Source of the DNA: a virus | Length of the DNA: 64,000 nt | IMG/VR virus record: IMGVR_UViG_3300026521_000148 | Coordinates: 16,351 to 80,350 of that record | Direction: 5' to 3' (one strand) | Shown here: one piece after another, positions 1-64,000 of the stretch | Layout of the letters: the number at the start of each line of letters is the position of its first letter | Position numbering within the stretch: the first letter of the stretch is position 1 | Translations under genes and position numbers: made by a program | The notes under the pieces: generated by a model | The model's input: only the letters and a program-made list of their open reading frames with translations | Told to the model about the DNA's origin: nothing | Database searches by the model: none

Positions 1-1462
1 CACCGTCAAAGTCACCTCCCATTGCGTCGAGATAAATTTCAGGGACCTCTAACGCTGATACATATACTTCCCCTATTATAGGATACTCTACAGCAGTTTT
101 ATACTCTAAAGTGTCTGGTAACTTAACCTTAACACGTTTAGATTTTATCGTTGTCTTAAGATACAATAACGTAGGAGTAATACCGCCGTATTGAATAATT
201 GGATATCTAGTAACATATGCTGGATAATCTCTTATGATATCGAATATGGATAAATAAACTAACTCACCGTATGTTATAGGCCTAACGTTCTTTACATCCA
301 TATGTTCTGACATACTTTCAATACCCTTTAATATGTCTACCTTATCATCATCCTCATGAACTAATAATAAGTAATGACCGTCCACTGTTATAGGTGAGTT
401 TAATATCTCATTTTGGCCTAACTTGTTTATAGTTTCTTCTATACCATCATCTGTTACCCATCTACTTCTAGTCTTCTCACTTATCTCCACTGGTTTCTTT
501 TTAAGTGTCTTAGGGTCTATAAGCATGGCGTTTGTACTATTAACATCGAATATGTCTTGTAAGAATCTAGTTCTTATATTAAACACAGTTATAGGTAATA
601 TACCTTTAGCGGCCTGAAATACACCTAATGACGATGTTATGCTATTTGGTCTATCTTCATCATCTAGATCAGTCATGATACTAGAACTACCTACGATAAC
701 ATTACGAGTACCATACATAATAGCTCTTTTAGTCCATTTACCCTGTATGAATTTAGACTTACCGTCTAATAAGTTTTCTAAATACTCATACACATCTAGA
801 GCAGCTTTTTGTAATCTTTTTCTAACAGCACTTATATATTCGTTATCTTTATTCTTAACATCAGATTTAAATACTTTAGCACTACTACTTATTGTTAATA
901 CTTTTCTGTATAAACCATTTATCTCGTTTTCTAAAGCTTTACCAGATTCTAATAATTTGTAATCCCTTATACCAGCTGGTATAACTAAGTACTTATTCAT
1001 AACTATCTCTTCTGCTTTATACTTTTTTAAGAACTTTATCTTAAAAGCTCTTTGCGTAGAATCTGTTTCTTTAAACACAATATCGTCATAATGTTCTAGA
1101 AAGAAATGTAGGCCGTTCTTACCGTCTAGTCTATCAGACTCTACAAAGTCTTTTACTTTATGATCCCATATAGCAAATCTAGTTCCGTCTAGTATACCAC
1201 CGTATAGACTATTTAGAGACACTAACTCTTTAAATACTCTAGGATGTAATATATCTATACCTAAATCTATATAACCGAATGTTGTGTTTCTTTCTTTAGA
1301 ACCAACTTCTCCAAATATAGTAGTACTGAATAAGCCTTCATGATGGAACTCTGTACTATTCTGTAAGAATATATCTCTTGTCTTAACTTCTAACATTTGT
1401 TTAGTTATCTTATTGTTTAAGATAAGTAATTCTATATTCAACGGTTCGTTTTCATTATCCAT
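1..1462 (-). CDS. Phage RNA polymerase beta-prime N-terminal half (virion-type), partial at left edge
   Basis: This frame starts at an ATG (1462-1460) with an AAAGGAG ribosome binding site and is open to the window edge, so the C-terminus is missing. The last visible residues read DAMGGDFDG, matching the catalytic Mg-binding NADFDGD motif of RNAP beta-prime. Near the N-terminus, LFSTTIFGEVG and GYIDLGIDILHPRVFKEL resemble the bacterial beta-prime GLFxxxIFG and GHIxLxxPxxH segments. No N-terminal zinc finger is seen. It lies divergent from the tape-measure gene. In phiKZ a virion RNAP subunit gene (gp180) also neighbours the giant gp181 gene, so I infer this is the virion RNAP. RNAP assignment is firm; virion assignment is inference. 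Confidence 0.82.
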   Translation of the reverse strand, partial: MDNENEPLNIELLILNNKITKQMLEVKTRDIFLQNSTEFHHEGLFSTTIFGEVGSKERNTTFGYIDLGIDILHPRVFKELVSLNSLYGGILDGTRFAIWDHKVKDFVESDRLDGKNGLHFFLEHYDDIVFKETDSTQRAFKIKFLKKYKAEEIVMNKYLVIPAGIRDYKLLESGKALENEINGLYRKVLTISSSAKVFKSDVKNKDNEYISAVRKRLQKAALDVYEYLENLLDGKSKFIQGKWTKRAIMYGTRNVIVGSSSIMTDLDDEDRPNSITSSLGVFQAAKGILPITVFNIRTRFLQDIFDVNSTNAMLIDPKTLKKKPVEISEKTRSRWVTDDGIEETINKLGQNEILNSPITVDGHYLLLVHEDDDKVDILKGIESMSEHMDVKNVRPITYGELVYLSIFDIIRDYPAYVTRYPIIQYGGITPTLLYLKTTIKSKRVKVKLPDTLEYKTAVEYPIIGEVYVSALEVPEIYLDAMGGDFDG

Positions 1463-1562
1463 AGAAACTCCTTTTTATTTAATCAAAGAAGTTTTTATTT
1501 AGTATAATAATATATAGGTGGGGTAGGGGTTTTTAGTTTGAAATTATAAATATAAAGGATGC
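1463..1562. promoter_or_regulatory. Divergent promoter region
   Basis: This 100-nt gap separates the divergent RNAP and tape-measure genes. At 1499-1516 it contains TTAGTATAATAATATATA, a shortened copy of the minus-strand promoter-like element found repeatedly in this window (it lacks the palindromic half). A G-rich run and an AT-rich stretch precede the plus-strand gene. No start site can be proven from sequence. Confidence 0.4.
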
Positions 1563-4500
1563 ATGATGGCAGATGAATTTGAAGAATTCGATGATATAGA
1601 CGCCCTGATGGCTGAAGGTGATGATTTTGACATGGGTGATTCATCCTCTTCAGATGGCCCAGTCTCCACTGTAGACCAAATAAGTGAAGGAGTTGTTGAC
1701 TCTTTAAATATAGACGCAACAGCTGAAAAGATAAAGAATTCTATGCTAGACTCATTGCCTGGTAATGTAGGTGATGGCGTTTATAAAGCAGAAAGTGCTG
1801 TAGATGATTTAACAGAAGCATTTGATAAAGAGATGAAGCCACTTAAAAAGGCTACATCAGCTACATTAGGTGGTATAGCCGATGTACTTCCTGATAGTAT
1901 GGCCGATAGTGTTAAATCATTAAAGTCATGGATAGATGGTGATGATGAATCTACTGGTAGTAATAATGAACCAACTGAAGATGAGAAGATAGCATCAGAA
2001 GTGGATCAACTTTTAGCTAAATCAGCTATCGAAGAGCAAGTTAATAGTAAACTAGCATCCGTACAGCAGAAGAAAGACTCTGAATTATTAAGTATGATAG
2101 CTGAGGCTACTACTAAGACAGTAGTATACAAGTCAGAATATGACGCTAACTATTATAAAAGAAGTTTAGAATTACAATTAAAACAAGTCTTAACAACAGT
2201 TAAACTTTATGATTTATTAAAACTAGATAGTGAGAATAGATCTAAACAACTAGACGCTATTGTTAAGAATACAGCATTACCTGATTTTGCTAAATCTAGA
2301 ACATCTGATATAGCTAAACAAATGATAATGGGTACGGCTAAGGATGTTGCTACTAACGCTTTCCTTAAGAATGATAGTATAAGTAATTTAACTAAGTTTG
2401 GTAAAGAGAAGATGTCTGGTGCATTAGGTGCCGCTACTGAAATGGTTGGTCTTGGTTCAGATTTATCAGAAATACTAACTATGCAGATGGAGCAAGGAGC
2501 TACGTTAACACAAGTTCTATCAAGTATGGCTACAGATATGGTTGTCGATAAAGCTGTATCTAAGGGAACTGATTACGCTCTTAAGAAATTATTCGAAACA
2601 CAAGGCGGTGTTAAAGTACTCGGTGATTACGATACGTTTATATCAGACCCACAAAAAGCTTTAGAAAAAGCAAAACAAGCACATATAGAAAATGGTGGTA
2701 GTGAAGAGGATCTTAAATATAAAGCTTTAGAATTAGGTAAAGAAGCTATCGGAGAACAGTATAAGACTAAAAGCGTTAATATATCCAATATAACGGATAT
2801 GAGAGATGCTGCTCAGATAGATAATAAGTTTGTTAAAACAGTAGATACAGTTATACCTACCTATTTATCTAAGATGCTTAATGAGTTAACAACTATAAGA
2901 AAAATAGCTGGTAACTTACAGTTAAGTAATGACCAACAAACAAATAAAGTATCGAGTACTAATAAAGGTAATAGTAGCTTAGGGAGCAATACTTTAGGTT
3001 TACAATCTAGTAGACCAAGTGACAATGTTCCTAAAACAGAAGATGAATTAGTATACGATTTTGAAAAAGGTAGATTTGTAACAAAGAAAGATGTTAAGAA
3101 AGTTATAAATGAAAAAATAGATAAACACGTAGCCAAACTAGCTGATGATATCATAAGTAGCAATATAGATGAACTTATTGTTCCAGACCATTTATCTATA
3201 AAAGAAAGAACATCCATAGCCTTAGCTATTAGTGATTATATCATGTCTGGTAAATCCATAGCACCAGCATATATGCACGAGGATGGTTTTCTTAACTATT
3301 TTAAAAATGATAAAGAGTTAAAGAAGAAAGTTAGTAAGGGTTTATCGAGACTAGAGTCTCCTGAAAATAAACTTATTTATGATCAAAGAGCTAAGTTAAC
3401 ACAATCTTTAGAAAGATTAAAGAAATCTAGTATCTCTAATTTTTCCGATATAGCTAAATCTGCAGATTTAAATAATAGTGTAGATACATTATTAGAAATG
3501 GGTATCGTTGATGAAGATAACCCAAATGTTATATCTACTAAGAATGTTAAAGATACGTATAGTAAACGTATACGTAAACAAACAACAGGTAAAATAAAAG
3601 AAAGTAAATTATCACTCAGTGAACAACAATTAGTAGACTCCATAAAAGAGAAAGAAAATAAATTAAAAGAAAAAGCTAGAACAAGAGATGATAAGTTAAA
3701 AAGAACTAAGACTAGAACTCTTAGAAATTACAAAGATAATGAAGATGCTGAAAAGGCATTTAATAAAGGTATAGATAGTTACGGCAAAACAGAAGATGAA
3801 TTAGATAAAGTACTTAATGAACTAATAAAAGATAAACCTATAGAAGAGGCTAACCTTATAGAAGAGGCGTTCAGTCTTGGACTTGGGCAAGGGTTAAGAG
3901 AAGCAGAGGAGTTAAAACGTTATAAAGAAGAGCGCGCCAATCTTGCTAAGAAATATGACAATAAAGTTAATAGAGCTACCAAGAAAATGGATGAAGATGA
4001 GAAGTCTTCTTTTATAGATAGACTAAGAGCTGAAACATTATTAGAGGAGATAGGTTCATTTAGTAAAGGTGGTAGTACAGGTAAGGGTAAAGATGATGAA
4101 GTAGCTGGTATCATACATAGAAACGAATACGCTCTTAATAGAAAAGATATACAAGATCTAGCTAACTTTATATCTGAAGGTAACGTTAAGAAGATCGTTA
4201 AGTTCTCTACCAGTATATTAGAAGATATTAATAAAGAAGATAATGTGTTCGATATTAAAGATATCGATAAAGATATAGTAACATCTTTTATAAGTAAACA
4301 TATACCAGATAAGGTTAAGGATACTTATACAGATTTAAAAAATAACACAAAAGAATTTATGGAAGGTGATGTTGTAAATGACTTCTACAATAACCATAAA
4401 GAAACATTCGATAGTGTTAAACAATTTAAAGATGATAAAGTATCTACTATAAAGACTAGTTATACGAAAACAAAAGATAAGATAAGTAAATATATACCAG

Positions 4501-7500
4501 AAACAAAAGTTATAGAAGATGCTATAAGTAATATAACAAAAACACTATCTTCATCACTAGAATCTATAAGTAAAGATATACCTAAAAATATGACTTCTGT
4601 TAAAGAAAACCTAACATCATTTACAGAAACACTAGGAACTACATTAGGCGATATGAAAACATCCTTATCCACAACATTCCAAGAACAAATGAAATCATTA
4701 GGAGAATTTACAGATTCTATATTTAGAAAAGGTACATTGTTATCTGAAGCGAAAGACTCTGTAGCTGGTTTAGCTTCCTCGCAGATAAAAAGTGTGAAGG
4801 AGTATGTTAATGGTAGTACTAAATCTATAAGAGATGAACTTGTAGAAAAAGGTGTTCTTAAGATAGACAAAGATGGTAAGATCATTAGTGTAAGTAGTGA
4901 GTCTATAAAAGATGAAATAAATAAAACTGTTGATAGTGTTAAGAATAGTAAAGATGATAATATAATATCAAAGTTAGTAAACACAACAACTAGTATGGTA
5001 TCATCAGGTATTAATAGTGTAAAAAGTGTGTTTAGTAATACTATAGACGTTACTCCAGAGATGTTAGCAGATATAAAGAATATGGAAGAACTAGTTAATG
5101 AACATGGTGCGGGTCCGATTATGAAAAACTATCTAGCATCTAGACCATTACCTAATAATGAATTAGCCGCAACTGATTTATACAGAGCTATGTTTACTGT
5201 TATGGATCCTTCTGGTCAAATGTGGGAGAAAGTTAAAGAGATGCCTGACCACCTTAAAGATTTAGAAAAGTTACATGTTAAAGCTATAGAGGAAGGTCAG
5301 AAAGGTTTATTGGGTAGAGCTTTAGAAGCTTCTAGTAACGTTTTCGATAAGGGTAGTTCTTTATTAGGCGGTATGAAAGATAAGATCATAAATAGTCTAC
5401 CTGAACCATTACGCGGTCCAGCTAAAAAACTATTAGATAATAAAATAACTAAGCTAGCTGGTAATGCATTAACTAATCTTAAAAAGATAGGTAAGGGAGC
5501 TTTAAAAACAACGCTAGATGAAATGCGTATCATAGGGCAAGAAGGTAAAGAATTATTTATTAATAAAGACGGTAAGTTACAGGTTCCTAATGCTTTAAAA
5601 TTAGCTAAGTTCGCCGGTAAAGCTTATGGTAGATCTATGGTAGCTACTGGTAAGGGTGTTAGAGAACTATACGGTGGTGTATTAGGTAAAGTAGATTATA
5701 AAGGTAAAGGTTTCTTAGGTAGATTTAATAAAAATAACTATGAAGCACAAAGTGGTATTTTAACAGACACAGTAAAAGCAGCTGGTGGTCTTGCATGGGA
5801 TTTTACAGCTGGTAAGTCTATAAAGAATACAAAGAAAGCTTTAAATAGATTATGGGCTAAAGTTAAGCCACCTATCACAAGGGAATTATTCAATGCTTGG
5901 GCCGATGGTACGATGACAGCTAAGGATGTTGAGGATGCTCTTAAAACAGATGAGGAAAAACAAATTTGGAGAGATTGGTTAAAAGCTAATACTCCGTCTG
6001 GTGTAACATTACCTAAAGTATTGTTGAAAACAGGCGAATGGTTCGTTAAATCTACTGTAGGTACTGGTAAACAAGTTAAGAAAGGTTATGGTAGTGTATT
6101 CACAGCTGGTAAGTATGCTGCTAAGGTAGCTAAAGATATAGCCATGGAAGCTTCAGGTGCTAATGATATAAAACGCTCTATAAAGAGAACATTAACTAAA
6201 CCAGATATAGATAAAAGTTTATATAGAAGTTGGGTTAAAGGTGATTTAACATCTAACCAAGTTAAAGATGCTTTACAAACACAAGAAGAGAAAGATAATT
6301 GGGTAAAATGGTTATCTGGTAATGCTACTAAGCACAGGTCCCTACCTAAACTACTAAATATGACTGGTAAGTGGTTTGCTAAAGCTTTAGGTAAAACAGC
6401 AGCAGGTGTTGAAGTAGGATATAAATCAGGATTTAAGAAAAGTAAAAACGTTACAGGATTAGCTTCTAAAGTAGCATATGCTGTATCAGGTATAGATGAG
6501 TTACTTAATAGCAAAGATAGACATAATGTAAAATTTAAAACATTATTAGATATCATACCTGAGAATATGAGAGCAGTTGTTATAGACGACATCAGTAATA
6601 ACGCTAAAGAATTAGGTATAACTACAGATGAGTTAAGAATACTTAATGAAAATGTAAACAAACTAAAAAGAAAAGATAAACAAAAACTAGTTAGAAAGAT
6701 GAGTGATCTTGTTAGTTTATATCTAGCAGAAGATGATGGTCTAAAAGATAAGATCGCTACTGATATTAAGAATCTTTTATTATACACACAATCGCTAAAT
6801 AAACATAGTAAAGATACTGAATCTAATAGTAGTGTAAAAGGTGTTAAAGTATCTACAACGAAAACATTCACAGGTAATAAAACATCTAAGGAGAAGGAAT
6901 TTCTACTAGGTGGGTGGACTGGCGATGGATCCGTTAAAGATATAGCTGGTAAAGTACACAAAGAAGAATATGTTATAAACAATAAAAAAGTTAAAGAATT
7001 ATTAAATATAGTTAAGAAAGGTAATATAGATAAAATAAATACATTTACAACTTCTATAGCTAAAGACATAGTTAAGTCTTCTGAGAAGATAAATGAGAAG
7101 ATAGATAAGTTAGATAATCCTTATGAACAAATGATAGAATTACTTAAATCTATTAATAAAAGTTCGTCTATAACGGCTAGTAAACCTGGTCTAGGTAGTA
7201 AGTTTATGGAAACATTTACTAACATCATATCCGATCTTAAAGGTACGAAAGATAAAGTTAAATCTAGTCTAACTAGAGTCGGTAACAGAGCTAGTGTACT
7301 GAAGAAGTTATACGGAGATAAAAAAGAACATGCTAAACGTACTATAAAAGAGAAGTTAAAAGATACTAAATCTGATTTATGGAAAACGCTATTAAAGTTC
7401 TCGCCATTGATTATAGGTGGTATAACTGGATTAGTTAAAAAATATATAACAGAACCTTTCTCTAATATGTTTACGTCTATTAAAAATGTTTTTAGTGGTG

Positions 7501-9146
7501 GTCTATCTACAATAACTAACACATTAACAGGTGTTAAAACATTTCTAGGTGATGGTATATTAGGTTTAAAAACAGCTTTACTTAAACCACTTAATCTTAT
7601 AACTAAACTCTTTGGCGGGCTATCGGATTTTATGGGTAGTAAATTTAAGTCTATAACTACTTCATTAAGTAGTTTTAAAGATAGTATTGTTAATAAAACA
7701 AAAAGCTTTTTTGGTACAGATAGTAAAGACGTCATAGATAAGCCAGAAACGCACCTTAAAGACACGAAAGTATCAACTACGAGTAAAACTACGAAACCAG
7801 TTAAAAAAGGTTTCTTCAGTAATTTATGGAGTAGTGCTAAAGCGAAAGCTAAATCTATCTTACCATCTAGTAAAACATTGGGTGTTGATAAATTAAAATC
7901 GTTATGGGGTGTAGTTAAAGAAAAGTTATTTAAGAAAGTAGGTAAAAAAGCTGGTATAAGGCTAGCTAGTAAAACATTAGCTAAATTCGTTCCTGGTGTT
8001 GGTACTGCTTTATTAGCTTATGATGCAGCTAAAGTAGGATGGGACCATTTCCATAACAACACGCCATTATTAAATGCTACATCTAAACAGCTGTTAGGTT
8101 TTGATGTGTTTGAAGATGATGGTGAAAGTACTAGCGATGTTAAAAAACCGTTATTAGAAGCCATTAATAATACTGGGTATAAACCAGTTATTAGACCAGT
8201 TAATAATCCTAAGTTTAAATCAGATATTAAGCTAGATAGTGATGGTAATGTAACTACACCTACAATAGGTAAAGTTAAGATAGATACAAAAGATATAAAG
8301 GTCCCTATAGAGCCTCTTATACAAGATCTTAAGAGAGATGAAGGTGTTGTATTACATAAATATAAAGATAGTTTAGGATATGAAACCATAGGAGTAGGAC
8401 ACCTATTAGATAAAAGAAAAGGTGGTAAAGATCTAAGAACTATCTTAGGTGTAGATAAGGATAATATAACTAGAGATGAAGCGGACGTTATATTGGTAGA
8501 TGATATTAACAAAACAAGTAAAGAGTTATATAAAGCATTACCATGGTTAGAAACTAAACCGTTAAATATACAAAATGATCTAACTAACATGGCGTTTAAT
8601 CTAGGTGTTGGTGGGCTACTTAAGTTTAAGAACACACTTAAGCACTTAGAGAATGGTGATTATAAGAGAACAGCAGCTGGTTTATACCAGAGTAAATGGA
8701 GAAGACAAGTTGGCGCTAGAGCAGATAGGATCATAGCCGATGTAGCTTCTACTCCTAATGATACAGTTATAGAGTCTAGTTCGAATAATGTAGTTAAACC
8801 AGATGTATCTACACTAGTGAGTAAACAACAGACTAAGACTACAATAGATAAATCTAAACAACAATATCAACAGTTACCTACTAAAGTAAGTGTTAATATG
8901 GATACCGTACAGGAAAGTAAACATCTAAGTGATGTTAAGGAGATAAATGGTAAGACATATGAAGTATTAAAAGATTCTCTTAAGGTACAAACAGGTATGT
9001 ACGATAAATTAGATAAGTTAGTATCGTTACAAGAGGAACAGTTAAAGATAATGACAAATGCTAATAGTCGTAGGAAACAATCTAACAACACTAGATTTGA
9101 GAATGATTATAAAGGTAAGGTAGATCATAAAACAGCTAATTTTTAA
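1563..9146 (+). CDS. Giant tape-measure protein with C-terminal lysozyme domain
   Basis: This 2,527-residue virion protein probably sets tail length and helps cross the cell wall on DNA entry. Most of it is Lys/Ser/Asp-rich helical, coiled-coil-like sequence. It carries twice the GG-x-TG-x-G...H-x-E-Y motif common in tape-measure proteins (near residues 834 and 1782). Two related segments of about 100 residues start near 1430 and 1548, and hydrophobic stretches lie near 1940-2030. Residues about 2247-2392 form a T4-type lysozyme domain with DEGVVLHKYKD and TIGVGHLL, supplying the catalytic Glu-Asp-Thr set. Size and lysozyme fit phiKZ gp181. The start is the first of two tandem ATGs after AAAGGA. 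Long antisense frames inside it are shadows. Confidence 0.85.
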   Translation: MMADEFEEFDDIDALMAEGDDFDMGDSSSSDGPVSTVDQISEGVVDSLNIDATAEKIKNSMLDSLPGNVGDGVYKAESAVDDLTEAFDKEMKPLKKATSATLGGIADVLPDSMADSVKSLKSWIDGDDESTGSNNEPTEDEKIASEVDQLLAKSAIEEQVNSKLASVQQKKDSELLSMIAEATTKTVVYKSEYDANYYKRSLELQLKQVLTTVKLYDLLKLDSENRSKQLDAIVKNTALPDFAKSRTSDIAKQMIMGTAKDVATNAFLKNDSISNLTKFGKEKMSGALGAATEMVGLGSDLSEILTMQMEQGATLTQVLSSMATDMVVDKAVSKGTDYALKKLFETQGGVKVLGDYDTFISDPQKALEKAKQAHIENGGSEEDLKYKALELGKEAIGEQYKTKSVNISNITDMRDAAQIDNKFVKTVDTVIPTYLSKMLNELTTIRKIAGNLQLSNDQQTNKVSSTNKGNSSLGSNTLGLQSSRPSDNVPKTEDELVYDFEKGRFVTKKDVKKVINEKIDKHVAKLADDIISSNIDELIVPDHLSIKERTSIALAISDYIMSGKSIAPAYMHEDGFLNYFKNDKELKKKVSKGLSRLESPENKLIYDQRAKLTQSLERLKKSSISNFSDIAKSADLNNSVDTLLEMGIVDEDNPNVISTKNVKDTYSKRIRKQTTGKIKESKLSLSEQQLVDSIKEKENKLKEKARTRDDKLKRTKTRTLRNYKDNEDAEKAFNKGIDSYGKTEDELDKVLNELIKDKPIEEANLIEEAFSLGLGQGLREAEELKRYKEERANLAKKYDNKVNRATKKMDEDEKSSFIDRLRAETLLEEIGSFSKGGSTGKGKDDEVAGIIHRNEYALNRKDIQDLANFISEGNVKKIVKFSTSILEDINKEDNVFDIKDIDKDIVTSFISKHIPDKVKDTYTDLKNNTKEFMEGDVVNDFYNNHKETFDSVKQFKDDKVSTIKTSYTKTKDKISKYIPETKVIEDAISNITKTLSSSLESISKDIPKNMTSVKENLTSFTETLGTTLGDMKTSLSTTFQEQMKSLGEFTDSIFRKGTLLSEAKDSVAGLASSQIKSVKEYVNGSTKSIRDELVEKGVLKIDKDGKIISVSSESIKDEINKTVDSVKNSKDDNIISKLVNTTTSMVSSGINSVKSVFSNTIDVTPEMLADIKNMEELVNEHGAGPIMKNYLASRPLPNNELAATDLYRAMFTVMDPSGQMWEKVKEMPDHLKDLEKLHVKAIEEGQKGLLGRALEASSNVFDKGSSLLGGMKDKIINSLPEPLRGPAKKLLDNKITKLAGNALTNLKKIGKGALKTTLDEMRIIGQEGKELFINKDGKLQVPNALKLAKFAGKAYGRSMVATGKGVRELYGGVLGKVDYKGKGFLGRFNKNNYEAQSGILTDTVKAAGGLAWDFTAGKSIKNTKKALNRLWAKVKPPITRELFNAWADGTMTAKDVEDALKTDEEKQIWRDWLKANTPSGVTLPKVLLKTGEWFVKSTVGTGKQVKKGYGSVFTAGKYAAKVAKDIAMEASGANDIKRSIKRTLTKPDIDKSLYRSWVKGDLTSNQVKDALQTQEEKDNWVKWLSGNATKHRSLPKLLNMTGKWFAKALGKTAAGVEVGYKSGFKKSKNVTGLASKVAYAVSGIDELLNSKDRHNVKFKTLLDIIPENMRAVVIDDISNNAKELGITTDELRILNENVNKLKRKDKQKLVRKMSDLVSLYLAEDDGLKDKIATDIKNLLLYTQSLNKHSKDTESNSSVKGVKVSTTKTFTGNKTSKEKEFLLGGWTGDGSVKDIAGKVHKEEYVINNKKVKELLNIVKKGNIDKINTFTTSIAKDIVKSSEKINEKIDKLDNPYEQMIELLKSINKSSSITASKPGLGSKFMETFTNIISDLKGTKDKVKSSLTRVGNRASVLKKLYGDKKEHAKRTIKEKLKDTKSDLWKTLLKFSPLIIGGITGLVKKYITEPFSNMFTSIKNVFSGGLSTITNTLTGVKTFLGDGILGLKTALLKPLNLITKLFGGLSDFMGSKFKSITTSLSSFKDSIVNKTKSFFGTDSKDVIDKPETHLKDTKVSTTSKTTKPVKKGFFSNLWSSAKAKAKSILPSSKTLGVDKLKSLWGVVKEKLFKKVGKKAGIRLASKTLAKFVPGVGTALLAYDAAKVGWDHFHNNTPLLNATSKQLLGFDVFEDDGESTSDVKKPLLEAINNTGYKPVIRPVNNPKFKSDIKLDSDGNVTTPTIGKVKIDTKDIKVPIEPLIQDLKRDEGVVLHKYKDSLGYETIGVGHLLDKRKGGKDLRTILGVDKDNITRDEADVILVDDINKTSKELYKALPWLETKPLNIQNDLTNMAFNLGVGGLLKFKNTLKHLENGDYKRTAAGLYQSKWRRQVGARADRIIADVASTPNDTVIESSSNNVVKPDVSTLVSKQQTKTTIDKSKQQYQQLPTKVSVNMDTVQESKHLSDVKEINGKTYEVLKDSLKVQTGMYDKLDKLVSLQEEQLKIMTNANSRRKQSNNTRFENDYKGKVDHKTANF

Positions 9147-9162
9147 AAATAAAAAAAGAATG

Positions 9163-9190
9163 CATAGTATGGACTTAAGTCCATACTATG
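9163..9190. terminator. Bidirectional palindromic terminator
   Basis: A perfect 28-nt palindrome (CATAGTATGGACTT and its complement) lies between the convergent tape-measure gene and the minus-strand gene ending at 9191. It has an A-run on its left and TTATTT on its right, so it can serve both strands. Confidence 0.75.
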
Positions 9191-9886
9191 TTATTTCTCC
9201 AAGAATGCTTTAACGATATCTTCGTTGGTTGTTTTCCCGTCAAGACCATCAAACAGATTATCTGACTTAAGATTGTCCATAATCTTATTGATAACGACTT
9301 CTTTAACTTTAAGTCTAAAAGCGTTATAATCTTTTGCATCAATATCCGCAACATCAGCACCAAACTCATCTATGAACATATTAACGATGGTTCTAAGATG
9401 AATACCAGCTATGATACCATATACTTTAAGTTTATCATTTCTGATCTCTTCAGTAAGAACACCGCGTTTAACTTCGATCATAGGCATAATGCGGATAGCA
9501 TCAATTTGATCATCATACTCACCAATAACATCTCTAATAAGATCTTCATCACTAAGGATTCTGTCAACTGTTACTAATGTAAGGATGTTCCAGAAGTTAG
9601 GAATATCTCTTTTAATAGCAGATCTACGAATGAAAGCGTAATCATTTTTACGCAGCTGTGAATTGATCCATACAGGTTTAGCATTTTCATAAGATAGAAA
9701 TCTCATAACGTTACCGATGCTGTATGTCTTACCAAAGATACTCTTAAAGTTAGCAGCAAAATCAATACTTAATCTATGGCCCAATGAGTCCTCTTCTAAG
9801 TGACTACCTACTTTTAACATTACTGTATCATTACGTTGTGTACCAAGATCTTTAAGATCCTCTAAACTCATTTTCTCTTTACTCAT
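9191..9886 (-). CDS. Unknown phage protein, 231 aa
   Basis: I do not recognise this soluble, charged, largely helical protein. It has an AGAGGA ribosome binding site and no signal peptide, membrane segment or metal motif. It is last of the minus-strand group 11378-9191 and ends at the palindromic terminator. Its base composition is less AT-extreme than its upstream neighbours (more GA-rich, abundant Ile/Asp/Val), which often marks a highly expressed gene; a structural role is only a guess. Confidence 0.6.
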   Translation of the reverse strand: MSKEKMSLEDLKDLGTQRNDTVMLKVGSHLEEDSLGHRLSIDFAANFKSIFGKTYSIGNVMRFLSYENAKPVWINSQLRKNDYAFIRRSAIKRDIPNFWNILTLVTVDRILSDEDLIRDVIGEYDDQIDAIRIMPMIEVKRGVLTEEIRNDKLKVYGIIAGIHLRTIVNMFIDEFGADVADIDAKDYNAFRLKVKEVVINKIMDNLKSDNLFDGLDGKTTNEDIVKAFLEK

Positions 9887-9890
9887 AAAA

Positions 9891-10301
9891 CTATCCTCTG
9901 TGTTTATTTAATAATGCAACTGCGAAAGCTGCCAGATGTAATCCATCTATTCTACCAACTCCATCATCAATGATTGATTTATCTATGAACAATGGTGTTT
10001 CAATACTATTAAAGTCTATTAAATTTTTAATATACCTACTAACATAATCCCTAATATATGATGTTAAATCTCTACCATCTACAATGGTGTTATCCATAGA
10101 TGTTTTAACAAGTAATAAAAACTTTAAGTTACTATATGAACCATCAGAAGATTCTGATATATGTCTGTCTAAAGTATCTACATTTCTTTTACTAAAGAAT
10201 GCTACTATGTTAACATCATTAAGGTAGTTCCTAAACTCTTGCGGTGTATCTTTTTTAACAGATTTAACTATCTCGCTAATATGTCCTAAAACCTCTAACA
10301 T
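9891..10301 (-). CDS. Unknown small phage protein, 136 aa
   Basis: No family is recognised. It has a good AAGGAG site before its ATG. The C-terminal part (residues about 110-135) is Gly/Ala/Leu-rich and reads like an amphipathic or weak membrane helix. Its stop codon lies 4 nt before the next gene, so the two are co-transcribed. Confidence 0.55.
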   Translation of the reverse strand: MLEVLGHISEIVKSVKKDTPQEFRNYLNDVNIVAFFSKRNVDTLDRHISESSDGSYSNLKFLLLVKTSMDNTIVDGRDLTSYIRDYVSRYIKNLIDFNSIETPLFIDKSIIDDGVGRIDGLHLAAFAVALLNKHRG

Positions 10302-10311
10302 ATAAAACTCC

Positions 10312-10908
10312 TTAATCGTTTTTACTTATAAGTAATTCATGCTCACTAACTTTACCATGTATGCTTTTTATTTCTACTCCTATAGTAACATTATCGTTAT
10401 CTAATAGTTCGAATACTAGAAAGATATAACTTTTCCAAGATATAACCTCAGATTCTAATACCTTAGCTATAGTAGCTTTATTCTTTTTACCACCTTTTTT
10501 ATGGTAGTTAGTTATCAACTTGCGTTGGTCTTTTTTACTGTTTAATTTTAGATCTATTAGTAGATCATCAAAGTTTTGTTTAAGGATCTCTCCTGATGTT
10601 TTCTCCTTATAGTCTTCTTGTTTCTTTTTAGTAGAGATAACATATATTTTGTTGTTCTTAGTTACCTTTAATATTAAAATTATGTAATGTGCTTTTAATA
10701 CCCTTAATAATAAGAACGTGAAACTATTCCATGTCATCTCGCCAGCTAAGATTAACCTACTTATCGTAGTTCTATTCTTAGTACCTACATACCTATTTAT
10801 AAAATAATTAATAGAATTTATAAAACCAGTTTCTATTAATATCTTCCTAAATAGCTTTGTGAGTATGCCATCTTCACTACTCTGTATGGGTGACATCTCT
10901 TTAAGCAT
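10312..10908 (-). CDS. Unknown protein with two tandem repeats, 198 aa
   Basis: No family is named. The protein contains two related segments of about 45 residues, near 40-85 and 135-180. Each carries a G-x-KN-x-x-TI block followed by E-(M/V)-x-(T/S)W-x-S and an FL-rich helix. This suggests a duplicated small helical domain, possibly nucleic-acid binding given its basic charge (inference). An AGGAGG site precedes the ATG. It sits between two other unknown genes of the same operon. Confidence 0.55.
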   Translation of the reverse strand: MLKEMSPIQSSEDGILTKLFRKILIETGFINSINYFINRYVGTKNRTTISRLILAGEMTWNSFTFLLLRVLKAHYIILILKVTKNNKIYVISTKKKQEDYKEKTSGEILKQNFDDLLIDLKLNSKKDQRKLITNYHKKGGKKNKATIAKVLESEVISWKSYIFLVFELLDNDNVTIGVEIKSIHGKVSEHELLISKND

Positions 10909-10928
10909 AACTTACCTCCTATTTATGT

Positions 10929-11378
10929 CTAACTATTGTGGATATCGATGCAGATATACACTATGTTAATAATATACTGTTTAAATAGTTTAGATCTGAA
11001 AAATAGATAACTATATTCTGGGTAACTAACACTATTAACATATGCGTTTAATAAACTAACTAAGTCCTCTAAAAACTCTTTATAATAAGTATTATAATTA
11101 ATACTCACGCTACCATTACTATCCTTTATGAAATCAATAAGCCGCATTTCCCTAAAACTATCACTCACGTGATAGTCTAAGAGAATGGCTGAGTCTTGGT
11201 TAATTAATAATTGCTTAGTTACACTTTTATAATAGAATATGTTAGGAAACTTACTAGTTATAATAGTTTCCGTTAACCCATCCTTTATTATGTCTTTATC
11301 TTTTATACTACTTAACAACCTATCTACTAATTGTAGACTACCTATGACGTCGTCTAAATTTAGATCTTCATATTTCAT
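10929..11378 (-). CDS. Unknown phage protein, 149 aa
   Basis: This acidic protein of unknown function is the first gene of the 11378-9191 minus-strand group and is divergent from the gene starting at 11435. The ribosome binding site is weak (AAGGCACC). No signal peptide, transmembrane segment or catalytic motif is visible. Confidence 0.5.
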   Translation of the reverse strand: MKYEDLNLDDVIGSLQLVDRLLSSIKDKDIIKDGLTETIITSKFPNIFYYKSVTKQLLINQDSAILLDYHVSDSFREMRLIDFIKDSNGSVSINYNTYYKEFLEDLVSLLNAYVNSVSYPEYSYLFFRSKLFKQYIINIVYICIDIHNS

Positions 11379-11434
11379 TACGGTGCCTTAATCTGGTGTT
11401 TTCAATGAAGAAATTATATTAAAGGAATTATTTT

Positions 11435-11860
11435 ATGGAAAAATTAACTAATCCATATGTTATGTTATTAGACGAGGAGAATAGAGTTTTACAAAAAACT
11501 AGAGCCCTTAGAGAAAAGATAGTAGATACGTTTATAGAGGAAAAGGGGGTCCCTACACGTTCTGGTGATATGCGTGTTGTTAATGAGTTATTAAATAGCT
11601 TAGACACCAACGTTACATCTGTTGTTGATCTTAGACTTAAACATGAAGACACTAAACAATCTGAAGATATGACTGAAGCTATTGTTAATATTTTTAAACA
11701 AATTAATGATAGAGGCAATACCATTGATGTAAAAAATAAACAAATAGATGTAGGTGAAAAAAGTATACCTGATGATGTAGTGCCAGGTGAAGATCTTATA
11801 GAGTATGAAGAATTAGATGTTGATTCTATCATGCCTACTATCGGTAAGGAAGCAAAATGA
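11435..11860 (+). CDS. Unknown phage protein, 141 aa (possible virion assembly)
   Basis: First gene of the plus-strand group 11435-15514, with AAAGGAAT before its ATG. The sequence is acidic and helical with a coiled-coil-like centre (residues about 60-110). Its stop overlaps the next start (ATGA), so the two are translationally coupled. The group continues to a spanin-like pair and a baseplate spike, so a tail or assembly role is plausible but unproven. Confidence 0.55.
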   Translation: MEKLTNPYVMLLDEENRVLQKTRALREKIVDTFIEEKGVPTRSGDMRVVNELLNSLDTNVTSVVDLRLKHEDTKQSEDMTEAIVNIFKQINDRGNTIDVKNKQIDVGEKSIPDDVVPGEDLIEYEELDVDSIMPTIGKEAK

Positions 11861-12672
11861 TATTTAATGGTACTAAAACTATGTATAGCGACAGACTTAA
11901 AAACTATATGTCTCTAGGCTTACATTATGAACCACTCATAAATACAACACTTAATGAGACTTTTGTTATAAAACCTAGATATGATTTTAACGATGATAAC
12001 ATACATTATCCAAAGATAAATGTTTTAGTCATAGGCAGTGATAACAATGAACCTAATAAAGAGATAAATAAGTTTAATTTAAGAACGTCACCACATAGCC
12101 CACTTGATGCTAGTCTATTTAACCATATACCTTTTTATTTAAGAAAAGTTAGTGAAGTAGATATGTACCCACCTAGTGATAGGTATGTATTAAGAAAAAA
12201 TATAACTATAAACGAGGAACTATATCTAGCGTGCTATGGTTATAGAATGGACGACATAGTATATAAAGGAGATATAGTTTCTTTTAATAGTATAGATAAA
12301 GATTATGTTAATATCACGAAGATAGATACAAATGATGGTAGATATCTTAATCCTACTCCTAGAGAGAGGATAGAGCTTTATAAGGCACCAGATTATTATC
12401 TTGGTACATTTTTTAAGTTATTCTTCTTTTTTAATAAAGATGAATTAGGAGAGATGTTAAATAGTTTTAAAACATTATATCCAACTAATCCTATAAATCG
12501 TATAACTGAAATGGGTATCTGTAGTAGTATATATTTAGAAGATGATAATGAGGTCGTATGGTGTGGTATAGAATATTTCATAGATACAGATTATAATATA
12601 CAAGACGCTTATGATAAATCTTATTTAGAGTTCTACGTGGAAGTAGGTAACTCAGAAGTTATAAGGGGATGA
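11857..12672 (+). CDS. Unknown phage protein, 271 aa, probable structural
   Basis: Rich in Tyr, Asn, Asp and Ile and predicted beta-rich, typical of phage baseplate or tail components, but no specific family is recognised. It is coupled to the preceding gene by a 4-nt overlap and followed after 1 nt by the RuvC-like gene. No export signal. Confidence 0.5.
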   Translation: MIFNGTKTMYSDRLKNYMSLGLHYEPLINTTLNETFVIKPRYDFNDDNIHYPKINVLVIGSDNNEPNKEINKFNLRTSPHSPLDASLFNHIPFYLRKVSEVDMYPPSDRYVLRKNITINEELYLACYGYRMDDIVYKGDIVSFNSIDKDYVNITKIDTNDGRYLNPTPRERIELYKAPDYYLGTFFKLFFFFNKDELGEMLNSFKTLYPTNPINRITEMGICSSIYLEDDNEVVWCGIEYFIDTDYNIQDAYDKSYLEFYVEVGNSEVIRG

Positions 12673-12673
12673 T

Positions 12674-13186
12674 ATGCGTTTAGTTAGCGTAGATCCTGGT
12701 ACAGTTACATGTGGAGTTGCTGTATGGGATCTTAATAAAGATTTCACAATAGATAAGATGCGTTCTTTTACTATTTATATAAATGGCGATATGGAACTAG
12801 ACAGACGTATGGGTTTACTTTATAAAATGTTTAAGCAATTTTTTATAGAGGAAGAACCATTTCAATTAGCTCATGAGACAGGCTTCATAAATAGATTTAG
12901 ACCACAAGCATATGGACCAATATACACAACAATTTACCTTATACGAAAAGCATTTTCTGATACTGTATCTGATTATGGTTTATTTGGTTACCCGCCTAAA
13001 ATGGTTAAATCAGTTGTTAGCATTGGTACTGCTGGTAAAGATGATATGCTAGCTGCTGTTACGTCTATAAATGAGTTAAAGTCGTTCATAACAGGTAAAG
13101 AAAGTGAGCACGAGATAGACGCTATTGCTATAGGGTATACACATATATTAAATATAAGAATGTATCCAGAAATTTTATTTATTTAA
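12674..13186 (+). CDS. RuvC-like Holliday junction resolvase
   Basis: Probable structure-specific endonuclease resolving branched DNA during recombination or packaging. It has the RNase H-fold order of acidic residues: D7 in VDPGT, E68 in AHETG, the basic/acidic GKDDM block at 121-125 and D149 in EIDAIAIGYTH. At 170 residues it matches the usual RuvC/poxvirus-type resolvase size. An AAGGGG site precedes the ATG. It sits in a tail-gene operon, which favours a role late in infection, perhaps clearing junctions before packaging (inference). Confidence 0.78.
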   Translation: MRLVSVDPGTVTCGVAVWDLNKDFTIDKMRSFTIYINGDMELDRRMGLLYKMFKQFFIEEEPFQLAHETGFINRFRPQAYGPIYTTIYLIRKAFSDTVSDYGLFGYPPKMVKSVVSIGTAGKDDMLAAVTSINELKSFITGKESEHEIDAIAIGYTHILNIRMYPEILFI

Positions 13187-13199
13187 AAAAAGGAATAAT

Positions 13200-13694
13200 A
13201 TGTTTACAACAATATTGTTTAGCAAAAAACTTAAATATATAGGCTACGTTATTCTTTTCATTATGGTAGCTATTCCTATCGGTATAGTTTTTAATAACCT
13301 ATATACATCTGTTTTACATTTAACAGGCGGTGAAACAAAGGATGAAAAGATACAAAGACTAGAGCATAACCAACAAGTTTATGAAGATAGTATAAAGTCT
13401 ATACAACAAGAACAAGTTATCGAAGCTAAAAAACAACACATCATAACTGAGATACAAGTTACCACTATAAAGGATAAGGTTATCCGTGATAGTTTTAAAG
13501 ATGATGTTAAGAAAACAGTTGCTACTAAGGTAGCTAAAATACAACATAAACAACAATCTACTAAAGCAGAAGAGAAACAGCCTCCTCCTATAACCGAGGT
13601 ACATGACGAGGAACTCTATGATGAAGTAGGAACAGCTTTTATGGATGGTATGGAAAATATATACCTAGAAACGATAAAGGATTACCCAGAATGA
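13200..13694 (+). CDS. Membrane-anchored coiled-coil protein, candidate i-spanin
   Basis: A short basic N-terminus is followed by one transmembrane segment (residues about 16-36), then a long charged coiled coil (about 45-130) and an acidic tail. This is the architecture of an inner-membrane spanin: N-in, periplasmic coiled coil. Its stop overlaps the start of the following lipoprotein gene (ATGA), the arrangement expected for an i-/o-spanin pair that fuses inner and outer membranes at lysis. No sequence family is recognised; the call rests on topology and context. Confidence 0.5.
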   Translation: MFTTILFSKKLKYIGYVILFIMVAIPIGIVFNNLYTSVLHLTGGETKDEKIQRLEHNQQVYEDSIKSIQQEQVIEAKKQHIITEIQVTTIKDKVIRDSFKDDVKKTVATKVAKIQHKQQSTKAEEKQPPPITEVHDEELYDEVGTAFMDGMENIYLETIKDYPE

Positions 13695-14017
13695 AAACAC
13701 TAGTACTAATGTTATATGTTTTATTATTTGTAGGGTGTGGTGAGAAGGTCATATATGTACCTAAAACAAAAGTTGTCTATGAAGTAGTTCCAGGTGAACT
13801 ACTTGTGGACGGCGTTAATGTTACTAAACCACCAAATAGAGAAGTATTTGTTAAGGCTGGTCCTATAGAGAGGGAATCTATACTAACTTCAACTATCATA
13901 GAGTTATATAGCGATATAAAAGAATATAAAACAAAATTATATAACATAAGGTTATTTAATAAAAAAATGGAGAAGTTAAGAGATGAAACATATGGAGAAA
14001 CAACTAAGAAACCTTGA
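13691..14017 (+). CDS. Small lipoprotein, candidate o-spanin (Rz1-like)
   Basis: A 108-residue protein with a lipoprotein signal peptide: Lys2, a hydrophobic run, then lipobox LLFVGC with the Cys at about residue 16. A VVPGELLVDGVNVTKPP segment follows, resembling the P-x-LL...P block of Rz1-type lipoproteins, then a helical C-terminus. It overlaps the upstream candidate i-spanin by 4 nt and the downstream spike gene by 35 nt. Role inferred: outer-membrane half of the spanin complex. Confidence 0.55.
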   Translation: MKTLVLMLYVLLFVGCGEKVIYVPKTKVVYEVVPGELLVDGVNVTKPPNREVFVKAGPIERESILTSTIIELYSDIKEYKTKLYNIRLFNKKMEKLRDETYGETTKKP

Positions 14018-15020
14018 TCTATCTAAGATACATTTTCATTCATATGGCATAGTGGCTATGGATAATGTAGATAACGAGAAAGAGATAAAGGTATTTCCTG
14101 TAGAGAAGCTATATTTAGAGAATGGTGAAACTATAGTTAAGAATGGTAGTATAACTCAAGATGAGGATTACAAACCAACTACGTATACTGTAAAAGAAAA
14201 GATACTTACTACTATACCAGAAGATATAGAACCTAGACACATCATAAAGGAAGAGGCCTTATCGTTAGTTAAGACCAAGTACCTATATAGTACGTGGTTA
14301 AATATAAATAACCCAAATAGATACACGCCACCTAATGTTTGTTTAGGAGAGAAGGTTATTATTTATAAATATGGTAATAGTGATAGATATTTCTGGGATA
14401 CATTAGGTTTTGAATTAAACTTAAGAAAAGAGGATCATGTTGTAGATGTTTACAGTGATAAACCAGAAATAAATGAAGATGATGTCGCCAATAATGTAGA
14501 GGAAGATTTAGAAGATACATATTACATTATGAAATCTCCTAAAAATAAAATAGTTAAATTACATACTACTGATAAGTATGGAGAACTAACAACCTATGAT
14601 ATAACGTTAAATACTAAAGATGGCACATTAGAGGTATTAGATGGTAAAGGTAATTATATACTATTAGATAGTGATAAAGATACCTACACCACTAATATAA
14701 ATAAAGACCTCATAGATACGGTTGGTAACGATAGGATCTCAGATATAAAAAATGATGAAAATATAACTATAGGTAACGAAAGAAAAACGGACATAGCTAA
14801 AAATGATACTGAAACAATAGGTGATACAAAAACTATATCTCTTAAGAAAATAGCTATAAAGAATGATACGACTGAACTTATATCGTTGTTATCCGAATAT
14901 ATAGCTACACATATAACAGAACAACATATAGGCAATTTAGGAATACCTACTGTACTGACAGGTGATTTCATAAGTAAGTACCAAGATATAAAATCTAGGT
15001 TAGATACATTAAAGGTTTAA
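13983..15020 (+). CDS. Baseplate central spike / gp5-like puncturing protein
   Basis: A 345-residue protein. Residues about 235-300 contain short repeats of the type VGNDR..., IGNER..., IGDTK, the signature of triple-stranded beta-helices in T4 gp5 and VgrG spikes. The N-terminal half holds a beta-rich domain with CLGEKVIIYKYGNSD that could be an OB-type collar. No lysozyme domain is present; that activity is on the tape-measure protein. The start lies inside the lipoprotein gene; an ATG 9 nt downstream (13992) is an alternative. Confidence 0.6.
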   Translation: MKHMEKQLRNLDLSKIHFHSYGIVAMDNVDNEKEIKVFPVEKLYLENGETIVKNGSITQDEDYKPTTYTVKEKILTTIPEDIEPRHIIKEEALSLVKTKYLYSTWLNINNPNRYTPPNVCLGEKVIIYKYGNSDRYFWDTLGFELNLRKEDHVVDVYSDKPEINEDDVANNVEEDLEDTYYIMKSPKNKIVKLHTTDKYGELTTYDITLNTKDGTLEVLDGKGNYILLDSDKDTYTTNINKDLIDTVGNDRISDIKNDENITIGNERKTDIAKNDTETIGDTKTISLKKIAIKNDTTELISLLSEYIATHITEQHIGNLGIPTVLTGDFISKYQDIKSRLDTLKV

Positions 15021-15022
15021 AA

Positions 15023-15514
15023 ATGGACGCAAATAACCCAGCTACATTAATAGCTAGTGAATACAAACATATATGCGAAATAGGAGAAGCCGACAGTACA
15101 ACTCTTTTAACCTTAATGGCTGTAGCTCTAGATACTGAGTTTCAGAAAGGTTTAGTGTCTATGAAAAATGTCGATATAACCCCACCTACCGATAGTTTAA
15201 AATTTACAGCACAAAGTAATCCTTCTGATAATGCTCGACATATAGCGGAACAAGTTACATCATATTGGTTACAAACAATAACACCTACAGGTATACCACA
15301 ATCGTGTGATAGTATAACTGGCGTTAGTAATGATGCTAGTAAAATAAAAGACCCTATAGAAAGTAATCTATTAAGTATCTATAACGGTAGTATCTTAACG
15401 CCAAGTTTTTATCATTTCTGTGACGCTATTATAAAAGAAGTAAAAAAAATAACATGGGTAGTAAACGAAGCTAGTAGTAAATGTGCTACAACATTCACTG
15501 TAACGATATCATGA
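15023..15514 (+). CDS. Unknown phage protein, 163 aa, probable virion-associated
   Basis: Begins 2 nt after the spike gene and ends the plus-strand tail group. It is Thr/Ser/Ala-rich with four Cys and mixed alpha/beta character, without export signal. No family recognised. Its TGA lies inside the hairpin at 15508-15535. Confidence 0.5.
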   Translation: MDANNPATLIASEYKHICEIGEADSTTLLTLMAVALDTEFQKGLVSMKNVDITPPTDSLKFTAQSNPSDNARHIAEQVTSYWLQTITPTGIPQSCDSITGVSNDASKIKDPIESNLLSIYNGSILTPSFYHFCDAIIKEVKKITWVVNEASSKCATTFTVTIS

Positions 15515-15535
15515 AGAGTAAATACTCTTCATGAT
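15508..15535. terminator. Bidirectional palindromic terminator
   Basis: The arms ATCATGAAGAGTA and TACTCTTCATGAT form a 13-bp stem with a 2-nt loop. It overlaps the stop codon of the plus-strand gene and abuts the end of the convergent HD-domain gene. Confidence 0.7.
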
Positions 15536-15537
15536 AG

Positions 15538-16206
15538 CTACCCTTTTACACTCACCATATAGTCTTTAAGATATTCTGTTAACTCTAGCTGGAACCGCTC
15601 GTATTCATCTTTATACAATTCTTTGTATTTACTATCATTCTCCCATAGATAACCATTTACACCAAACTTATCTCTTAAGTGATTAACAACATCATCTACT
15701 GTCCTGTTCTTAGCTTTATTATATTCTAAAGTTCTATTAAGAACATCTTCGAATATAGGCTTACCTTTATCAGCAGCTCTTATTAGCGTTATGTAGTCCA
15801 CGTCTATAGGGAATGTATCATAATCTATCTTAATACTGGCTCTATGGTATAGGACCATATTAGCTATAGTTGTTATCTCGCTACAATCAAGATCCCATGT
15901 GTGCTCAACCACGGGACACTCATTATCAACAGCAACCATCGTTTCTATAACATAACGATACGCCTTAATGTTATGTATATCTCTATATTCATCATTAGAG
16001 AATATATCATGTAGATATACACCTAAAAACGATACTTTGCGATTTAGTTCATAATTAAATTTGTTAGCTAACCTACAAAACTCAGACCACACGTTATCAA
16101 CATGATCTATTTGGTGTGCTTTATCATTTTTTATATAGAACTCGTTTATTAGGTATTCTCTAACGACATTCTCTTCTTTTGTTAATTTAACATCTAAATT
16201 AGCCAT
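15538..16206 (-). CDS. HD-domain phosphohydrolase
   Basis: The HD-superfamily metal set is visible: H35 in HQIDHVDNVW, H66-D67 in YLHDIF, H121 in VLYHRA and D146 in RAADKGKP. Such enzymes hydrolyse nucleotides or cyclic nucleotides; the substrate here is unknown. A phage nucleotide-pool or signalling role is inferred. The gene has a promoter-like element 26-57 nt upstream and a terminator downstream, so it is probably a single-gene unit. Confidence 0.7.
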   Translation of the reverse strand: MANLDVKLTKEENVVREYLINEFYIKNDKAHQIDHVDNVWSEFCRLANKFNYELNRKVSFLGVYLHDIFSNDEYRDIHNIKAYRYVIETMVAVDNECPVVEHTWDLDCSEITTIANMVLYHRASIKIDYDTFPIDVDYITLIRAADKGKPIFEDVLNRTLEYNKAKNRTVDDVVNHLRDKFGVNGYLWENDSKYKELYKDEYERFQLELTEYLKDYMVSVKG

Positions 16207-16231
16207 ACTTCTTTCCTTTTATATAATAATA

Positions 16232-16263
16232 TTAGTACACTGTACTATATAAATAATATATAA
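16232..16263 (-). promoter_or_regulatory. Minus-strand phage promoter-like element
   Basis: The best copy of the recurring element: palindrome TTAGTACACTGTACTA followed (plus-strand order) by AAATAATATATA. Read on the minus strand, the AT box precedes the palindrome and the HD-domain gene follows. The same arrangement occurs at 20892, 26053, 27985, 29301, 35825, 45311 and 55991. Confidence 0.6.
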
Positions 16264-16277
16264 GTTAAAATATATAG

Positions 16278-16308
16278 ATATACAGTAGGATTTAATCCTA
16301 CTGTATAT
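16278..16308. terminator. Palindromic terminator
   Basis: Two 13-nt arms (ATATACAGTAGGA and complement) with a 5-nt loop. It immediately follows the end of the minus-strand gene 16308-17288 and precedes the promoter element of the next unit. Confidence 0.7.
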
Positions 16309-17288
16309 TATTTAAATACGTTTAAAAGTATATTGTAGCCTTCTTTAAAAGAACTAGCTACACTATCTGTTATAGATTTATCCTCATCTTCCATCTCTAT
16401 CATTTTGATAGTAGCTACTAACATATCTACTAACTGGTAATATAAATAAAAAAGGAACGCTACTGCCGTTAACATCTTAGCCATATTACCGATATACATA
16501 CTTATCTTTTTTATATCATCTTTACTTATAGAGGCTTTCTTACTTTTTATAATGTCATAAAGAAGATCTAATTTACTATTTATCTCTTCATTAAGTTCAT
16601 AGATTCTTTCTAAGTTTTCCATTCTATAAACGTTACCTAATTTTAAAGTTAAGTTTATAGTTTCATTAAGTTCTCTAAAATTTTTAGTTAGTCTCTTTAA
16701 CTCCACTCTATCCTTAAGTAACTTATCATGTGTTACTGTGTCTAAAGATTTGTTAATGTTTTTAACATTTGAAGCTAAAGCGGATACTTCATCTTTATCT
16801 ACATTAACATTTAATTCATCTTTTTTACTATCTAATAAACTATCTAAGAAATTTATAAACCTATTCATAGAGTCTTCTAACCCGTTGACATAACTACTAT
16901 TAGCAGCTAATAGTTCCATCAACTCTTTATACGTTAACTTAAGTCCTAATATAACAGGAGCTTTCCTATTCTCCACGCTATGGAACTTTATTCTGTCGCT
17001 AACTTTTATAAATGTAGGTCTAGCTTTATGTAAGTTAGTAATAGAAGGTGTCTTAGTTTTATACTCCATAAGGTCTTCTATAAAGATATTTGTATTTTGA
17101 AAGAATCCCATAACACCTTTAATGCTATTTTCAAAAGCTTTATCTATTTTATAAAGAGTTTTGTCTAGTAGTTCAAAACCTTCATTCCCGACATCTATAT
17201 CTTCATTACCAACAAGATCTTTTATAAGCCCAGTTGAAACTTCATCAACTTTTTTACTATACATATTGTATACATTACTAGTAAACAT
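16308..17288 (-). CDS. Coiled-coil membrane protein of unknown function, 326 aa
   Basis: Largely helical with heptad-like Leu/Val spacing (about residues 150-260), and one or two hydrophobic segments near 268-295 before a short acidic C-terminus. No N-terminal signal peptide. AAAGGAT precedes the ATG. It is divergent from the SbcC-like gene. Function not recognised; an internal virion or membrane-associated role is possible. Confidence 0.5.
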   Translation of the reverse strand: MFTSNVYNMYSKKVDEVSTGLIKDLVGNEDIDVGNEGFELLDKTLYKIDKAFENSIKGVMGFFQNTNIFIEDLMEYKTKTPSITNLHKARPTFIKVSDRIKFHSVENRKAPVILGLKLTYKELMELLAANSSYVNGLEDSMNRFINFLDSLLDSKKDELNVNVDKDEVSALASNVKNINKSLDTVTHDKLLKDRVELKRLTKNFRELNETINLTLKLGNVYRMENLERIYELNEEINSKLDLLYDIIKSKKASISKDDIKKISMYIGNMAKMLTAVAFLFYLYYQLVDMLVATIKMIEMEDEDKSITDSVASSFKEGYNILLNVFK

Positions 17289-17376
17289 CGTTATCCTTTG
17301 CTATAATTTCAACAGATGTATTACTATATAGTTAATTTACACATATAAACAATTAACTGAATTTTAGGAGTAAGAT

Positions 17377-19788
17377 ATGAAATTAATAAGTTTAGAATTA
17401 AAAAATTATACAAGACTTTATGTATCAGGTATAAAACATATTATATACACACCAGAAACATCGTTTAATATTATACTTGGTAGAAATGGTTCCGGTAAAT
17501 CATCTCTAGTTAAGGAGATGTTCCCGAATGTAGATGAACTTAAAAATGACTACGGTAAAGGCGGTTATAAGATACTTAGACTTGAACATAATAGTAATAA
17601 GTATGTTATAAGTTATAATAGAGATAATAACAAACATAGTTTTATAGTTAACGATGAAGAACTTAATAAACAGTATATACAGAAGACACAGAAGATATTG
17701 ATAGAACAACATTTTAAACTTAATAAACATATATACGAGATGTTATTGTCTACTAATAACTTTACATCTATGTCTGTATCAGAAAGAAAGAGATGGTTCA
17801 CAGATATATTAACAACCGTAGATTATGATTACGCACTTAACCTGTATAATAAAACTAAAGTTAGACTTAAAGAATTAACTTCATTTATGAAATTAGTGCA
17901 AGCTAAACTCATGAAGAATTCAGACCTTATGAAGGAATTAACTCCTGAATATATAAAAGGTCTAGAAACAGAGAAAGAGATGTTGTATAAACTAGTCGAC
18001 CATATGTTATCTATGAAAAGTAATGAACAACAGATGCAACCAGTTAATATCAATCTTTTAGAACAGAAAGTGAATGAATTAGAACATTATATGTCTAAAA
18101 TAGAACAAGGTAAGAATAAAGAGTTTTATAATAGAGAAATCTTTTCACTATTAAAACAACGTGATGATATACGTGAAAGAAGTAAAAAAATACAACAACA
18201 ACTATCTAAAATAGATGAACTTAAAATAGATAAAGGTGTTTCTTTAAAAGATTTAGAAGAAGAGAAAAATAGTCTATTATCTAAAATAAAAGAGTTACTT
18301 GTTAGATACGATGTTAATGATATAGATGAACTAATATTAGAGACGTCTTCATATAGAAATTCGTATAACTCATTGTTAATGAAAGCTGAGAGTATACAGC
18401 CATTAGTTAGTTATCATAGTACAGATGTAAGTAAGTTAAGAGATTTATTAAAACATAAAGAAGGTAAGTTATCATTACTATCTGAACAGTTTATAAAACT
18501 AGATAAAGAATTTATGTTACTAAGTTCTTTTAAAGAGCAGCCCGATGTAACATGTCCATCTTGTTCTAACATATTTAAACCTAACTTTGATAATGGTAAA
18601 TATATTAAACTTAAGGAAGAGATAAGTAAGATATATAAAGAAAAAGAAAAGATAACAGAAGAATATGAAACTATCAAGTTTCAGTTAGAACAGACTCTTG
18701 ATCTAAATAATACGTTAGATAGTCTAACAGATGAGCTAGATAGTTGTTGTAAACATATGAAAAAACGTTTAGAACCTCTTATAACAGAACATATCGTATC
18801 TATATTTAGTTCTACTTTAGCTGTACTACCAGATTATAACGAACTGCTATCTTTAAGAGATAAGTTAGCAGAATTAGATAGTAAAATAAACGTTTATAAA
18901 AAACTATCTTCTGAAAAGCTAGATTTCATAGCTAATAGAAAGAAAGAACTTATAGATGAGCATATATCCAATATACACAAGATAGAAAGTATAAATAATA
19001 CTATAGATAGTTATAAGTTAAAGTTAAAACAACTGGACACAATAATATCACTACAAACTGACATATCTTCATTAATCAGGAGACAACATAAATATAAACT
19101 TAACGTACGGGAGGTAGAGTTTAATAGATATATAAACAATGTTGTTTTAGAACTTAAGAGAGATATAACTGATATAGAAACTAAACTATTAGAATTTGAT
19201 AGGCTTAAGTCTAATAGTGAAGAGTTAGAGTTAGAGTTAAAAGAATATGAGATTAAACTTAAAAGCGTTAAAGAGTTAGAGAAACTATTATCACCGACTA
19301 AGGGTTTAATAGGCGAATCTATAAATACAACTATGAACTCTATACTTAACAGAATGAATGAGATCATTAATAAAGTATGGTCTTATGAAATAGATATATT
19401 ACCATGTGATATAAATGAAAGTGATTTAACATTTAGATTCCCTGTTAATATTAATAGCGCTAAAATCATACCCGATATAAGTAAAGGTAGTAGCTCTATA
19501 AAAGATATCATAGACTTAGCATTTAAAATAACAGCTATGGAATTCTTAGAGTTACTAGATTACCCTCTTATCCTAGATGAGTTAGGTAGTACATTTTCAG
19601 TTAGTCATAGAGTTAGTGTATATGATTTTGTAGACGAGTTAAGTAAAGGTTATTTTAATCAGGTATTTATGATAAGCCATTTTGACGATATGTTTGGTAG
19701 ATTTAAAAATACAGATGTTATTGTATTAGACAATGATGGTATAAACTTTACAGGTACGCATAATAAAATCATAGAGATAAAAAGATAA
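17377..19788 (+). CDS. SbcC/Rad50/T4 gp46-like recombination exonuclease ATPase subunit
   Basis: An SMC-like ATPase partnering an SbcD/gp47 nuclease in end resection. Walker A GRNGSGKSS lies at about 35-43, then two long coiled-coil arms around a zinc hook CPSC near 393. The ABC signature-like KGSSSIKD is near 702, Walker B PLILDELGS near 729-737 and the H-loop ISHFDD near 766. At 803 residues it is close to SbcC-type size, longer than T4 gp46. The nuclease partner is not in this window. TTAGGAG precedes the ATG. Confidence 0.88.
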   Translation: MKLISLELKNYTRLYVSGIKHIIYTPETSFNIILGRNGSGKSSLVKEMFPNVDELKNDYGKGGYKILRLEHNSNKYVISYNRDNNKHSFIVNDEELNKQYIQKTQKILIEQHFKLNKHIYEMLLSTNNFTSMSVSERKRWFTDILTTVDYDYALNLYNKTKVRLKELTSFMKLVQAKLMKNSDLMKELTPEYIKGLETEKEMLYKLVDHMLSMKSNEQQMQPVNINLLEQKVNELEHYMSKIEQGKNKEFYNREIFSLLKQRDDIRERSKKIQQQLSKIDELKIDKGVSLKDLEEEKNSLLSKIKELLVRYDVNDIDELILETSSYRNSYNSLLMKAESIQPLVSYHSTDVSKLRDLLKHKEGKLSLLSEQFIKLDKEFMLLSSFKEQPDVTCPSCSNIFKPNFDNGKYIKLKEEISKIYKEKEKITEEYETIKFQLEQTLDLNNTLDSLTDELDSCCKHMKKRLEPLITEHIVSIFSSTLAVLPDYNELLSLRDKLAELDSKINVYKKLSSEKLDFIANRKKELIDEHISNIHKIESINNTIDSYKLKLKQLDTIISLQTDISSLIRRQHKYKLNVREVEFNRYINNVVLELKRDITDIETKLLEFDRLKSNSEELELELKEYEIKLKSVKELEKLLSPTKGLIGESINTTMNSILNRMNEIINKVWSYEIDILPCDINESDLTFRFPVNINSAKIIPDISKGSSSIKDIIDLAFKITAMEFLELLDYPLILDELGSTFSVSHRVSVYDFVDELSKGYFNQVFMISHFDDMFGRFKNTDVIVLDNDGINFTGTHNKIIEIKR

Positions 19789-19815
19789 GATATACTAGCT
19801 ACGCTAGTATATCTT
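19787..19815. terminator. Bidirectional palindromic terminator
   Basis: Arms AAGATATACTAGC and complement with a 3-nt loop. It overlaps the end of the SbcC-like gene and the 3' end of the convergent gene at 19804. Confidence 0.7.
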
Positions 19816-20265
19816 ACATATTTCATATGGTAAATTATTAAGAACGACTATTTTGTTATTGTTTCTATACATTATATAATTGTTTAGTTCATCTGTTACA
19901 ACGATATTTACGTATTCAGGATCTTCTCTACTGTTAACATTATATTCTATACATAGTTTATTATCATCTACATGATGCCATCTGATTACAGGCTTATAAA
20001 GAATTATGACATTATCAAATTTATCTATAACTAATCCAGATTGTGAAACTATCTGCTCTTCTTCGAAATATTTTACCTCTCCTTTATACAATGTTTCTAA
20101 TAATAAATCTGGTCGTTTTTCATATGTTGTTACCTTATATAATCTTTCTAAGGTATCATCATGTATATCTAATTCATCTTTAGATTTTATAATACCTAAC
20201 CTACCATTAGATATAACCAATAATATGTTATATTCATCTTCTTTTAATAACGCTACCTTATACAT
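19804..20265 (-). CDS. Unknown phage protein, 153 aa
   Basis: Soluble, beta-rich (alternating hydrophobic/charged), without recognisable motif. AAAGGAG site 6 nt before the ATG. Its stop is inside the terminator it shares with the SbcC-like gene. Possibly an early host-interaction protein; no function claimed. Confidence 0.5.
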   Translation of the reverse strand: MYKVALLKEDEYNILLVISNGRLGIIKSKDELDIHDDTLERLYKVTTYEKRPDLLLETLYKGEVKYFEEEQIVSQSGLVIDKFDNVIILYKPVIRWHHVDDNKLCIEYNVNSREDPEYVNIVVTDELNNYIMYRNNNKIVVLNNLPYEICKIY

Positions 20266-20334
20266 ATTAACTCCTTTTATTCAAAAGAAAAAAGCGTATA
20301 GTAATTTATATATGCTTTTGATACACAAATGCAT

Positions 20335-20360
20335 AGTATAGCGCGATATCGCGCTATACT
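20335..20360. terminator. Palindromic terminator
   Basis: A perfect 26-nt palindrome (AGTATAGCGCGAT and complement), the most GC-rich hairpin core here. It lies 18 nt after the end of the small membrane-protein gene at 20378. Confidence 0.7.
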
Positions 20361-20377
20361 ACATTCTACACTATAAT

Positions 20378-20695
20378 TTAATATCGGCGTATCAGTCTTT
20401 TAAAGATTCTGTATTTCACCCATATCCTATGTTCCAATAATTCTTCTAGGCTATCGTATTTATAACTTGGCTCACCTATAGATGTTCCTAAGTTCTCAAT
20501 TTTTAAACATCTATTACGTGTGTAAAAATATACATTCTTATCCAGTTTTGCTATGTACAGTTTATAGAAATAATATTTTCTACACATCTCACATCCGCCA
20601 TTGATGCCTATCATATATAGCCTGTCATCATTCTGTTTTGGTGTGAATACTACTAATAATAGAAACATAATGGTACCAATTATAAAATAATCCAT
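20378..20695 (-). CDS. Small membrane-anchored Cys-containing protein, 105 aa
   Basis: One N-terminal hydrophobic helix (residues about 3-18) is followed by a basic, Tyr-rich domain with a CEMCRKYYFYK segment and a further Cys. A short membrane-anchored accessory protein; no family recognised. TGGAG precedes the ATG. It follows the 53-residue membrane protein by 12 nt. Confidence 0.5.
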   Translation of the reverse strand: MDYFIIGTIMFLLLVVFTPKQNDDRLYMIGINGGCEMCRKYYFYKLYIAKLDKNVYFYTRNRCLKIENLGTSIGEPSYKYDSLEELLEHRIWVKYRIFKRLIRRY

Positions 20696-20707
20696 GTTTA
20701 CTCCATT

Positions 20708-20869
20708 CTATTTATCGATATCATAATACCCATACGTAACTATGGTTAAAAATAACTGAGTCTCTGTGTATTCAGGGTGCGTTACTCTTAAGTATATATT
20801 ACCTATCATAATGTAACCTACAAAAGCAATAGCTACCAGCGTTACTAATGCGTCTTTAATCTTTTCCAT
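20708..20869 (-). CDS. Very small membrane protein, 53 aa
   Basis: ATG at 20869 is preceded by AAGGAAG. The product starts MEKIKDALVTLVAIAF and has one transmembrane helix (about 7-27) and a Tyr-rich tail ending YYDIDK. It sits between a promoter-like element and another membrane-protein gene, in the same orientation, so it is probably real despite its size. Function unknown. Confidence 0.5.
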   Translation of the reverse strand: MEKIKDALVTLVAIAFVGYIMIGNIYLRVTHPEYTETQLFLTIVTYGYYDIDK

Positions 20870-20891
20870 GATTCTTCCTTATTTACTTTTA

Positions 20892-20920
20892 TTAGTACAC
20901 TGTACTATTTTAATAATATA
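20892..20920 (-). promoter_or_regulatory. Minus-strand phage promoter-like element
   Basis: TTAGTACACTGTACTA followed by TTTTAATAATATA in plus-strand order. It lies 22 nt upstream of the small membrane-protein gene and beside the terminator that closes the RNAP gene, forming a terminator-promoter boundary. Confidence 0.6.
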
Positions 20921-20938
20921 AAAATAAAAAAGATTAGA

Positions 20939-20966
20939 ATGTATGGTGGGACATCCCACCATACAT
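20939..20966. terminator. Palindromic terminator
   Basis: Arms ATGTATGGTGGG and complement with a 4-nt loop, touching the stop codon of the last exon of the RNAP beta-prime gene. Confidence 0.72.
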
Positions 20967-21178
20967 CACATTTCTAATATTTGTTTATACACAGGACAAT
21001 CTGGATCATCCTCTTCTACTTTACTAAGATAATTCATTAATGTTAATGAACTTGTTTTAGGTAAGTTAAGGTTACCGCTTATCTTGTAAATATCTAGAGC
21101 AGGTAGATTGTTGTGTGGTGCGAACACCTCTGCTAACTCTACTAGTCTATTACTAAGTAATAAGGCAAAGTTTAATTC
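20966..21178 (-). CDS. RNAP beta-prime (non-virion type), exon 4
   Basis: This last exon encodes 70 residues beginning ELNFALLLSNRLVELAEVF, then APHNN and a C-terminal tail. Joined to exon 3 it gives FDGD-ELN, the normal continuation of the beta-prime active site. The splice point is set by the intron's terminal G (21179) and the restored motif. The frame stays open a little upstream (a TTG at 21193) but that part is intron. Confidence 0.8.
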   Translation of the reverse strand, partial: ELNFALLLSNRLVELAEVFAPHNNLPALDIYKISGNLNLPKTSSLTLMNYLSKVEEDDPDCPVYKQILEM

Positions 21179-21806
21179 CGTCGCTTTCAGCAAGTGCGCT
21201 ACTACTCACCAGTTCTCAGTATCTCTACATGAACTTCCCATCCATTACAGATGGATACAAGACTATATCTTATTCCTTATATAACTACACGAGTTATATA
21301 GGATCACCCCATTTCGTCTTTAAGGGGACAATACCCCACCACTTGGCGCTACTCTACTTTCTTTAACTACATATGTAGCCACAGGGTTACTACACTACCT
21401 GTGTGATTAACTAGATCTATCACTAGTCTAGTATAGATTTCGATAGTCGTTGAACTCACACACTCTAGTCATACTAGATCACTCTCGTGGTTTAAGGTGC
21501 TTCGCTGCGTCGATCGGAGTCTAATCAATAGGTTTTTACCATGCTAGTATTTCTATTACCGACACTAGTTACATAGTCTGTTTCCAGCTATGGGTGGTAC
21601 TATTAATATAACAACTCCTCCCCGCAATTAGAGGTGTATCAACTACCTTACGGTAGAGCTAATCATTACTGATTAGGGAGACCAATTAAATTATTTTTAT
21701 AGTATAACCATTCCGTTCCGAGTTTTTTTACCAATGTTTTTCTATCGATATTAAGGAACTTTGCAGCTTTTCTTAAACTAATCTCGTAAATACGGACTAT
21801 TTTTTA
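21179..21806 (-). ncRNA. Group I intron A in RNAP beta-prime gene
   Basis: On the minus strand the conserved group I elements appear in order: P-like TTGCGGG (about 21621), Q/R region with CGACGCAGCGAAGC, R AGTTCAACGACTATCG (21441-21456) and S AAGATATAGTC (21261-21271). The 5' exon end GGAGAT pairs with the guide GTCTCC (21677-21682), closing with the expected U-G wobble at the splice site. The intron ends in G just before exon 4. The P1 loop contains a remnant of an endonuclease reading frame. Confidence 0.82.
21666..21803 (-). pseudogene. Remnant of a homing endonuclease (C-terminal HTH tail)
   Basis: A 45-codon open stretch without start codon encodes SLRKAAKFLNIDRKTLVKKL, a helix-turn-helix of the NUMOD type found at the C-terminus of intron endonucleases, and ends at a TAA. 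It lies inside the P1 loop of intron A, in the same position as the intact endonuclease of intron B. The nuclease domain is gone, so this looks like a decayed homing gene. Confidence 0.62.
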
Positions 21807-21818
21807 ATCTCCATCAAA
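21807..21818 (-). CDS. RNAP beta-prime micro-exon 3 (FDGD)
   Basis: A 12-nt exon, TTTGATGGAGAT, encoding exactly Phe-Asp-Gly-Asp, the core of the NADFDGD metal-binding motif. It is bounded by the terminal G of intron B (21819) and the 5' end of intron A (21806). Joining exons gives YNMD-FDGD-ELN, the catalytic loop in correct frame. Confidence 0.78.
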
Positions 21819-23133
21819 CCCACTTCTCTCGAAGTGTGGACCATATCATGATCACTTACATACCCATAGAGTAATGTAGGACCCTCTCCGTTTCGCCATA
21901 TTAAAATACAGCTACTCTACTTTCTTTAATATCTTTATAAGATACCAACCAGTTATTACGTCATGGTTGTGATTAACTAAGTCTGTTACCAGCTTAGTAT
22001 AGATTTCGATGGCCTCTGAACACATACCATACCTCTATGAAGGTTAGGCACTTCGTTGCGTCGATTAAGATCTATTTAACAAGTTTTTACTATGCCCTTA
22101 GTTCCACTATTACGGCTAGGGTATCATAGTCTGTTTCCAGCTATGAGTAGTATTGCTAACATAACGATCTCTTCCCGCAGTTAGGAGAGTTTGCTTATAT
22201 AGTTACCTATATAAGGGACTTCTTATCTTAGTATTTAAAATAACAATTTTATTCCTAGAGTCGATATAGTATCTCTAACTAGGGTGTTGCCGGGTACATT
22301 ATATAATTTACCTATATAAACGAGTGAATTGGTCGCCACCATTTCACCATCTTTAATAAACCAATATTTACAAATATTAGTCAACTTTTTCTTTAACACT
22401 TCCTCTATATTGTCTATATCTAAATAATTCAACACAGCGAAAGCGTAACCATTCTCTTTAGCATATCTCTTTTTTACTATGTCACTAGCCTGTCGTTTCT
22501 TAAAACCATGTTCACCACCCCAGATTTTTACTGGAGTATAATGTTGGCCACTATGAAACTCTAATAACATATTTACTATAGGTATATAAAAATCATACCT
22601 ATATTGTTTACCATTTATAGATACCCTGAACTCACGTTTATATTCTATACCATACTTATCTAATATACTACTTATAGCTAATTCACCTGAGCTACCACCA
22701 CACTTAGGACACCCATGGCCACGTAATAATAACTGTGGTGTTGTATCGAACTCACCATGTATCGGACAACCTATGGTTATGTTAGTTCTATTGTTTTTAT
22801 AGTTAACTTTACTATAATCAAGTTTATTACCAAACTTCTCCCTAGCTTTCTTTATGAACCTTTCTGTATTCATTTTACTGTTACCTGAACATTCGCTACA
22901 CCCGAAGCCGTTTAAGTGGTCTCCTGGTCTTTGCTGGTAGTCACCATGTATCTTACATGTTATGGTTATTTTTGTGCTTCTGTTTTTGTATACTGCGTTA
23001 TCGTAAGTATAACGTCCGTTATGGACTTTAGTGGCTCTACCGATGAACTCCTCGGTAGTTAACTTTTTACCCATTCTATACCCCTGTTTGTTTGTTTTAT
23101 GCGTTGTTTTTTATTTATCTACTAAGAAATTTT
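21819..23133 (-). ncRNA. Group I intron B in RNAP beta-prime gene
   Basis: Minus-strand elements: P-like CTGCGGG (about 22171-22185), CGACGCAACGAAGTGCC, R GTTCAGAGGCCATCG (22007-22021), S GATATGGTCC (about 21839-21850), and a 3' hairpin CACTTC-GAGA-GAAGTG before the final G. The 5' exon end GGAT can pair with GTCC at 22216-22219, closing with U-G. The DUF723-type endonuclease gene 22235-23074 lies between the 5' splice site and this guide, i.e. in the P1 loop. Confidence 0.78.
22235..23074 (-). CDS. Intron-encoded homing endonuclease, zinc-ribbon repeats plus PD-(D/E)XK/Vsr-like domain
   Basis: A 279-residue protein. Two N-terminal repeats of about 55 residues (N-x-Y-x-Y...YKNRxT-x-ITC-x-HG...GxGCxxC) match the DUF723-type zinc-binding module of phage and giant-virus endonucleases. 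Residues about 130-220 (SSGELAISSILDKYGIEYKR, RYDFYIP, LLEFHSGQHY) fit a Vsr-like PD-(D/E)XK nuclease; the tail (VYIGKLYNVPGNTLVRDTI) is a helix-turn-helix. It lies wholly inside intron B and presumably spreads it. Confidence 0.75.
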   Translation of the reverse strand: MGKKLTTEEFIGRATKVHNGRYTYDNAVYKNRSTKITITCKIHGDYQQRPGDHLNGFGCSECSGNSKMNTERFIKKAREKFGNKLDYSKVNYKNNRTNITIGCPIHGEFDTTPQLLLRGHGCPKCGGSSGELAISSILDKYGIEYKREFRVSINGKQYRYDFYIPIVNMLLEFHSGQHYTPVKIWGGEHGFKKRQASDIVKKRYAKENGYAFAVLNYLDIDNIEEVLKKKLTNICKYWFIKDGEMVATNSLVYIGKLYNVPGNTLVRDTISTLGIKLLF

Positions 23134-23247
23134 ATCCATATTATAAGCGCTAGCCACGAGAACGGATATAGAGACCGTTGTATCGTTAGCATCATGCTTA
23201 AATTTTGTTATATATAGTTTTTGTATGCTGCCTTGGAGCAACGAAGG
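23134..23247 (-). CDS. RNAP beta-prime exon 2
   Basis: A 114-nt open segment encoding 38 residues that starts PSLLQGSIQKLYI and ends VASAYNMD. Joined to exon 1 it restores GNRN-PSLLQGSIQ, equivalent to bacterial LNRAPTLHRLGIQ. Its end supplies the residues just before FDGD. It is flanked by the 3' G of intron C (23248) and the 5' end of intron B (23133), and is too short for ordinary ORF calling. Confidence 0.8.
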
Positions 23248-24933
23248 CTAGTTGCATACTATATTGTAACACATAAGTATTACAGTACGCAACACAGACT
23301 ATATCATATATATATAAATCTTATAGGTCTGCTTAACCTATTGTTAATCGATCGTCTCGACACCATATTTTTCCTCTAACGCCCTATTATTAAGAGACGC
23401 CATTACGCCAATAGTTAACCCTAACTCTTTAGCTAGCTCTACTCGACTATAGATATATCTATTATTAAGTTTGTACAACTTACCATCTATAGATTTACCA
23501 TGCTTACTAAGTATTAATTGTTTATTAGTATAAATATCCTTTAAAGGATAATCATCACATAATCTCGTAATGACATAACCACTAAATATACCAGCTCTAT
23601 TAAACTTCTTAGCAGCAGTTTCTACTTTAGCGCTTATAGTTCTAGGTTTAACATTTAGTTTATTAGCAAAGTCTGTGACAGCCTGATATTCAGTAATGGT
23701 ACCGTTAACTGGATCATAGACTCTGATACCATTACATATCTTTTTGATGGGTTTAGACCATATAGCTGTTCTATCGCGCTGTGCTCTCTCCTTATCTTCT
23801 AGATCTAAAGTTATCTTAGATGTATCTATAGGTTTATACGAGAACGTGTATCCGCCTATGTATTTAGTGTCTTGTTTTAATAGATCCTTACTAAACGATG
23901 TATGAACTATACCTGTGGCGAATGATGCGTGGTATAAGTTATTATATTCTTTTACCTCGCCTGCCATATGGTCTAGTACATATACGAGTCTATCTGAATC
24001 ACCAGTAAAATGTACTTTAGCAGTTATCTTATATCTACCGTTTATAGGATATTTACTAGATCTAGGTATATAAGCTATGAGGGTATCATTACTTATCTTC
24101 AGGTATTTACTAAGCTCTTCAAGACTGATGAAGTTCTTTTTAGTACCTTCTTTTATATCCTCTAAGATACATTTGAAGTTATCTTTGCGAAGGCCCTCTT
24201 TGAACGCATGTTTAACATTCTCCGAAGCAGATACCGCTTCTAAGTTAGATATATGGTTATTGTATTTATTACCATCTTTATGATTGATCTGGTATTTATG
24301 GCCATCCCGTAGTTTGATATCTTCTGGTTTACCGAAGGCGTTAATAACCATTACATGTATGCTGCGATTGAGTTTACCGCCATCATCTAGAGGCAGGTTA
24401 ATCCTCTCATAGCCTCTGTTAGATTTAAAGGTCTTTCTTATTTTACCTGTTAATGTATTAAGTACTTTACCAGTATTGGATATAAGATATCCTTTACAAT
24501 TCTCTATCTCCCTCCATTCCTCTTTCATTTTTTGTTTCCTTGTTGTTTTTAAGATTTATATATATCGTGGCGTTTCGATTTAAGGATCGCCTGATCCACT
24601 ATAGTATAACTATAGCCCTACTCTACTGGATTTAATACCATATGGTACCAGAGAATTTTATATCTCTGTCACTCCTCTTAAGATCACTCTTAAGACGCAT
24701 CGTTCGATAGTCGTTGAGCACATCCCATATACATAAGTACTTAGGGACTTCGCTGCGTCGATCGCTCCAGTGTATATCTTTTCACTATGCCTACTTATCC
24801 TTAATTACGGTGTAGGTGTCATACTACATTTCTGTGTATGAGTAGTAATATACGACTTATGGAGTTTCCCGCGATTAGCCACGTTCTTTAGACAGAGTTA
24901 TTAAGCAGCTAACTCTGAATGGAACCCTATTTG
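23248..24933 (-). ncRNA. Group I intron C in RNAP beta-prime gene
   Basis: Begins after exon end AGGAAT, which pairs with guide GTTCC a few nt into the intron (U-G at the splice site). An 8-bp hairpin CAGAGTTA/TAACTCTG follows. Elements: P-like AATCGCGGGAAACTC (about 24861-24876), CGACGCAGCGAAG, R GCTCAACGACTATCG (24705-24719), S ATGATATAGTC (23297-23307). R and S are separated by the endonuclease gene 23344-24528, so that gene occupies the P8-side loop. Confidence 0.82.
23344..24528 (-). CDS. HNH homing endonuclease with NUMOD4 domain, in intron C
   Basis: A 394-residue protein: N-terminal NUMOD4 (EWREIENCKGYLISNTGKV), HNH_3 nuclease with IHVMVINAFG, INHKDGNKYNN and NLE...EN-x-x-HA (about 55-110), then NUMOD-type DNA-binding repeats. 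AAGGAAA precedes the ATG. Its middle and C-terminal parts (YVLDH..., YIGGYTFSY) are related to the endonuclease at 63085-63936, so the two introns probably share ancestry. Confidence 0.85.
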   Translation of the reverse strand: MKEEWREIENCKGYLISNTGKVLNTLTGKIRKTFKSNRGYERINLPLDDGGKLNRSIHVMVINAFGKPEDIKLRDGHKYQINHKDGNKYNNHISNLEAVSASENVKHAFKEGLRKDNFKCILEDIKEGTKKNFISLEELSKYLKISNDTLIAYIPRSSKYPINGRYKITAKVHFTGDSDRLVYVLDHMAGEVKEYNNLYHASFATGIVHTSFSKDLLKQDTKYIGGYTFSYKPIDTSKITLDLEDKERAQRDRTAIWSKPIKKICNGIRVYDPVNGTITEYQAVTDFANKLNVKPRTISAKVETAAKKFNRAGIFSGYVITRLCDDYPLKDIYTNKQLILSKHGKSIDGKLYKLNNRYIYSRVELAKELGLTIGVMASLNNRALEEKYGVETID

Positions 24934-26028
24934 ATTCCTGTTACCCAATACAGCGATACCTTTACCTTTAGCTTCACGTATTAGTTCATCACCTATATCT
25001 GCTATCTCTTGGTCGAACATAAGAGTAGCGTTAAACACCTTAGCAGATGCTTGTTTATAAGTATAACCTCTTCTTTTAAGTTTGTTAAGAACATGCGGTC
25101 TAAATGTTGTTGTTAGTATGGACCATGGGACATGTATAGTGTCATAATCATATTCCCTACCTAATGAAGAAACAACACATCTAAATGTAAAATGAGCTCT
25201 TGTACCATAAATATTCTTACGGATAAGACCGCCTTTTCTAGACACGAGATCTTTAACATAGTTAGTAAATAACTCTGCTGATTTACTTATGATCTTAGCT
25301 GTGTTAGTTTCTAACCGTTTATTTGTCATAGTGATATCGTTAGACGTATTGATAGCTAATAATGCTAAGTCTATGATATCAGATAGTAAAACAGATGTGT
25401 AGTTACCCTTATTAGTTGTTTCCATAACAAACAACTTTTTGTTAATAAGAGGTATGTGGTCTGAAAAGATTTTATCATGATCTTCTCTATATAACTTAAG
25501 TAATGCATCTAGCTTAACTTGTTTAGTTAATGTTTTATAATATGCATTATTCTTAAGAAATATGATGATCTTCTCTAAATTGTTAACAACATTAAGATAA
25601 CTTCTACCGCCTATGATCTCTTTTAAAGATAATAGAACTATCGGTATAGATGGTGGGTTATAAGTTGTGTCTGATAACCATCTTAAACCATCTACTTTAG
25701 TATTAATAGTTCTCGATAAATCAGCCCAAAACTTAGGGTTAATAAATACCAACTCTTTTCTAAACTTCTCTACCCACAATATAGGCTCCACTGAGTCGAA
25801 TACGTTAACAACAGTTGTGTCGCATCTAGGACATGTTCTACCCAACAGGTAGGCTTTCTTATAATAACCGCACTCACACTGAGGTATCATAGAGATCTCA
25901 TCGTCATACGTTGTATAGATAAGATCTTTGATATTATCAGTACTGAGTGAAATATCATTAAGTAATAGTTTCCTATTAACCCTTTGATATAAGTCATCTA
26001 GTTGTATATAACTTTGTACAATAGCCAT
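24934..26028 (-). CDS. RNA polymerase beta-prime N-terminal half (non-virion type), exon 1 of 4
   Basis: Exon 1 gives 365 residues; with exons 2-4 (23134-23247, 21807-21818, 20966-21178) the product is 477 residues. A zinc finger at C51/C53/C66/C69 (CECGYYKKAYLLGRTCPRC) matches beta-prime. LIRKNIYGTRAHFTFRCVVS corresponds to FRQNLLGKRVDYSGRSVI near the lid/rudder, and GNRN leads into the active-site segment. This is a phage multisubunit RNAP fragment; its C-terminal partner may be 57187-58443. Unspliced reading adds ten intron codons and stops at 24901. Confidence 0.88.
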
Positions 26029-26052
26029 ATAGAACTCCTTTAAAAAATGTAT

Positions 26053-26080
26053 TTAGTGACTAGCACTATATTAATAATAT
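26053..26080 (-). promoter_or_regulatory. Minus-strand phage promoter-like element (variant)
   Basis: TTAGTGACTAGCACTATATTAATAATAT in two parts: a degenerate palindrome followed by the conserved AT box. It lies 25 nt upstream of the RNAP beta-prime exon 1 start. Confidence 0.5.
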
Positions 26081-26109
26081 GGTTATGAAAAAAAATAGAA
26101 AGGAAATAC

Positions 26110-26137
26110 AACAGTAGGAGCTGACGCTCCTACTGTT
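26110..26137. terminator. Palindromic terminator
   Basis: Arms AACAGTAGGAGC and complement, 4-nt loop. It overlaps the 3' end of the gene at 26136 and closes the AAA-ATPase operon just upstream of the RNAP promoter element. Confidence 0.72.
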
Positions 26138-26627
26138 ATTTTATTTCATATACATAAAGACTTATCTCTTTTATAGCGAATATACTTTTCTTACGATAAT
26201 CTATAAGAACCAAGTTATCTCTCAAGCTCTCTATTTTTAAACAATCGTCTAATTTTACTAATATAGTCTTAGGTGATATGTAACTTTCATTTGTTGTGAA
26301 TTTTACGCCACTAGTTAACTTTAACAATAACTCCTCTATCCGTTCCTCTTTTTCTTTACTAGATATAGTTATTATATAACCACCAGTTGCTTCGTCTGAT
26401 GCCCTTATTGTATAAATAAGATCCAATAAATCTAAGTTAGCAAATAGAACTTTAGCCACTTTGTTAATAGGTTTTATATCTCCTGTATGAGAAACTTCTA
26501 TTTTAATTTCATCGTTAAGATAAAACTTTAATAACCTCTGGTGCATTAACATTACTTTAAGCATATTAGTTACATTAAAGATATTAACTAAATCAAATTT
26601 ACTACCTTTTGCGAATAACATATCCAT
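26136..26627 (-). CDS. Unknown phage protein, 163 aa
   Basis: Third gene of the operon 27960-26136, starting 13 nt after the ATPase gene with AAAAGGAT before its ATG. Mixed alpha/beta, Lys/Glu/Ile-rich, no export signal. Possibly works with the ATPase; no family recognised. Confidence 0.5.
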   Translation of the reverse strand: MDMLFAKGSKFDLVNIFNVTNMLKVMLMHQRLLKFYLNDEIKIEVSHTGDIKPINKVAKVLFANLDLLDLIYTIRASDEATGGYIITISSKEKEERIEELLLKLTSGVKFTTNESYISPKTILVKLDDCLKIESLRDNLVLIDYRKKSIFAIKEISLYVYEIK

Positions 26628-26639
26628 CTTATATCCTTT

Positions 26640-27659
26640 TTATTGTCTCTCTATCTTACACACAACCGTTATCTTATTAATCTCGAATGTTATAGTCTCC
26701 TCATCAGTAGACTTGATGCATTTTTTATCTAGTATGATATTCTTACTATCACTTCTAAATGAGCCTGGATGCTGGTTGGCTTTTTCGTCTTTACTCATTA
26801 CTTTAGCTACATTAAGATATAGATTACCATGCTTCTCTAGATTATCTAGCGGTAAACTATTTGGTGATGAATTAAGTATATCATAACTATCACCTGTTTC
26901 ACTATCCATAGCCATAAATGGAACAACGACTTTCTTACCGGACATATCTTCTATGTTCAATAACTCAATAAGTTCTTCGAACTCCATATCTGGATTATAA
27001 AGATGTTCCTCTACAATAGCTATAAGGTGGTCGAACTGGAATGTTATAATAGAATTATACGCATCTAAGAAATCCTTATAGAACTTACCAGATACGTTTT
27101 TCTCACTACAGTATTCCTCTACAACCTTTATAGGTAACTTATTAAAGTGTAAACTATACTTAACTCTACCAGGTCTGTTACGTATAAACTCAGATACCCT
27201 TCTCGGTTCATTTTCTGTTATAAGTATGACGCGCTCTTTACCAGATATATTACTAAGGACAGTCAACATCTTATCCTGTTGCTGAATAGAGAAGTTTTTA
27301 CCAAACTCATCGAAGAATAACACAACACTATCTAATTCATCTAGGAATCTTAATAGATTAGTAGAAAACGACACATTAGTTATTTCTACAACTTGCATCC
27401 CGTGCTGTATGGCTCTGTTGCAGAGTGTTGCTGATATAACTGTTTTACCAGAACCTTTTTGTCCAGTTAATAATAATCCACCCGTATAAGACATTCTTTC
27501 AAAACTATTCCAGTAGAACTCTACATATTTATCCATACCACCATAAAGTTTACTTGGTACTTTATAGTTAAGCTCCTTCCTTTCTAAGTAGTATTCTTTT
27601 GTCTTAGGGTTCTCTCTTACTTCGAATACACCTGGGTAAGTTAATGATCTATAGAACAT
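26640..27659 (-). CDS. AAA-type ATPase
   Basis: P-loop ATPase with Walker A GQKGSGKT at about 66-73, Walker B VVLFFDEFGK at 112-121, a sensor-like LITENEP and an arginine-rich segment RNRPGRVKYS (about 163-172). The AAA core is followed by a C-terminal domain of about 150 residues of unknown type. I chose the ATG at 27659 because GAGGA is well spaced for it; an ATG 9 nt upstream overlaps that site. It overlaps the preceding gene by 11 nt. Substrate (DNA, protein or virion remodelling) unknown. Confidence 0.72.
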   Translation of the reverse strand: MFYRSLTYPGVFEVRENPKTKEYYLERKELNYKVPSKLYGGMDKYVEFYWNSFERMSYTGGLLLTGQKGSGKTVISATLCNRAIQHGMQVVEITNVSFSTNLLRFLDELDSVVLFFDEFGKNFSIQQQDKMLTVLSNISGKERVILITENEPRRVSEFIRNRPGRVKYSLHFNKLPIKVVEEYCSEKNVSGKFYKDFLDAYNSIITFQFDHLIAIVEEHLYNPDMEFEELIELLNIEDMSGKKVVVPFMAMDSETGDSYDILNSSPNSLPLDNLEKHGNLYLNVAKVMSKDEKANQHPGSFRSDSKNIILDKKCIKSTDEETITFEINKITVVCKIERQ

Positions 27660-27960
27660 AGTTATCATCCTCAGCTATAAGCTTAAGAACTCTCAGGTGT
27701 CTATCAGTCATATCGAAACCTTCTCTAGGCATGATCGTTAGGTATATCGTTTCATCATCTATATCTGCTATACCTATAGGTAATACAGGTTTACTATAAT
27801 TTTCTGTTATGAAAACAGATAGATTAAACTTCTCTATACATCTTTGTATAGCGTGTTCATCATCTTTAACGATTCCTATATAGGAATCATCTATAACCTT
27901 AACCCCATTACCGACATTGGATAATATATCAGCGATATTATATAGAATATCTTTATCCAT
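27649..27960 (-). CDS. Unknown small phage protein, 103 aa
   Basis: First gene of the ATPase operon. AAGGAG lies 7 nt before the ATG at 27960; an upstream in-frame ATG at 27975 overlaps that site and is less likely. Acidic, beta-rich, no motif recognised. Its end overlaps the ATPase gene, suggesting coupled translation. Confidence 0.5.
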   Translation of the reverse strand: MDKDILYNIADILSNVGNGVKVIDDSYIGIVKDDEHAIQRCIEKFNLSVFITENYSKPVLPIGIADIDDETIYLTIMPREGFDMTDRHLRVLKLIAEDDNYVL

Positions 27961-27984
27961 ATCCAACTCCTTCATATATTTAAA

Positions 27985-28013
27985 ATTAGTACATTGTACT
28001 ATATTAATAATAT
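27985..28013 (-). promoter_or_regulatory. Minus-strand phage promoter-like element
   Basis: TTAGTACATTGTACTA followed by TATTAATAATAT, a near-consensus copy, 25 nt upstream of the ATPase operon. Confidence 0.6.
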
Positions 28014-28038
28014 GGTTATGAAATTTTATAGAAACAAG

Positions 28039-28641
28039 TTACTTTATTTTATCTATAAGTAGTTTAGCCTTAGTCTTATAATACTCTAATGTTTTTTGAC
28101 ATGCTGCTAGTCTACCAGTACATGTTATGTTATTTGTAACATTTTTTAATCTGTCCTTCTCTTTAATATCAGCATCTTCATAACTTAGTAAATAATCCCC
28201 AGAAACATCTTCAACACTACTAGTACATTTTAACCCTGTATAAGCACTAACTTGGTCAGCTACTTCCTGTGCTATAAACTCAACATCCATTTCATCTCTA
28301 ACATAACCTAAGTTAACTAGTATAACTCTTTGTTTATAAATAATACCAGTAGCTTCCGGCATATTTACTATATATCTAGATGGTATATAGAATAATTGCT
28401 CAGCTTCAGTGATTAACGTTACTATAGGTATATCGTTTATATAATCATTTTCGTAATCTTCTATAGTAAGACCTTGGTTAATATATATGATAGTTTTAAC
28501 ATCAATATCATCTTTAACTAATTTCTTTATAGATTCTATACCGAAAACTTTATAAGTTATATTTGGGTTTAGTATAGCGCTTAATGGTTCTTGTAATGTG
28601 AACGTCCCTTTTAATCCTATGGGCGGTAATAATGGTTGCAT
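28039..28641 (-). CDS. Unknown phage protein, 200 aa
   Basis: AAGGAG 7 nt before the ATG. Soluble with four Cys in its C-terminal half (LKCTSS, ITCTGRLAACQ) and a short coiled coil at the end. No family recognised. No hairpin follows it, so transcription may run into the ATPase operon. Confidence 0.5.
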   Translation of the reverse strand: MQPLLPPIGLKGTFTLQEPLSAILNPNITYKVFGIESIKKLVKDDIDVKTIIYINQGLTIEDYENDYINDIPIVTLITEAEQLFYIPSRYIVNMPEATGIIYKQRVILVNLGYVRDEMDVEFIAQEVADQVSAYTGLKCTSSVEDVSGDYLLSYEDADIKEKDRLKNVTNNITCTGRLAACQKTLEYYKTKAKLLIDKIK

Positions 28642-28679
28642 GATAACTCCTTATTTTTAATCAAGAAAAAGAAAAATAG

Positions 28680-28701
28680 TAGTTAGGATATATCCTAACT
28701 A
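28680..28701. terminator. Palindromic terminator
   Basis: A perfect 22-nt palindrome (TAGTTAGGATA and complement) that overlaps the stop codon of the AP2-like gene at 28699, with A-rich sequence on its left supplying T residues on the minus strand. Confidence 0.65.
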
Positions 28702-29277
28702 CTTTAATATTTTAGACTCAGTAAATTCATTATGTAATGGTTTCCCAATAACTCTAACATGTAGAACATTAATGCCTTCATAGTTAAATAGTTTTATGAC
28801 GTCATCACTACCGTACCCAACAGCATAATATAACTCGTCACCATCGTCAACTTCATAAATACTTAATTTAGTATTTTCTTTTGTTAAGTTAAATTCATCC
28901 AACCATTTATTGTTTGTTACCTTTGGTTTACCACATAATAAACCAAATGCATCTATAATTATACCTAAGTACCTTTCAACTGTTACAATGTATTCATCTA
29001 TACTTTTTATAACTGTTTTTCTTATAGTGTATTTTCCTCTATAACTAATGTTAAGTTTAACTACAACAGAACCATTCTTTTTCTTATAGACATTTATAGA
29101 CTTAAAACCAGTGTTAGTTCTAGACGTATAAAGATACTGCTCATCCCTATACTTCACAGCTTCTTCATAATTATCAAAAGTTATCTCTTCTTCTCTACCG
29201 TCATACATTTTAGTAACAACTATAACACCATTTTTAGCACTTATATTCATTTCTCCTAAATCATAAATCTTTTCCAT
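28699..29277 (-). CDS. AP2-like DNA-binding-domain protein, paralogue 1
   Basis: A 192-residue protein. Its centre (YRDEQYLY, TNTGFKSINVYKKKNG, SYRGKYTIRKT and a following helix) has the shape of an AP2 domain, seen in phage homing endonucleases and small DNA-binding proteins, but no nuclease domain is attached. It is related along most of its length to 55161-55790. Start chosen at the ATG with AAGGAAG; an upstream in-frame ATG lacks such a site. It has its own promoter-like element and terminator. Likely a regulator or DNA-binding accessory (inference). Confidence 0.5.
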   Translation of the reverse strand: MEKIYDLGEMNISAKNGVIVVTKMYDGREEEITFDNYEEAVKYRDEQYLYTSRTNTGFKSINVYKKKNGSVVVKLNISYRGKYTIRKTVIKSIDEYIVTVERYLGIIIDAFGLLCGKPKVTNNKWLDEFNLTKENTKLSIYEVDDGDELYYAVGYGSDDVIKLFNYEGINVLHVRVIGKPLHNEFTESKILK

Positions 29278-29300
29278 GACAACTTCCTTAAATAAATTTA

Positions 29301-29330
29301 TTAGTATATACATACTATATTAATAATATA
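29301..29330 (-). promoter_or_regulatory. Minus-strand phage promoter-like element (variant)
   Basis: TTAGTATATACATACTA followed by TATTAATAATATA: the palindrome half differs in sequence but keeps its symmetry, while the AT box is unchanged. It serves the AP2-like gene. Confidence 0.55.
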
Positions 29331-29410
29331 TAAGTGATTACAGGTAGATAATATACTATCTATTAAAATACTCATTGGGCTACTTTCATGAATAGAATAA
29401 AAAAGGACAT

Positions 29411-30853
29411 ATGATGGATAATATAGAAGAGAATGATAATATTGTAGTAGCTTTTGTTTATTGTGATGGTAGTGCTGGGCCGACTAATCCCGGACCAACA
29501 GGTTATGGGGTACATATAACGATAGCTGATTCTAAAACTAAACCTAAGAATGTATTAGGTAAATACAAGTTAACACCTGACGGATATAAAACAACAGTTG
29601 ATTTTAAATTAAGAGATGACAAAACATTACTAGGGTTACTTCATTGTGTGGAGTTATATGGTTATACTGATGATACGAGTACAACTAACAATACAGCAGA
29701 ATTAGATGCCGTTATCGAGTCTATAAGTAAAATAAAACATATAGAAAAGACTATAGATATGAAAATAGATAAGTTAGATTTTAAATGCGACTCCACTTAC
29801 GTCCTTAACGCTGCTAATAAGATTCTAAATAACGAAATGGATTTAGAAAATGTAGTTGCTAATGCTGATAGAATAAAGAAACTATCTGAATCTATACATA
29901 GTATAAAAAATGATTATGTTGTTTCTTTTAAAAAGGTTAATGCGCATACTGATGATCTAGGTAATAATAGAGCAGATATGTTAGCTAACATGGGTAGGAT
30001 GTTACGTAAAAAACCGAATAGAGCTAATTTTAATATTTATATAGGGGATAGTGATTTCTGGAAGGATCCTGTAGTAGATGCAGATCTATACCACTTTAAA
30101 CAATTATTTAGTTTCTATCCTGATGTAGTTACTGCTGATAGAAGTTATTATGGTCTTAATTATAAGAAAGAATCTGAGATAGGTAAGAAGATGAGTTATG
30201 TTAGTTACACTATATTAAAAACAAAAGAAACCAATAAAGTTATTTTTGATACTATAAAAACTATTAGGGATGTATTAGGGGAGTCTTATGTACCGTATAT
30301 AATAAGACTTAAAGAATTACTTAATAAAAATATATTAAGAGATTATCTTAGATATAAAGACGATTACTTAATATTAAGTAATAATAAGTATCTAACTATT
30401 AAAACTATACAGGGTGAAGAAGTTGCTAGGGAGTTATATCCGGCTGGGTTAAGTAACATAGTGCAAGATAAGTTTTTAGATTACGAAAAAGAGTTACATG
30501 AGTATTTTAAAGATGATAAAGTATTACCTATAGATTATATAGATATAACTGATATGTTGTATACTAAAGATGCTAAAGGTAAGAACATACTTAAGAAAGA
30601 TATAAAGAATGATAAGTTTATAATAAAAACAAGTTATGAGAAAACTAAGATAAATCTGGTTATGAAATATGACCTACCTCCTAGAAATACATTACGTAGA
30701 TTAGAGAGTAAAGATCCTAAGGCTATATTAATGGTTACTGATAAGGGTGGTATGATAGAATATAAGATACTCATACTCCTTAATAATGATGATGTTATCT
30801 TAACAGTTAATGCATATAGTAATAAACTTATAAAAAAGAAAACTAAAAAGTAG
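29411..30853 (+). CDS. RNase H with long C-terminal extension
   Basis: Residues about 12-200 are an RNase H domain cutting RNA in RNA-DNA hybrids. Metal ligands: D19 in YCDGSAGPTNPGPTG, E97 in NNTAELDA, D127 in KCDSTYV and D189 in NNRADMLAN, with H179 nearby. The remaining 280 residues form an unrecognised Lys/Tyr-rich domain, giving 480 residues in total where stand-alone phage RNase H is usually far smaller. Probable primer-removal enzyme. AAAAGGA precedes the first of two ATGs. Ends inside a hairpin terminator. Confidence 0.82.
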   Translation: MMDNIEENDNIVVAFVYCDGSAGPTNPGPTGYGVHITIADSKTKPKNVLGKYKLTPDGYKTTVDFKLRDDKTLLGLLHCVELYGYTDDTSTTNNTAELDAVIESISKIKHIEKTIDMKIDKLDFKCDSTYVLNAANKILNNEMDLENVVANADRIKKLSESIHSIKNDYVVSFKKVNAHTDDLGNNRADMLANMGRMLRKKPNRANFNIYIGDSDFWKDPVVDADLYHFKQLFSFYPDVVTADRSYYGLNYKKESEIGKKMSYVSYTILKTKETNKVIFDTIKTIRDVLGESYVPYIIRLKELLNKNILRDYLRYKDDYLILSNNKYLTIKTIQGEEVARELYPAGLSNIVQDKFLDYEKELHEYFKDDKVLPIDYIDITDMLYTKDAKGKNILKKDIKNDKFIIKTSYEKTKINLVMKYDLPPRNTLRRLESKDPKAILMVTDKGGMIEYKILILLNNDDVILTVNAYSNKLIKKKTKK

Positions 30854-30876
30854 TATATGGGATCACCCATATACTA
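30851..30876. terminator. Palindromic terminator
   Basis: Arms TAGTATATGGG and complement with loop ATCA. It begins at the stop codon of the RNase H gene and is followed by a T-rich run. Confidence 0.7.
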
Positions 30877-30945
30877 TATATCCTCTTTTCATTTTGTTGC
30901 TAATTTATTCGGTATCTCTATTGAATTTTATTTAAAGGAGTTACT

Positions 30946-31716
30946 ATGCGTATTTTAATACCATTGTTTATTTTGTCATTTTTATTACATGCAGGATGTC
31001 CTGTTAAAACTTATATACCTGTAAAGGCTAAAGAGTTAGCACCTATTATAGTTTCAGAAGTCGCTACTATAATACCTGAATATAACAGACCTTATTATTT
31101 CCAGTCACTTATAGAACATGAATCATGTGTTGCGTTATGTGGTAATGGATATTGGGCTAGAAGATGCTATAGCCCTGTATCCGAGCTTAAAACTAAAAGA
31201 GAGCAAGGTGTTGGTTTTTTTCAGTTAACTAGAACATTTAGAAAAGATGGTAGAATAAGATGGGATATCGTAGCAACGCTAAAAAAGAAACATCCCAAAG
31301 AACTACATGAACTAAACTGGGACAATATAAAACAGAGACCTGATTTACAAATAAAGGCTGGTCTTTTACTATGGCGTGATAACTATAGAAAGTTAGCGTC
31401 AACCATACCAGTAGAGGAGAGAGTTTATTTTGCTGATAGTATCTATAATGGTGGTGGGTATGTATATAAAGAAAGAAGGATATGTAAACTAAGAAAAGGT
31501 TGTGATCCTGATGTTTGGTTCGATAACGTAGAACTAATAAAGGACGTTAGAGGAAAAAAGAAATTATATGGTAATAGAACAGCATGGGATATAAATAGAC
31601 ATCATGTTAAAGATGTTACTAAAACAAGAATAGATAAGTATAAAAAATATGACGAGTCTAAGATATCATATTGTAAAGAAAATAACGGAACCATAACTTT
31701 TGGGTATAAGTTTTAG
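30946..31716 (+). CDS. Exported lytic transglycosylase (endolysin candidate)
   Basis: A 256-residue protein with an N-terminal signal peptide (MRILIPLFILSFLLHA, then GC, so processing by signal peptidase I or lipoprotein peptidase is possible). The SLT-like lysozyme fold shows E59 in LIEHESC as likely catalyst, GVGFFQLTRTF and DSIYNGGGY. Six Cys suggest disulphides in the periplasm. It probably degrades peptidoglycan at lysis. AAAGGAG before the ATG; single-gene unit between two hairpins. Confidence 0.75.
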   Translation: MRILIPLFILSFLLHAGCPVKTYIPVKAKELAPIIVSEVATIIPEYNRPYYFQSLIEHESCVALCGNGYWARRCYSPVSELKTKREQGVGFFQLTRTFRKDGRIRWDIVATLKKKHPKELHELNWDNIKQRPDLQIKAGLLLWRDNYRKLASTIPVEERVYFADSIYNGGGYVYKERRICKLRKGCDPDVWFDNVELIKDVRGKKKLYGNRTAWDINRHHVKDVTKTRIDKYKKYDESKISYCKENNGTITFGYKF

Positions 31717-31744
31717 TAGTATGTGGTTAATACCACATACTACT
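31715..31744. terminator. Bidirectional palindromic terminator
   Basis: Two 13-nt arms (AGTAGTATGTGGT and complement) with a 4-nt loop, between the convergent transglycosylase gene and the end of the ligase operon; it overlaps both stop codons. Confidence 0.72.
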
Positions 31745-31916
31745 GTTTCTTTTCTATAATATTTCTATACTTATCTGGTATAGATTCATATACCTCATTA
31801 GCTTTTTCTTTGTTAAGTTCTTTTAAAACTTTATCACACCACACATAACACATATACTCATCGAAGTTAGTAGCGTCATAGTGTTTCTTAAAATAATATA
31901 ACTTTTCTCTATCCAT
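31740..31916 (-). CDS. Small charged protein, 58 aa
   Basis: The ATG at 31916 overlaps the stop of the preceding gene by 8 nt. The product starts MDREKLYYFKKHYDATNF and ends in a Lys/Glu-rich helix. Last gene of the ligase operon, terminating in the hairpin at 31715-31744. Too short for many gene callers; unknown function. Confidence 0.5.
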   Translation of the reverse strand: MDREKLYYFKKHYDATNFDEYMCYVWCDKVLKELNKEKANEVYESIPDKYRNIIEKKQ

Positions 31917-32148
31917 TATTTAGCCCACCTGGAACAACTACGGTTATCTTAAGTCCTTCAGACTCTACATTTTCTATAAGATATTTCTCCACACATGCGT
32001 TATCTGTAAATGTGTACTTAGGTATATGATATCTCGTTTCTACCTTATTCGTATCTCTTATCTGGAGCATGATAGTACTTTCATTTACATCATGCTCAAA
32101 CTTTAAACTAAATTCCACGCCTGATAGGCTTGTTAATGTCTTATCCAT
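31909..32148 (-). CDS. Unknown small protein, 79 aa
   Basis: TAAGGAAA precedes the ATG. Small beta-rich protein (alternating charged and hydrophobic residues) with one Cys and a Gly-rich C-terminus. Located in the ligase operon; no family recognised. Confidence 0.5.
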   Translation of the reverse strand: MDKTLTSLSGVEFSLKFEHDVNESTIMLQIRDTNKVETRYHIPKYTFTDNACVEKYLIENVESEGLKITVVVPGGLNNG

Positions 32149-32157
32149 AACATTTCC

Positions 32158-33186
32158 TTATTTATTATTTATCTTATCACATAGTACTTTTAATACATAG
32201 TTTTTATCTTTAGAATACCTAACATCATCTGGTATAGTAATGTTAGTATCGTCTTCGATTTTTCTATAAAGTAATGTGAATCTTTTATACTTTGTTAGTC
32301 CATCTGTATTAAAACTAATTATATCAGGAAACTCTTCCTCTAATTTATACCGTAAATCATCAGTCCATGTCCTGTTGATATAGTCTATAATAACTTTATG
32401 GCTACCGTAAGTATCAAAATCGTCCTCATACATATCTATAACAGATTTTTTTACATCATATACAAACTTCCTAACTATATGAGATTTAATATCGTTTATA
32501 TCTATATTAAGTATATCTTCTAGTAAACCCATAGGACACCATTCTTTATCCTCATAAGCGCTACCTTGTAATACTTTAGTTCTGGGTATAAATGTATGTG
32601 TACCATATAACGGTTCCGGTAGGTCTACATTTATATATAGATAATCATCATAGTTAACGTCTAATTCTAGTAACTCTTCATTAGGTATATCTAAATTAAC
32701 TAAATATCCTAACGTAACAGTAAACTCCTCATAAACACCATCTCTATAGAACTTATCATAATCTCTTAAAACATAGTTACTTTTATCAAGTTGCCTAACT
32801 ATAGTTAATGGATCATCTTTCATTGCTGTATATAACTCTTCACTTATAACTCTATCAGACTGTTTTGTTTGTAAATGCCTGATGTCGTCTTTTGTTCTTA
32901 TTTCTATCTTAACAGGTATAAGGTTAAGTAAATCTTTAACCTCTTGCCCTATGTACAATAAAGGAACAGGGTATTCTAAATACTTATAACTTTTATCCTT
33001 AAGCAAACTAAGATCTTCTAATGCCGGGTTATTGGATTTAGTTATTATGTTAAGTTTATTTATGAGATTCTGAACATCGGTATCAGAAGGAACGACAGGA
33101 AACAATAATGCTTCCTTAAGTGTCGTTACTGTAAGAGTTTTATAATAAGTGAATCGAAATATATCTCTATTCTCATCAACTAGCAT
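32158..33186 (-). CDS. Unknown phage protein, 342 aa
   Basis: Acidic, Tyr/Asp/Leu-rich soluble protein. Its start overlaps the 3' end of the membrane-protein gene by 11 nt and lacks a clear ribosome binding site, so coupling is likely. No recognised domain. Confidence 0.5.
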   Translation of the reverse strand: MLVDENRDIFRFTYYKTLTVTTLKEALLFPVVPSDTDVQNLINKLNIITKSNNPALEDLSLLKDKSYKYLEYPVPLLYIGQEVKDLLNLIPVKIEIRTKDDIRHLQTKQSDRVISEELYTAMKDDPLTIVRQLDKSNYVLRDYDKFYRDGVYEEFTVTLGYLVNLDIPNEELLELDVNYDDYLYINVDLPEPLYGTHTFIPRTKVLQGSAYEDKEWCPMGLLEDILNIDINDIKSHIVRKFVYDVKKSVIDMYEDDFDTYGSHKVIIDYINRTWTDDLRYKLEEEFPDIISFNTDGLTKYKRFTLLYRKIEDDTNITIPDDVRYSKDKNYVLKVLCDKINNK

Positions 33187-33526
33187 TATATGCTACTATA
33201 GAAGCTGCTATAATGATAGCGTAAGCTAATATACGTATAGACTTAGCTATAAGGGCGGAACCAGCCCCTTGTGGTGTTTCAACTGCCTTAAGCCTTAAAT
33301 CCTCTTCTTTACCATATATAACATCTATAAAGAAGTCGGGTAAGAACTCTATAACAACAATACTAGCTAACGCTATAACAAAGATATTTATCGTCATGAT
33401 CATGCCTACACCAAATGTTAGGTTCTGAAATACTTTAGTATCAGGGTCCGTACTTAAATAGTACAACACGAACATAACTATAGTAATAACCATAGCCAAC
33501 TTTCTTTTTATTTTAACTATATCCAT
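33176..33526 (-). CDS. Small membrane protein with about three TM helices, 116 aa
   Basis: Hydrophobic segments near residues 10-25, 40-62 and 95-115, with a charged loop (GKEEDLRLK) between the last two. AAGGAGC before the ATG. It sits in the ligase operon. A holin-like or inner-membrane-modifying role is possible but not shown. Confidence 0.5.
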   Translation of the reverse strand: MDIVKIKRKLAMVITIVMFVLYYLSTDPDTKVFQNLTFGVGMIMTINIFVIALASIVVIEFLPDFFIDVIYGKEEDLRLKAVETPQGAGSALIAKSIRILAYAIIIAASIVAYNAS

Positions 33527-33548
33527 TATAGCTCCTTTTTGATTTAAC

Positions 33549-35483
33549 TCACTTTATTAAAGTTAATAGTTCTTCATAAGTGAGTATCTTTTTATTAAGT
33601 AGTTTAGCTTTATTTAGTTTACTACCGGGACTTTCACCATATACTAACATAGTGGTATCTTTCGTAACTGAACTAACTATATCCCCACCACTATCCTCTA
33701 TTATCTTTTTAACTTTAGATTTACCATTAGGGAAGCTGCCTGTTAAAACTATCTTCTCCCCAGATAACTTACCAACTGTATTAGACTTTACTTTTAAATT
33801 AAGAATTTGTTTAAATTCACTTATCATGTTCTTATGTTTATGCATATAGTTATCAAATGCTTCAGCTATCTCCTCACCTATGCCATCCTCTTTCATAAGT
33901 TCTTCTTTAGTAAAGTTTAGTAAATCCATACCGTATTTAGCTGTTAATCTTTTAGCTAATGTCCTACCGAAGTTAGGGATACCTAAAGCAGCTATAAACC
34001 TATCTAATTCTACATCTTTACTAGTATCTATAGATTTAAGGAGTTTATCGACTCCTTTCATAGTGAACCCACCTACTGAATAAACATCATCTGGTTGTAA
34101 TTTATATATATCTACTAAAGATTTTATATAACCAGCATCTACTAATTTATTTATAACACTAGGTCCAAGTCCATCTATATTCATATAGTCTCTACCTACA
34201 AAATGCATAATCTTTCTACCTATACGAGAAGGACATTCTTCGTTAGGACATTTTATATAAGTATCCTCTTTAATAACACCTGTACCACACGTAGGGCAAT
34301 GTTCTGGTTCTTTAACTACTTTAACTGTATCATCTCTCCTTTCTTTAAATACATGTGTTATCTTTGGTATGATGTCACCAGACTTTATAAGTATAATGTA
34401 ATCATTTATACGTATATCCTTTCTTTTTATCTCTTGGTAATTATGTAATGTCACTCTGGATACAACTGACCCATCTATAAGCGTTGGTTCTAATATAGCT
34501 ACTGGTGTTATAATGCCTGTTCTACCTACTTGTGTTTTAATATCTATGATCTTAGTAGTCTTCTCTACTGGTTCAAATTTCATAGCTACTGACCATTTAG
34601 GATATTTAACGGTATAGCCTATTTTATCATGCATAGTAGTTTTATTTACCTTAAATACGACGCCATCTAGTCCATAATTGTAACTATCCCTCTTATTAGT
34701 ATATTTACTAACAACTTCTTCTAATAGATCGGGTCTACATACAAACATTTGTTCAGCTGCTTTAAAATTAAGGTTCTTTAATATCTCATTACCTTCCTGT
34801 AATGACTCTATGTCGCTATCCTTTAACTCCCATGCTAAAAACTCTAATCCCCTTTCTTTAACAACTCTACTATCTAAACTTCTAATAGCGCCAGCTGCAG
34901 CATTTCTAGGGTTAGCTAATAATGCCTCCCCGTTATTTTCACGTTTCTTATTAATTATATCAAACCTCTTCTTAGACATAACAACCTCACCATTTACTAT
35001 AATCTTTCTCTTTAAAGATATTGTTAATGGTATATTTCCTATATATTTAGCATTACTAAAAACATCTTCACCTATGAGTCCATTACCTCTAGTTATAGCA
35101 TGTTTTAACTCACCATCTTCATAAACTAAACTTAACGTTAGTCCATCATACTTTGGTTCAGCTATTAGACATAATCTACCATATTTATCTATAATGTTTT
35201 CGTACCATTTAACAAAATCATCTATAGTAAATATATCTTGTTGTGAGTATAATCTTATCTCATGCTCTAATTTCTTAAAACTACTAGCAACTTCATACCC
35301 GACCTTTTGAGTAGGTGATAATGGATGGATAAAATTATGTTTAAGTTCGTACTCTTTTAACTCTTTCATAAGGTTATCATATTCATCATCACTTGCTAAT
35401 AGTGTATCAGAATTATAATATGCGTCAGAAAGCTTTTTAAGGTACCTTATAGCCTCTGAATATTCTTCCCTAGTAGATATCAT
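33549..35483 (-). CDS. ligA: NAD-dependent DNA ligase
   Basis: Full-length LigA (644 residues) sealing nicks with NAD. Adenylation-domain lysine K111 in EPKYDGL is preceded by the Ia domain (YYNSD...DDEYDNL). The OB fold follows, then a four-Cys zinc finger (CPTCGTG ... CPNEECPS), helix-hairpin-helix repeats and a BRCT domain at the C-terminus (EKIVLTGSFPNGKSK ... EELLTLIK). Start overlaps the preceding stop (ATGA) with GGGAGGA upstream. NAD-dependent ligase is typical of bacteria and some jumbo phages; T4-type phages use ATP ligase. Confidence 0.93.
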   Translation of the reverse strand: MISTREEYSEAIRYLKKLSDAYYNSDTLLASDDEYDNLMKELKEYELKHNFIHPLSPTQKVGYEVASSFKKLEHEIRLYSQQDIFTIDDFVKWYENIIDKYGRLCLIAEPKYDGLTLSLVYEDGELKHAITRGNGLIGEDVFSNAKYIGNIPLTISLKRKIIVNGEVVMSKKRFDIINKKRENNGEALLANPRNAAAGAIRSLDSRVVKERGLEFLAWELKDSDIESLQEGNEILKNLNFKAAEQMFVCRPDLLEEVVSKYTNKRDSYNYGLDGVVFKVNKTTMHDKIGYTVKYPKWSVAMKFEPVEKTTKIIDIKTQVGRTGIITPVAILEPTLIDGSVVSRVTLHNYQEIKRKDIRINDYIILIKSGDIIPKITHVFKERRDDTVKVVKEPEHCPTCGTGVIKEDTYIKCPNEECPSRIGRKIMHFVGRDYMNIDGLGPSVINKLVDAGYIKSLVDIYKLQPDDVYSVGGFTMKGVDKLLKSIDTSKDVELDRFIAALGIPNFGRTLAKRLTAKYGMDLLNFTKEELMKEDGIGEEIAEAFDNYMHKHKNMISEFKQILNLKVKSNTVGKLSGEKIVLTGSFPNGKSKVKKIIEDSGGDIVSSVTKDTTMLVYGESPGSKLNKAKLLNKKILTYEELLTLIK

Positions 35484-35800
35484 CTAATCCTCCCTTCTAT
35501 AGCGTCTAGTGGTCTTATAGGTTTATTTTTACCACAACCTTTTCTTAAAATATATTTACCATTAAACATAGGTAATAAGCAAAGTTTATATCTCTCACAA
35601 TACCAACCTAGCTTATTGTTATTTTTAATGTTAACAGGGTAACGTGGTTTATTAACTGGGTTACCTACACAATCCCTTATTTCCAATGTTAAGACGTCTC
35701 TATCTAGTTTAATATTAAGTTTATCACTTTCTTTAAACAACATAGTTAAAAAAGATAAAACATCTTTAACAACGAAGCTACCGAAATCTACACTATCCAT
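35480..35800 (-). CDS. Unknown phage protein, 106 aa
   Basis: First gene of the ligase operon. AAGGAG lies 6 nt before the ATG at 35800; a GTG at 35806 overlaps that site. The C-terminal part is rich in Lys, Cys and Gly (KLCLLPMFNGKYILRKGCGK), possibly nucleic-acid binding. Its stop overlaps the ligase start. Confidence 0.5.
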   Translation of the reverse strand: MDSVDFGSFVVKDVLSFLTMLFKESDKLNIKLDRDVLTLEIRDCVGNPVNKPRYPVNIKNNNKLGWYCERYKLCLLPMFNGKYILRKGCGKNKPIRPLDAIEGRIR

Positions 35801-35824
35801 AGCCACTCCTTCATATGTTAATAA

Positions 35825-35854
35825 TTAGTATAACTATACTATATTAATAATATA
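35825..35854 (-). promoter_or_regulatory. Minus-strand phage promoter-like element (variant)
   Basis: TTAGTATAACTATACTA followed by TATTAATAATATATA. The palindrome keeps its symmetry with altered core. It drives the ligase operon away from the divergent nrdB gene. Confidence 0.55.
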
Positions 35855-35937
35855 TACTTATAATATAATCAATACCAAAAGTAATCTTTTTAAAAGAACT
35901 TTTAATCTGAACATAATAGTATAAAAAGGATGAAAAT

Positions 35938-37128
35938 ATGAGTGAAAAGAACACAAATAGTGGTAGTAATAAATGTTTATTATATAGCGATAAACTTATA
36001 AAATTTATAGATGAACCGATGTTCTTTGGTAGCGGTAAGAACACGCAACGTTATGACGAAATGAAATACGAGTGGTTCGACAAGAATAATAATAAACAAC
36101 AGGGGCATGACTGGGCATGGGATGAGATAACTAGTTCTGGTGATATCGTAGACCATGAACAGAAGCTTAGCGATGCTATGCGTTTTGTAACTAAGAAAGG
36201 ATTACAGAGGGCTATCTTCTTAGATAGCGTTAACGGTCGTGGTCCAGTGTTAATGTTTGGACAAGTAACAACTATACCTGAACTAGAAGCTGTTATAACA
36301 ACATGGCAGCACTTCGAAGTTAATAAACATAGTAGAACTTATACAAAACACTTAAGAGCTTTGTATACTAACCCAGGTGAAGTGTTCGATGAGTCATTCA
36401 CAGATCCTAATCTAACTAAGATAGCTAACTCTATCGCTGGTCCATATAATGCTGCATATAAAGCTGTTATAGAGTATATCTATAAAACTCTATTCGATAT
36501 AGAGTTAACAGAAGAGGATATGCGTAGAATTAAATCAGCTTTCATCATGGCTTGGGTAGAAGTTAATATTTTAGAAGGCATAAGATTCTATCCTTTCTTT
36601 AGTACAGTATGGGCTTACAACCATACACATAAATACATGAATGAACTAACAGGTGATCTTATTTTTATCGCTAGAGATGAGAATGAACATCTTAAGTTAA
36701 CACAACATGTTATCCATAAACTAAAGATGTACGAGATGGAAGGATTTAAAGATATCTTTAAGTCACTTATACCAAAAATAAAAGAAAGATATTACACAGC
36801 TCTATTAGAAGAATTTGAATGGATAGATTATCTGTTTAGTAACGGCAGTTATGTAGGTATGAATGCTAAGATATGTAAAGCTTATGTTGTATATTTAACT
36901 ATAAGAAGAATGCGTGCTATAGGCATAGAGCCTGATGTTGATAGAATAGGAGGAGTTCTTATAGAAGATAACCCTATCCCTTGGACAGAAGATTATATCG
37001 TTAATGATGATGAAGAGAAGTTACCTCAGGAAGAGAACGTTCTTAATTATATAGTTAATGCAGTTAACGATGATCTAACTCCTTCGAAAAGAAAAGAGTT
37101 ATTAACAACATATTTAAAAAATCTATAA
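35938..37128 (+). CDS. nrdB: Ribonucleotide reductase class Ia, small (radical) subunit
   Basis: 396 residues. Iron ligands and radical site are visible: D in FLDSVNGRGP, E in WQHFEVNKHSRTY with H and the putative radical Tyr, E in NILEGIRFYPF, and E plus H in ARDENEHLK. Makes the tyrosyl radical used by NrdA to make deoxynucleotides. In the first E...H pair there are three residues between ligands instead of the usual two. AAAAGGAT before the ATG; followed 9 nt later by nrdA. Confidence 0.9.
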   Translation: MSEKNTNSGSNKCLLYSDKLIKFIDEPMFFGSGKNTQRYDEMKYEWFDKNNNKQQGHDWAWDEITSSGDIVDHEQKLSDAMRFVTKKGLQRAIFLDSVNGRGPVLMFGQVTTIPELEAVITTWQHFEVNKHSRTYTKHLRALYTNPGEVFDESFTDPNLTKIANSIAGPYNAAYKAVIEYIYKTLFDIELTEEDMRRIKSAFIMAWVEVNILEGIRFYPFFSTVWAYNHTHKYMNELTGDLIFIARDENEHLKLTQHVIHKLKMYEMEGFKDIFKSLIPKIKERYYTALLEEFEWIDYLFSNGSYVGMNAKICKAYVVYLTIRRMRAIGIEPDVDRIGGVLIEDNPIPWTEDYIVNDDEEKLPQEENVLNYIVNAVNDDLTPSKRKELLTTYLKNL

Positions 37129-37137
37129 GGAGAAAAG

Positions 37138-40100
37138 ATGAGTCAAATTTTAATAAAGAAACGTAGCGGCGTAATGGAACCACTTGACGATGAGAAATAT
37201 CACCAGCATGTAGAGGAAGCAGTTAAAGGTATAAAGGGTGTATCAGCATCGCAAATAGAGATGGACGCAGCTATGAATATAGTCGACGGTATGCGCTCTA
37301 CAGAGATACAACACGCATTGATCATGTCGGCTAGTAATAAGATACCAACTGACCCAAGATACAACAAACCGGCAGCTAGGCTACTTAACCAAGATTTAAG
37401 AAAAAGAGTTTATGGTGATTATAAACCAGATGATTTTGTTAAACATATCGTTGGTAATATCGAAAATGGTGTATATGATAAATCCTATTTAGAAGAGAAC
37501 TACACTGATGATGAGTTTAAAGAGTTATTGTCTATCATAGATTATGATAAAGATGATAAGTTCACATATTCTGGTTTAAAGAAAAATACTGATGGGTATT
37601 TGATAAAGCGTTATGGAGAGATAAAAGAAACTCCTCAAGAATCATACATCATGATAGCTATATTCGCATTTGCTAAGTATAAAGAAAAATATGATGTAGA
37701 AACAAGAGCATATTGGGTTAAAGAGTTATATACAGCATTAAGTGATTTTGAGATAAGTCTACCTACACCTATCATGGGTAAACTAAGAACAACTTTTAGA
37801 AACTTTATAAGTTGTGTACTTATTCCATTAGGAGATACGAAAAGAAGTATAGCTAACGCATTCTCTACTATATTAACTGTTGTTGCATCTGGTGCCGGTA
37901 TTGGGTTAGGCGGGTACGATATCCGTGGCCAAGGTGCTGATATAGATGATGGTAGAATGCAACATGTTGGTACATTCCCTATTATTAAAGCCAGTGAAAA
38001 AACTACTAAAGCTTTTGTACAACCAGATAGAGACGGTAGCACTACTGTATTCTATGCTTTTTACAATGTAGAGATCTTGAAGATGATGACATGGGGTAAT
38101 GCTAAAGGTACTGATGATACAAGAGCTAGAGATCTAGACCATGCCATTAACTTTAATAAGTTATTCTTCGAGAGATTAAGAGATGGTAAAGATATAACAT
38201 TATTTTTTACAAATGATGTACCTATGCTTAAAACATGTCTTGGTGATTTTAAAACTTTTAAAAGATTTTACGAACAATATGAAAATACTGTTCCTGTAGA
38301 AAGACAAACTAAGGTACCTGCAGAGGTTATATTCGATAATTTTATAGATGAACGCGTGTTACAGTCTAGAGAGTATGCCGCTTTCATGGATGCGGTGCAA
38401 ATGCATGGTGGTTATGATGTACCTATTAATCAGTTAAACCTTTGCGTTGTTGGTAGTACAGAAATATTAACAAAAGAGTATGGTAACATAGAAATAGGTA
38501 AATTAGTTAATGATATGGGAGTTACTAGTACGGAATGCTGGAATGGTGAGGAGTGGTCACAAACAGAATTATTTAAAACAAGTGACGGTCAAAAAGTTTG
38601 GACTATCATACTCAGTAACGGTGTTAAGCTGGAGGTAACGCCATACCATAAATGGTATGTTAAGAAAGATCCTAATAAGTACGATAGTCCGATAATCGAA
38701 AAAAGAACACACGAGTTACTAATAGGTGATAAACTAGAAAAATTCCTATTACCAGATGATGTCAAATTTGGCGATAAACTGATATTAAATCCCTATACAT
38801 CTGGTTTCTTCACATCTGATGGAACCGATTTAGGGCAAAATAAACGCATCCGTCTGTATAACGAAAAAACAAATTTATTAGATAAGTTATTTAAGAAGAT
38901 TAGGTATAAACGTTTTTTTAAAGCTAACGAAAATAATAACTCAGTTATTGAGGTATATTATTCGTCTAACTATTTAGAGGATAAATTTTTTGTACCAACA
39001 TCAGAATATAGAAAATCTGATGTATTAAAATGGTTAGCTGGTGTGTTGGATGGCGATGGAACAGTACTTAACAATAACGGGGCTATGTCTATACAACTAG
39101 CGTCTGTTAATGAAGAGTACCTTACTAAGATACGCTTACTTTTAGTAAATTTCGGTATCGATGCGAAAATCTCGGTTTTTAATAACGAGCGCGTTGTTCC
39201 TCTACCAACGAATAAGGGCGATGGTAGTGCGAAATTATATAAATGTAAAAAGGCATGGCGCATTACTATACCTGGTAATGATGTTAATACGTTAATAAAA
39301 CACGGCATAAAACTACATAGATTAGATATAAGACACCATGACTATAATAGAGATGCTAGGAGTTTCGTGACAGTTAAAGCTATAATCGACGATGGTGGCA
39401 TTAGTGATACCTATTGCGGTACAGAACCTAAAAGAAATAAATTATTGTTCAATGGCGTTTTAACAGGTAACTGTAACGAGATCGCACAGCCGACATTTCC
39501 ACTTGAGTCTTTGTATAATATTAAAAGAAATATTAGATTTTATACAGAAGAAGATATGAAACACTATTATGAATTAAGACATCAGTTATTCTCGTTACAA
39601 TCTTACGAAAATAAGTTTTCTTACACTATAAGAAAACAGATGACTAGACACTTTGAGTTTGTTAATAGTGATCTCGGAGCTACTGTAGATGAAACTTTAC
39701 CTTATGATTATTTCGATCTATTAGGTCTACCTGTTATGGATGAAACAGGTGTTTGTATTATTGCTGGTATAAATATAGGACATGTTAAAGTGGAAAGGCT
39801 CCCTATAGTTTCTGAATTGTTAGTTAGGGTTCTTGATGAGCTTATTGACTATAACAAATATGAATCTTCATACATGGAGAAAGCTGCTAAGATGCGTAGG
39901 GGCATAGGTATAGGTTTTAGTGATGTATTTCACTTATTAGCTATTAATGAAGTTAAGTATAATACTAAAGATGGTATGGAGCTGATTAATGAAAGATGTG
40001 AGTTAGCTACCTACCATATGATAAAAACATCTATACAACTAGCAGAAGATTTTGGTCCTTGTTTATTAAGTTACGATAATAAGTATAGTAAAGGTATATT

Positions 40101-40692
40101 CCCTATAGATACGTATGAAAAGAATGTTGATGAGTTGGTGTCTAGATCACCATTAGGGTTAGATTGGGATGGTCTTAAAGTTAGAGCTAGAAAATCCGGT
40201 ACTAGACATAGCACACTATTCGCTAATGCGCCATATGGTAACTCTGCGATACCTTCAGGTAGTACATCTGGTATAGAGCCACCTAGAAGTCTTATCTATA
40301 AGAAACATGGTTTATATAATGTTGTTCCTGATTACGAAACACACAAAGATTTCTACACTACAGCATGGAGTGATGAATTTAACAATGCTGATTACTTTAA
40401 GTTTACAGCTGTTGTTCAGAAGTGGTGGGATCAAGCATTAAGTCTTAATGAGTATAGAAACTTATTAAAATACGTAGATGGTAAGATACCTAAATCAGAG
40501 TTAATGAGAGATATACTTATAGCTATGCATTATGGACATAAATCTATGTACTACCTTAATGTTAAGTCTAAAGAAAAAGATAAAGACGGAGATGGTGATG
40601 ATAGTCTGTATAAAGCAGATATAAAAGAAGAGATTATTATAGAAGATGAAGATGATAGCATAAGCTGTGAAAGTGGTAGCTGTTCTATTTAA
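37138..40692 (+). CDS. nrdA: Ribonucleotide reductase class Ia, large subunit, with intein
   Basis: The 1,184-residue precursor contains an ATP-cone at the N-terminus (about 1-95), the R1 barrel split by an intein at residues 436-778, the PYGNSAIPSGSTSGIEP segment and a C-terminal CESGSCSI cysteine pair for reduction. The mature protein would have 841 residues. The intein sits between Leu and Cys of the NLCNEI motif, so the radical-carrying Cys (E. coli C439) is the +1 extein residue. AAGGAGA before the ATG; co-transcribed with nrdB. Confidence 0.92.
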   Translation: MSQILIKKRSGVMEPLDDEKYHQHVEEAVKGIKGVSASQIEMDAAMNIVDGMRSTEIQHALIMSASNKIPTDPRYNKPAARLLNQDLRKRVYGDYKPDDFVKHIVGNIENGVYDKSYLEENYTDDEFKELLSIIDYDKDDKFTYSGLKKNTDGYLIKRYGEIKETPQESYIMIAIFAFAKYKEKYDVETRAYWVKELYTALSDFEISLPTPIMGKLRTTFRNFISCVLIPLGDTKRSIANAFSTILTVVASGAGIGLGGYDIRGQGADIDDGRMQHVGTFPIIKASEKTTKAFVQPDRDGSTTVFYAFYNVEILKMMTWGNAKGTDDTRARDLDHAINFNKLFFERLRDGKDITLFFTNDVPMLKTCLGDFKTFKRFYEQYENTVPVERQTKVPAEVIFDNFIDERVLQSREYAAFMDAVQMHGGYDVPINQLNLCVVGSTEILTKEYGNIEIGKLVNDMGVTSTECWNGEEWSQTELFKTSDGQKVWTIILSNGVKLEVTPYHKWYVKKDPNKYDSPIIEKRTHELLIGDKLEKFLLPDDVKFGDKLILNPYTSGFFTSDGTDLGQNKRIRLYNEKTNLLDKLFKKIRYKRFFKANENNNSVIEVYYSSNYLEDKFFVPTSEYRKSDVLKWLAGVLDGDGTVLNNNGAMSIQLASVNEEYLTKIRLLLVNFGIDAKISVFNNERVVPLPTNKGDGSAKLYKCKKAWRITIPGNDVNTLIKHGIKLHRLDIRHHDYNRDARSFVTVKAIIDDGGISDTYCGTEPKRNKLLFNGVLTGNCNEIAQPTFPLESLYNIKRNIRFYTEEDMKHYYELRHQLFSLQSYENKFSYTIRKQMTRHFEFVNSDLGATVDETLPYDYFDLLGLPVMDETGVCIIAGINIGHVKVERLPIVSELLVRVLDELIDYNKYESSYMEKAAKMRRGIGIGFSDVFHLLAINEVKYNTKDGMELINERCELATYHMIKTSIQLAEDFGPCLLSYDNKYSKGIFPIDTYEKNVDELVSRSPLGLDWDGLKVRARKSGTRHSTLFANAPYGNSAIPSGSTSGIEPPRSLIYKKHGLYNVVPDYETHKDFYTTAWSDEFNNADYFKFTAVVQKWWDQALSLNEYRNLLKYVDGKIPKSELMRDILIAMHYGHKSMYYLNVKSKEKDKDGDGDDSLYKADIKEEIIIEDEDDSISCESGSCSI
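38443..39471 (+). mobile_element. Intein with LAGLIDADG endonuclease in NrdA
   Basis: 343 residues from Cys (CVVGSTEI, block A) to GN before extein Cys (FNGVLTGN). Block B-like segment LEVTPYHKWYV holds the conserved T-x-x-H. LKWLAGVLDGDGTV is a LAGLIDADG motif; DTYCG and FNGVLTGN are the C-terminal splicing blocks. The penultimate residue is Gly rather than the usual His, which is tolerated in some inteins. Both splicing and homing functions look intact. Confidence 0.85.
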
Positions 40693-40702
40693 AAAAACAA
40701 TA

Positions 40703-40732
40703 CATAACTATGGACCATGGTCCATAGTTATG
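40703..40732. terminator. Bidirectional palindromic terminator
   Basis: A perfect 30-nt palindrome (CATAACTATGGACCA and complement) between the convergent nrdA gene and the outer-membrane barrel gene. Confidence 0.75.
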
Positions 40733-41944
40733 TTAAAATTTATATATAAAACCAATACTAAACGCAACCATATCTTCATAAGTAGCACTATATTCGTCTA
40801 TAGGTGATGTTTTAGGAACACCAAATATTTGTGTTGTTTTATTTGTTGTATTCTTATAATAACCAAACATAGCTTTAACCATGAAATCTTTTTTAATAGT
40901 TATTGTATCATACATTTTAAATGTGTACCCTAATGCACCACTATTGTTTATAGACAATGGGACACCAACAGTCATGTTGTCATAACCGGGAGATACATAT
41001 TTACCTTCGAACCCTAACCTCATACTGCGATGAAGTATAACATCATCAAATATCTTAGAATAACCTAATAATAGGGAATACCCGTGTGTTTCATATTTAC
41101 CAAAATAACTATTACTTGGAGGTGTTTCTATAAACTTGTTTAAAAGAGTACTATCCCCTTTTGTTTTAGACATAGAGCCTATGATATAAAATGTATCACC
41201 TATGGTTTCTAATCTATCATATACGAACTCTATGCCAACTAACTTTAGATCTTTAGTACCTGCGTCATAGAGTATCTCTTTATATGTATAATAATTAAAA
41301 TCCATACTTAATTTATCAGTTATATCACTCTTAATCAAAACAGTATATCCATAACTACCGTTAAATGCTTTCATAGTTTTTCTGTTATCGTATGTGTATT
41401 GATTAGTATCCATAACGTAAGCTGTATCTACGAACTCTCCTTTTGATATCCTACCACCAGTTATGATTGTATCTCTATCTCTCCATGTTAACAATAGTCC
41501 TTCTAACTCAAAATCTACTAAACCATATATACCTATACCGTTAGTACTATCATAAAGATCTGTGTTATTAAAACTACCTGTTTTAAAGTTTAATATACCT
41601 GTTGTTAAATATAGATTATTTATTAAATGTTTAGTATAATAGAAGTTCTCTACATTTATAACATCATAGTCACCTAACTGATGTTTATATTTATTATTGT
41701 AACCTGTACCGGTAACCCCTATGTAACTTATAGTACTAGCGATTTTATCTTTATCTATAAGTAATAGAGTGTTATTTCTAAGTACAGTTCTAACTAACGT
41801 ACCATTATCTCTATCGCCATCATCAATCGGGCTATTATAATAACCAACTGCTTTATCCATTAACAGATATGTATTACTCTTTATGTCGTCTAGTGCATGT
41901 AGACCACATATAACTACTAATAAACCTATTATAATGTTTTTCAT
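40733..41944 (-). CDS. Phage-encoded outer-membrane beta-barrel protein
   Basis: 403 residues. The signal peptide MKNIIIGLLVVICGLHA is followed by alternating amphipathic Tyr/Phe/Gly-rich beta strands to a C-terminal GFIYKF with terminal Phe, the sorting signal of outer-membrane barrels. It resembles the porin-like DUF3373 barrels common in Campylobacterota (from memory, not searched). Its start overlaps the preceding Cys-rich gene by 4 nt, tying it to the kinase/receiver operon. Possible roles: receptor masking, superinfection exclusion or nutrient uptake. The barrel call is good; the role is inference. Confidence 0.68.
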   Translation of the reverse strand: MKNIIIGLLVVICGLHALDDIKSNTYLLMDKAVGYYNSPIDDGDRDNGTLVRTVLRNNTLLLIDKDKIASTISYIGVTGTGYNNKYKHQLGDYDVINVENFYYTKHLINNLYLTTGILNFKTGSFNNTDLYDSTNGIGIYGLVDFELEGLLLTWRDRDTIITGGRISKGEFVDTAYVMDTNQYTYDNRKTMKAFNGSYGYTVLIKSDITDKLSMDFNYYTYKEILYDAGTKDLKLVGIEFVYDRLETIGDTFYIIGSMSKTKGDSTLLNKFIETPPSNSYFGKYETHGYSLLLGYSKIFDDVILHRSMRLGFEGKYVSPGYDNMTVGVPLSINNSGALGYTFKMYDTITIKKDFMVKAMFGYYKNTTNKTTQIFGVPKTSPIDEYSATYEDMVAFSIGFIYKF

Positions 41945-42258
41945 TTCTTATCCTTAAAGATATAGAACGAATTCGATCCCATGTCGGTATTTTCATCATG
42001 TGTTAAACAAAAACATGCTTCTTTCATAAGTTGTTCCTTTTTAACACCACAAACATAATAAGATAACTTATTATTATTACAAACTCGTTTCCAACTTACA
42101 ACTGTTTTTATGTCTGGATCTATACATAATTCATTAAGTACGTTAGTACACTTTTTCTTACTATACTTACAGCCTACATTTATAGTCGGCAGTATAGCAG
42201 GTTCAGCATGAAGTATGACAGATATAAACAAAACTATAGATGATATTTTCTTTATCAT
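41941..42258 (-). CDS. Secreted Cys-rich small protein, 105 aa
   Basis: Signal peptide MIKKISSIVLFISVILHA, then a mature domain of about 87 residues with seven Cys (for example CKYSKKKC, CIDP, EACFC) suggesting periplasmic disulphides. AAAAGGAACG before the ATG. Overlaps the histidine kinase gene and the barrel gene by 4 nt on each side. It could be a ligand or modulator of the kinase's periplasmic domain, which also has Cys pairs; that is inference. Confidence 0.6.
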   Translation of the reverse strand: MIKKISSIVLFISVILHAEPAILPTINVGCKYSKKKCTNVLNELCIDPDIKTVVSWKRVCNNNKLSYYVCGVKKEQLMKEACFCLTHDENTDMGSNSFYIFKDKK

Positions 42259-43577
42259 ACTCGTTCCTTTTTCTTTTCTACTACTTTAAATACTAATCTA
42301 AAGATGGTGCCTTGTTTAGTTGTTTTTAACACTTCAACACTACCTCCTATAGATTCTAACTCTTTTTTATTTATATACATACCTATACCCCTGAGTTTAC
42401 TACTCTTACCATCTCTAGCTATTTCACCGTTAGCTTTTTTAGTAGTGACGCCTTGCTCAAATATTATATTAGGATCTTTTACTATATTACCATGTTTATC
42501 TTGTATGCCTATACCGTTATCTACTAATAGCATCTCTACTACATTAGTATCTATCATTTTTAACATTATAGATAGCTTACTAGCTTTTGCTTCTTTACTA
42601 TTAACTATATGGTTTTTTAATATTCTACCTGTCTTACTATTCCCTAACTCCCTACAAGGCCTAAACCTTTTAGCTATATCCCTGCCCTTAACAATAGTGA
42701 CATCTATTTTCCTAACTGATAATGAATTAACAAAATTTGTTATAGTAGTTATTATCTCGTATATACTAGCTTCTGTTTCTTGGTACTTTAACTTCTTAGT
42801 ATTTGATATAGTATGTATAACTTCTTCTATTGTCTCTACTGCCATTATGCTGTTAGAGTACATATCGTCTATTTTAACTAGATCATAAGTTTTTTTATCA
42901 ACAAGCTCACATTCTGCTAAACAACTAGGTTTCTCTGTTAAGTGTTTATACATAGACGTTATTAAACTTTTTAATAGTGCTAGTGGTAAATTTATTTCAT
43001 GACCTATAGATTCACCAAGATCTCTCTGTAACGCTATCTCTAACTCTTCTTCTTTAGCTTTATCCCTTATATCTAAAATCTTTATACGTTCGTATTTATA
43101 TATAAAAAATGGTATAGTGAAAAAAAGAAATAGAAAAAAATAGTTAATAATCATTAACGTATTAACAGAATCAAAATACGCTGAATCATCTACTATTATT
43201 CTATTACCTTTAAACTCTATAACTGTATCATAATCTTCATTAAACACATTACAAAATAAAGGTTCAAACTTACTTATATCAACGGTATCTCTTCGTAAGA
43301 TACCGTTGATACTTTTATAAGTCACGCCATTACTACTCTCTAATTTATCGCATGTTACTGTGTTGCATATGAGATTAAGATCCACTCCATTAAGTCTATC
43401 AACGGTTTCTAATCGTGTATAATATTTTTCTAAAGATGTCTTATATGTACTATACATAGTTATAACATTAAATAACGTTATAGTAACTAAGACTATGAAA
43501 CCTAACTTTATATATTCTTTACCTGTTTCTTTAGTTAAAACTCTATTAAGAATATCTTTATTAATATTAAACATCAT
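42255..43577 (-). CDS. Membrane histidine kinase
   Basis: 440 residues. TM1 about 25-45, periplasmic domain 46-138 with C71, C76 and C109, TM2 about 139-160. The H-box SIGHEINLPLALL has phospho-acceptor H193. The ATPase domain has an N-box-like NHIVNSKEA (N326), G1 DNGIGI (353-358), F-box IFEQGVTTK (372-380), G2 RGIGMYI (396-402) and GTIFRLVF. All catalytic boxes look intact. The start overlaps the receiver stop (TAATG). Intact sensor kinases are rare in phages; here it likely signals to the adjacent receiver. Confidence 0.85.
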   Translation of the reverse strand: MMFNINKDILNRVLTKETGKEYIKLGFIVLVTITLFNVITMYSTYKTSLEKYYTRLETVDRLNGVDLNLICNTVTCDKLESSNGVTYKSINGILRRDTVDISKFEPLFCNVFNEDYDTVIEFKGNRIIVDDSAYFDSVNTLMIINYFFLFLFFTIPFFIYKYERIKILDIRDKAKEEELEIALQRDLGESIGHEINLPLALLKSLITSMYKHLTEKPSCLAECELVDKKTYDLVKIDDMYSNSIMAVETIEEVIHTISNTKKLKYQETEASIYEIITTITNFVNSLSVRKIDVTIVKGRDIAKRFRPCRELGNSKTGRILKNHIVNSKEAKASKLSIMLKMIDTNVVEMLLVDNGIGIQDKHGNIVKDPNIIFEQGVTTKKANGEIARDGKSSKLRGIGMYINKKELESIGGSVEVLKTTKQGTIFRLVFKVVEKKKERV

Positions 43578-44203
43578 TAATCCTTATATAATAACTCATA
43601 GATGCGCTTATATCTTTCTGAGTTTTTATTAAGATAATAGTTACTAAAGTTTAAACCTGTAGCATCCTCAAATTTCTTAAAGAAAAAACCAACTGTGGGG
43701 TTCTTCTTATTAAGAGTGTGGGCTGTACAAAATATAAATTTAAGATCAGGATTTCTTTTATATAACTCTAAAAATACGTCTATACCATCATACTCGACAT
43801 AATCACCATTAGTTAATTTAACACCATATCCTAATGTTATATCTAATATAGCGTAGTCAACATGTTCATAATTTTCGTGTATGAACTTATGCGCTATAAA
43901 ACCAGCTTTAGGTCCTAAACATGTTATTATATTAAAATCTTCATTAACGTCTTTATCATACACTCTTTTTATGTCTTTAAAATCTTCCCCATACAGATAC
44001 CACATATTTTGTATATCATCTAGTATTAATATGGTCTTACCATTCTCTACTCTAGATATACCAGGGTTACCGTATTTATCATAGTCTATACTTTCAACAC
44101 CATCTTGTATATCTGTTAGTAATTTATCCAATTCTTTATTATTATATTCTTTATTATTATCATTTTTTTCTTTTTTAAAAAATCTTTTAAATATGTTTAA
44201 CAT
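43577..44203 (-). CDS. Receiver-domain (response-regulator-like) protein
   Basis: 208 residues. A basic Asn/Lys-rich N-terminus of about 55 residues precedes a receiver fold: acidic pair D62-D63 in ILILDD, phospho-acceptor D121 in AILDITLG, T160 in FCTAH and conserved Lys at K193 in YLNKN. No separate DNA-binding output domain is present, so the output may be the N-terminal extension or protein-protein contact. Adjacent to the kinase with overlapping codons. AGGAGA before the ATG. Confidence 0.78.
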   Translation of the reverse strand: MLNIFKRFFKKEKNDNNKEYNNKELDKLLTDIQDGVESIDYDKYGNPGISRVENGKTILILDDIQNMWYLYGEDFKDIKRVYDKDVNEDFNIITCLGPKAGFIAHKFIHENYEHVDYAILDITLGYGVKLTNGDYVEYDGIDVFLELYKRNPDLKFIFCTAHTLNKKNPTVGFFFKKFEDATGLNFSNYYLNKNSERYKRIYELLYKD

Positions 44204-44213
44204 ATCGATTCTC

Positions 44214-44678
44214 CTATATAAGGTTAGTTAAGGCTTTTAGACCTAATGTTAATAAACTATGCATAGCTGAAACAGCCTTCTCAACAGCTACTGGTTCTAG
44301 ATGGTATAGTATAGTAAAAAATAAAGTTGTTGTAAAGACAACACTCATACCTTTTAAAGCATTCTTATATGTAAAAAGTTTAGCCTCTTTTTCCTCTTTA
44401 AGTTTTTCTACCTCTACTAACATTTCTTTGTATTTATTAAGTAGTGCCATATCTAGATCTATGATATGTATAAGTGACCTAACATGATGATGACGTATAG
44501 CTTGTAGCTCTGCTGTATAATTGTTAGTTAATAAAATAAGTATCTCTTTAAGCTCTCTATCTATAGAGTCCATAGCTATAAGTTTATTAACACTAGCATT
44601 CTCTTCCGTCCTAGATTCCATTGTTGTATTAAATATGTTTTCTTTTAATTCAAATAGTTTTTTATTTATATCTTCCAT
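44214..44678 (-). CDS. Coiled-coil protein with C-terminal membrane segment, 154 aa
   Basis: First gene of the signalling operon. An acidic coiled coil (about 1-105) is followed by one or two hydrophobic helices (about 108-125 and 138-154). AGGGAG before the ATG; stop codon overlaps the ribosome binding site of the receiver gene. It may be a membrane adaptor for the receiver, but no family is recognised. Confidence 0.55.
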   Translation of the reverse strand: MEDINKKLFELKENIFNTTMESRTEENASVNKLIAMDSIDRELKEILILLTNNYTAELQAIRHHHVRSLIHIIDLDMALLNKYKEMLVEVEKLKEEKEAKLFTYKNALKGMSVVFTTTLFFTILYHLEPVAVEKAVSAMHSLLTLGLKALTNLI

Positions 44679-44722
44679 GGTAACTCCCTATGCGTAAAAT
44701 CAAATAAATTAAAAGAAAAAAC

Positions 44723-44750
44723 TACTACTAGCCTAACTAGGCTAGTAGTA
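44723..44750. terminator. Palindromic terminator
   Basis: Arms TACTACTAGCCT and complement, 4-nt loop, with A-rich sequence on the left. It separates the gene ending at 44753 from the signalling operon. Confidence 0.7.
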
Positions 44751-44752
44751 TG

Positions 44753-45217
44753 TTAGTTTGCATCGCTGCGTTCATTTTTTTCAGTATTTACTGCTTCTTC
44801 ATCACCAGGAATACTAGCTGCTTCTGCGGCTGCCTTAGCTAAACCAGCAGGATTTATCTGTTCCATTTGTTTTTGGAACTCTTCACGTTTTTTACGTTCT
44901 TCTTCTGCTTGTTTACGAGACGCTTCAATCTCTTCAGCAGTAGGGAATGCTTGTTCAATCTTTTCAAACATTTGATCTTCAGTAAGACTATCTGCTAAAC
45001 TGATAACATTGTTGTAAGCTACTTCTAAACCTTTTGGCGTTTTAGCTAAAAGAACAACACTTACTTCATGACTTGTAATTGTTTCATCTTTTTCATAATC
45101 ACAAGTTAAAACATTTTCTTGTACCTGTACTTTAGCGATAAATACATTTTTATCTTCACCAGCTCTTTCTAAGAACGCTGTTACTTCTTCTAGTGCTTTT
45201 TGTTTTACATTTTCCAT
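44753..45217 (-). CDS. Unknown acidic protein, 154 aa
   Basis: N-terminal alpha/beta domain (about 1-90), then a Glu/Lys/Arg coiled coil (EEIEASRKQAEEERKK) and an Ala-rich, acidic tail. AAGGAAA before the ATG. Composition is less AT-biased than its neighbours, suggesting strong expression; possibly a scaffold or virion protein (inference). Confidence 0.55.
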   Translation of the reverse strand: MENVKQKALEEVTAFLERAGEDKNVFIAKVQVQENVLTCDYEKDETITSHEVSVVLLAKTPKGLEVAYNNVISLADSLTEDQMFEKIEQAFPTAEEIEASRKQAEEERKKREEFQKQMEQINPAGLAKAAAEAASIPGDEEAVNTEKNERSDAN

Positions 45218-45310
45218 ATGGGTTTCCTTAAATTTGTTTTACTACTTAGTAGTTCATAATATACATCTTCCTATAAAAAAGATATACAACTCTATCCATG
45301 TTAACATAGC

Positions 45311-45340
45311 GATTACTCACTATCTTAATAATATAAGTAT
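45311..45340 (-). promoter_or_regulatory. Minus-strand promoter-like element (degenerate)
   Basis: ATTACTCACTATCTTAATAATATA keeps the AT box but not the palindrome. It lies about 95 nt upstream of the 44753-45217 gene, beside the hairpin at 45354, so it fits the terminator-promoter pattern; weaker than other copies. Confidence 0.4.
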
Positions 45341-45353
45341 AAAAAATAATAGA

Positions 45354-45377
45354 ACTAACAGGTATTAACCTGTTAGT
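45354..45377. terminator. Palindromic terminator
   Basis: Arms ACTAACAGGT and complement, 4-nt loop, overlapping the 3' end of the gene at 45373. Confidence 0.65.
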
Positions 45378-45771
45378 CTACTAATGTCGCAATGTTATAC
45401 ATAGCTGCTTCTAGCCCTATACCTATATCACCTATTTTAATATCTCTCCAATTATTATCATTATCTTTCCATTGGATAGTTTTATTATAAACAGCATCAT
45501 AAGCATCATTAAATGCTACCCCACCTCTAACTGCTTCATTAACTTTAAAATTAGCTAACGCTAGTATAGAACTCATAAAATTGATACTACCTTCATCAGC
45601 ATCAAATACATTACCATTAAGTTCTATAGTAGCTGTTCTTATCTTATACTTTTTCCTAGCTTTACTATTTTCAACAGCAGCTGGTTCTAAGATAGGTGTT
45701 ATTTTAGCTTTACCATCTATAAACTCCATTCTGTGTCTTAATCTAGCTAGATTTAAATCTCTATTTTTCAT
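45373..45771 (-). CDS. Unknown phage protein, 132 aa
   Basis: AAAGGATT before the ATG. Soluble alpha/beta protein with RxRHRMEFIDGKAKITPI near the N-terminus, reminiscent of DUF4376-type tail-fibre accessory proteins (weak resemblance). Last gene of the unit that begins upstream at the tail-fibre genes. Confidence 0.45.
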   Translation of the reverse strand: MKNRDLNLARLRHRMEFIDGKAKITPILEPAAVENSKARKKYKIRTATIELNGNVFDADEGSINFMSSILALANFKVNEAVRGGVAFNDAYDAVYNKTIQWKDNDNNWRDIKIGDIGIGLEAAMYNIATLVD

Positions 45772-45804
45772 AAGTAATCCTTTAAAATCTACGAGTGTTA
45801 ATAT

Positions 45805-46086
45805 TCACTTCAATTCATTCGCTTGTTGTTCGGGCTGTTTCTTTTTCACATAGTTTAATAAGAAATCAGTAACACCTGTATTTCTCAGTAATCTTTCACC
45901 GAACCAAAATACAATAATGACTATCATGATATCGCTTAACTTGTCTATATAAATATCTGGTAAATCATCGTGTTTAAAAAATGTGTATACATAAAGTATC
46001 GTGAATACATATGTTAAAACAGGTCTTATAGACGACTTTAATTTTAATACCCAATTAGGACTATAGTTATCTGTATTTAATTCCAT
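45805..46086 (-). CDS. Small membrane protein, 93 aa (holin-like)
   Basis: Two hydrophobic segments (about 18-35 and 46-63) with charged ends and a Lys/Gln-rich C-terminus (KKKQPEQQ). Start overlaps the papain-like gene by 10 nt. Size and topology fit a class II holin, but there is no family evidence. Confidence 0.45.
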   Translation of the reverse strand: MELNTDNYSPNWVLKLKSSIRPVLTYVFTILYVYTFFKHDDLPDIYIDKLSDIMIVIIVFWFGERLLRNTGVTDFLLNYVKKKQPEQQANELK

Positions 46087-46604
46087 GGTAATTTCCTTAG
46101 ATTTATTAATGGTTTATATTCAGCATATTTAACATTAGGATCTTTATAAATAGAAACTAAATTAAATAATAGGTTAGGTGATACACTAGAAGGCTCTAAG
46201 TACCACATAGGTTTATAGCCATCTATTTTTAATACGTTACTAGCTACTTCAGAACAGAACCACATATCACTTCTATCTTTAAACGGTAAAACAAAACCTA
46301 TTATACCAGCGTAGTCATATTTTTGATCTACTATAGATTCTAGGAATTCAACTATTACATCTTGATTATTTATAGGTACATGTACGTAATCGTATCTACT
46401 AGCATTTATATCATTTAGTATATGTTCATTTTTAACTACTTTACCCCTACCCTCTTTTGCTTCGTAACTAACATATTCACCATTTACTTTTAAAATTATT
46501 GCTACATGGCTATAAGGACCATTTGTCCAAGCTGCTATAAGCTTACTTGTAAAAGCAGTATCATTTACATCGGTTCTTCTAAATCCCAATATCATAGTAT
46601 CCAT
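46077..46604 (-). CDS. Permuted NlpC/P60 (YiiX/DUF830-like) papain-like hydrolase
   Basis: 175 residues with the permuted catalytic order: H33 in PYSHVAI, E48 in SYEAK and C117 in WFCSEV. This family cleaves amide bonds in peptidoglycan or lipids; no signal peptide is seen. It lies between two small membrane-protein genes (45805-46086 and 46607-46915), an arrangement like a lysis or envelope-modifying cassette. Role inferred. Confidence 0.62.
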   Translation of the reverse strand: MDTMILGFRRTDVNDTAFTSKLIAAWTNGPYSHVAIILKVNGEYVSYEAKEGRGKVVKNEHILNDINASRYDYVHVPINNQDVIVEFLESIVDQKYDYAGIIGFVLPFKDRSDMWFCSEVASNVLKIDGYKPMWYLEPSSVSPNLLFNLVSIYKDPNVKYAEYKPLINLRKLPWN

Positions 46605-46606
46605 AT

Positions 46607-46915
46607 CTAACCCCTAAATAATAAAAATAAAACAGTTAACGTTATCATAACTGCATTTTTAGATGTATATATGATATCTAATATATCAGGAGTATGTTTA
46701 CTTTTATTAAAATAGTCATATACCTCTTTACTAGTAGCTACTAATACTACTATAACTGTAGCTAAAATAAATATAGTAGCCATAGACATAGTAATAAAGA
46801 AAGAAACTAATGTTAACACTATAAGGCTTATAGTATATAAAACATCACCGTAATACGCATGTAATAACTTATCATTAGGGATAAATTCATTAAGTCTTTT
46901 TAAGATCTTCTCCAT
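46607..46915 (-). CDS. Small phage membrane protein, 102 aa
   Basis: About three hydrophobic helices between residues 22 and 100, preceded by NDKLLHAYYG and containing KEVYDYF and HTPDILDIIYT. This K-x-x-H...G/KE-x-YD/DxxDIxYT pattern is shared by a family of small phage and prophage membrane proteins of unknown function. AAAGGATT before the ATG; 2 nt before the papain-like gene. Confidence 0.55.
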   Translation of the reverse strand: MEKILKRLNEFIPNDKLLHAYYGDVLYTISLIVLTLVSFFITMSMATIFILATVIVVLVATSKEVYDYFNKSKHTPDILDIIYTSKNAVMITLTVLFLLFRG

Positions 46916-46959
46916 AGGAATCCTTTAATTTTAAATCATATAAATTAAAAAATAATAGA

Positions 46960-46987
46960 ACATAGTAGGACATCAGTCCTACTATGT
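46960..46987. terminator. Palindromic terminator
   Basis: Arms ACATAGTAGGAC and complement with loop ATCA, just past the end of the gene at 46990, with an A-rich left flank. Confidence 0.7.
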
Positions 46988-46989
46988 TG

Positions 46990-47865
46990 TTATTTGTATT
47001 TTCTAACTATACCAGCGATAGCAACTTCTCTTTCATAGAGCTTATCTACTAATGCAACACCTTCTTCTGCTAATTGATCATCAGCACGTGTTTCGATTTC
47101 ATTAAATCTTTGAACAGCGTAATCGATAGTAGCTTTTGTAGCTTCAGGTAGATTAGCTTTAGCGTCATCAGAAGTGATAGCCCATAATGCAGAGATAGCT
47201 GAGAATGACAATGAAACCATCTTAGCTAGATCAGCGATAGAGTCTTCATTGTTACGAACAGTTAGGTCTCTTTCATGCGCTATAAGTTTCTTCTCTTGTT
47301 CTCTAGGTAATGAAGTTATCTCGATAGCTGGTTCAGGTCTAACTTCTGTTGTCTCTTCACCACGGTATGCTAATAACCATTGGTTATCTTTTTCAATAGC
47401 TTCCATTCCTTCTACTGCTTGTGTTATTTCACCTTTTTCAACGATAGGTTGTTTAACGCCATAATCATCGAAAACATATGTAGTTTTGTCAAGAAGCTGT
47501 GCTTTTCTTTCATTAAGCTTTTCAATAACAGCTTCGTCTGTAACCGCTTCTACAGCTGGTTCTATAACAACACCTGTCTCTTCATCGATAACTTCTTCTT
47601 TACCAGATAGTTGTAATCCGATATTTTCTAGTTCTTTGTTTAGCTCATATTGTTTTTTATAAGCATTGAACCAGTCTTCTTCTATAGAAACTATAGGAGC
47701 TTCTGCTTCACCTTGTAAAGCTTTAAGTTGTTGTTTTTTAATAAGTTCTGGATCTCTCCCTGCTTCGATACCTTTATCTAGGATATCTGTACTAGGGTAA
47801 GTTTCAAGAACCTCATGACTAATTTCTTTTGTTTCTGTGTCTAAGATATAATTATATCTGATCAT
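46990..47865 (-). CDS. Unknown acidic protein, 291 aa, probable tail-fibre accessory
   Basis: AAGGAGA lies 7 nt before the ATG at 47865; an in-frame start at 47895 lies upstream of that site. Glu-rich helical protein beginning MIRYNYILDTETKEISHEVL, a style seen in tail-fibre assembly or connector proteins. It directly follows the large tail/fibre gene. Less AT-rich than most genes here, suggesting strong expression. Confidence 0.5.
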   Translation of the reverse strand: MIRYNYILDTETKEISHEVLETYPSTDILDKGIEAGRDPELIKKQQLKALQGEAEAPIVSIEEDWFNAYKKQYELNKELENIGLQLSGKEEVIDEETGVVIEPAVEAVTDEAVIEKLNERKAQLLDKTTYVFDDYGVKQPIVEKGEITQAVEGMEAIEKDNQWLLAYRGEETTEVRPEPAIEITSLPREQEKKLIAHERDLTVRNNEDSIADLAKMVSLSFSAISALWAITSDDAKANLPEATKATIDYAVQRFNEIETRADDQLAEEGVALVDKLYEREVAIAGIVRKYK

Positions 47866-47884
47866 CGTTTTCTCCTTTTTATAT

Positions 47885-47907
47885 AGGTTTACCATATAGG
47901 TAAACCT
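47885..47907. terminator. Short hairpin terminator
   Basis: Arms AGGTTTACC and complement, loop ATATA, followed on the minus strand by a T-rich run. It lies between the fibre gene end (47926) and the next start (47865), so it may attenuate read-through. Confidence 0.55.
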
Positions 47908-47925
47908 TTTAGTTTTAGCTTATAG

Positions 47926-50421
47926 CTATTTTACAAAATATGGTAACCTAACAGATTTTTGACCGAATAGAATTACTTCGCCATTATCATCACGCATAGT
48001 TGCTGTTCTGCTAGCAGAAACATTAAATAATCCATTATCACCCCAGTCACCATTAGAGTTCTTCAGCTCGTTATATGTATATGTTAAATAAACTACCTTA
48101 TTTGTTTCAGATAAATAATCTCTAAATTTAACAAAAGGAGTTGCATAACCAGGCGCCATTATGACATCATGCGACGCTAAATAATTATAATTACCATTGT
48201 AGGAGTGTATGCCATTTAACTTCGTGCCTAATCTATTAAGATTAGATCCCCATGTTGACCACCAACTGGTGATACTGAGTTTATTTAAAAAATTCTGAAT
48301 TAACATTACACCGTTAGAAGGGTATCCCTCCATTGTAACATCATAACTATTGTTAATATTTAGAAAACGTCTATTAGTAGTCTCTTTTAGGAAATTAGTT
48401 TTCATTTTATAATACACTTTTACAACCATAAGATCAAGAGCTTCTTCTAAGCTGCTATAGCCTAACTTATCTAATGTTTTTTCTATGTTCCAAAAGAATC
48501 TATTATCCAATCTATCACAACTGTTATGGTAATATTTTGCTTCAGCATCAGATCCTCCTGCTGCATATGGGACCCATGTATCATCCTTAGCTTTAACTAA
48601 AAATTTCTCTATACCTAAACCCTTTCTACTAGCTTTAACACTAAGACGCATGTTATCATCTTCACCAAATAAACATATTCTGTTGTTATGATCATAACTC
48701 TCTACTTTAGCATCAACAGGCAGCATACTACCACCCTCTTCATCCACTAATAAAGGATAACCGCTTACACCATGTTCTAGCCACGTATCTGTATACCCAC
48801 CAACAGAACCATCGTCACCTAGATCTAACCATACAGCATCATCGCTAAAATCGATGTGACCATCAGTAGCATTCGCATCACCGTCAGTAGTGTTAGTATG
48901 TACATTACTTATAGTAGTGTCACTTAGGTATCTATAATAATGACCAGCATCACCATTATTGTTATCAGTATCAGTACATAGAACATAATCATTCTTAGTG
49001 AATGTTTGAGTTGTGTCTTCTGTAATATCAAGCTTGATACGATCAGCTAACTTACGCGGATCACCAACTATATCACAATGTGTAGATGTTCCATTGTTAA
49101 CAAAATCGTCCTCCATGATAAGGTAAATATCAAAAACATCATTCTCTAAAACATTAACATTAGGAACACGTTCCAAACTTGTTGTTCTATTCTCTACATT
49201 AATTTTACTAAGATGTAAACCATAAAAACTACTATCTTTGTTATACCAAATATGTTGTAAATAACTTATATCCCTAGTTCTTCTATTAATAAGGATGGCA
49301 TTTCTAACGTTTCTGTATTTTAAATAAAACGTACCTGTATCATATGGGATATTTAGATAATCCATAAGGAAATCATAACCATCTTCTTTTTTAAGAAAAA
49401 AATAATTGTCATTATTATTGGATCTAGCTCTAGATGTTAATCTAACTATTTTAGTAGTTTTTTCTTTACCACGGATCTCTCCTCTAAGAGCCTTTTGAGC
49501 ATACTCTTCTCTAAGTTCATCGTAGTTACGTTTATGAGCAGACATACGAAGATCTTCAACATCTCTTTCATTAACTTCATCTACATATAAACCATCTGGT
49601 CTACCAGACATAGCTGATTCGATAGTGCCTGTAACTTTATAAGTATCAGGGTTATCAGTACCATCATCAAGACTACTTAATCTACTTGCATTTGTAGGAT
49701 CTGTAATATCTATAGTAGCTATAAGATCGTGATCGAAACAATCTGCTAAACTAGTGATAGTTCCTTCAGGAGCTAGATAACTCATAACTGCAGCACCATC
49801 TACATAAACTCTTGCACAACCTTCAGGGTTGAATGTTTCGTGCCAGATGCCCGCATTACGTCTCTGTACTAGTGCTATAGGAAGCGCTACAACTTTTTTA
49901 CTAGCATTAGCCCAGCACCCTTTAACGTGTCCGCTACTATTATGATCGTATGTATATAGTGGATACCCACCATCGCGAAAATCACTACTGTAAGATGAAC
50001 TAACAGCACCCGACTTAACTTGCACTAGCATGGCACCAAAACCGATCGCACTGTAGCCGGCCCCAGGACTTATAGCGTTAATATATCTCCATTCGTTACC
50101 AAGACCTTTTACAACTCTGATACGATATCTAACTTGGATCCATTTTTCACCATCTCTATAGATGTTGTTATCTGGGTTATTAGCTAACTTGATTTTATCA
50201 GCTAAACTAAGTTCAGACCAAACGTAACCTTTACCAACTAACTCACCTGGCTCTTGCCAACCATCTGAGAATAAACTATATGTATCAGCACCCTCAAATA
50301 CACCATCAACTATACCTGATAGCCCATCTACATTACCGCCTCTATACTGCACATTCCCATAAGGATAAACTAATGAGAGTTCACCTTTATCTGTTATATC
50401 TTCATGCCATGCATTTGTATT
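47926..50421 (-). CDS. Large tail/fibre structural protein, exon 2
   Basis: This exon encodes 831 residues. Beginning at 50421 it reads NTNAWHEDITDKGEL then VYPYGNVQYRGG; joined to exon 1 (LELTTR) this gives a continuous D-LVFLE...W-HED...YP-GNVQY block seen in phage tail or fibre proteins. The rest is beta-rich, Asp/Asn/Tyr-rich with few Cys. A GTG at 50352 could be mistaken for the start, but the frame is open well upstream to the splice site. The spliced product has 1,273 residues. Confidence 0.7.
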   Translation of the reverse strand, partial: NTNAWHEDITDKGELSLVYPYGNVQYRGGNVDGLSGIVDGVFEGADTYSLFSDGWQEPGELVGKGYVWSELSLADKIKLANNPDNNIYRDGEKWIQVRYRIRVVKGLGNEWRYINAISPGAGYSAIGFGAMLVQVKSGAVSSSYSSDFRDGGYPLYTYDHNSSGHVKGCWANASKKVVALPIALVQRRNAGIWHETFNPEGCARVYVDGAAVMSYLAPEGTITSLADCFDHDLIATIDITDPTNASRLSSLDDGTDNPDTYKVTGTIESAMSGRPDGLYVDEVNERDVEDLRMSAHKRNYDELREEYAQKALRGEIRGKEKTTKIVRLTSRARSNNNDNYFFLKKEDGYDFLMDYLNIPYDTGTFYLKYRNVRNAILINRRTRDISYLQHIWYNKDSSFYGLHLSKINVENRTTSLERVPNVNVLENDVFDIYLIMEDDFVNNGTSTHCDIVGDPRKLADRIKLDITEDTTQTFTKNDYVLCTDTDNNNGDAGHYYRYLSDTTISNVHTNTTDGDANATDGHIDFSDDAVWLDLGDDGSVGGYTDTWLEHGVSGYPLLVDEEGGSMLPVDAKVESYDHNNRICLFGEDDNMRLSVKASRKGLGIEKFLVKAKDDTWVPYAAGGSDAEAKYYHNSCDRLDNRFFWNIEKTLDKLGYSSLEEALDLMVVKVYYKMKTNFLKETTNRRFLNINNSYDVTMEGYPSNGVMLIQNFLNKLSITSWWSTWGSNLNRLGTKLNGIHSYNGNYNYLASHDVIMAPGYATPFVKFRDYLSETNKVVYLTYTYNELKNSNGDWGDNGLFNVSASRTATMRDDNGEVILFGQKSVRLPYFVK

Positions 50422-50791
50422 CCATATAGATCGCTACTTCTATATGCGATTAGTTTCTTTATACTACTGTTAAGTAGAACTAATCAGCTATATGTCTCCA
50501 TATAGATTAGACTATATCTTCATCTCTTTATAAAAGATGCTTACCACTTCCACCCTCGATCGCTTAGAGCGTACTCCCTTTCGGGATAGTCGTTGAGGTT
50601 TACTCTTATATAAGAGTCTTACCTGCTGATTACCTCTATTTATAACATTTTAAGGGGTCGCTACTATGTCGCCATGTAGTATCCTAGTTATAACTTAACG
50701 AGTGTGTCCCAGCATTTCAATAAGTTTAAATACACATCACTGTGTAAGTGAACCATTTTCTTTTTATTTACTTGTGAGATCACGCGGCATA
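50422..50791 (-). ncRNA. Group I intron without ORF in the tail/fibre gene
   Basis: 370 nt. Minus-strand elements: P AAATGCTGGGA (about 50706-50722), Q AATCAGCAGG (about 50621-50631), R CTCAACGACTATCCCG (about 50583-50599) and S AAGATATAGTC (50510-50520). The 5' exon end CACGT pairs with guide GCGTG, closing with U-G at the splice site. The terminal G is 50422. There is no room for an endonuclease gene, so it is a minimal intron. Confidence 0.8.
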
Positions 50792-52117
50792 ACGTGTTGT
50801 TAATTCTAAGAACACAAGATCTTGTCTAGAAACTGAGTCTCTAGCTTCAAATTTAGGCGCATTTTCATAAACATCACCAACATTCGTATATCGTAATGCT
50901 ACGATAGGAGTTTCTTTTTTAAGTTTAACAGAAGTAACGTCGAAGTAAACTTTACCCGTTTCACCTGTATTGCTTAATAGATAAAGTCTCTCTTTACCAT
51001 CAGGTTTAAACTCAATTTTATGCTCTACGTACTCAGATGTTATAGCGTATTCTGTGTCATTATGGAATGTACCGTTATATGTTCTAATCATACCTTTTGT
51101 AAAATCATCTGACTTTACTTTAAATGTTATCTCATACACAGCATCTTGATCGCCGATATAGTCGAAATAATCGAACAACATGTAGTGTGAACCGTTAGTT
51201 GTTTCAAATTCGTAAATGTCGTCTGTTATACTAACTGTTGCATTACCGTCAGCATCACCGACCTCTACTAGATTAATATCTTTAACATCAAACAACTCTC
51301 TATCGAAATCAGCTAATACGGCCATATCACCTTGTTTCATGGCTGGAGCATTAGTGCTGTCTTTGATAACAGGAGGTACAGGGTTGTTAGGTAAATCAAT
51401 ACCAGAAAATTGTATAGGAAAAGTAGTATTTTTTAGCAATATCTTGTATCCATTAATATTAAAATAATTACCTTCTTGGCTTGGGTCAATATTTAAATAT
51501 AAATAACTTCCCCGTGGTTTTATGTTAGGGTGGCAGTTACTAGAGTCCTTACTATATAAATATACGTCCGCATGTCTCCATGTATACATGCCTCCATAAT
51601 TTAAATAGTCTAACCTATTATAGCCGTCATTAAATAAACTAATGAATCCACTACCAGCAAATTTTTCTCTGTTCATAGCAGCTAGTGCTTCGAACTGAGC
51701 TTTACTCATAACGTTAGTACTATCAACATCCATAGTTTCTTTATGTGCCAACTCTTTATTAGTAGTAACAGTAACATTCGTGCTAGTTACTCTATCATCA
51801 ACAACCTTGATAGCATCATCAACTTGATTTTTTGTATAATAATCATCGAACTTAGCTATAATAGCATCATTAAGTTCATCTACTTCACCTTGTTTGTAAT
51901 ACTCTTTAAGTATATCGTCTAACTCACTATCTGTAACACCATTTTCTTGTAACTCAGCTGTTACTTTAGCTACATTCGGAACAGTAGTTGATAATACTTC
52001 ACCGTCCTCGTTCATATATTCAAAAGTGACATCTGCAGCGTCACCATAAAAAAATTCTTGAAATTTACTTGCTAAGTTTATTAAAGTAAACGCAGCAACA
52101 CTACTAGCTATAGGCAT
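50792..52117 (-). CDS. Large tail/fibre structural protein, exon 1
   Basis: Encodes 442 residues from the ATG at 52117 (MPIASSVAAF), chosen for its AAGGAGTT site; an ATG 45 nt upstream is in frame but has no site. The N-terminus has a short hydrophobic helix, then a coiled-coil region (about 45-110) and beta-rich domains. It ends with SRQDLVFLELTTR at the intron. Without splicing the frame adds three codons and stops at 50780. Located with other fibre-module genes. Confidence 0.68.
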
Positions 52118-52227
52118 AGTAACTCCTTGTTTTTTATTTTGTATTATTGCTAATACATACATGTATGTACTAATATGTATCTTAGATACTTCCTCTAATC
52201 ATCTACTAGAGATAAAAAGAGGCATAG

Positions 52228-52249
52228 TATAAGGATCGCTCCTTATACC
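52228..52249. terminator. Hairpin terminator
   Basis: Arms GTATAAGGA and complement with loop TCGC, 27 nt past the end of the gene at 52276 and upstream of the large fibre gene. Confidence 0.6.
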
Positions 52250-52275
52250 GCTCGTAATTAGACAAGCAAAGCTCC

Positions 52276-52572
52276 CTACAATCTTAACGCTAGACTATTT
52301 ATGGTGTCTTCTAAGACATGTTCAAAAGACATCTTAGTGTTCTCCATGAGTATAACTTCTTTATTAAGATGTTTGCTATCTGTATTAAGTATTAACTCAT
52401 TAACAGCGTTCACATCTAAACTATTCATCATCATTAAATTAACTACATCACCCAAACTACTATTCGTTAAAAACTCTGCGGATGTTTTTATGGTTATATT
52501 ATCTATGGCCCCAACAACGATCCTATTAAGTCCGAACTGCAGTAGGTCTTGCGTACTACCATAAAACACCAT
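52276..52572 (-). CDS. Unknown small protein, 98 aa
   Basis: Starts 6 nt after the preceding gene's stop, with no strong ribosome binding site. Asn/Leu/Met-rich helical protein with no recognised domain. Probably part of the tail-fibre module by position. Confidence 0.45.
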   Translation of the reverse strand: MVFYGSTQDLLQFGLNRIVVGAIDNITIKTSAEFLTNSSLGDVVNLMMMNSLDVNAVNELILNTDSKHLNKEVILMENTKMSFEHVLEDTINSLALRL

Positions 52573-52578
52573 AACTTT

Positions 52579-53304
52579 TTACTTTACTACAGATATTTCT
52601 ACAAGTTTAGCTAATGTATAATCTAACGCTTCTTTAAGATCTTCATTTTCAGCTACGATAGGTCTTATACCACCAAATGATAGATCTTCAGCGCTAGAAC
52701 CTTCACCTGTTGTTTTAACGATCAACTTACCAGCATTAGACGGCATGTTATTGTTACTTATATAAACAACTTCTATAGTATATAATCTGTTAGGTTTTAA
52801 AGTATTACTAGGTACCCTGATTTGTGTTAAGTTATGTTCATCTCTTTTAACTTCCCATATAACAGCACCGGTGTTATCTTTTATGGCCCATGAAGTCTTC
52901 TCATGGTAACCTGTACCTGTGAAAATAATAAATTCACCACCATTAATCTTAAAGTTACCTAACTGACAATTATCTCTATCACTGTCTATAGACACTTTGG
53001 GAGTTACTATAACAGTATTATTATGGCTGAATCCGTCACCATCTCTAGTGAGAACTATAGGCTTAGTCCAACCATAATAAGTATCATCATCGAAGTGGAG
53101 CTTAACTCTAGCGTAATAAACATCAGTAGCACTGAAGTCAAGGTCTAGATCTATATCTGTTAAGTTCTCTTCATCTTTTTCTATATTTATAACAATATCT
53201 TCATCTCTAAACAGACCATTATCAGCTACTTGATAACTAGTCGCTTCTAATGTTTTATCAGCGGGTAGCTTTATAGATCTTAATGATAAATTTATTACAT
53301 CCAT
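52579..53304 (-). CDS. Probable tail/fibre-module structural protein, 241 aa
   Basis: AAGGAAG before the ATG. Beta-rich protein with two immunoglobulin-like stretches (alternating polar and hydrophobic residues, about 35-100 and 105-205) and a helical C-terminus. First gene of the minus-strand fibre module, divergent from DNA polymerase. No family named. Confidence 0.5.
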   Translation of the reverse strand: MDVINLSLRSIKLPADKTLEATSYQVADNGLFRDEDIVINIEKDEENLTDIDLDLDFSATDVYYARVKLHFDDDTYYGWTKPIVLTRDGDGFSHNNTVIVTPKVSIDSDRDNCQLGNFKINGGEFIIFTGTGYHEKTSWAIKDNTGAVIWEVKRDEHNLTQIRVPSNTLKPNRLYTIEVVYISNNNMPSNAGKLIVKTTGEGSSAEDLSFGGIRPIVAENEDLKEALDYTLAKLVEISVVK

Positions 53305-53440
53305 TATATCTTCCTTCTTCTTTTTATAGGTATAAGCTTATATGTGATACCTTTCATAATTTCAATATATGACGCTATATGTATATACCTATTTTTAGGG
53401 GTAAGCGATTAACTGATTATAAAAAACAAAAGGGTAGATC

Positions 53441-55132
53441 ATGAGTACTAAAGAATGTAAACTTATAACTTATCTCTCTGAACGAGATGTTGGATCTGAT
53501 ATACATATAGTAAAAGAATTAAACATAGATGACGATGGAAACATAACTGATGAGATAAAGATAATAAAAAACTTTAAAAGACCTTTCTGGGTCACTAAAC
53601 CTATATACAGAAACTATAACGATAAAAAAGAAGTAGAAGATGTTAAAAAACTAGATAAGTTCATGTCCACACAATCTAACCTTTATAAAAATATAGGCAT
53701 GCGTCTAGGTGAAAGGTATATGGTAAGGAATGACCCAAGAACTATAAAACGCTCTCCGTACATTTATGGAAGCGATGTTGATAGTAGAACTATCCTTAAG
53801 CATTTATATAATAAAAAATACGGTGAGCCATCTACTCCATATAGAGTTGGTATATTCGATATCGAAACTAATATTTTAACAAACGAAATTATTATCATAT
53901 CCATTATAACGCAATACGAGTGTAGATTGGTTGTTTTAAAAAGTTATGCTGACAGAATACGTGACTTAGAAAATAGGTTAAGGAGAGGCATAGAGCAACA
54001 TATACCTATAGAGGCTTTTAAGCTTGATAAATCTGGTAAGAATGATACTAACGCAGAATATAAAAAAATAAGAGAAAGGGTATTAAATAATTTCCATATG
54101 GAGATATTTGAAACAGAGATTGAACTTATTAAATACATATTCCATCACGCTAACTACATGAACATAGATTTCTTAAGTGGTTGGAATATAAAATATGATT
54201 TAACAGAAATTTTAGAGCGTATAGAAAACGCTGGATTGGATCCTGTTGATATATTTCACTATGATAAGATACCTAGAGAATATGGTTTTTTTAAATATAC
54301 AGAAGGTAGGAGTAAGAAGATAACAGAAGCGGGTAAAGAGATACCGTTACCACCCGAAGAAGTATGGAGTTATGTTACATCATCTACTAACTATTATTTC
54401 ATAGATGCTATGAACGCGCATAGATACGTTAGGGTCGGCGGTGCTACTGTACCAGGTGGCTATAGCCTAGATAACATACTGCAGGTAGAAGGCGTTGTCG
54501 GTAAACTTAAATTCGATACTAACCAAGGTCATAAGGGAGCAGAATGGCACATCTTCATGGTTGATAAAAAACCATTAGAATATATCATATATAATATATG
54601 GGATTCATTAGCCATTATAGCTATGGATAGTAAAACTAAAGACTTAGCTGTGTCTGTACCATTGTTATCTATGATAAGTCACTTTGATATATTTAATAGT
54701 GGTCCCAGGAAACTAGTTGATGGTATATTCTTTTTCTTTTACGAAGAGGGTAAAATACTAGGTGTTAAAGACCCTACTGAGGATAATAACAAGATTTTAG
54801 GACTAGATGGATGGGTGATCACTTTAAACGCACACATGGTAGAGGATACTGGATTACCAGCATTCGAGGAAACAGACTCCATACTATCTAATGGTAAAAC
54901 TCATGTTAGTGATTTAGACGTTACTGGAGCATACCCTAACGCAACAAGAGCGGCTAATGTATCTAAAGATACTACGCATAGAGAGTTAGTTAAAATAAGC
55001 GGGATGTCTAAAGAAGAGTTCATAGTCCATAATATTAACCTTATGTTCTCGGATACCAATTCTTTAGAATATGCACAGGAGATGTTCAAACTACCATCTT
55101 TATATAAAGTTATAGAAAACATAAAAAAATAA
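53441..55132 (+). CDS. Family B DNA polymerase (divergent, phiKZ-like), possibly incomplete
   Basis: 563 residues. Exonuclease motif I FDIETN (D140, E142), Exo II FLSGWNIKYD (about 243-252), Exo III YNIWDSLAI (about 384-392) and polymerase motif A DLDVTGAYPN (about 492-501) are clear. A segment FSDTNSLEYA near 537 resembles a motif C DTDS box but comes only about 40 residues after motif A. The frame ends near 563 with no recognisable motif B between. It may be a split gene or a naturally divergent phiKZ-type enzyme. AAAGGG before the ATG. Confidence 0.8.
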   Translation: MSTKECKLITYLSERDVGSDIHIVKELNIDDDGNITDEIKIIKNFKRPFWVTKPIYRNYNDKKEVEDVKKLDKFMSTQSNLYKNIGMRLGERYMVRNDPRTIKRSPYIYGSDVDSRTILKHLYNKKYGEPSTPYRVGIFDIETNILTNEIIIISIITQYECRLVVLKSYADRIRDLENRLRRGIEQHIPIEAFKLDKSGKNDTNAEYKKIRERVLNNFHMEIFETEIELIKYIFHHANYMNIDFLSGWNIKYDLTEILERIENAGLDPVDIFHYDKIPREYGFFKYTEGRSKKITEAGKEIPLPPEEVWSYVTSSTNYYFIDAMNAHRYVRVGGATVPGGYSLDNILQVEGVVGKLKFDTNQGHKGAEWHIFMVDKKPLEYIIYNIWDSLAIIAMDSKTKDLAVSVPLLSMISHFDIFNSGPRKLVDGIFFFFYEEGKILGVKDPTEDNNKILGLDGWVITLNAHMVEDTGLPAFEETDSILSNGKTHVSDLDVTGAYPNATRAANVSKDTTHRELVKISGMSKEEFIVHNINLMFSDTNSLEYAQEMFKLPSLYKVIENIKK

Positions 55133-55135
55133 AAG

Positions 55136-55161
55136 AGTATAGTAGGTTTTCCTACTATACT
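55136..55161. terminator. Bidirectional palindromic terminator
   Basis: Arms AGTATAGTAGG and complement with a TTTT loop, between the convergent polymerase gene and the AP2-like gene ending at 55161. Confidence 0.7.
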
Positions 55162-55790
55162 TACTTTTTCTTCATTTCGAAGCTAACTACATTTTTATTC
55201 CTTTCACATACTTTTGTTATAGACTCAACATTTGAATCTATAGTTATTACGTTTGTATTATACATATTACCATGCACTATATTTATTAGTGTTTTATAAT
55301 ACATCTCTTTAGCTTCATATGCGTTTCTAGCTATAACAACACATGTAGCTACTTTACTATCCACTTTAAAGAGATAGTATTCATCATCTAAACCAAAGCT
55401 AGCTAATGTTTTAAGTCCTTTTCTATAATTAAACTCCATAGGAGCATCTACGCCTATAACGGCAGATAAAGCCTTAACAGAGTCACGTAATGCTTCTTCA
55501 TAAGACTTATCTTTATTTATATAGATCGTATTCCTAAACTTTATACCTCTATTACTATCAGTGTATTGTGTGTCTACTCTAGCATGGCCATTAACCTCTT
55601 TAAGTATGATATGTTTATAGCCTGTATTAGAGTTAGTTTTATGTTGGTAATATAATCTATCTCTATACCTTTTAGCTAACTTTAATGCCTCATCAACACT
55701 TACTCTTTTTAAACTATAAACCTTTTCATATTTTTCACCTCTGAATACGTAAACAGATCTTTTGGTTACTTCTATATATTTCATAAACAT
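55161..55790 (-). CDS. AP2-like DNA-binding-domain protein, paralogue 2
   Basis: 209 residues related to 28699-29277: shared A...YRD-x-x-Y, TNTG(F/Y)KxI, a basic beta-sheet and a following helix. The extra C-terminal domain differs. No nuclease domain. It starts 1 nt after the 57-residue gene. Likely DNA-binding; role unknown. Confidence 0.5.
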   Translation of the reverse strand: MFMKYIEVTKRSVYVFRGEKYEKVYSLKRVSVDEALKLAKRYRDRLYYQHKTNSNTGYKHIILKEVNGHARVDTQYTDSNRGIKFRNTIYINKDKSYEEALRDSVKALSAVIGVDAPMEFNYRKGLKTLASFGLDDEYYLFKVDSKVATCVVIARNAYEAKEMYYKTLINIVHGNMYNTNVITIDSNVESITKVCERNKNVVSFEMKKK

Positions 55791-55791
55791 A

Positions 55792-55965
55792 TTAAAACCT
55801 TAAATCTTTTTCAGTTGTAAAGAACGATACATCACCACGTGATTTATCATTATTCTCTATAGCTCTCTTGATCTCTTTTATTAGTTCCTCTGTTCTATCA
55901 ACCTTTTTAGGTAATAAGTTTTTCATAGACATAACGATATTATTTACAACATTTAATAACCGCAT
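55792..55965 (-). CDS. Small protein, 57 aa
   Basis: ATG at 55965 preceded by GGAAAGAAG, an arrangement identical to that before the HD-domain gene, with a promoter-like element just upstream. The product starts MRLLNVVNNIVMSMKNLLPK, has a charged helix (TEELIKEIKRAIEN) and ends EKDLRF. First gene of the AP2-like operon; function unknown. Confidence 0.55.
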   Translation of the reverse strand: MRLLNVVNNIVMSMKNLLPKKVDRTEELIKEIKRAIENNDKSRGDVSFFTTEKDLRF

Positions 55966-55990
55966 ACTTCTTTCCTTTTATATAATAATA

Positions 55991-56020
55991 TTAGTACATT
56001 GTACTACATTAATAATATAT
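55991..56020 (-). promoter_or_regulatory. Minus-strand phage promoter-like element
   Basis: TTAGTACATTGTACTA followed by CATTAATAATATATA. The surrounding 40 nt, including the downstream ribosome-site region, nearly repeats 16206-16264, pointing to duplication of a promoter-leader block. Confidence 0.6.
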
Positions 56021-56048
56021 AAGTGAAATATAATGGACGTAGAAGAAC

Positions 56049-56077
56049 CCTATACTGTAGCGATGCTACAGTATAGG
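56049..56077. terminator. Palindromic terminator
   Basis: Two 13-nt arms (CCTATACTGTAGC and complement) with loop GAT. It lies 140 nt past the end of the Asn-rich protein gene and 29 nt before the next promoter element. Confidence 0.7.
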
Positions 56078-56217
56078 TAACCCAATCTACTTTAAAAACA
56101 GGAAAAAATGAAAACACCAGGATAAGGTGTAAAAAGGCAATGTTATGTAGTGCCATGATTATTGACCCTATGTTATTTATCTTTCATAACTAAAGACACA
56201 TAGGTATCAATATATAA

Positions 56218-57039
56218 CTAACCTAACACGCTCTTAAGATCATTGTATTGTTTGTCCATCGCTATGTTAAACATATTAAGAGACAGCTTCTTAGCTAAGA
56301 AGACATAATCAGATGTATTCTGACTTTGTTTAAAGTCTAATCTACGTCCATCATAGTTTCTATCATGCACTATGACAAACTGTGATAGTTCGTTATTATC
56401 AGGACCAACTAAACTACCCATAGCAGCACTTTTAGTTAGCTTAATACCATTTGGTAAATCATTATAGTTTTTTCTATCAGTACTATAATAATAAGCAGCT
56501 GCTTTGATGTTAGCATCTGTGCTTAAATATTGTTTAACATCTTTAAGTTCTTTACAGTAACCTTTCCACGCAGTAATCAGCATAAGATCGTCACCGAATA
56601 CTTCTTTAAGAATTTTAAAGATAGGCTTAACATAGCCACACACAACTCTAGCTTTAAAACCTTTCTCCTTAAGAGTAGTAGCTAGCTCTTTGATCTTGGC
56701 TTCCTCTTGTTCATCAAGTTTATAAAACATATTAGCAATAACAAATGTAACCCATTTTTCATTTGTTTTAAGGGCTTGCATATCTAACTCTAGTGGTTGT
56801 ACTCTATCACCGTTCCAAATGTTGATAGTTTGCTTACCTTCTACATTCTTATACTTAGGTTTATTATCATAGTTACCTTTTTTGTAACCACCATAGTTAT
56901 TGTTTTTATAACCGTTACTATTGTTATTATAGTTTTGGTTGTTTTGTTGTGTATAACTTTGTTGTTGGTTATTGTTGCTCTCTGGAACACTTGCTACTTC
57001 ATCAGTAACATCACTAAACATATTGTCGAATTCATCCAT
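56218..57039 (-). CDS. Asn/Gln-rich N-terminus protein, 273 aa
   Basis: Start chosen at 57039 (GGAG 6 nt upstream); an ATG 12 nt further upstream overlaps that site. Residues about 18-70 are a low-complexity Asn/Gln/Tyr/Lys/Gly tract. The remainder is a folded alpha/beta domain (KWVTFVIANMFYKLDEQEE, LITAWKGYC, FVIVHDRNYDGRR) with Rossmann-like spacing that I cannot assign. High expression is suggested by composition. A nucleic-acid-binding or condensate-forming role is speculation from the low-complexity tail. Confidence 0.55.
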   Translation of the reverse strand: MDEFDNMFSDVTDEVASVPESNNNQQQSYTQQNNQNYNNNSNGYKNNNYGGYKKGNYDNKPKYKNVEGKQTINIWNGDRVQPLELDMQALKTNEKWVTFVIANMFYKLDEQEEAKIKELATTLKEKGFKARVVCGYVKPIFKILKEVFGDDLMLITAWKGYCKELKDVKQYLSTDANIKAAAYYYSTDRKNYNDLPNGIKLTKSAAMGSLVGPDNNELSQFVIVHDRNYDGRRLDFKQSQNTSDYVFLAKKLSLNMFNIAMDKQYNDLKSVLG

Positions 57040-57161
57040 TATAATCTCCATTTCATTTAACGCATAAAAAGCGTTATATATAGTATCGTCAATTTATACC
57101 ACTAATCACTATGTAATGCGGTATTAATATCTAAATAAATAGTTAACATGTAAAATAATAC

Positions 57162-57185
57162 TATAGAGGAGTTTATCCCCTATAG
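57162..57185. terminator. Imperfect hairpin terminator
   Basis: TATAGAGGA and TCCCCTATA can pair with one mismatch, directly after the beta-prime C-half gene. Weaker than the other hairpins. Confidence 0.5.
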
Positions 57186-57186
57186 A

Positions 57187-58443
57187 CTATTTAAAATCAC
57201 TTATACTAACATTTGTTAATTGTAATGCTGATGCATGGAACTTACTTAAAGACATAGCTAACATAGAACCACCTGTCTCGATAGACATAAGGCTGACCCC
57301 TTTAGTGTGTCCTTTCATATTCTCACCCATACACTCTAAACAGAAATCCTTCTTTAACTTACAGTACATAGGACTTCTAACTATAGTAGTAATGCCAACA
57401 TCTTTATCGGTTATAGTTACCCATTTGTTACCTACCATTTTTTGTCTACCTATATCACTATCAGATATCTTTTTCATAGCACCTGTTTTAGTACTACAAT
57501 CTTTATCAACTATATCTATATCAGAAGATGCCCTTAATAGCACTTTAGATGCGACACCACCGTTCTGTGTCTCAGCACCACGATAAAATGATCCAGATCT
57601 AGCATCATTGAACAATGTAGTTAGTTGCTCTGGATCCGTACCCCATCCTTCACCTAACGAATTAACAACGCCGTCTTCTTTACCGCCAAATGTATTAGAT
57701 GTACCAAAGTTAAGAAATAGTTTCTTTCTAGCTAATTTAGTTTTACCATACATAAGTCTACCGTTAGAAACATCACCTTTTAACCATTCCTCATCATACT
57801 TACTTAATTTCTCTTCTAATTCAGCTGTTACTTTAGCTGTATTCATTTTGTCTTTACCGTATTTCTTTTCTAACTCAGCAACTACTTTTTTTTTATACTC
57901 TTCGATACCATCTGGTGGTAATACTGATTTTTTAGTACCTGCTACTGATAAGAATTTAGACCAACCACTAATATAAAGAACAGCATCCATAAACTGTATA
58001 TATTCTTTAACAGTTATTTTTTCTAAATCATTTTCATCATCTGTTAGTAATGTAGCTATATAATTATCCTCTATATATCCAACTGTAAAAGATTCATTTA
58101 TATATGGTATTTTATTACCAAAATTTCTAGCTAATAAAACATAGTTCATAACTACCCTACCTATAGTAGTTTCTATATCTTTACTATTATTAACTAAATA
58201 GCCTGCTGGTAGGTTAACTTTATCTTTAAAGTTTAATAAATCATCTTTATAATCGGTATCCAAAAGATACGGTTCACCATCTTCTATCTTTAAATAAAAC
58301 TTCTTATCTTTAATAATAAAGAATTCATCTTCATAATCATCTTCCGCTATAAATGAAAATAATCCTAAAATATATTTTTGTTTATTAAAATATTTATGCT
58401 TAACACCATATTCTATTATCCTTAATAATTTATCATTACTCAT
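57187..58443 (-). CDS. RNA polymerase beta-prime C-terminal half
   Basis: 418 residues. SGSFYRGAETQNGGVASKVL and DIDIVDKDCSTKTGA correspond to the trigger-loop end and the GYLTRRLVDVAQD...EDCGT region of beta-prime. CLECMGENMKGHTKG then GVSLMSIETGGSMLAMSL-x-x-FH matches the C-x-x-CYG...GxIAAQSIGEPxTQLTxxxFH block. A phage split-RNAP subunit; which N-half (left-edge or 24934-26028) it pairs with is unresolved. CGGAG before the ATG, which overlaps the preceding gene by 8 nt. Confidence 0.8.
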   Translation of the reverse strand: MSNDKLLRIIEYGVKHKYFNKQKYILGLFSFIAEDDYEDEFFIIKDKKFYLKIEDGEPYLLDTDYKDDLLNFKDKVNLPAGYLVNNSKDIETTIGRVVMNYVLLARNFGNKIPYINESFTVGYIEDNYIATLLTDDENDLEKITVKEYIQFMDAVLYISGWSKFLSVAGTKKSVLPPDGIEEYKKKVVAELEKKYGKDKMNTAKVTAELEEKLSKYDEEWLKGDVSNGRLMYGKTKLARKKLFLNFGTSNTFGGKEDGVVNSLGEGWGTDPEQLTTLFNDARSGSFYRGAETQNGGVASKVLLRASSDIDIVDKDCSTKTGAMKKISDSDIGRQKMVGNKWVTITDKDVGITTIVRSPMYCKLKKDFCLECMGENMKGHTKGVSLMSIETGGSMLAMSLSKFHASALQLTNVSISDFK

Positions 58444-59359
58444 GTTTAACTCCGTCTATAAATTTATAAAGCCCTGACTCGGTACAATGATGGTCAAAGT
58501 TTATTAGCATCTTATTATATTCAGGTAGTTTGATATCTGTGTCTTGTAAAATATCTAATGCTAATAGAATATATTCATCTTCACCGTTATATCTATAAGA
58601 AAACATAACATCTTTTAATACAAGCTCTATATATTTATTTAACTTATCTTCTACATATTTTTGTTTTTCTATATTAAATCTTTTAATAATATCACTTACA
58701 TATGTGTCATTAATACCATATACGAAATCAGGACTTAATAATGATTTAACTATAGTGTCTGGTAATGTTATATCTTTTTCTTTAAAATAATCTAATATAG
58801 ATATCTGTATAGACATATTATCGAAGTCTAATTTAACTGGTTCAACATCCCCTTTCCCTAGTATGGAGATAAATACATTATCTATGGTATCTAGTAACGT
58901 TGGTTTTATATCTTTTATAACATTAGCGACAGTTAATATATCTATAGTAGGATTTAAAGATAATAACTGTATTATAAAATCTTTATCTAACACATCATCT
59001 TTCATAGACATAAGATATAAAACATCTGATATATCTGTTTCATTAAGTGTTGTTAATAATTCTAACATACCAGCTACAGAACCTATATTTATAGTATGCT
59101 CTAGTTCATTATCAAAAATTATACCTATCTCTTCTAATAAATCTAGACCGTGTCTTTTAGTAACGGTTAATAGTGATAAACTTCTTTCTGAATCATCCAT
59201 AATATCAGTTGGTGTATGTACGTATTTATCTAGCTCATCATGTATAGATAAATCATCATTACTTTCTAATATATGTAATACAGTCAACACCTGGTTAGCT
59301 AATATCTCATTTAGGTATGCCTTTATAACACTCTCTAATTCTGTTTCCATATGTTCCAT
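58436..59359 (-). CDS. Unknown phage protein, 307 aa
   Basis: Acidic, Leu/Ile/Asp-rich all-helical protein, first in a two-gene unit with the beta-prime C-half and overlapping it by 8 nt. AAAGGAT lies 8 nt before the ATG. No family recognised; coupling suggests a partner in the RNAP or its assembly. Confidence 0.5.
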   Translation of the reverse strand: MEHMETELESVIKAYLNEILANQVLTVLHILESNDDLSIHDELDKYVHTPTDIMDDSERSLSLLTVTKRHGLDLLEEIGIIFDNELEHTINIGSVAGMLELLTTLNETDISDVLYLMSMKDDVLDKDFIIQLLSLNPTIDILTVANVIKDIKPTLLDTIDNVFISILGKGDVEPVKLDFDNMSIQISILDYFKEKDITLPDTIVKSLLSPDFVYGINDTYVSDIIKRFNIEKQKYVEDKLNKYIELVLKDVMFSYRYNGEDEYILLALDILQDTDIKLPEYNKMLINFDHHCTESGLYKFIDGVKHE

Positions 59360-59444
59360 TATATAAATCCTTTAATATTGTATTCAGGGAATATAGTGTT
59401 TTTTATAAAGGGTAATATCATTGAACAAAATACAAGGAGTTATT

Positions 59445-59930
59445 ATGGGTAAGAAAAAACCTTATAAAGTTAAAAATAAAGACAATGTTGTTGTTAAGTG
59501 GGATGACCTTGTTCCAGTATACCAAGCTACTAGTGATAGTCTATCAACTGCGATTGCGGCACTACACGATACAGGTAAAGAGTTTAAAGCTATTATAGAT
59601 GGTGATAAAGAGATCTCTACTACATTCTTAGGTATCAGTAATGTATTCGCTGATTTAACGAATGAACTAACTGGTATAGCTAAAATGCACTGTAACGTTG
59701 TTGAGAATGAAGATGGTAAAAAACAGTTCCTACCATATACTGGAGTAGTTGCTGATAAAGATGAACATAAAGAAGTATATTTATATACTACTATGGCATA
59801 TGGTGGACTTAATGATAAGATCGAGCAAGCTGTTGAAAATGCTATGACTACACTACTAGGTGCTATTAGAGAGAAAGTAGCTATCTTAGAAAAGAAAGGT
59901 GAATTAAATGGAAACACAGAACAAGAATAA
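59445..59930 (+). CDS. Unknown phage protein, 161 aa, probable tail/baseplate module
   Basis: Start at 59445 chosen for its AAGGAG; an ATG at 59421 is also in frame. Basic N-terminus, then helical domains. Its end overlaps the next gene by 23 nt. First gene of the plus-strand module 59445-62593. Confidence 0.5.
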   Translation: MGKKKPYKVKNKDNVVVKWDDLVPVYQATSDSLSTAIAALHDTGKEFKAIIDGDKEISTTFLGISNVFADLTNELTGIAKMHCNVVENEDGKKQFLPYTGVVADKDEHKEVYLYTTMAYGGLNDKIEQAVENAMTTLLGAIREKVAILEKKGELNGNTEQE

Positions 59931-61356
59931 TGTGACTGAGAGTGAACAACTCTCGGTTAGTGAAGAGCAGAATGACTTCCTTTTTGATTATGAGGAAGTT
60001 AGTATTAGTGATGTTAAATCTAAAAATGATTTAAGAATTATTCCATCTTCCACTAGGGAAGAATTGACTAATTTTTCAAAAGAACTAGATAGGGACAAAT
60101 TCACAGAGCTAAGTACTGAAGAAAAAGCTACAGTTGGTTTAGGTCTAGAGACTGAGGACTTTATTAATCCAGATGATATTGGTGTAAGATCTCTAAAATC
60201 TGGCTTAACTAATGAACCAGAATATGACGATATATCACTTAAGCCAAAGGCATTAACTATATCCAAGAGAGTTAAAACAAGTAAAGCAGCATTACTTAAA
60301 CTTAAACAAAAATCAGGTATTGGTCCTAACATCCATATACCATTATGGCACAGTGGTTTTTGGCTAACATATTCACCGCTTGATGATGAAGAGATCATTA
60401 ACTTAGAATTGGAGCTCATTTCTGAACTGGCTAGAGTTGGTAAAGAAACATCTACATTGGTTTTTAGTAACTATAATGTTCTGTTTGCTGAAGTGCTATT
60501 AAAACATTTTAAATATAAGATCATAGATAGCACATTAAAGATAAGTGATGAAGATGAGTTATATGATTATATAAACATCAATGACCTACCAACGATAGCG
60601 CTGTTCATGGCTAAATCTATGTACCCACATGGATTTAATGCAGTTGTTCCGTGTAAAAATGTTAACAAACTAAATGAAAATAAGCTACCTATATGTAGTA
60701 ATAAAGTATCTATGAAAGTAGATCTTAATGAGTTACTATGGGTGGACTTCGATAAGTTATCTGTAGACCATAAACAACAGATGGCTAAAAAAGCTCCTAA
60801 GTCAGTCACAACTGATGATGTTGTTAAATATCAAGAAACATTACCAACAAGTGGTGAAGTTACTAAACAATATAAAGATGAAGATGGTGATGCTTTAACT
60901 ATAGTTCTAGGTCCTGTTAATGTTAGTAAATATATAGAGTCTGGACAAGATTTTATCATAGAGTTAAGAGATAAAGCGGCTGAACTTATTAAAAACAATA
61001 AGCAGATAGGCGATAGTGATAAAGCTGAGAGAATATTACTGAAAGGTATATATTTAAATGTGTATAGTCATTTCATTAAGTCTATACCTGTTGATGATGC
61101 AGTTATCACAGATGTTAATGATATCAGAGACGCTCTTAATACCTTAACTTCTAACCACATCATGGCTAAACAGATTATGGACGACATTAAAGAGTATATA
61201 GATGATTCATTATTATCTATAGTGGGTATACCTAATTTCGAATGTAAAAGTTGTCATCATGAACAAACAGATAAAGAAATCATCCCGTTATCAGTGTACG
61301 AATATTTTTTTATCCTACTGCATTCAAAATACGAGAAAATAATGGCGAGACTTTAA
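59908..61356 (+). CDS. Probable baseplate/tail assembly protein, 482 aa, with -1 frameshift site
   Basis: Acidic N-terminus, then alpha/beta domains. The C-terminus holds a Cys/His group (FECKSCHHEQTD) before a hydrophobic FFILL segment, like the C-x-x-C...Q...FF ending of T4 gp26-type baseplate hub/assembly proteins (resemblance only). Near the end, TAT-TTT-TTT-ATC contains seven T (61305-61311). A -1 shift there enters the downstream frame without a stop and gives a fusion of about 655 residues. Confidence 0.58.
   Translation: METQNKNNVTESEQLSVSEEQNDFLFDYEEVSISDVKSKNDLRIIPSSTREELTNFSKELDRDKFTELSTEEKATVGLGLETEDFINPDDIGVRSLKSGLTNEPEYDDISLKPKALTISKRVKTSKAALLKLKQKSGIGPNIHIPLWHSGFWLTYSPLDDEEIINLELELISELARVGKETSTLVFSNYNVLFAEVLLKHFKYKIIDSTLKISDEDELYDYININDLPTIALFMAKSMYPHGFNAVVPCKNVNKLNENKLPICSNKVSMKVDLNELLWVDFDKLSVDHKQQMAKKAPKSVTTDDVVKYQETLPTSGEVTKQYKDEDGDALTIVLGPVNVSKYIESGQDFIIELRDKAAELIKNNKQIGDSDKAERILLKGIYLNVYSHFIKSIPVDDAVITDVNDIRDALNTLTSNHIMAKQIMDDIKEYIDDSLLSIVGIPNFECKSCHHEQTDKEIIPLSVYEYFFILLHSKYEKIMARL
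61305..61311 (+). promoter_or_regulatory. Candidate -1 ribosomal frameshift slippery site
   Basis: T-TTT-TTT read in frame as TTT TTT. The -1 frame continues TAT CCT ACT GCA TTC AAA without stop into the 61314-61874 frame, which has no ATG near its beginning and only a GTG (61389) lacking a ribosome binding site. Confidence 0.6.
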
Positions 61357-61874
61357 AAGATAAAAAGATAAATAAAATTTATGAAGACGTGTTCGGTGGT
61401 TATAATAACCATGACAACATCATACATAAAGTAGCCTCATTTTTGAGTAAAGATACTGAAAGAATTATTAAGGAGTATGTTGGCTTAGTTCAACAACTCC
61501 TTATACCTAATAAACGGTATTCTTATTTGGATGCAGTTGTAATAAACAAAAAGATAACCAATATCCTATTTGGTAGGAATATAAGTAAAACGGATAACTT
61601 AGATACGGTTAGATATGAGGAACGTAACAACCCTTATTACATAGATAGTATATTCACACTTATGGACCAATACATAGACTTAGAGATACATAAGTTAACA
61701 GGTATAACGTATACAGAATATAAACACATGACGCCACTAGAAAAGAATCTTATATTAGAGCATATAAAATATAAGACATTAGTTAGTAATCTAGAATACG
61801 AAGAAGCTAGTAAAGAAATGAATGAAGAGAAACAAAAGATAGACAATAGTTCATTATTCGATTTAGGAGGTTAA
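61314..61874 (+). CDS. Downstream frame of the frameshift pair (C-terminal part of fusion)
   Basis: The open frame begins within the preceding gene and encodes about 187 residues: PTAFKIRENNGETLKDKKI, then a helical, basic domain ending SSLFDLGG. If translated independently it would start at the GTG 61389 (161 residues), but no Shine-Dalgarno is visible there. The arrangement resembles tail-assembly chaperone pairs. It is followed after 2 nt by a well-signalled gene. Confidence 0.58.
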   Translation, partial: PTAFKIRENNGETLKDKKINKIYEDVFGGYNNHDNIIHKVASFLSKDTERIIKEYVGLVQQLLIPNKRYSYLDAVVINKKITNILFGRNISKTDNLDTVRYEERNNPYYIDSIFTLMDQYIDLEIHKLTGITYTEYKHMTPLEKNLILEHIKYKTLVSNLEYEEASKEMNEEKQKIDNSSLFDLGG

Positions 61875-61876
61875 TA

Positions 61877-62593
61877 ATGGTTAATATAAAGAATGGTATC
61901 TATGTTACTTTAGATTCCTTATTCGATACTAGGTACGGTACTTTAATAGACATAGATAAATCATTACTTAAAAAAGAGTTAATATCTGATAAATACTGGA
62001 ATAGGTTATATGATGAATTTAGTTATATTAATAATTTATTCTTTAGTTATGTTTATTCTAAAAGAGATAAGATAACTTTGTTTAAAAGCCCGCCTACTAA
62101 AATTATAGAGCTGATAGCTACTGAGTTAGTACTTATAGAGAGTAGACTTATAGAGGCCAATGAGATACCTATCCTAACATTAACAGTTAATACATTCCCA
62201 TATACATTAAGTAAAGGTGAAATGGATAGTTTAACTAAAGCTCTAAAGATTTTGACGCTTAATAAAAACTTAGAAGTAGCTTATATAAATGTAGATAGTA
62301 AAGACATAACGTTAGACTTTATAGGTAGTAACTTCTCCATAGCTATTATGTATGAATATAGTAAATGGATAGATTACCATCTAGTAAATAAAACTGGTAA
62401 TGCTACCGATACTGTATTATATGTACCTGCTATAACTGGTACTCCTACAAAGGTTAAAAAAGAAAGAGAGTTAGAAGATATGTTACAAGCTTATAGTGAA
62501 TTGTTCGGTGCTTTTATTAAGATAACCCACATACCGATAGAAGCTTTCTCTGCTAAGATACAAGAAAAAGAAAAACTTATAAAAACACTATAG
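61877..62593 (+). CDS. Unknown phage protein, 238 aa, probable tail/baseplate module
   Basis: A strong TTAGGAGG site lies 7 nt upstream of the ATG. Mixed alpha/beta protein, Leu/Ile/Lys/Thr-rich, no export signal, ending in a basic helix (IQEKEKLIKTL). Last gene of the plus-strand module and ends at a hairpin. No family recognised. Confidence 0.5.
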   Translation: MVNIKNGIYVTLDSLFDTRYGTLIDIDKSLLKKELISDKYWNRLYDEFSYINNLFFSYVYSKRDKITLFKSPPTKIIELIATELVLIESRLIEANEIPILTLTVNTFPYTLSKGEMDSLTKALKILTLNKNLEVAYINVDSKDITLDFIGSNFSIAIMYEYSKWIDYHLVNKTGNATDTVLYVPAITGTPTKVKKERELEDMLQAYSELFGAFIKITHIPIEAFSAKIQEKEKLIKTL

Positions 62594-62616
62594 TAGGAAT
62601 TATCCTACTATAGTGT
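62585..62616. terminator. Bidirectional palindromic terminator
   Basis: Two 14-nt arms (ACACTATAGTAGGA and complement) with loop ATTA, between the convergent gene ending at 62593 and the exon ending at 62624. Confidence 0.72.
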
Positions 62617-62623
62617 ATGTTTT

Positions 62624-62926
62624 TTAATCTTTATCTACTGTACCTATGAGTTCACTATCAGCTATCTCATCATCCTCAAATTTATGAGTTAGCATGACTT
62701 CAAGCTTATCAACAGTACGTTTAACATCATCGTCTAGTTTTATTTTACCTGTCTCTAATTCGACTTTAACAAATGGGTTTATTTTAAATCTAGGACTAGG
62801 ATACTTCTTTATAAGATACAGCATTGATCCAAATGCTAGATCTTCGGCTCTTAGTGTTTTTGTATTTGGTGGTAACACATTACGAGTCGAGCGCTTAACT
62901 CCTTGACCACGGTTTTGCAATATCTT
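62624..62926 (-). CDS. Last exon of an intron-split gene, product unknown (partial)
   Basis: 100 residues from about 62926: KILQNRGQGVKRSTRN, then LPPNTKTLRAEDLAFGS and an acidic C-terminus. The frame has a stop 13 nt upstream and the first ATG (62932) lies in the intron's 3' hairpin, so this is the 3' end of a larger gene whose upstream exon lies beyond the right edge. Because group I introns favour conserved codons, the product is probably an essential enzyme, but I cannot name it. Confidence 0.55.
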   Translation of the reverse strand, partial: KILQNRGQGVKRSTRNVLPPNTKTLRAEDLAFGSMLYLIKKYPSPRFKINPFVKVELETGKIKLDDDVKRTVDKLEVMLTHKFEDDEIADSELIGTVDKD

Positions 62927-64000
62927 CAGCATGATTCGTTACATCATGCCCGCAGCTTTACCTGCAGCTCTATGTCTCCATAGACATCTAGGGTTTACGC
63001 ATCCTAAACGGCACTAATGTGCGTTGAGACTATATCATTCCCTAATACGGGATTCAGCTTTTCGATTTAAGGACTACCGTCCGCCTACTTAGGCCCTACT
63101 GTATGTTTATTACGCTTAATTTGTAAGAATGGTTTCTTCCAGATTCTATACCTATCTTCTTTAGCGTCTTTATTTATTACGCTATTTTTAAGTAAACTAA
63201 TTTCATAACTAAAACTACAACCGCCAATATATATAATGGCATTTTTCCGTAATTTACGTTCAACACTAATTGGGTTTATCCCAAACATAACGCCTATTTT
63301 AGATATAGAGTTCAGTTTAACAATATTATTCTCTACATGATCAAGTACATATATCGTTTTATTACTTGGCCCCTTATCATAAGCGAAAAAATGTTCTTCA
63401 TTATCTAGTGTTAATATATATCTATTAAATAATGGATATTTCTTACTTATTGGTATTCTAGTTTTAATAGAATTTATAGATATTCTAAGATATTCACTGG
63501 CTTTTCTTAACGACCTAAATTTATATATGTCCTTAAGTTTTGTATCGTGTATAGTGATACCGGCATCAAATGTGCACAATCCAATCTCATGGGCATGGTT
63601 AACATTCTCCTTCGGTGTTACCCACTCTAAATTATCAAACTTATTATTATTTTTATCTCCATCCTTATGGTTAATATTCTTACCTATTAGTCTATATACT
63701 TTTTCGTGTAAGAAATACTCAGCTACCAATAAATGGATTGTCTTATTAAGCCTAGCCCCATTCACGAATCTAATCTTAACTCTATGGTACCCATCGGCAG
63801 TAATCCATGACCGCATAACATTACCATCATGTTTTATGACGAACCCATTCCGATGAATATAATAATTAGTGTTAGCTATATTTTTTATTAAGCTATCTTT
63901 TAGCATTTTATCCAACTGTTCTGTGTTATATATCACTAACTTCCTCCTTTTTATAAAGAATTAAACACATTAAGCATAATAATTAAACATACGTATATAG
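62927..64000 (-). ncRNA. Group I intron, 3' part (continues past right edge)
   Basis: S-element ATGATATAGTC on the minus strand (63028-63039) and a terminal hairpin GCATGAT/ATCATGC just before the proposed 3' splice site. The HNH endonuclease gene lies upstream of S, as in intron C. P, Q, R and the 5' splice site are beyond the window, so only the 3' portion is seen. Confidence 0.65.
63085..63936 (-). CDS. HNH homing endonuclease in right-edge intron
   Basis: 283 residues from a GTG at 63936 with AAGGAGG upstream. HNH_3 motif: IHLLVAEYF, INHKDGDKNNNKFDNLEW, EN-x-NHAHE (about 67-117), then NUMOD-type repeats. Residues about 170-245 (IPISKKYPLFNRY, YVLDHVENN, YIGGCSFSY) are related to the endonuclease of intron C, showing shared descent. 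It presumably cleaves an intronless allele of the host gene. Confidence 0.82.
   Translation of the reverse strand: MIYNTEQLDKMLKDSLIKNIANTNYYIHRNGFVIKHDGNVMRSWITADGYHRVKIRFVNGARLNKTIHLLVAEYFLHEKVYRLIGKNINHKDGDKNNNKFDNLEWVTPKENVNHAHEIGLCTFDAGITIHDTKLKDIYKFRSLRKASEYLRISINSIKTRIPISKKYPLFNRYILTLDNEEHFFAYDKGPSNKTIYVLDHVENNIVKLNSISKIGVMFGINPISVERKLRKNAIIYIGGCSFSYEISLLKNSVINKDAKEDRYRIWKKPFLQIKRNKHTVGPK

Follow-up and report, generated by a model that had tools for sequence, protein, structure and literature searches.

Can a phage carry a sensory system of its own that is tied to the envelope of the cell it infects? This question is raised by five genes on the minus strand of a 64,000-nucleotide stretch of viral DNA (the window, being the whole stretch analysed). 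The original prediction had assigned to them a coiled-coil membrane protein, a receiver, a membrane histidine kinase, an exported cysteine-rich protein and an outer-membrane barrel, and had proposed that together they form a phage programme that senses and remodels the envelope, for example to exclude other phages. Phages are usually regarded as running a largely fixed gene programme and, to our knowledge, complete sensor systems consisting of a kinase and a receiver are hardly known among them.

Phage and genome record

The window belongs to a virus record of 80,350 bases, the RNA polymerase subunits and DNA polymerase of which were identified as those of the phiKZ group (phrog_2987, 2962, 2986, 3148, 3011). 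The DNA polymerase was matched by 279 phage records, and IMG/VR was found to hold five records with a DNA polymerase about 50% identical to it. Judged by these genes, the virus is a phiKZ-related jumbo phage with multisubunit phage RNA polymerases. Many related records are 180-320 kb in size, and the 80,350-base record is probably a genome fragment.

Layout of the operon

Five tightly packed ORFs were found on the minus strand at positions 40733-44678 of the window, with the overlapping or abutting frames that had been proposed for them (Table 1). In the 5’ to 3’ direction the first junction is a gap of 10 nt, and the next three are overlaps of 1, 4 and 4 nt. Each of the inner genes is preceded by a sequence resembling a ribosome binding site. 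The hairpins said to bound the operon are both present, in a region with 14 terminator-like sites compared to 3.2 in shuffled sequences. A search for long repeats flanking the operon found none, in agreement with the original prediction, and all residues that it had named in the receiver and the kinase were located. The observation as a whole was thus confirmed, and on this layout the five genes are predicted to constitute one intact, tightly coupled unit between terminator-like hairpins.

Table 1. Features of the operon and its borders, in window coordinates
Feature	Position	Strand	Description
P0005	44214..44678	-	154 aa; coiled-coil-like stretch and borderline membrane segment
P0002	43577..44203	-	208 aa; predicted divergent stand-alone receiver (residues about 56-195) without output domain
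P0001	42255..43577	-	440 aa; predicted membrane histidine kinase
Likely extracytoplasmic sensor of P0001	43158..43454	-	residues 42-140, three Cys, between hydrophobic segments
P0004	41941..42258	-	105 aa; signal-peptide-like start, seven Cys, probably periplasmic
P0003	40733..41944	-	403 aa; probable outer-membrane protein, C-terminus FSIGFIYKF
Terminator-like hairpin past the 3’ end of the operon	40702..40733	-	14-pair stem, T-run on minus strand
Terminator-like hairpin ending the upstream gene and dividing it from the operon	44723..44750	-	12-pair stem, TTTTTT tail
Non-early promoter-like motif TTGATTT	44697..44703	-	-25 of the first operon gene (P0005)

The histidine kinase and receiver

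P0001 was found to possess a HATPase_c domain (PF02518; E 3.6e-7, 31 bits against a Pfam cut-off of 26.4), with the N, G1 and G2 boxes visible on alignment with bacterial kinases. The catalytic motifs were located at H193, NHIVN (322-326), DNGIGI (353), FEQG (373) and RGIGM (396). H193 lies within the sequence GHEINLPL, which corresponds to the HisKA pattern; Pfam HisKA itself gave no match at E 1. All nine NCBIfam matches were sensor kinases, the best of these being SapS-like and covering residues 184-434, a range that takes in the ATPase domain as well as the surroundings of H193. Hydrophobic peaks at residues 23-41 and 141-159 enclose a stretch of approximately 100 residues with three cysteines, likely to be an extracytoplasmic sensor. 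P0001 is thus predicted to be a membrane histidine kinase in which every catalytic box is present, as had been proposed. Weak matches (E about 1e-4) over residues 171-437 were obtained with phrog_857 and phrog_10912, the former being a generic kinase profile that also matched in all 14 control genomes. A tblastn search with P0001 produced zero matches in phages and zero in plasmids, and the predicted kinase is thus very divergent.

The receiver assignment of P0002 held in its residues and had mixed support from profiles, the Pfam match being weak (Response_reg, E 0.17, below the cut-off). The acidic pair D62/D63, phospho-Asp D121, Thr T160 and Lys K193 occupy the canonical receiver places; D121 is followed by an insert and K193 preceded by a long loop. 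Compared with a profile built from nine receivers of a single bacterial genome, P0002 reached an hhalign score of 33.1 (probability 64%), higher than each of 400 shuffles (maximum 26.0), and it stood apart from the other tested ORFs of the record. Its single-sequence structure model was too poor for use. No output domain follows the receiver part, and P0002 is accordingly described as a predicted divergent stand-alone receiver.

Exported and membrane proteins

Both P0003 and P0004 begin with a signal-peptide-like sequence ending in LHA. When 754 ORFs from the phage and five of its relatives were scored with a simple ad hoc rule for these signatures, P0003 was the only one to combine such a start with an outer-membrane C-terminal signature, its beta-signal closing with Phe. 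Both end signatures given in the original prediction therefore stood, and P0003 is a probable outer-membrane protein. Support for the barrel proposed with them was mixed: no family match was obtained for P0003 in Pfam, PHROG or NCBIfam, a simple strand-amphipathicity count was not above that of shuffles and the structure model (pLDDT 27) was useless. From the end signatures, we infer that P0003 may form a beta-barrel.

P0004 agrees with the exported protein that had been described, and its seven cysteines and signal-peptide-like start are those of a protein that is probably periplasmic. In the case of P0005, the coiled-coil-like stretch of the proposed coiled-coil membrane protein was identified, while the membrane segment is borderline (about residues 107-128, with a peak hydropathy of about 1.4-1.6). 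P0005 had no family match in Pfam, PHROG or NCBIfam.

Promoter-like motifs

The motif YTGAWWW was found at -32 to -15 of 11 of the 37 remaining gapped genes in this phage (mean 1.8 and maximum 7 in shuffles), virion genes among them, and before no start codon in a control window. It is likewise enriched in the two closest relatives and more weakly so in three that are more distant. A second motif class, TATATTATTA, is similar to the early promoter consensus AAATATATATTAT of phage AR9 (PMC5312081). The two classes, early-like and non-early (the latter about 25 bases ahead of the start), are nearly mutually exclusive. As the TTGATTT preceding the first gene of the operon fits the enriched motif, this suggests non-early transcription of the operon by the polymerase of the phage itself. 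According to a review, middle and late promoters of this phage group have not been found by bioinformatics (PMC7598289).

Genomic position and residence of the operon

The genes on either side of the operon, a lysis-like cassette (45373-46915) and ribonucleotide reductase (35938-40692), are conserved in the five relatives. The cassette includes a small membrane protein and a phrog_1128/weak CHAP-like protein, and its role in lysis is putative. Gene mapping identified no counterparts of the five operon genes in these five close relatives. In the relatives the matching slot carries other cargo, with look-alikes of ThyX, HNH endonuclease, aminopeptidase and acetyltransferase recognized by sequence inspection. 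The operon is thus predicted to occupy a variable cargo slot between the lysis-like cassette and ribonucleotide reductase. Assembly of the record as a chimera is unlikely, because the genes flanking the operon match relatives. Recent transfer of the operon was ruled out by its phage-typical codon usage: four of its genes reach or exceed the mean of the phage, which the HNH endonuclease genes at 22235 and 23344 do not.

Upstream of the operon, the gene at 44753-45217 (minus strand) encodes a charged protein of 154 aa without a counterpart in the five relatives and may be part of the cargo of the operon. Mapping likewise found no equivalent of an NAD-dependent DNA ligase (33549-35483, minus strand) in the five close relatives.

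Group I intron, possible intein and split genes

A group I intron was identified at 50488-50775 on the minus strand (RF00028, 75 bits). The ORFs flanking it (47926-50352 and 50780-52162) match one protein of a relative, and the intron seems to divide what is otherwise one gene. Two HNH endonuclease genes lie between a pair of RNA polymerase beta-type fragments (20966-21193 and 24901-26028, minus strand) that match one ORF of a relative, indicating that mobile elements have broken up the gene. A further RNA polymerase subunit is divided into two ORFs at positions 8319-9452 and 9985-13092 of the record (-8031 to -6898 and -6365 to -3258 in window numbering), both parts matching one ORF of a relative; a search of the gap between them gave no Rfam intron. 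The large subunit of ribonucleotide reductase (37138-40692, plus strand) has 1184 aa compared to about 700-815 aa in relatives, and on inspection the extra stretch looks like an intein.

Searches for homologues and described systems

Searches of phages by tblastn with P0002 and P0003, like that with P0001, gave no homologue. Scans of IMG/VR with P0001, P0002, P0003 and P0005, with sub-ranges of these and with small alignments also gave none, although such scans rely on short exact peptides and can miss distant relatives. HATPase_c was absent from 50 phiKZ-like records, many of which may be incomplete, with detection of PF02518 in the record of the window serving as control. A further whole-record search of 50 phiKZ-like records, for which the match to the window’s own record was the sole control, gave no homologue of the operon genes. 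As no homologue was found for any of the five genes, neither the catalytic residues nor the gene order is backed by conservation. The one bacterial match was to a kinase in a Chitinophagaceae genome, without the other operon genes, and does not show an origin.

Kinase genes in phages are not unprecedented, as is seen from the PHROG families matching P0001 and from the agrC of phage phiCDHM1. A generic kinase query of the phage collection matched mostly unannotated or bacterial-looking records and thus yields no fair count of them. No described phage kinase-receiver pair tied to an outer-membrane protein was found in the literature searched, which lay outside most subscription journals, and within that scope the claim that the system is undescribed stands.

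Proposed mechanism and alternative explanations

We propose that this phiKZ-related phage bears a self-contained two-component operon tied to exported envelope proteins, which would sense the envelope and in which the receiver would act by protein contact; the probability of this reading is put at about 40%. The operon would be read by phage RNA polymerase after the early phase, and P0003 would be destined for the outer membrane, P0004 for the periplasm. P0001 would read the state of the envelope, perhaps via P0004 or P0003, and phosphorylate P0002, which would then bind a partner protein (such as the membrane-associated P0005 or host machinery) and not DNA. The net effect is guessed to be that the envelope of the infected cell is kept or changed, most simply by blocking other phages or by stabilising the envelope until lysis.

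The original interpretation was upheld in the anatomy of the operon, the kinase, the receiver and the exported proteins, including the probable outer-membrane protein. The term programme was not supported in its transcriptional sense. Genes of phiKZ-group phages are transcribed by the phage’s own RNA polymerases and P0002 lacks an output domain, so that signalling is probably by protein contact rather than through a transcription programme. Envelope sensing with exclusion of other phages is what we infer from the combination, and the foremost guess for its purpose is that it remodels the envelope or serves superinfection exclusion. A phage circuit in which its own kinase and receiver sense the envelope and its own outer-membrane and periplasmic proteins answer, independently of host transcription, is rather doubtful. 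A phage with a sensor kinase, receiver and envelope proteins in one unit could react during infection to conditions at the cell surface, possibly including attack by other phages and envelope stress. If the operon is a real circuit, it would offer a test bed for signalling without transcription output, since this phage group reads its genes with its own polymerases.

It is unlikely that P0001 and P0002 instead enter the two-component network of the host as a phosphate sink, decoy, donor or phosphatase, silencing envelope-stress or defence responses while the exported proteins serve a separate function within the operon. A receiver without an output domain would suit a sink or decoy, and phages do reach into host systems, given that host kinases are a target of the phage protein PIT4 (PMC10714779) and that AgrC of phiCDHM1 is without a phage regulator (PMC3901668). 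However, P0001 and P0002 are adjacent and overlap by 1 nt, as is often the case for cognate pairs, and the genes for the exported proteins overlap with them.

The adjoining conserved cassette could also mean that the operon works with it in the timing of lysis, following the state of the envelope and either delaying or triggering lysis. This is improbable: conservation of the cassette extends to relatives without the operon, a terminator stands between the two and the lysis role of the cassette is itself read from sequence.

Highly improbable, too, is that P0002 is a receiver-fold enzyme such as cRec, with the kinase acting on a host regulator. The weak receiver match of P0002 and the existence in jumbo phages of divergent Rec domains with another role (PMC7824862) are consistent with such an enzyme, but PF20274 (cREC_REC) had no match at E 1 anywhere in the record, by which identity with cRec was rejected, and cRec is reported never to occur with histidine kinases (PMC7824862), whereas the gene of P0002 overlaps that of a kinase. 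That the genes are passive cargo, taken from a host and unused in infection, would fit a variable slot with unrelated genes in relatives and an operon missing from all close relatives, but has a similarly small chance, as the intact state of all five frames, codon usage typical of the phage and the presence of terminators and a phage promoter-like motif point to long residence and use.

Comparison with known systems

The preferred reading of a self-contained two-component operon has its closest parallel in bacterial pairs of a HisKA-type kinase and a single-domain receiver, with which it shares the N, G1, F and G2 boxes and a predicted H box in a membrane kinase, the positions of the receiver Asp, Thr and Lys and genes that lie side by side. 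It differs from these in being encoded by a phiKZ-related phage and in including exported proteins in the unit, and P0002 is strongly divergent from bacterial single-domain receivers. Among phage protein families, phrog_857 and phrog_10912 resemble P0001 over the residues given above, by weak matches.

Temperate phages carry genes for outer-membrane proteins, such as lambda Lom and the PA-2 Lc porin, that can alter the surface of the infected cell. Their likeness to P0003 is by description only, and they belong to temperate phages and are not known to have a linked kinase and receiver.

Clostridioides difficile phage phiCDHM1 carries the agr3 genes agrD-agrB-agrC, with no response regulator in the phage (PMC3901668). 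Its AgrC is, like P0001, a phage-encoded histidine kinase with HATPase_c, but forms part of a quorum-sensing set without a regulator in a temperate phage of a Gram-positive host (PMC3901668). The cRec domains of jumbo phages, divergent Rec domains in which Asp residues are conserved, have a different role and are linked to NAD and RNA repair genes (PMC7824862); they resemble P0002 as a divergent receiver fold in jumbo phages and differ from it in reportedly having no kinase link. Compared to these systems, the operon is a variation on known two-component signalling, here phage-borne and joined to exported proteins.
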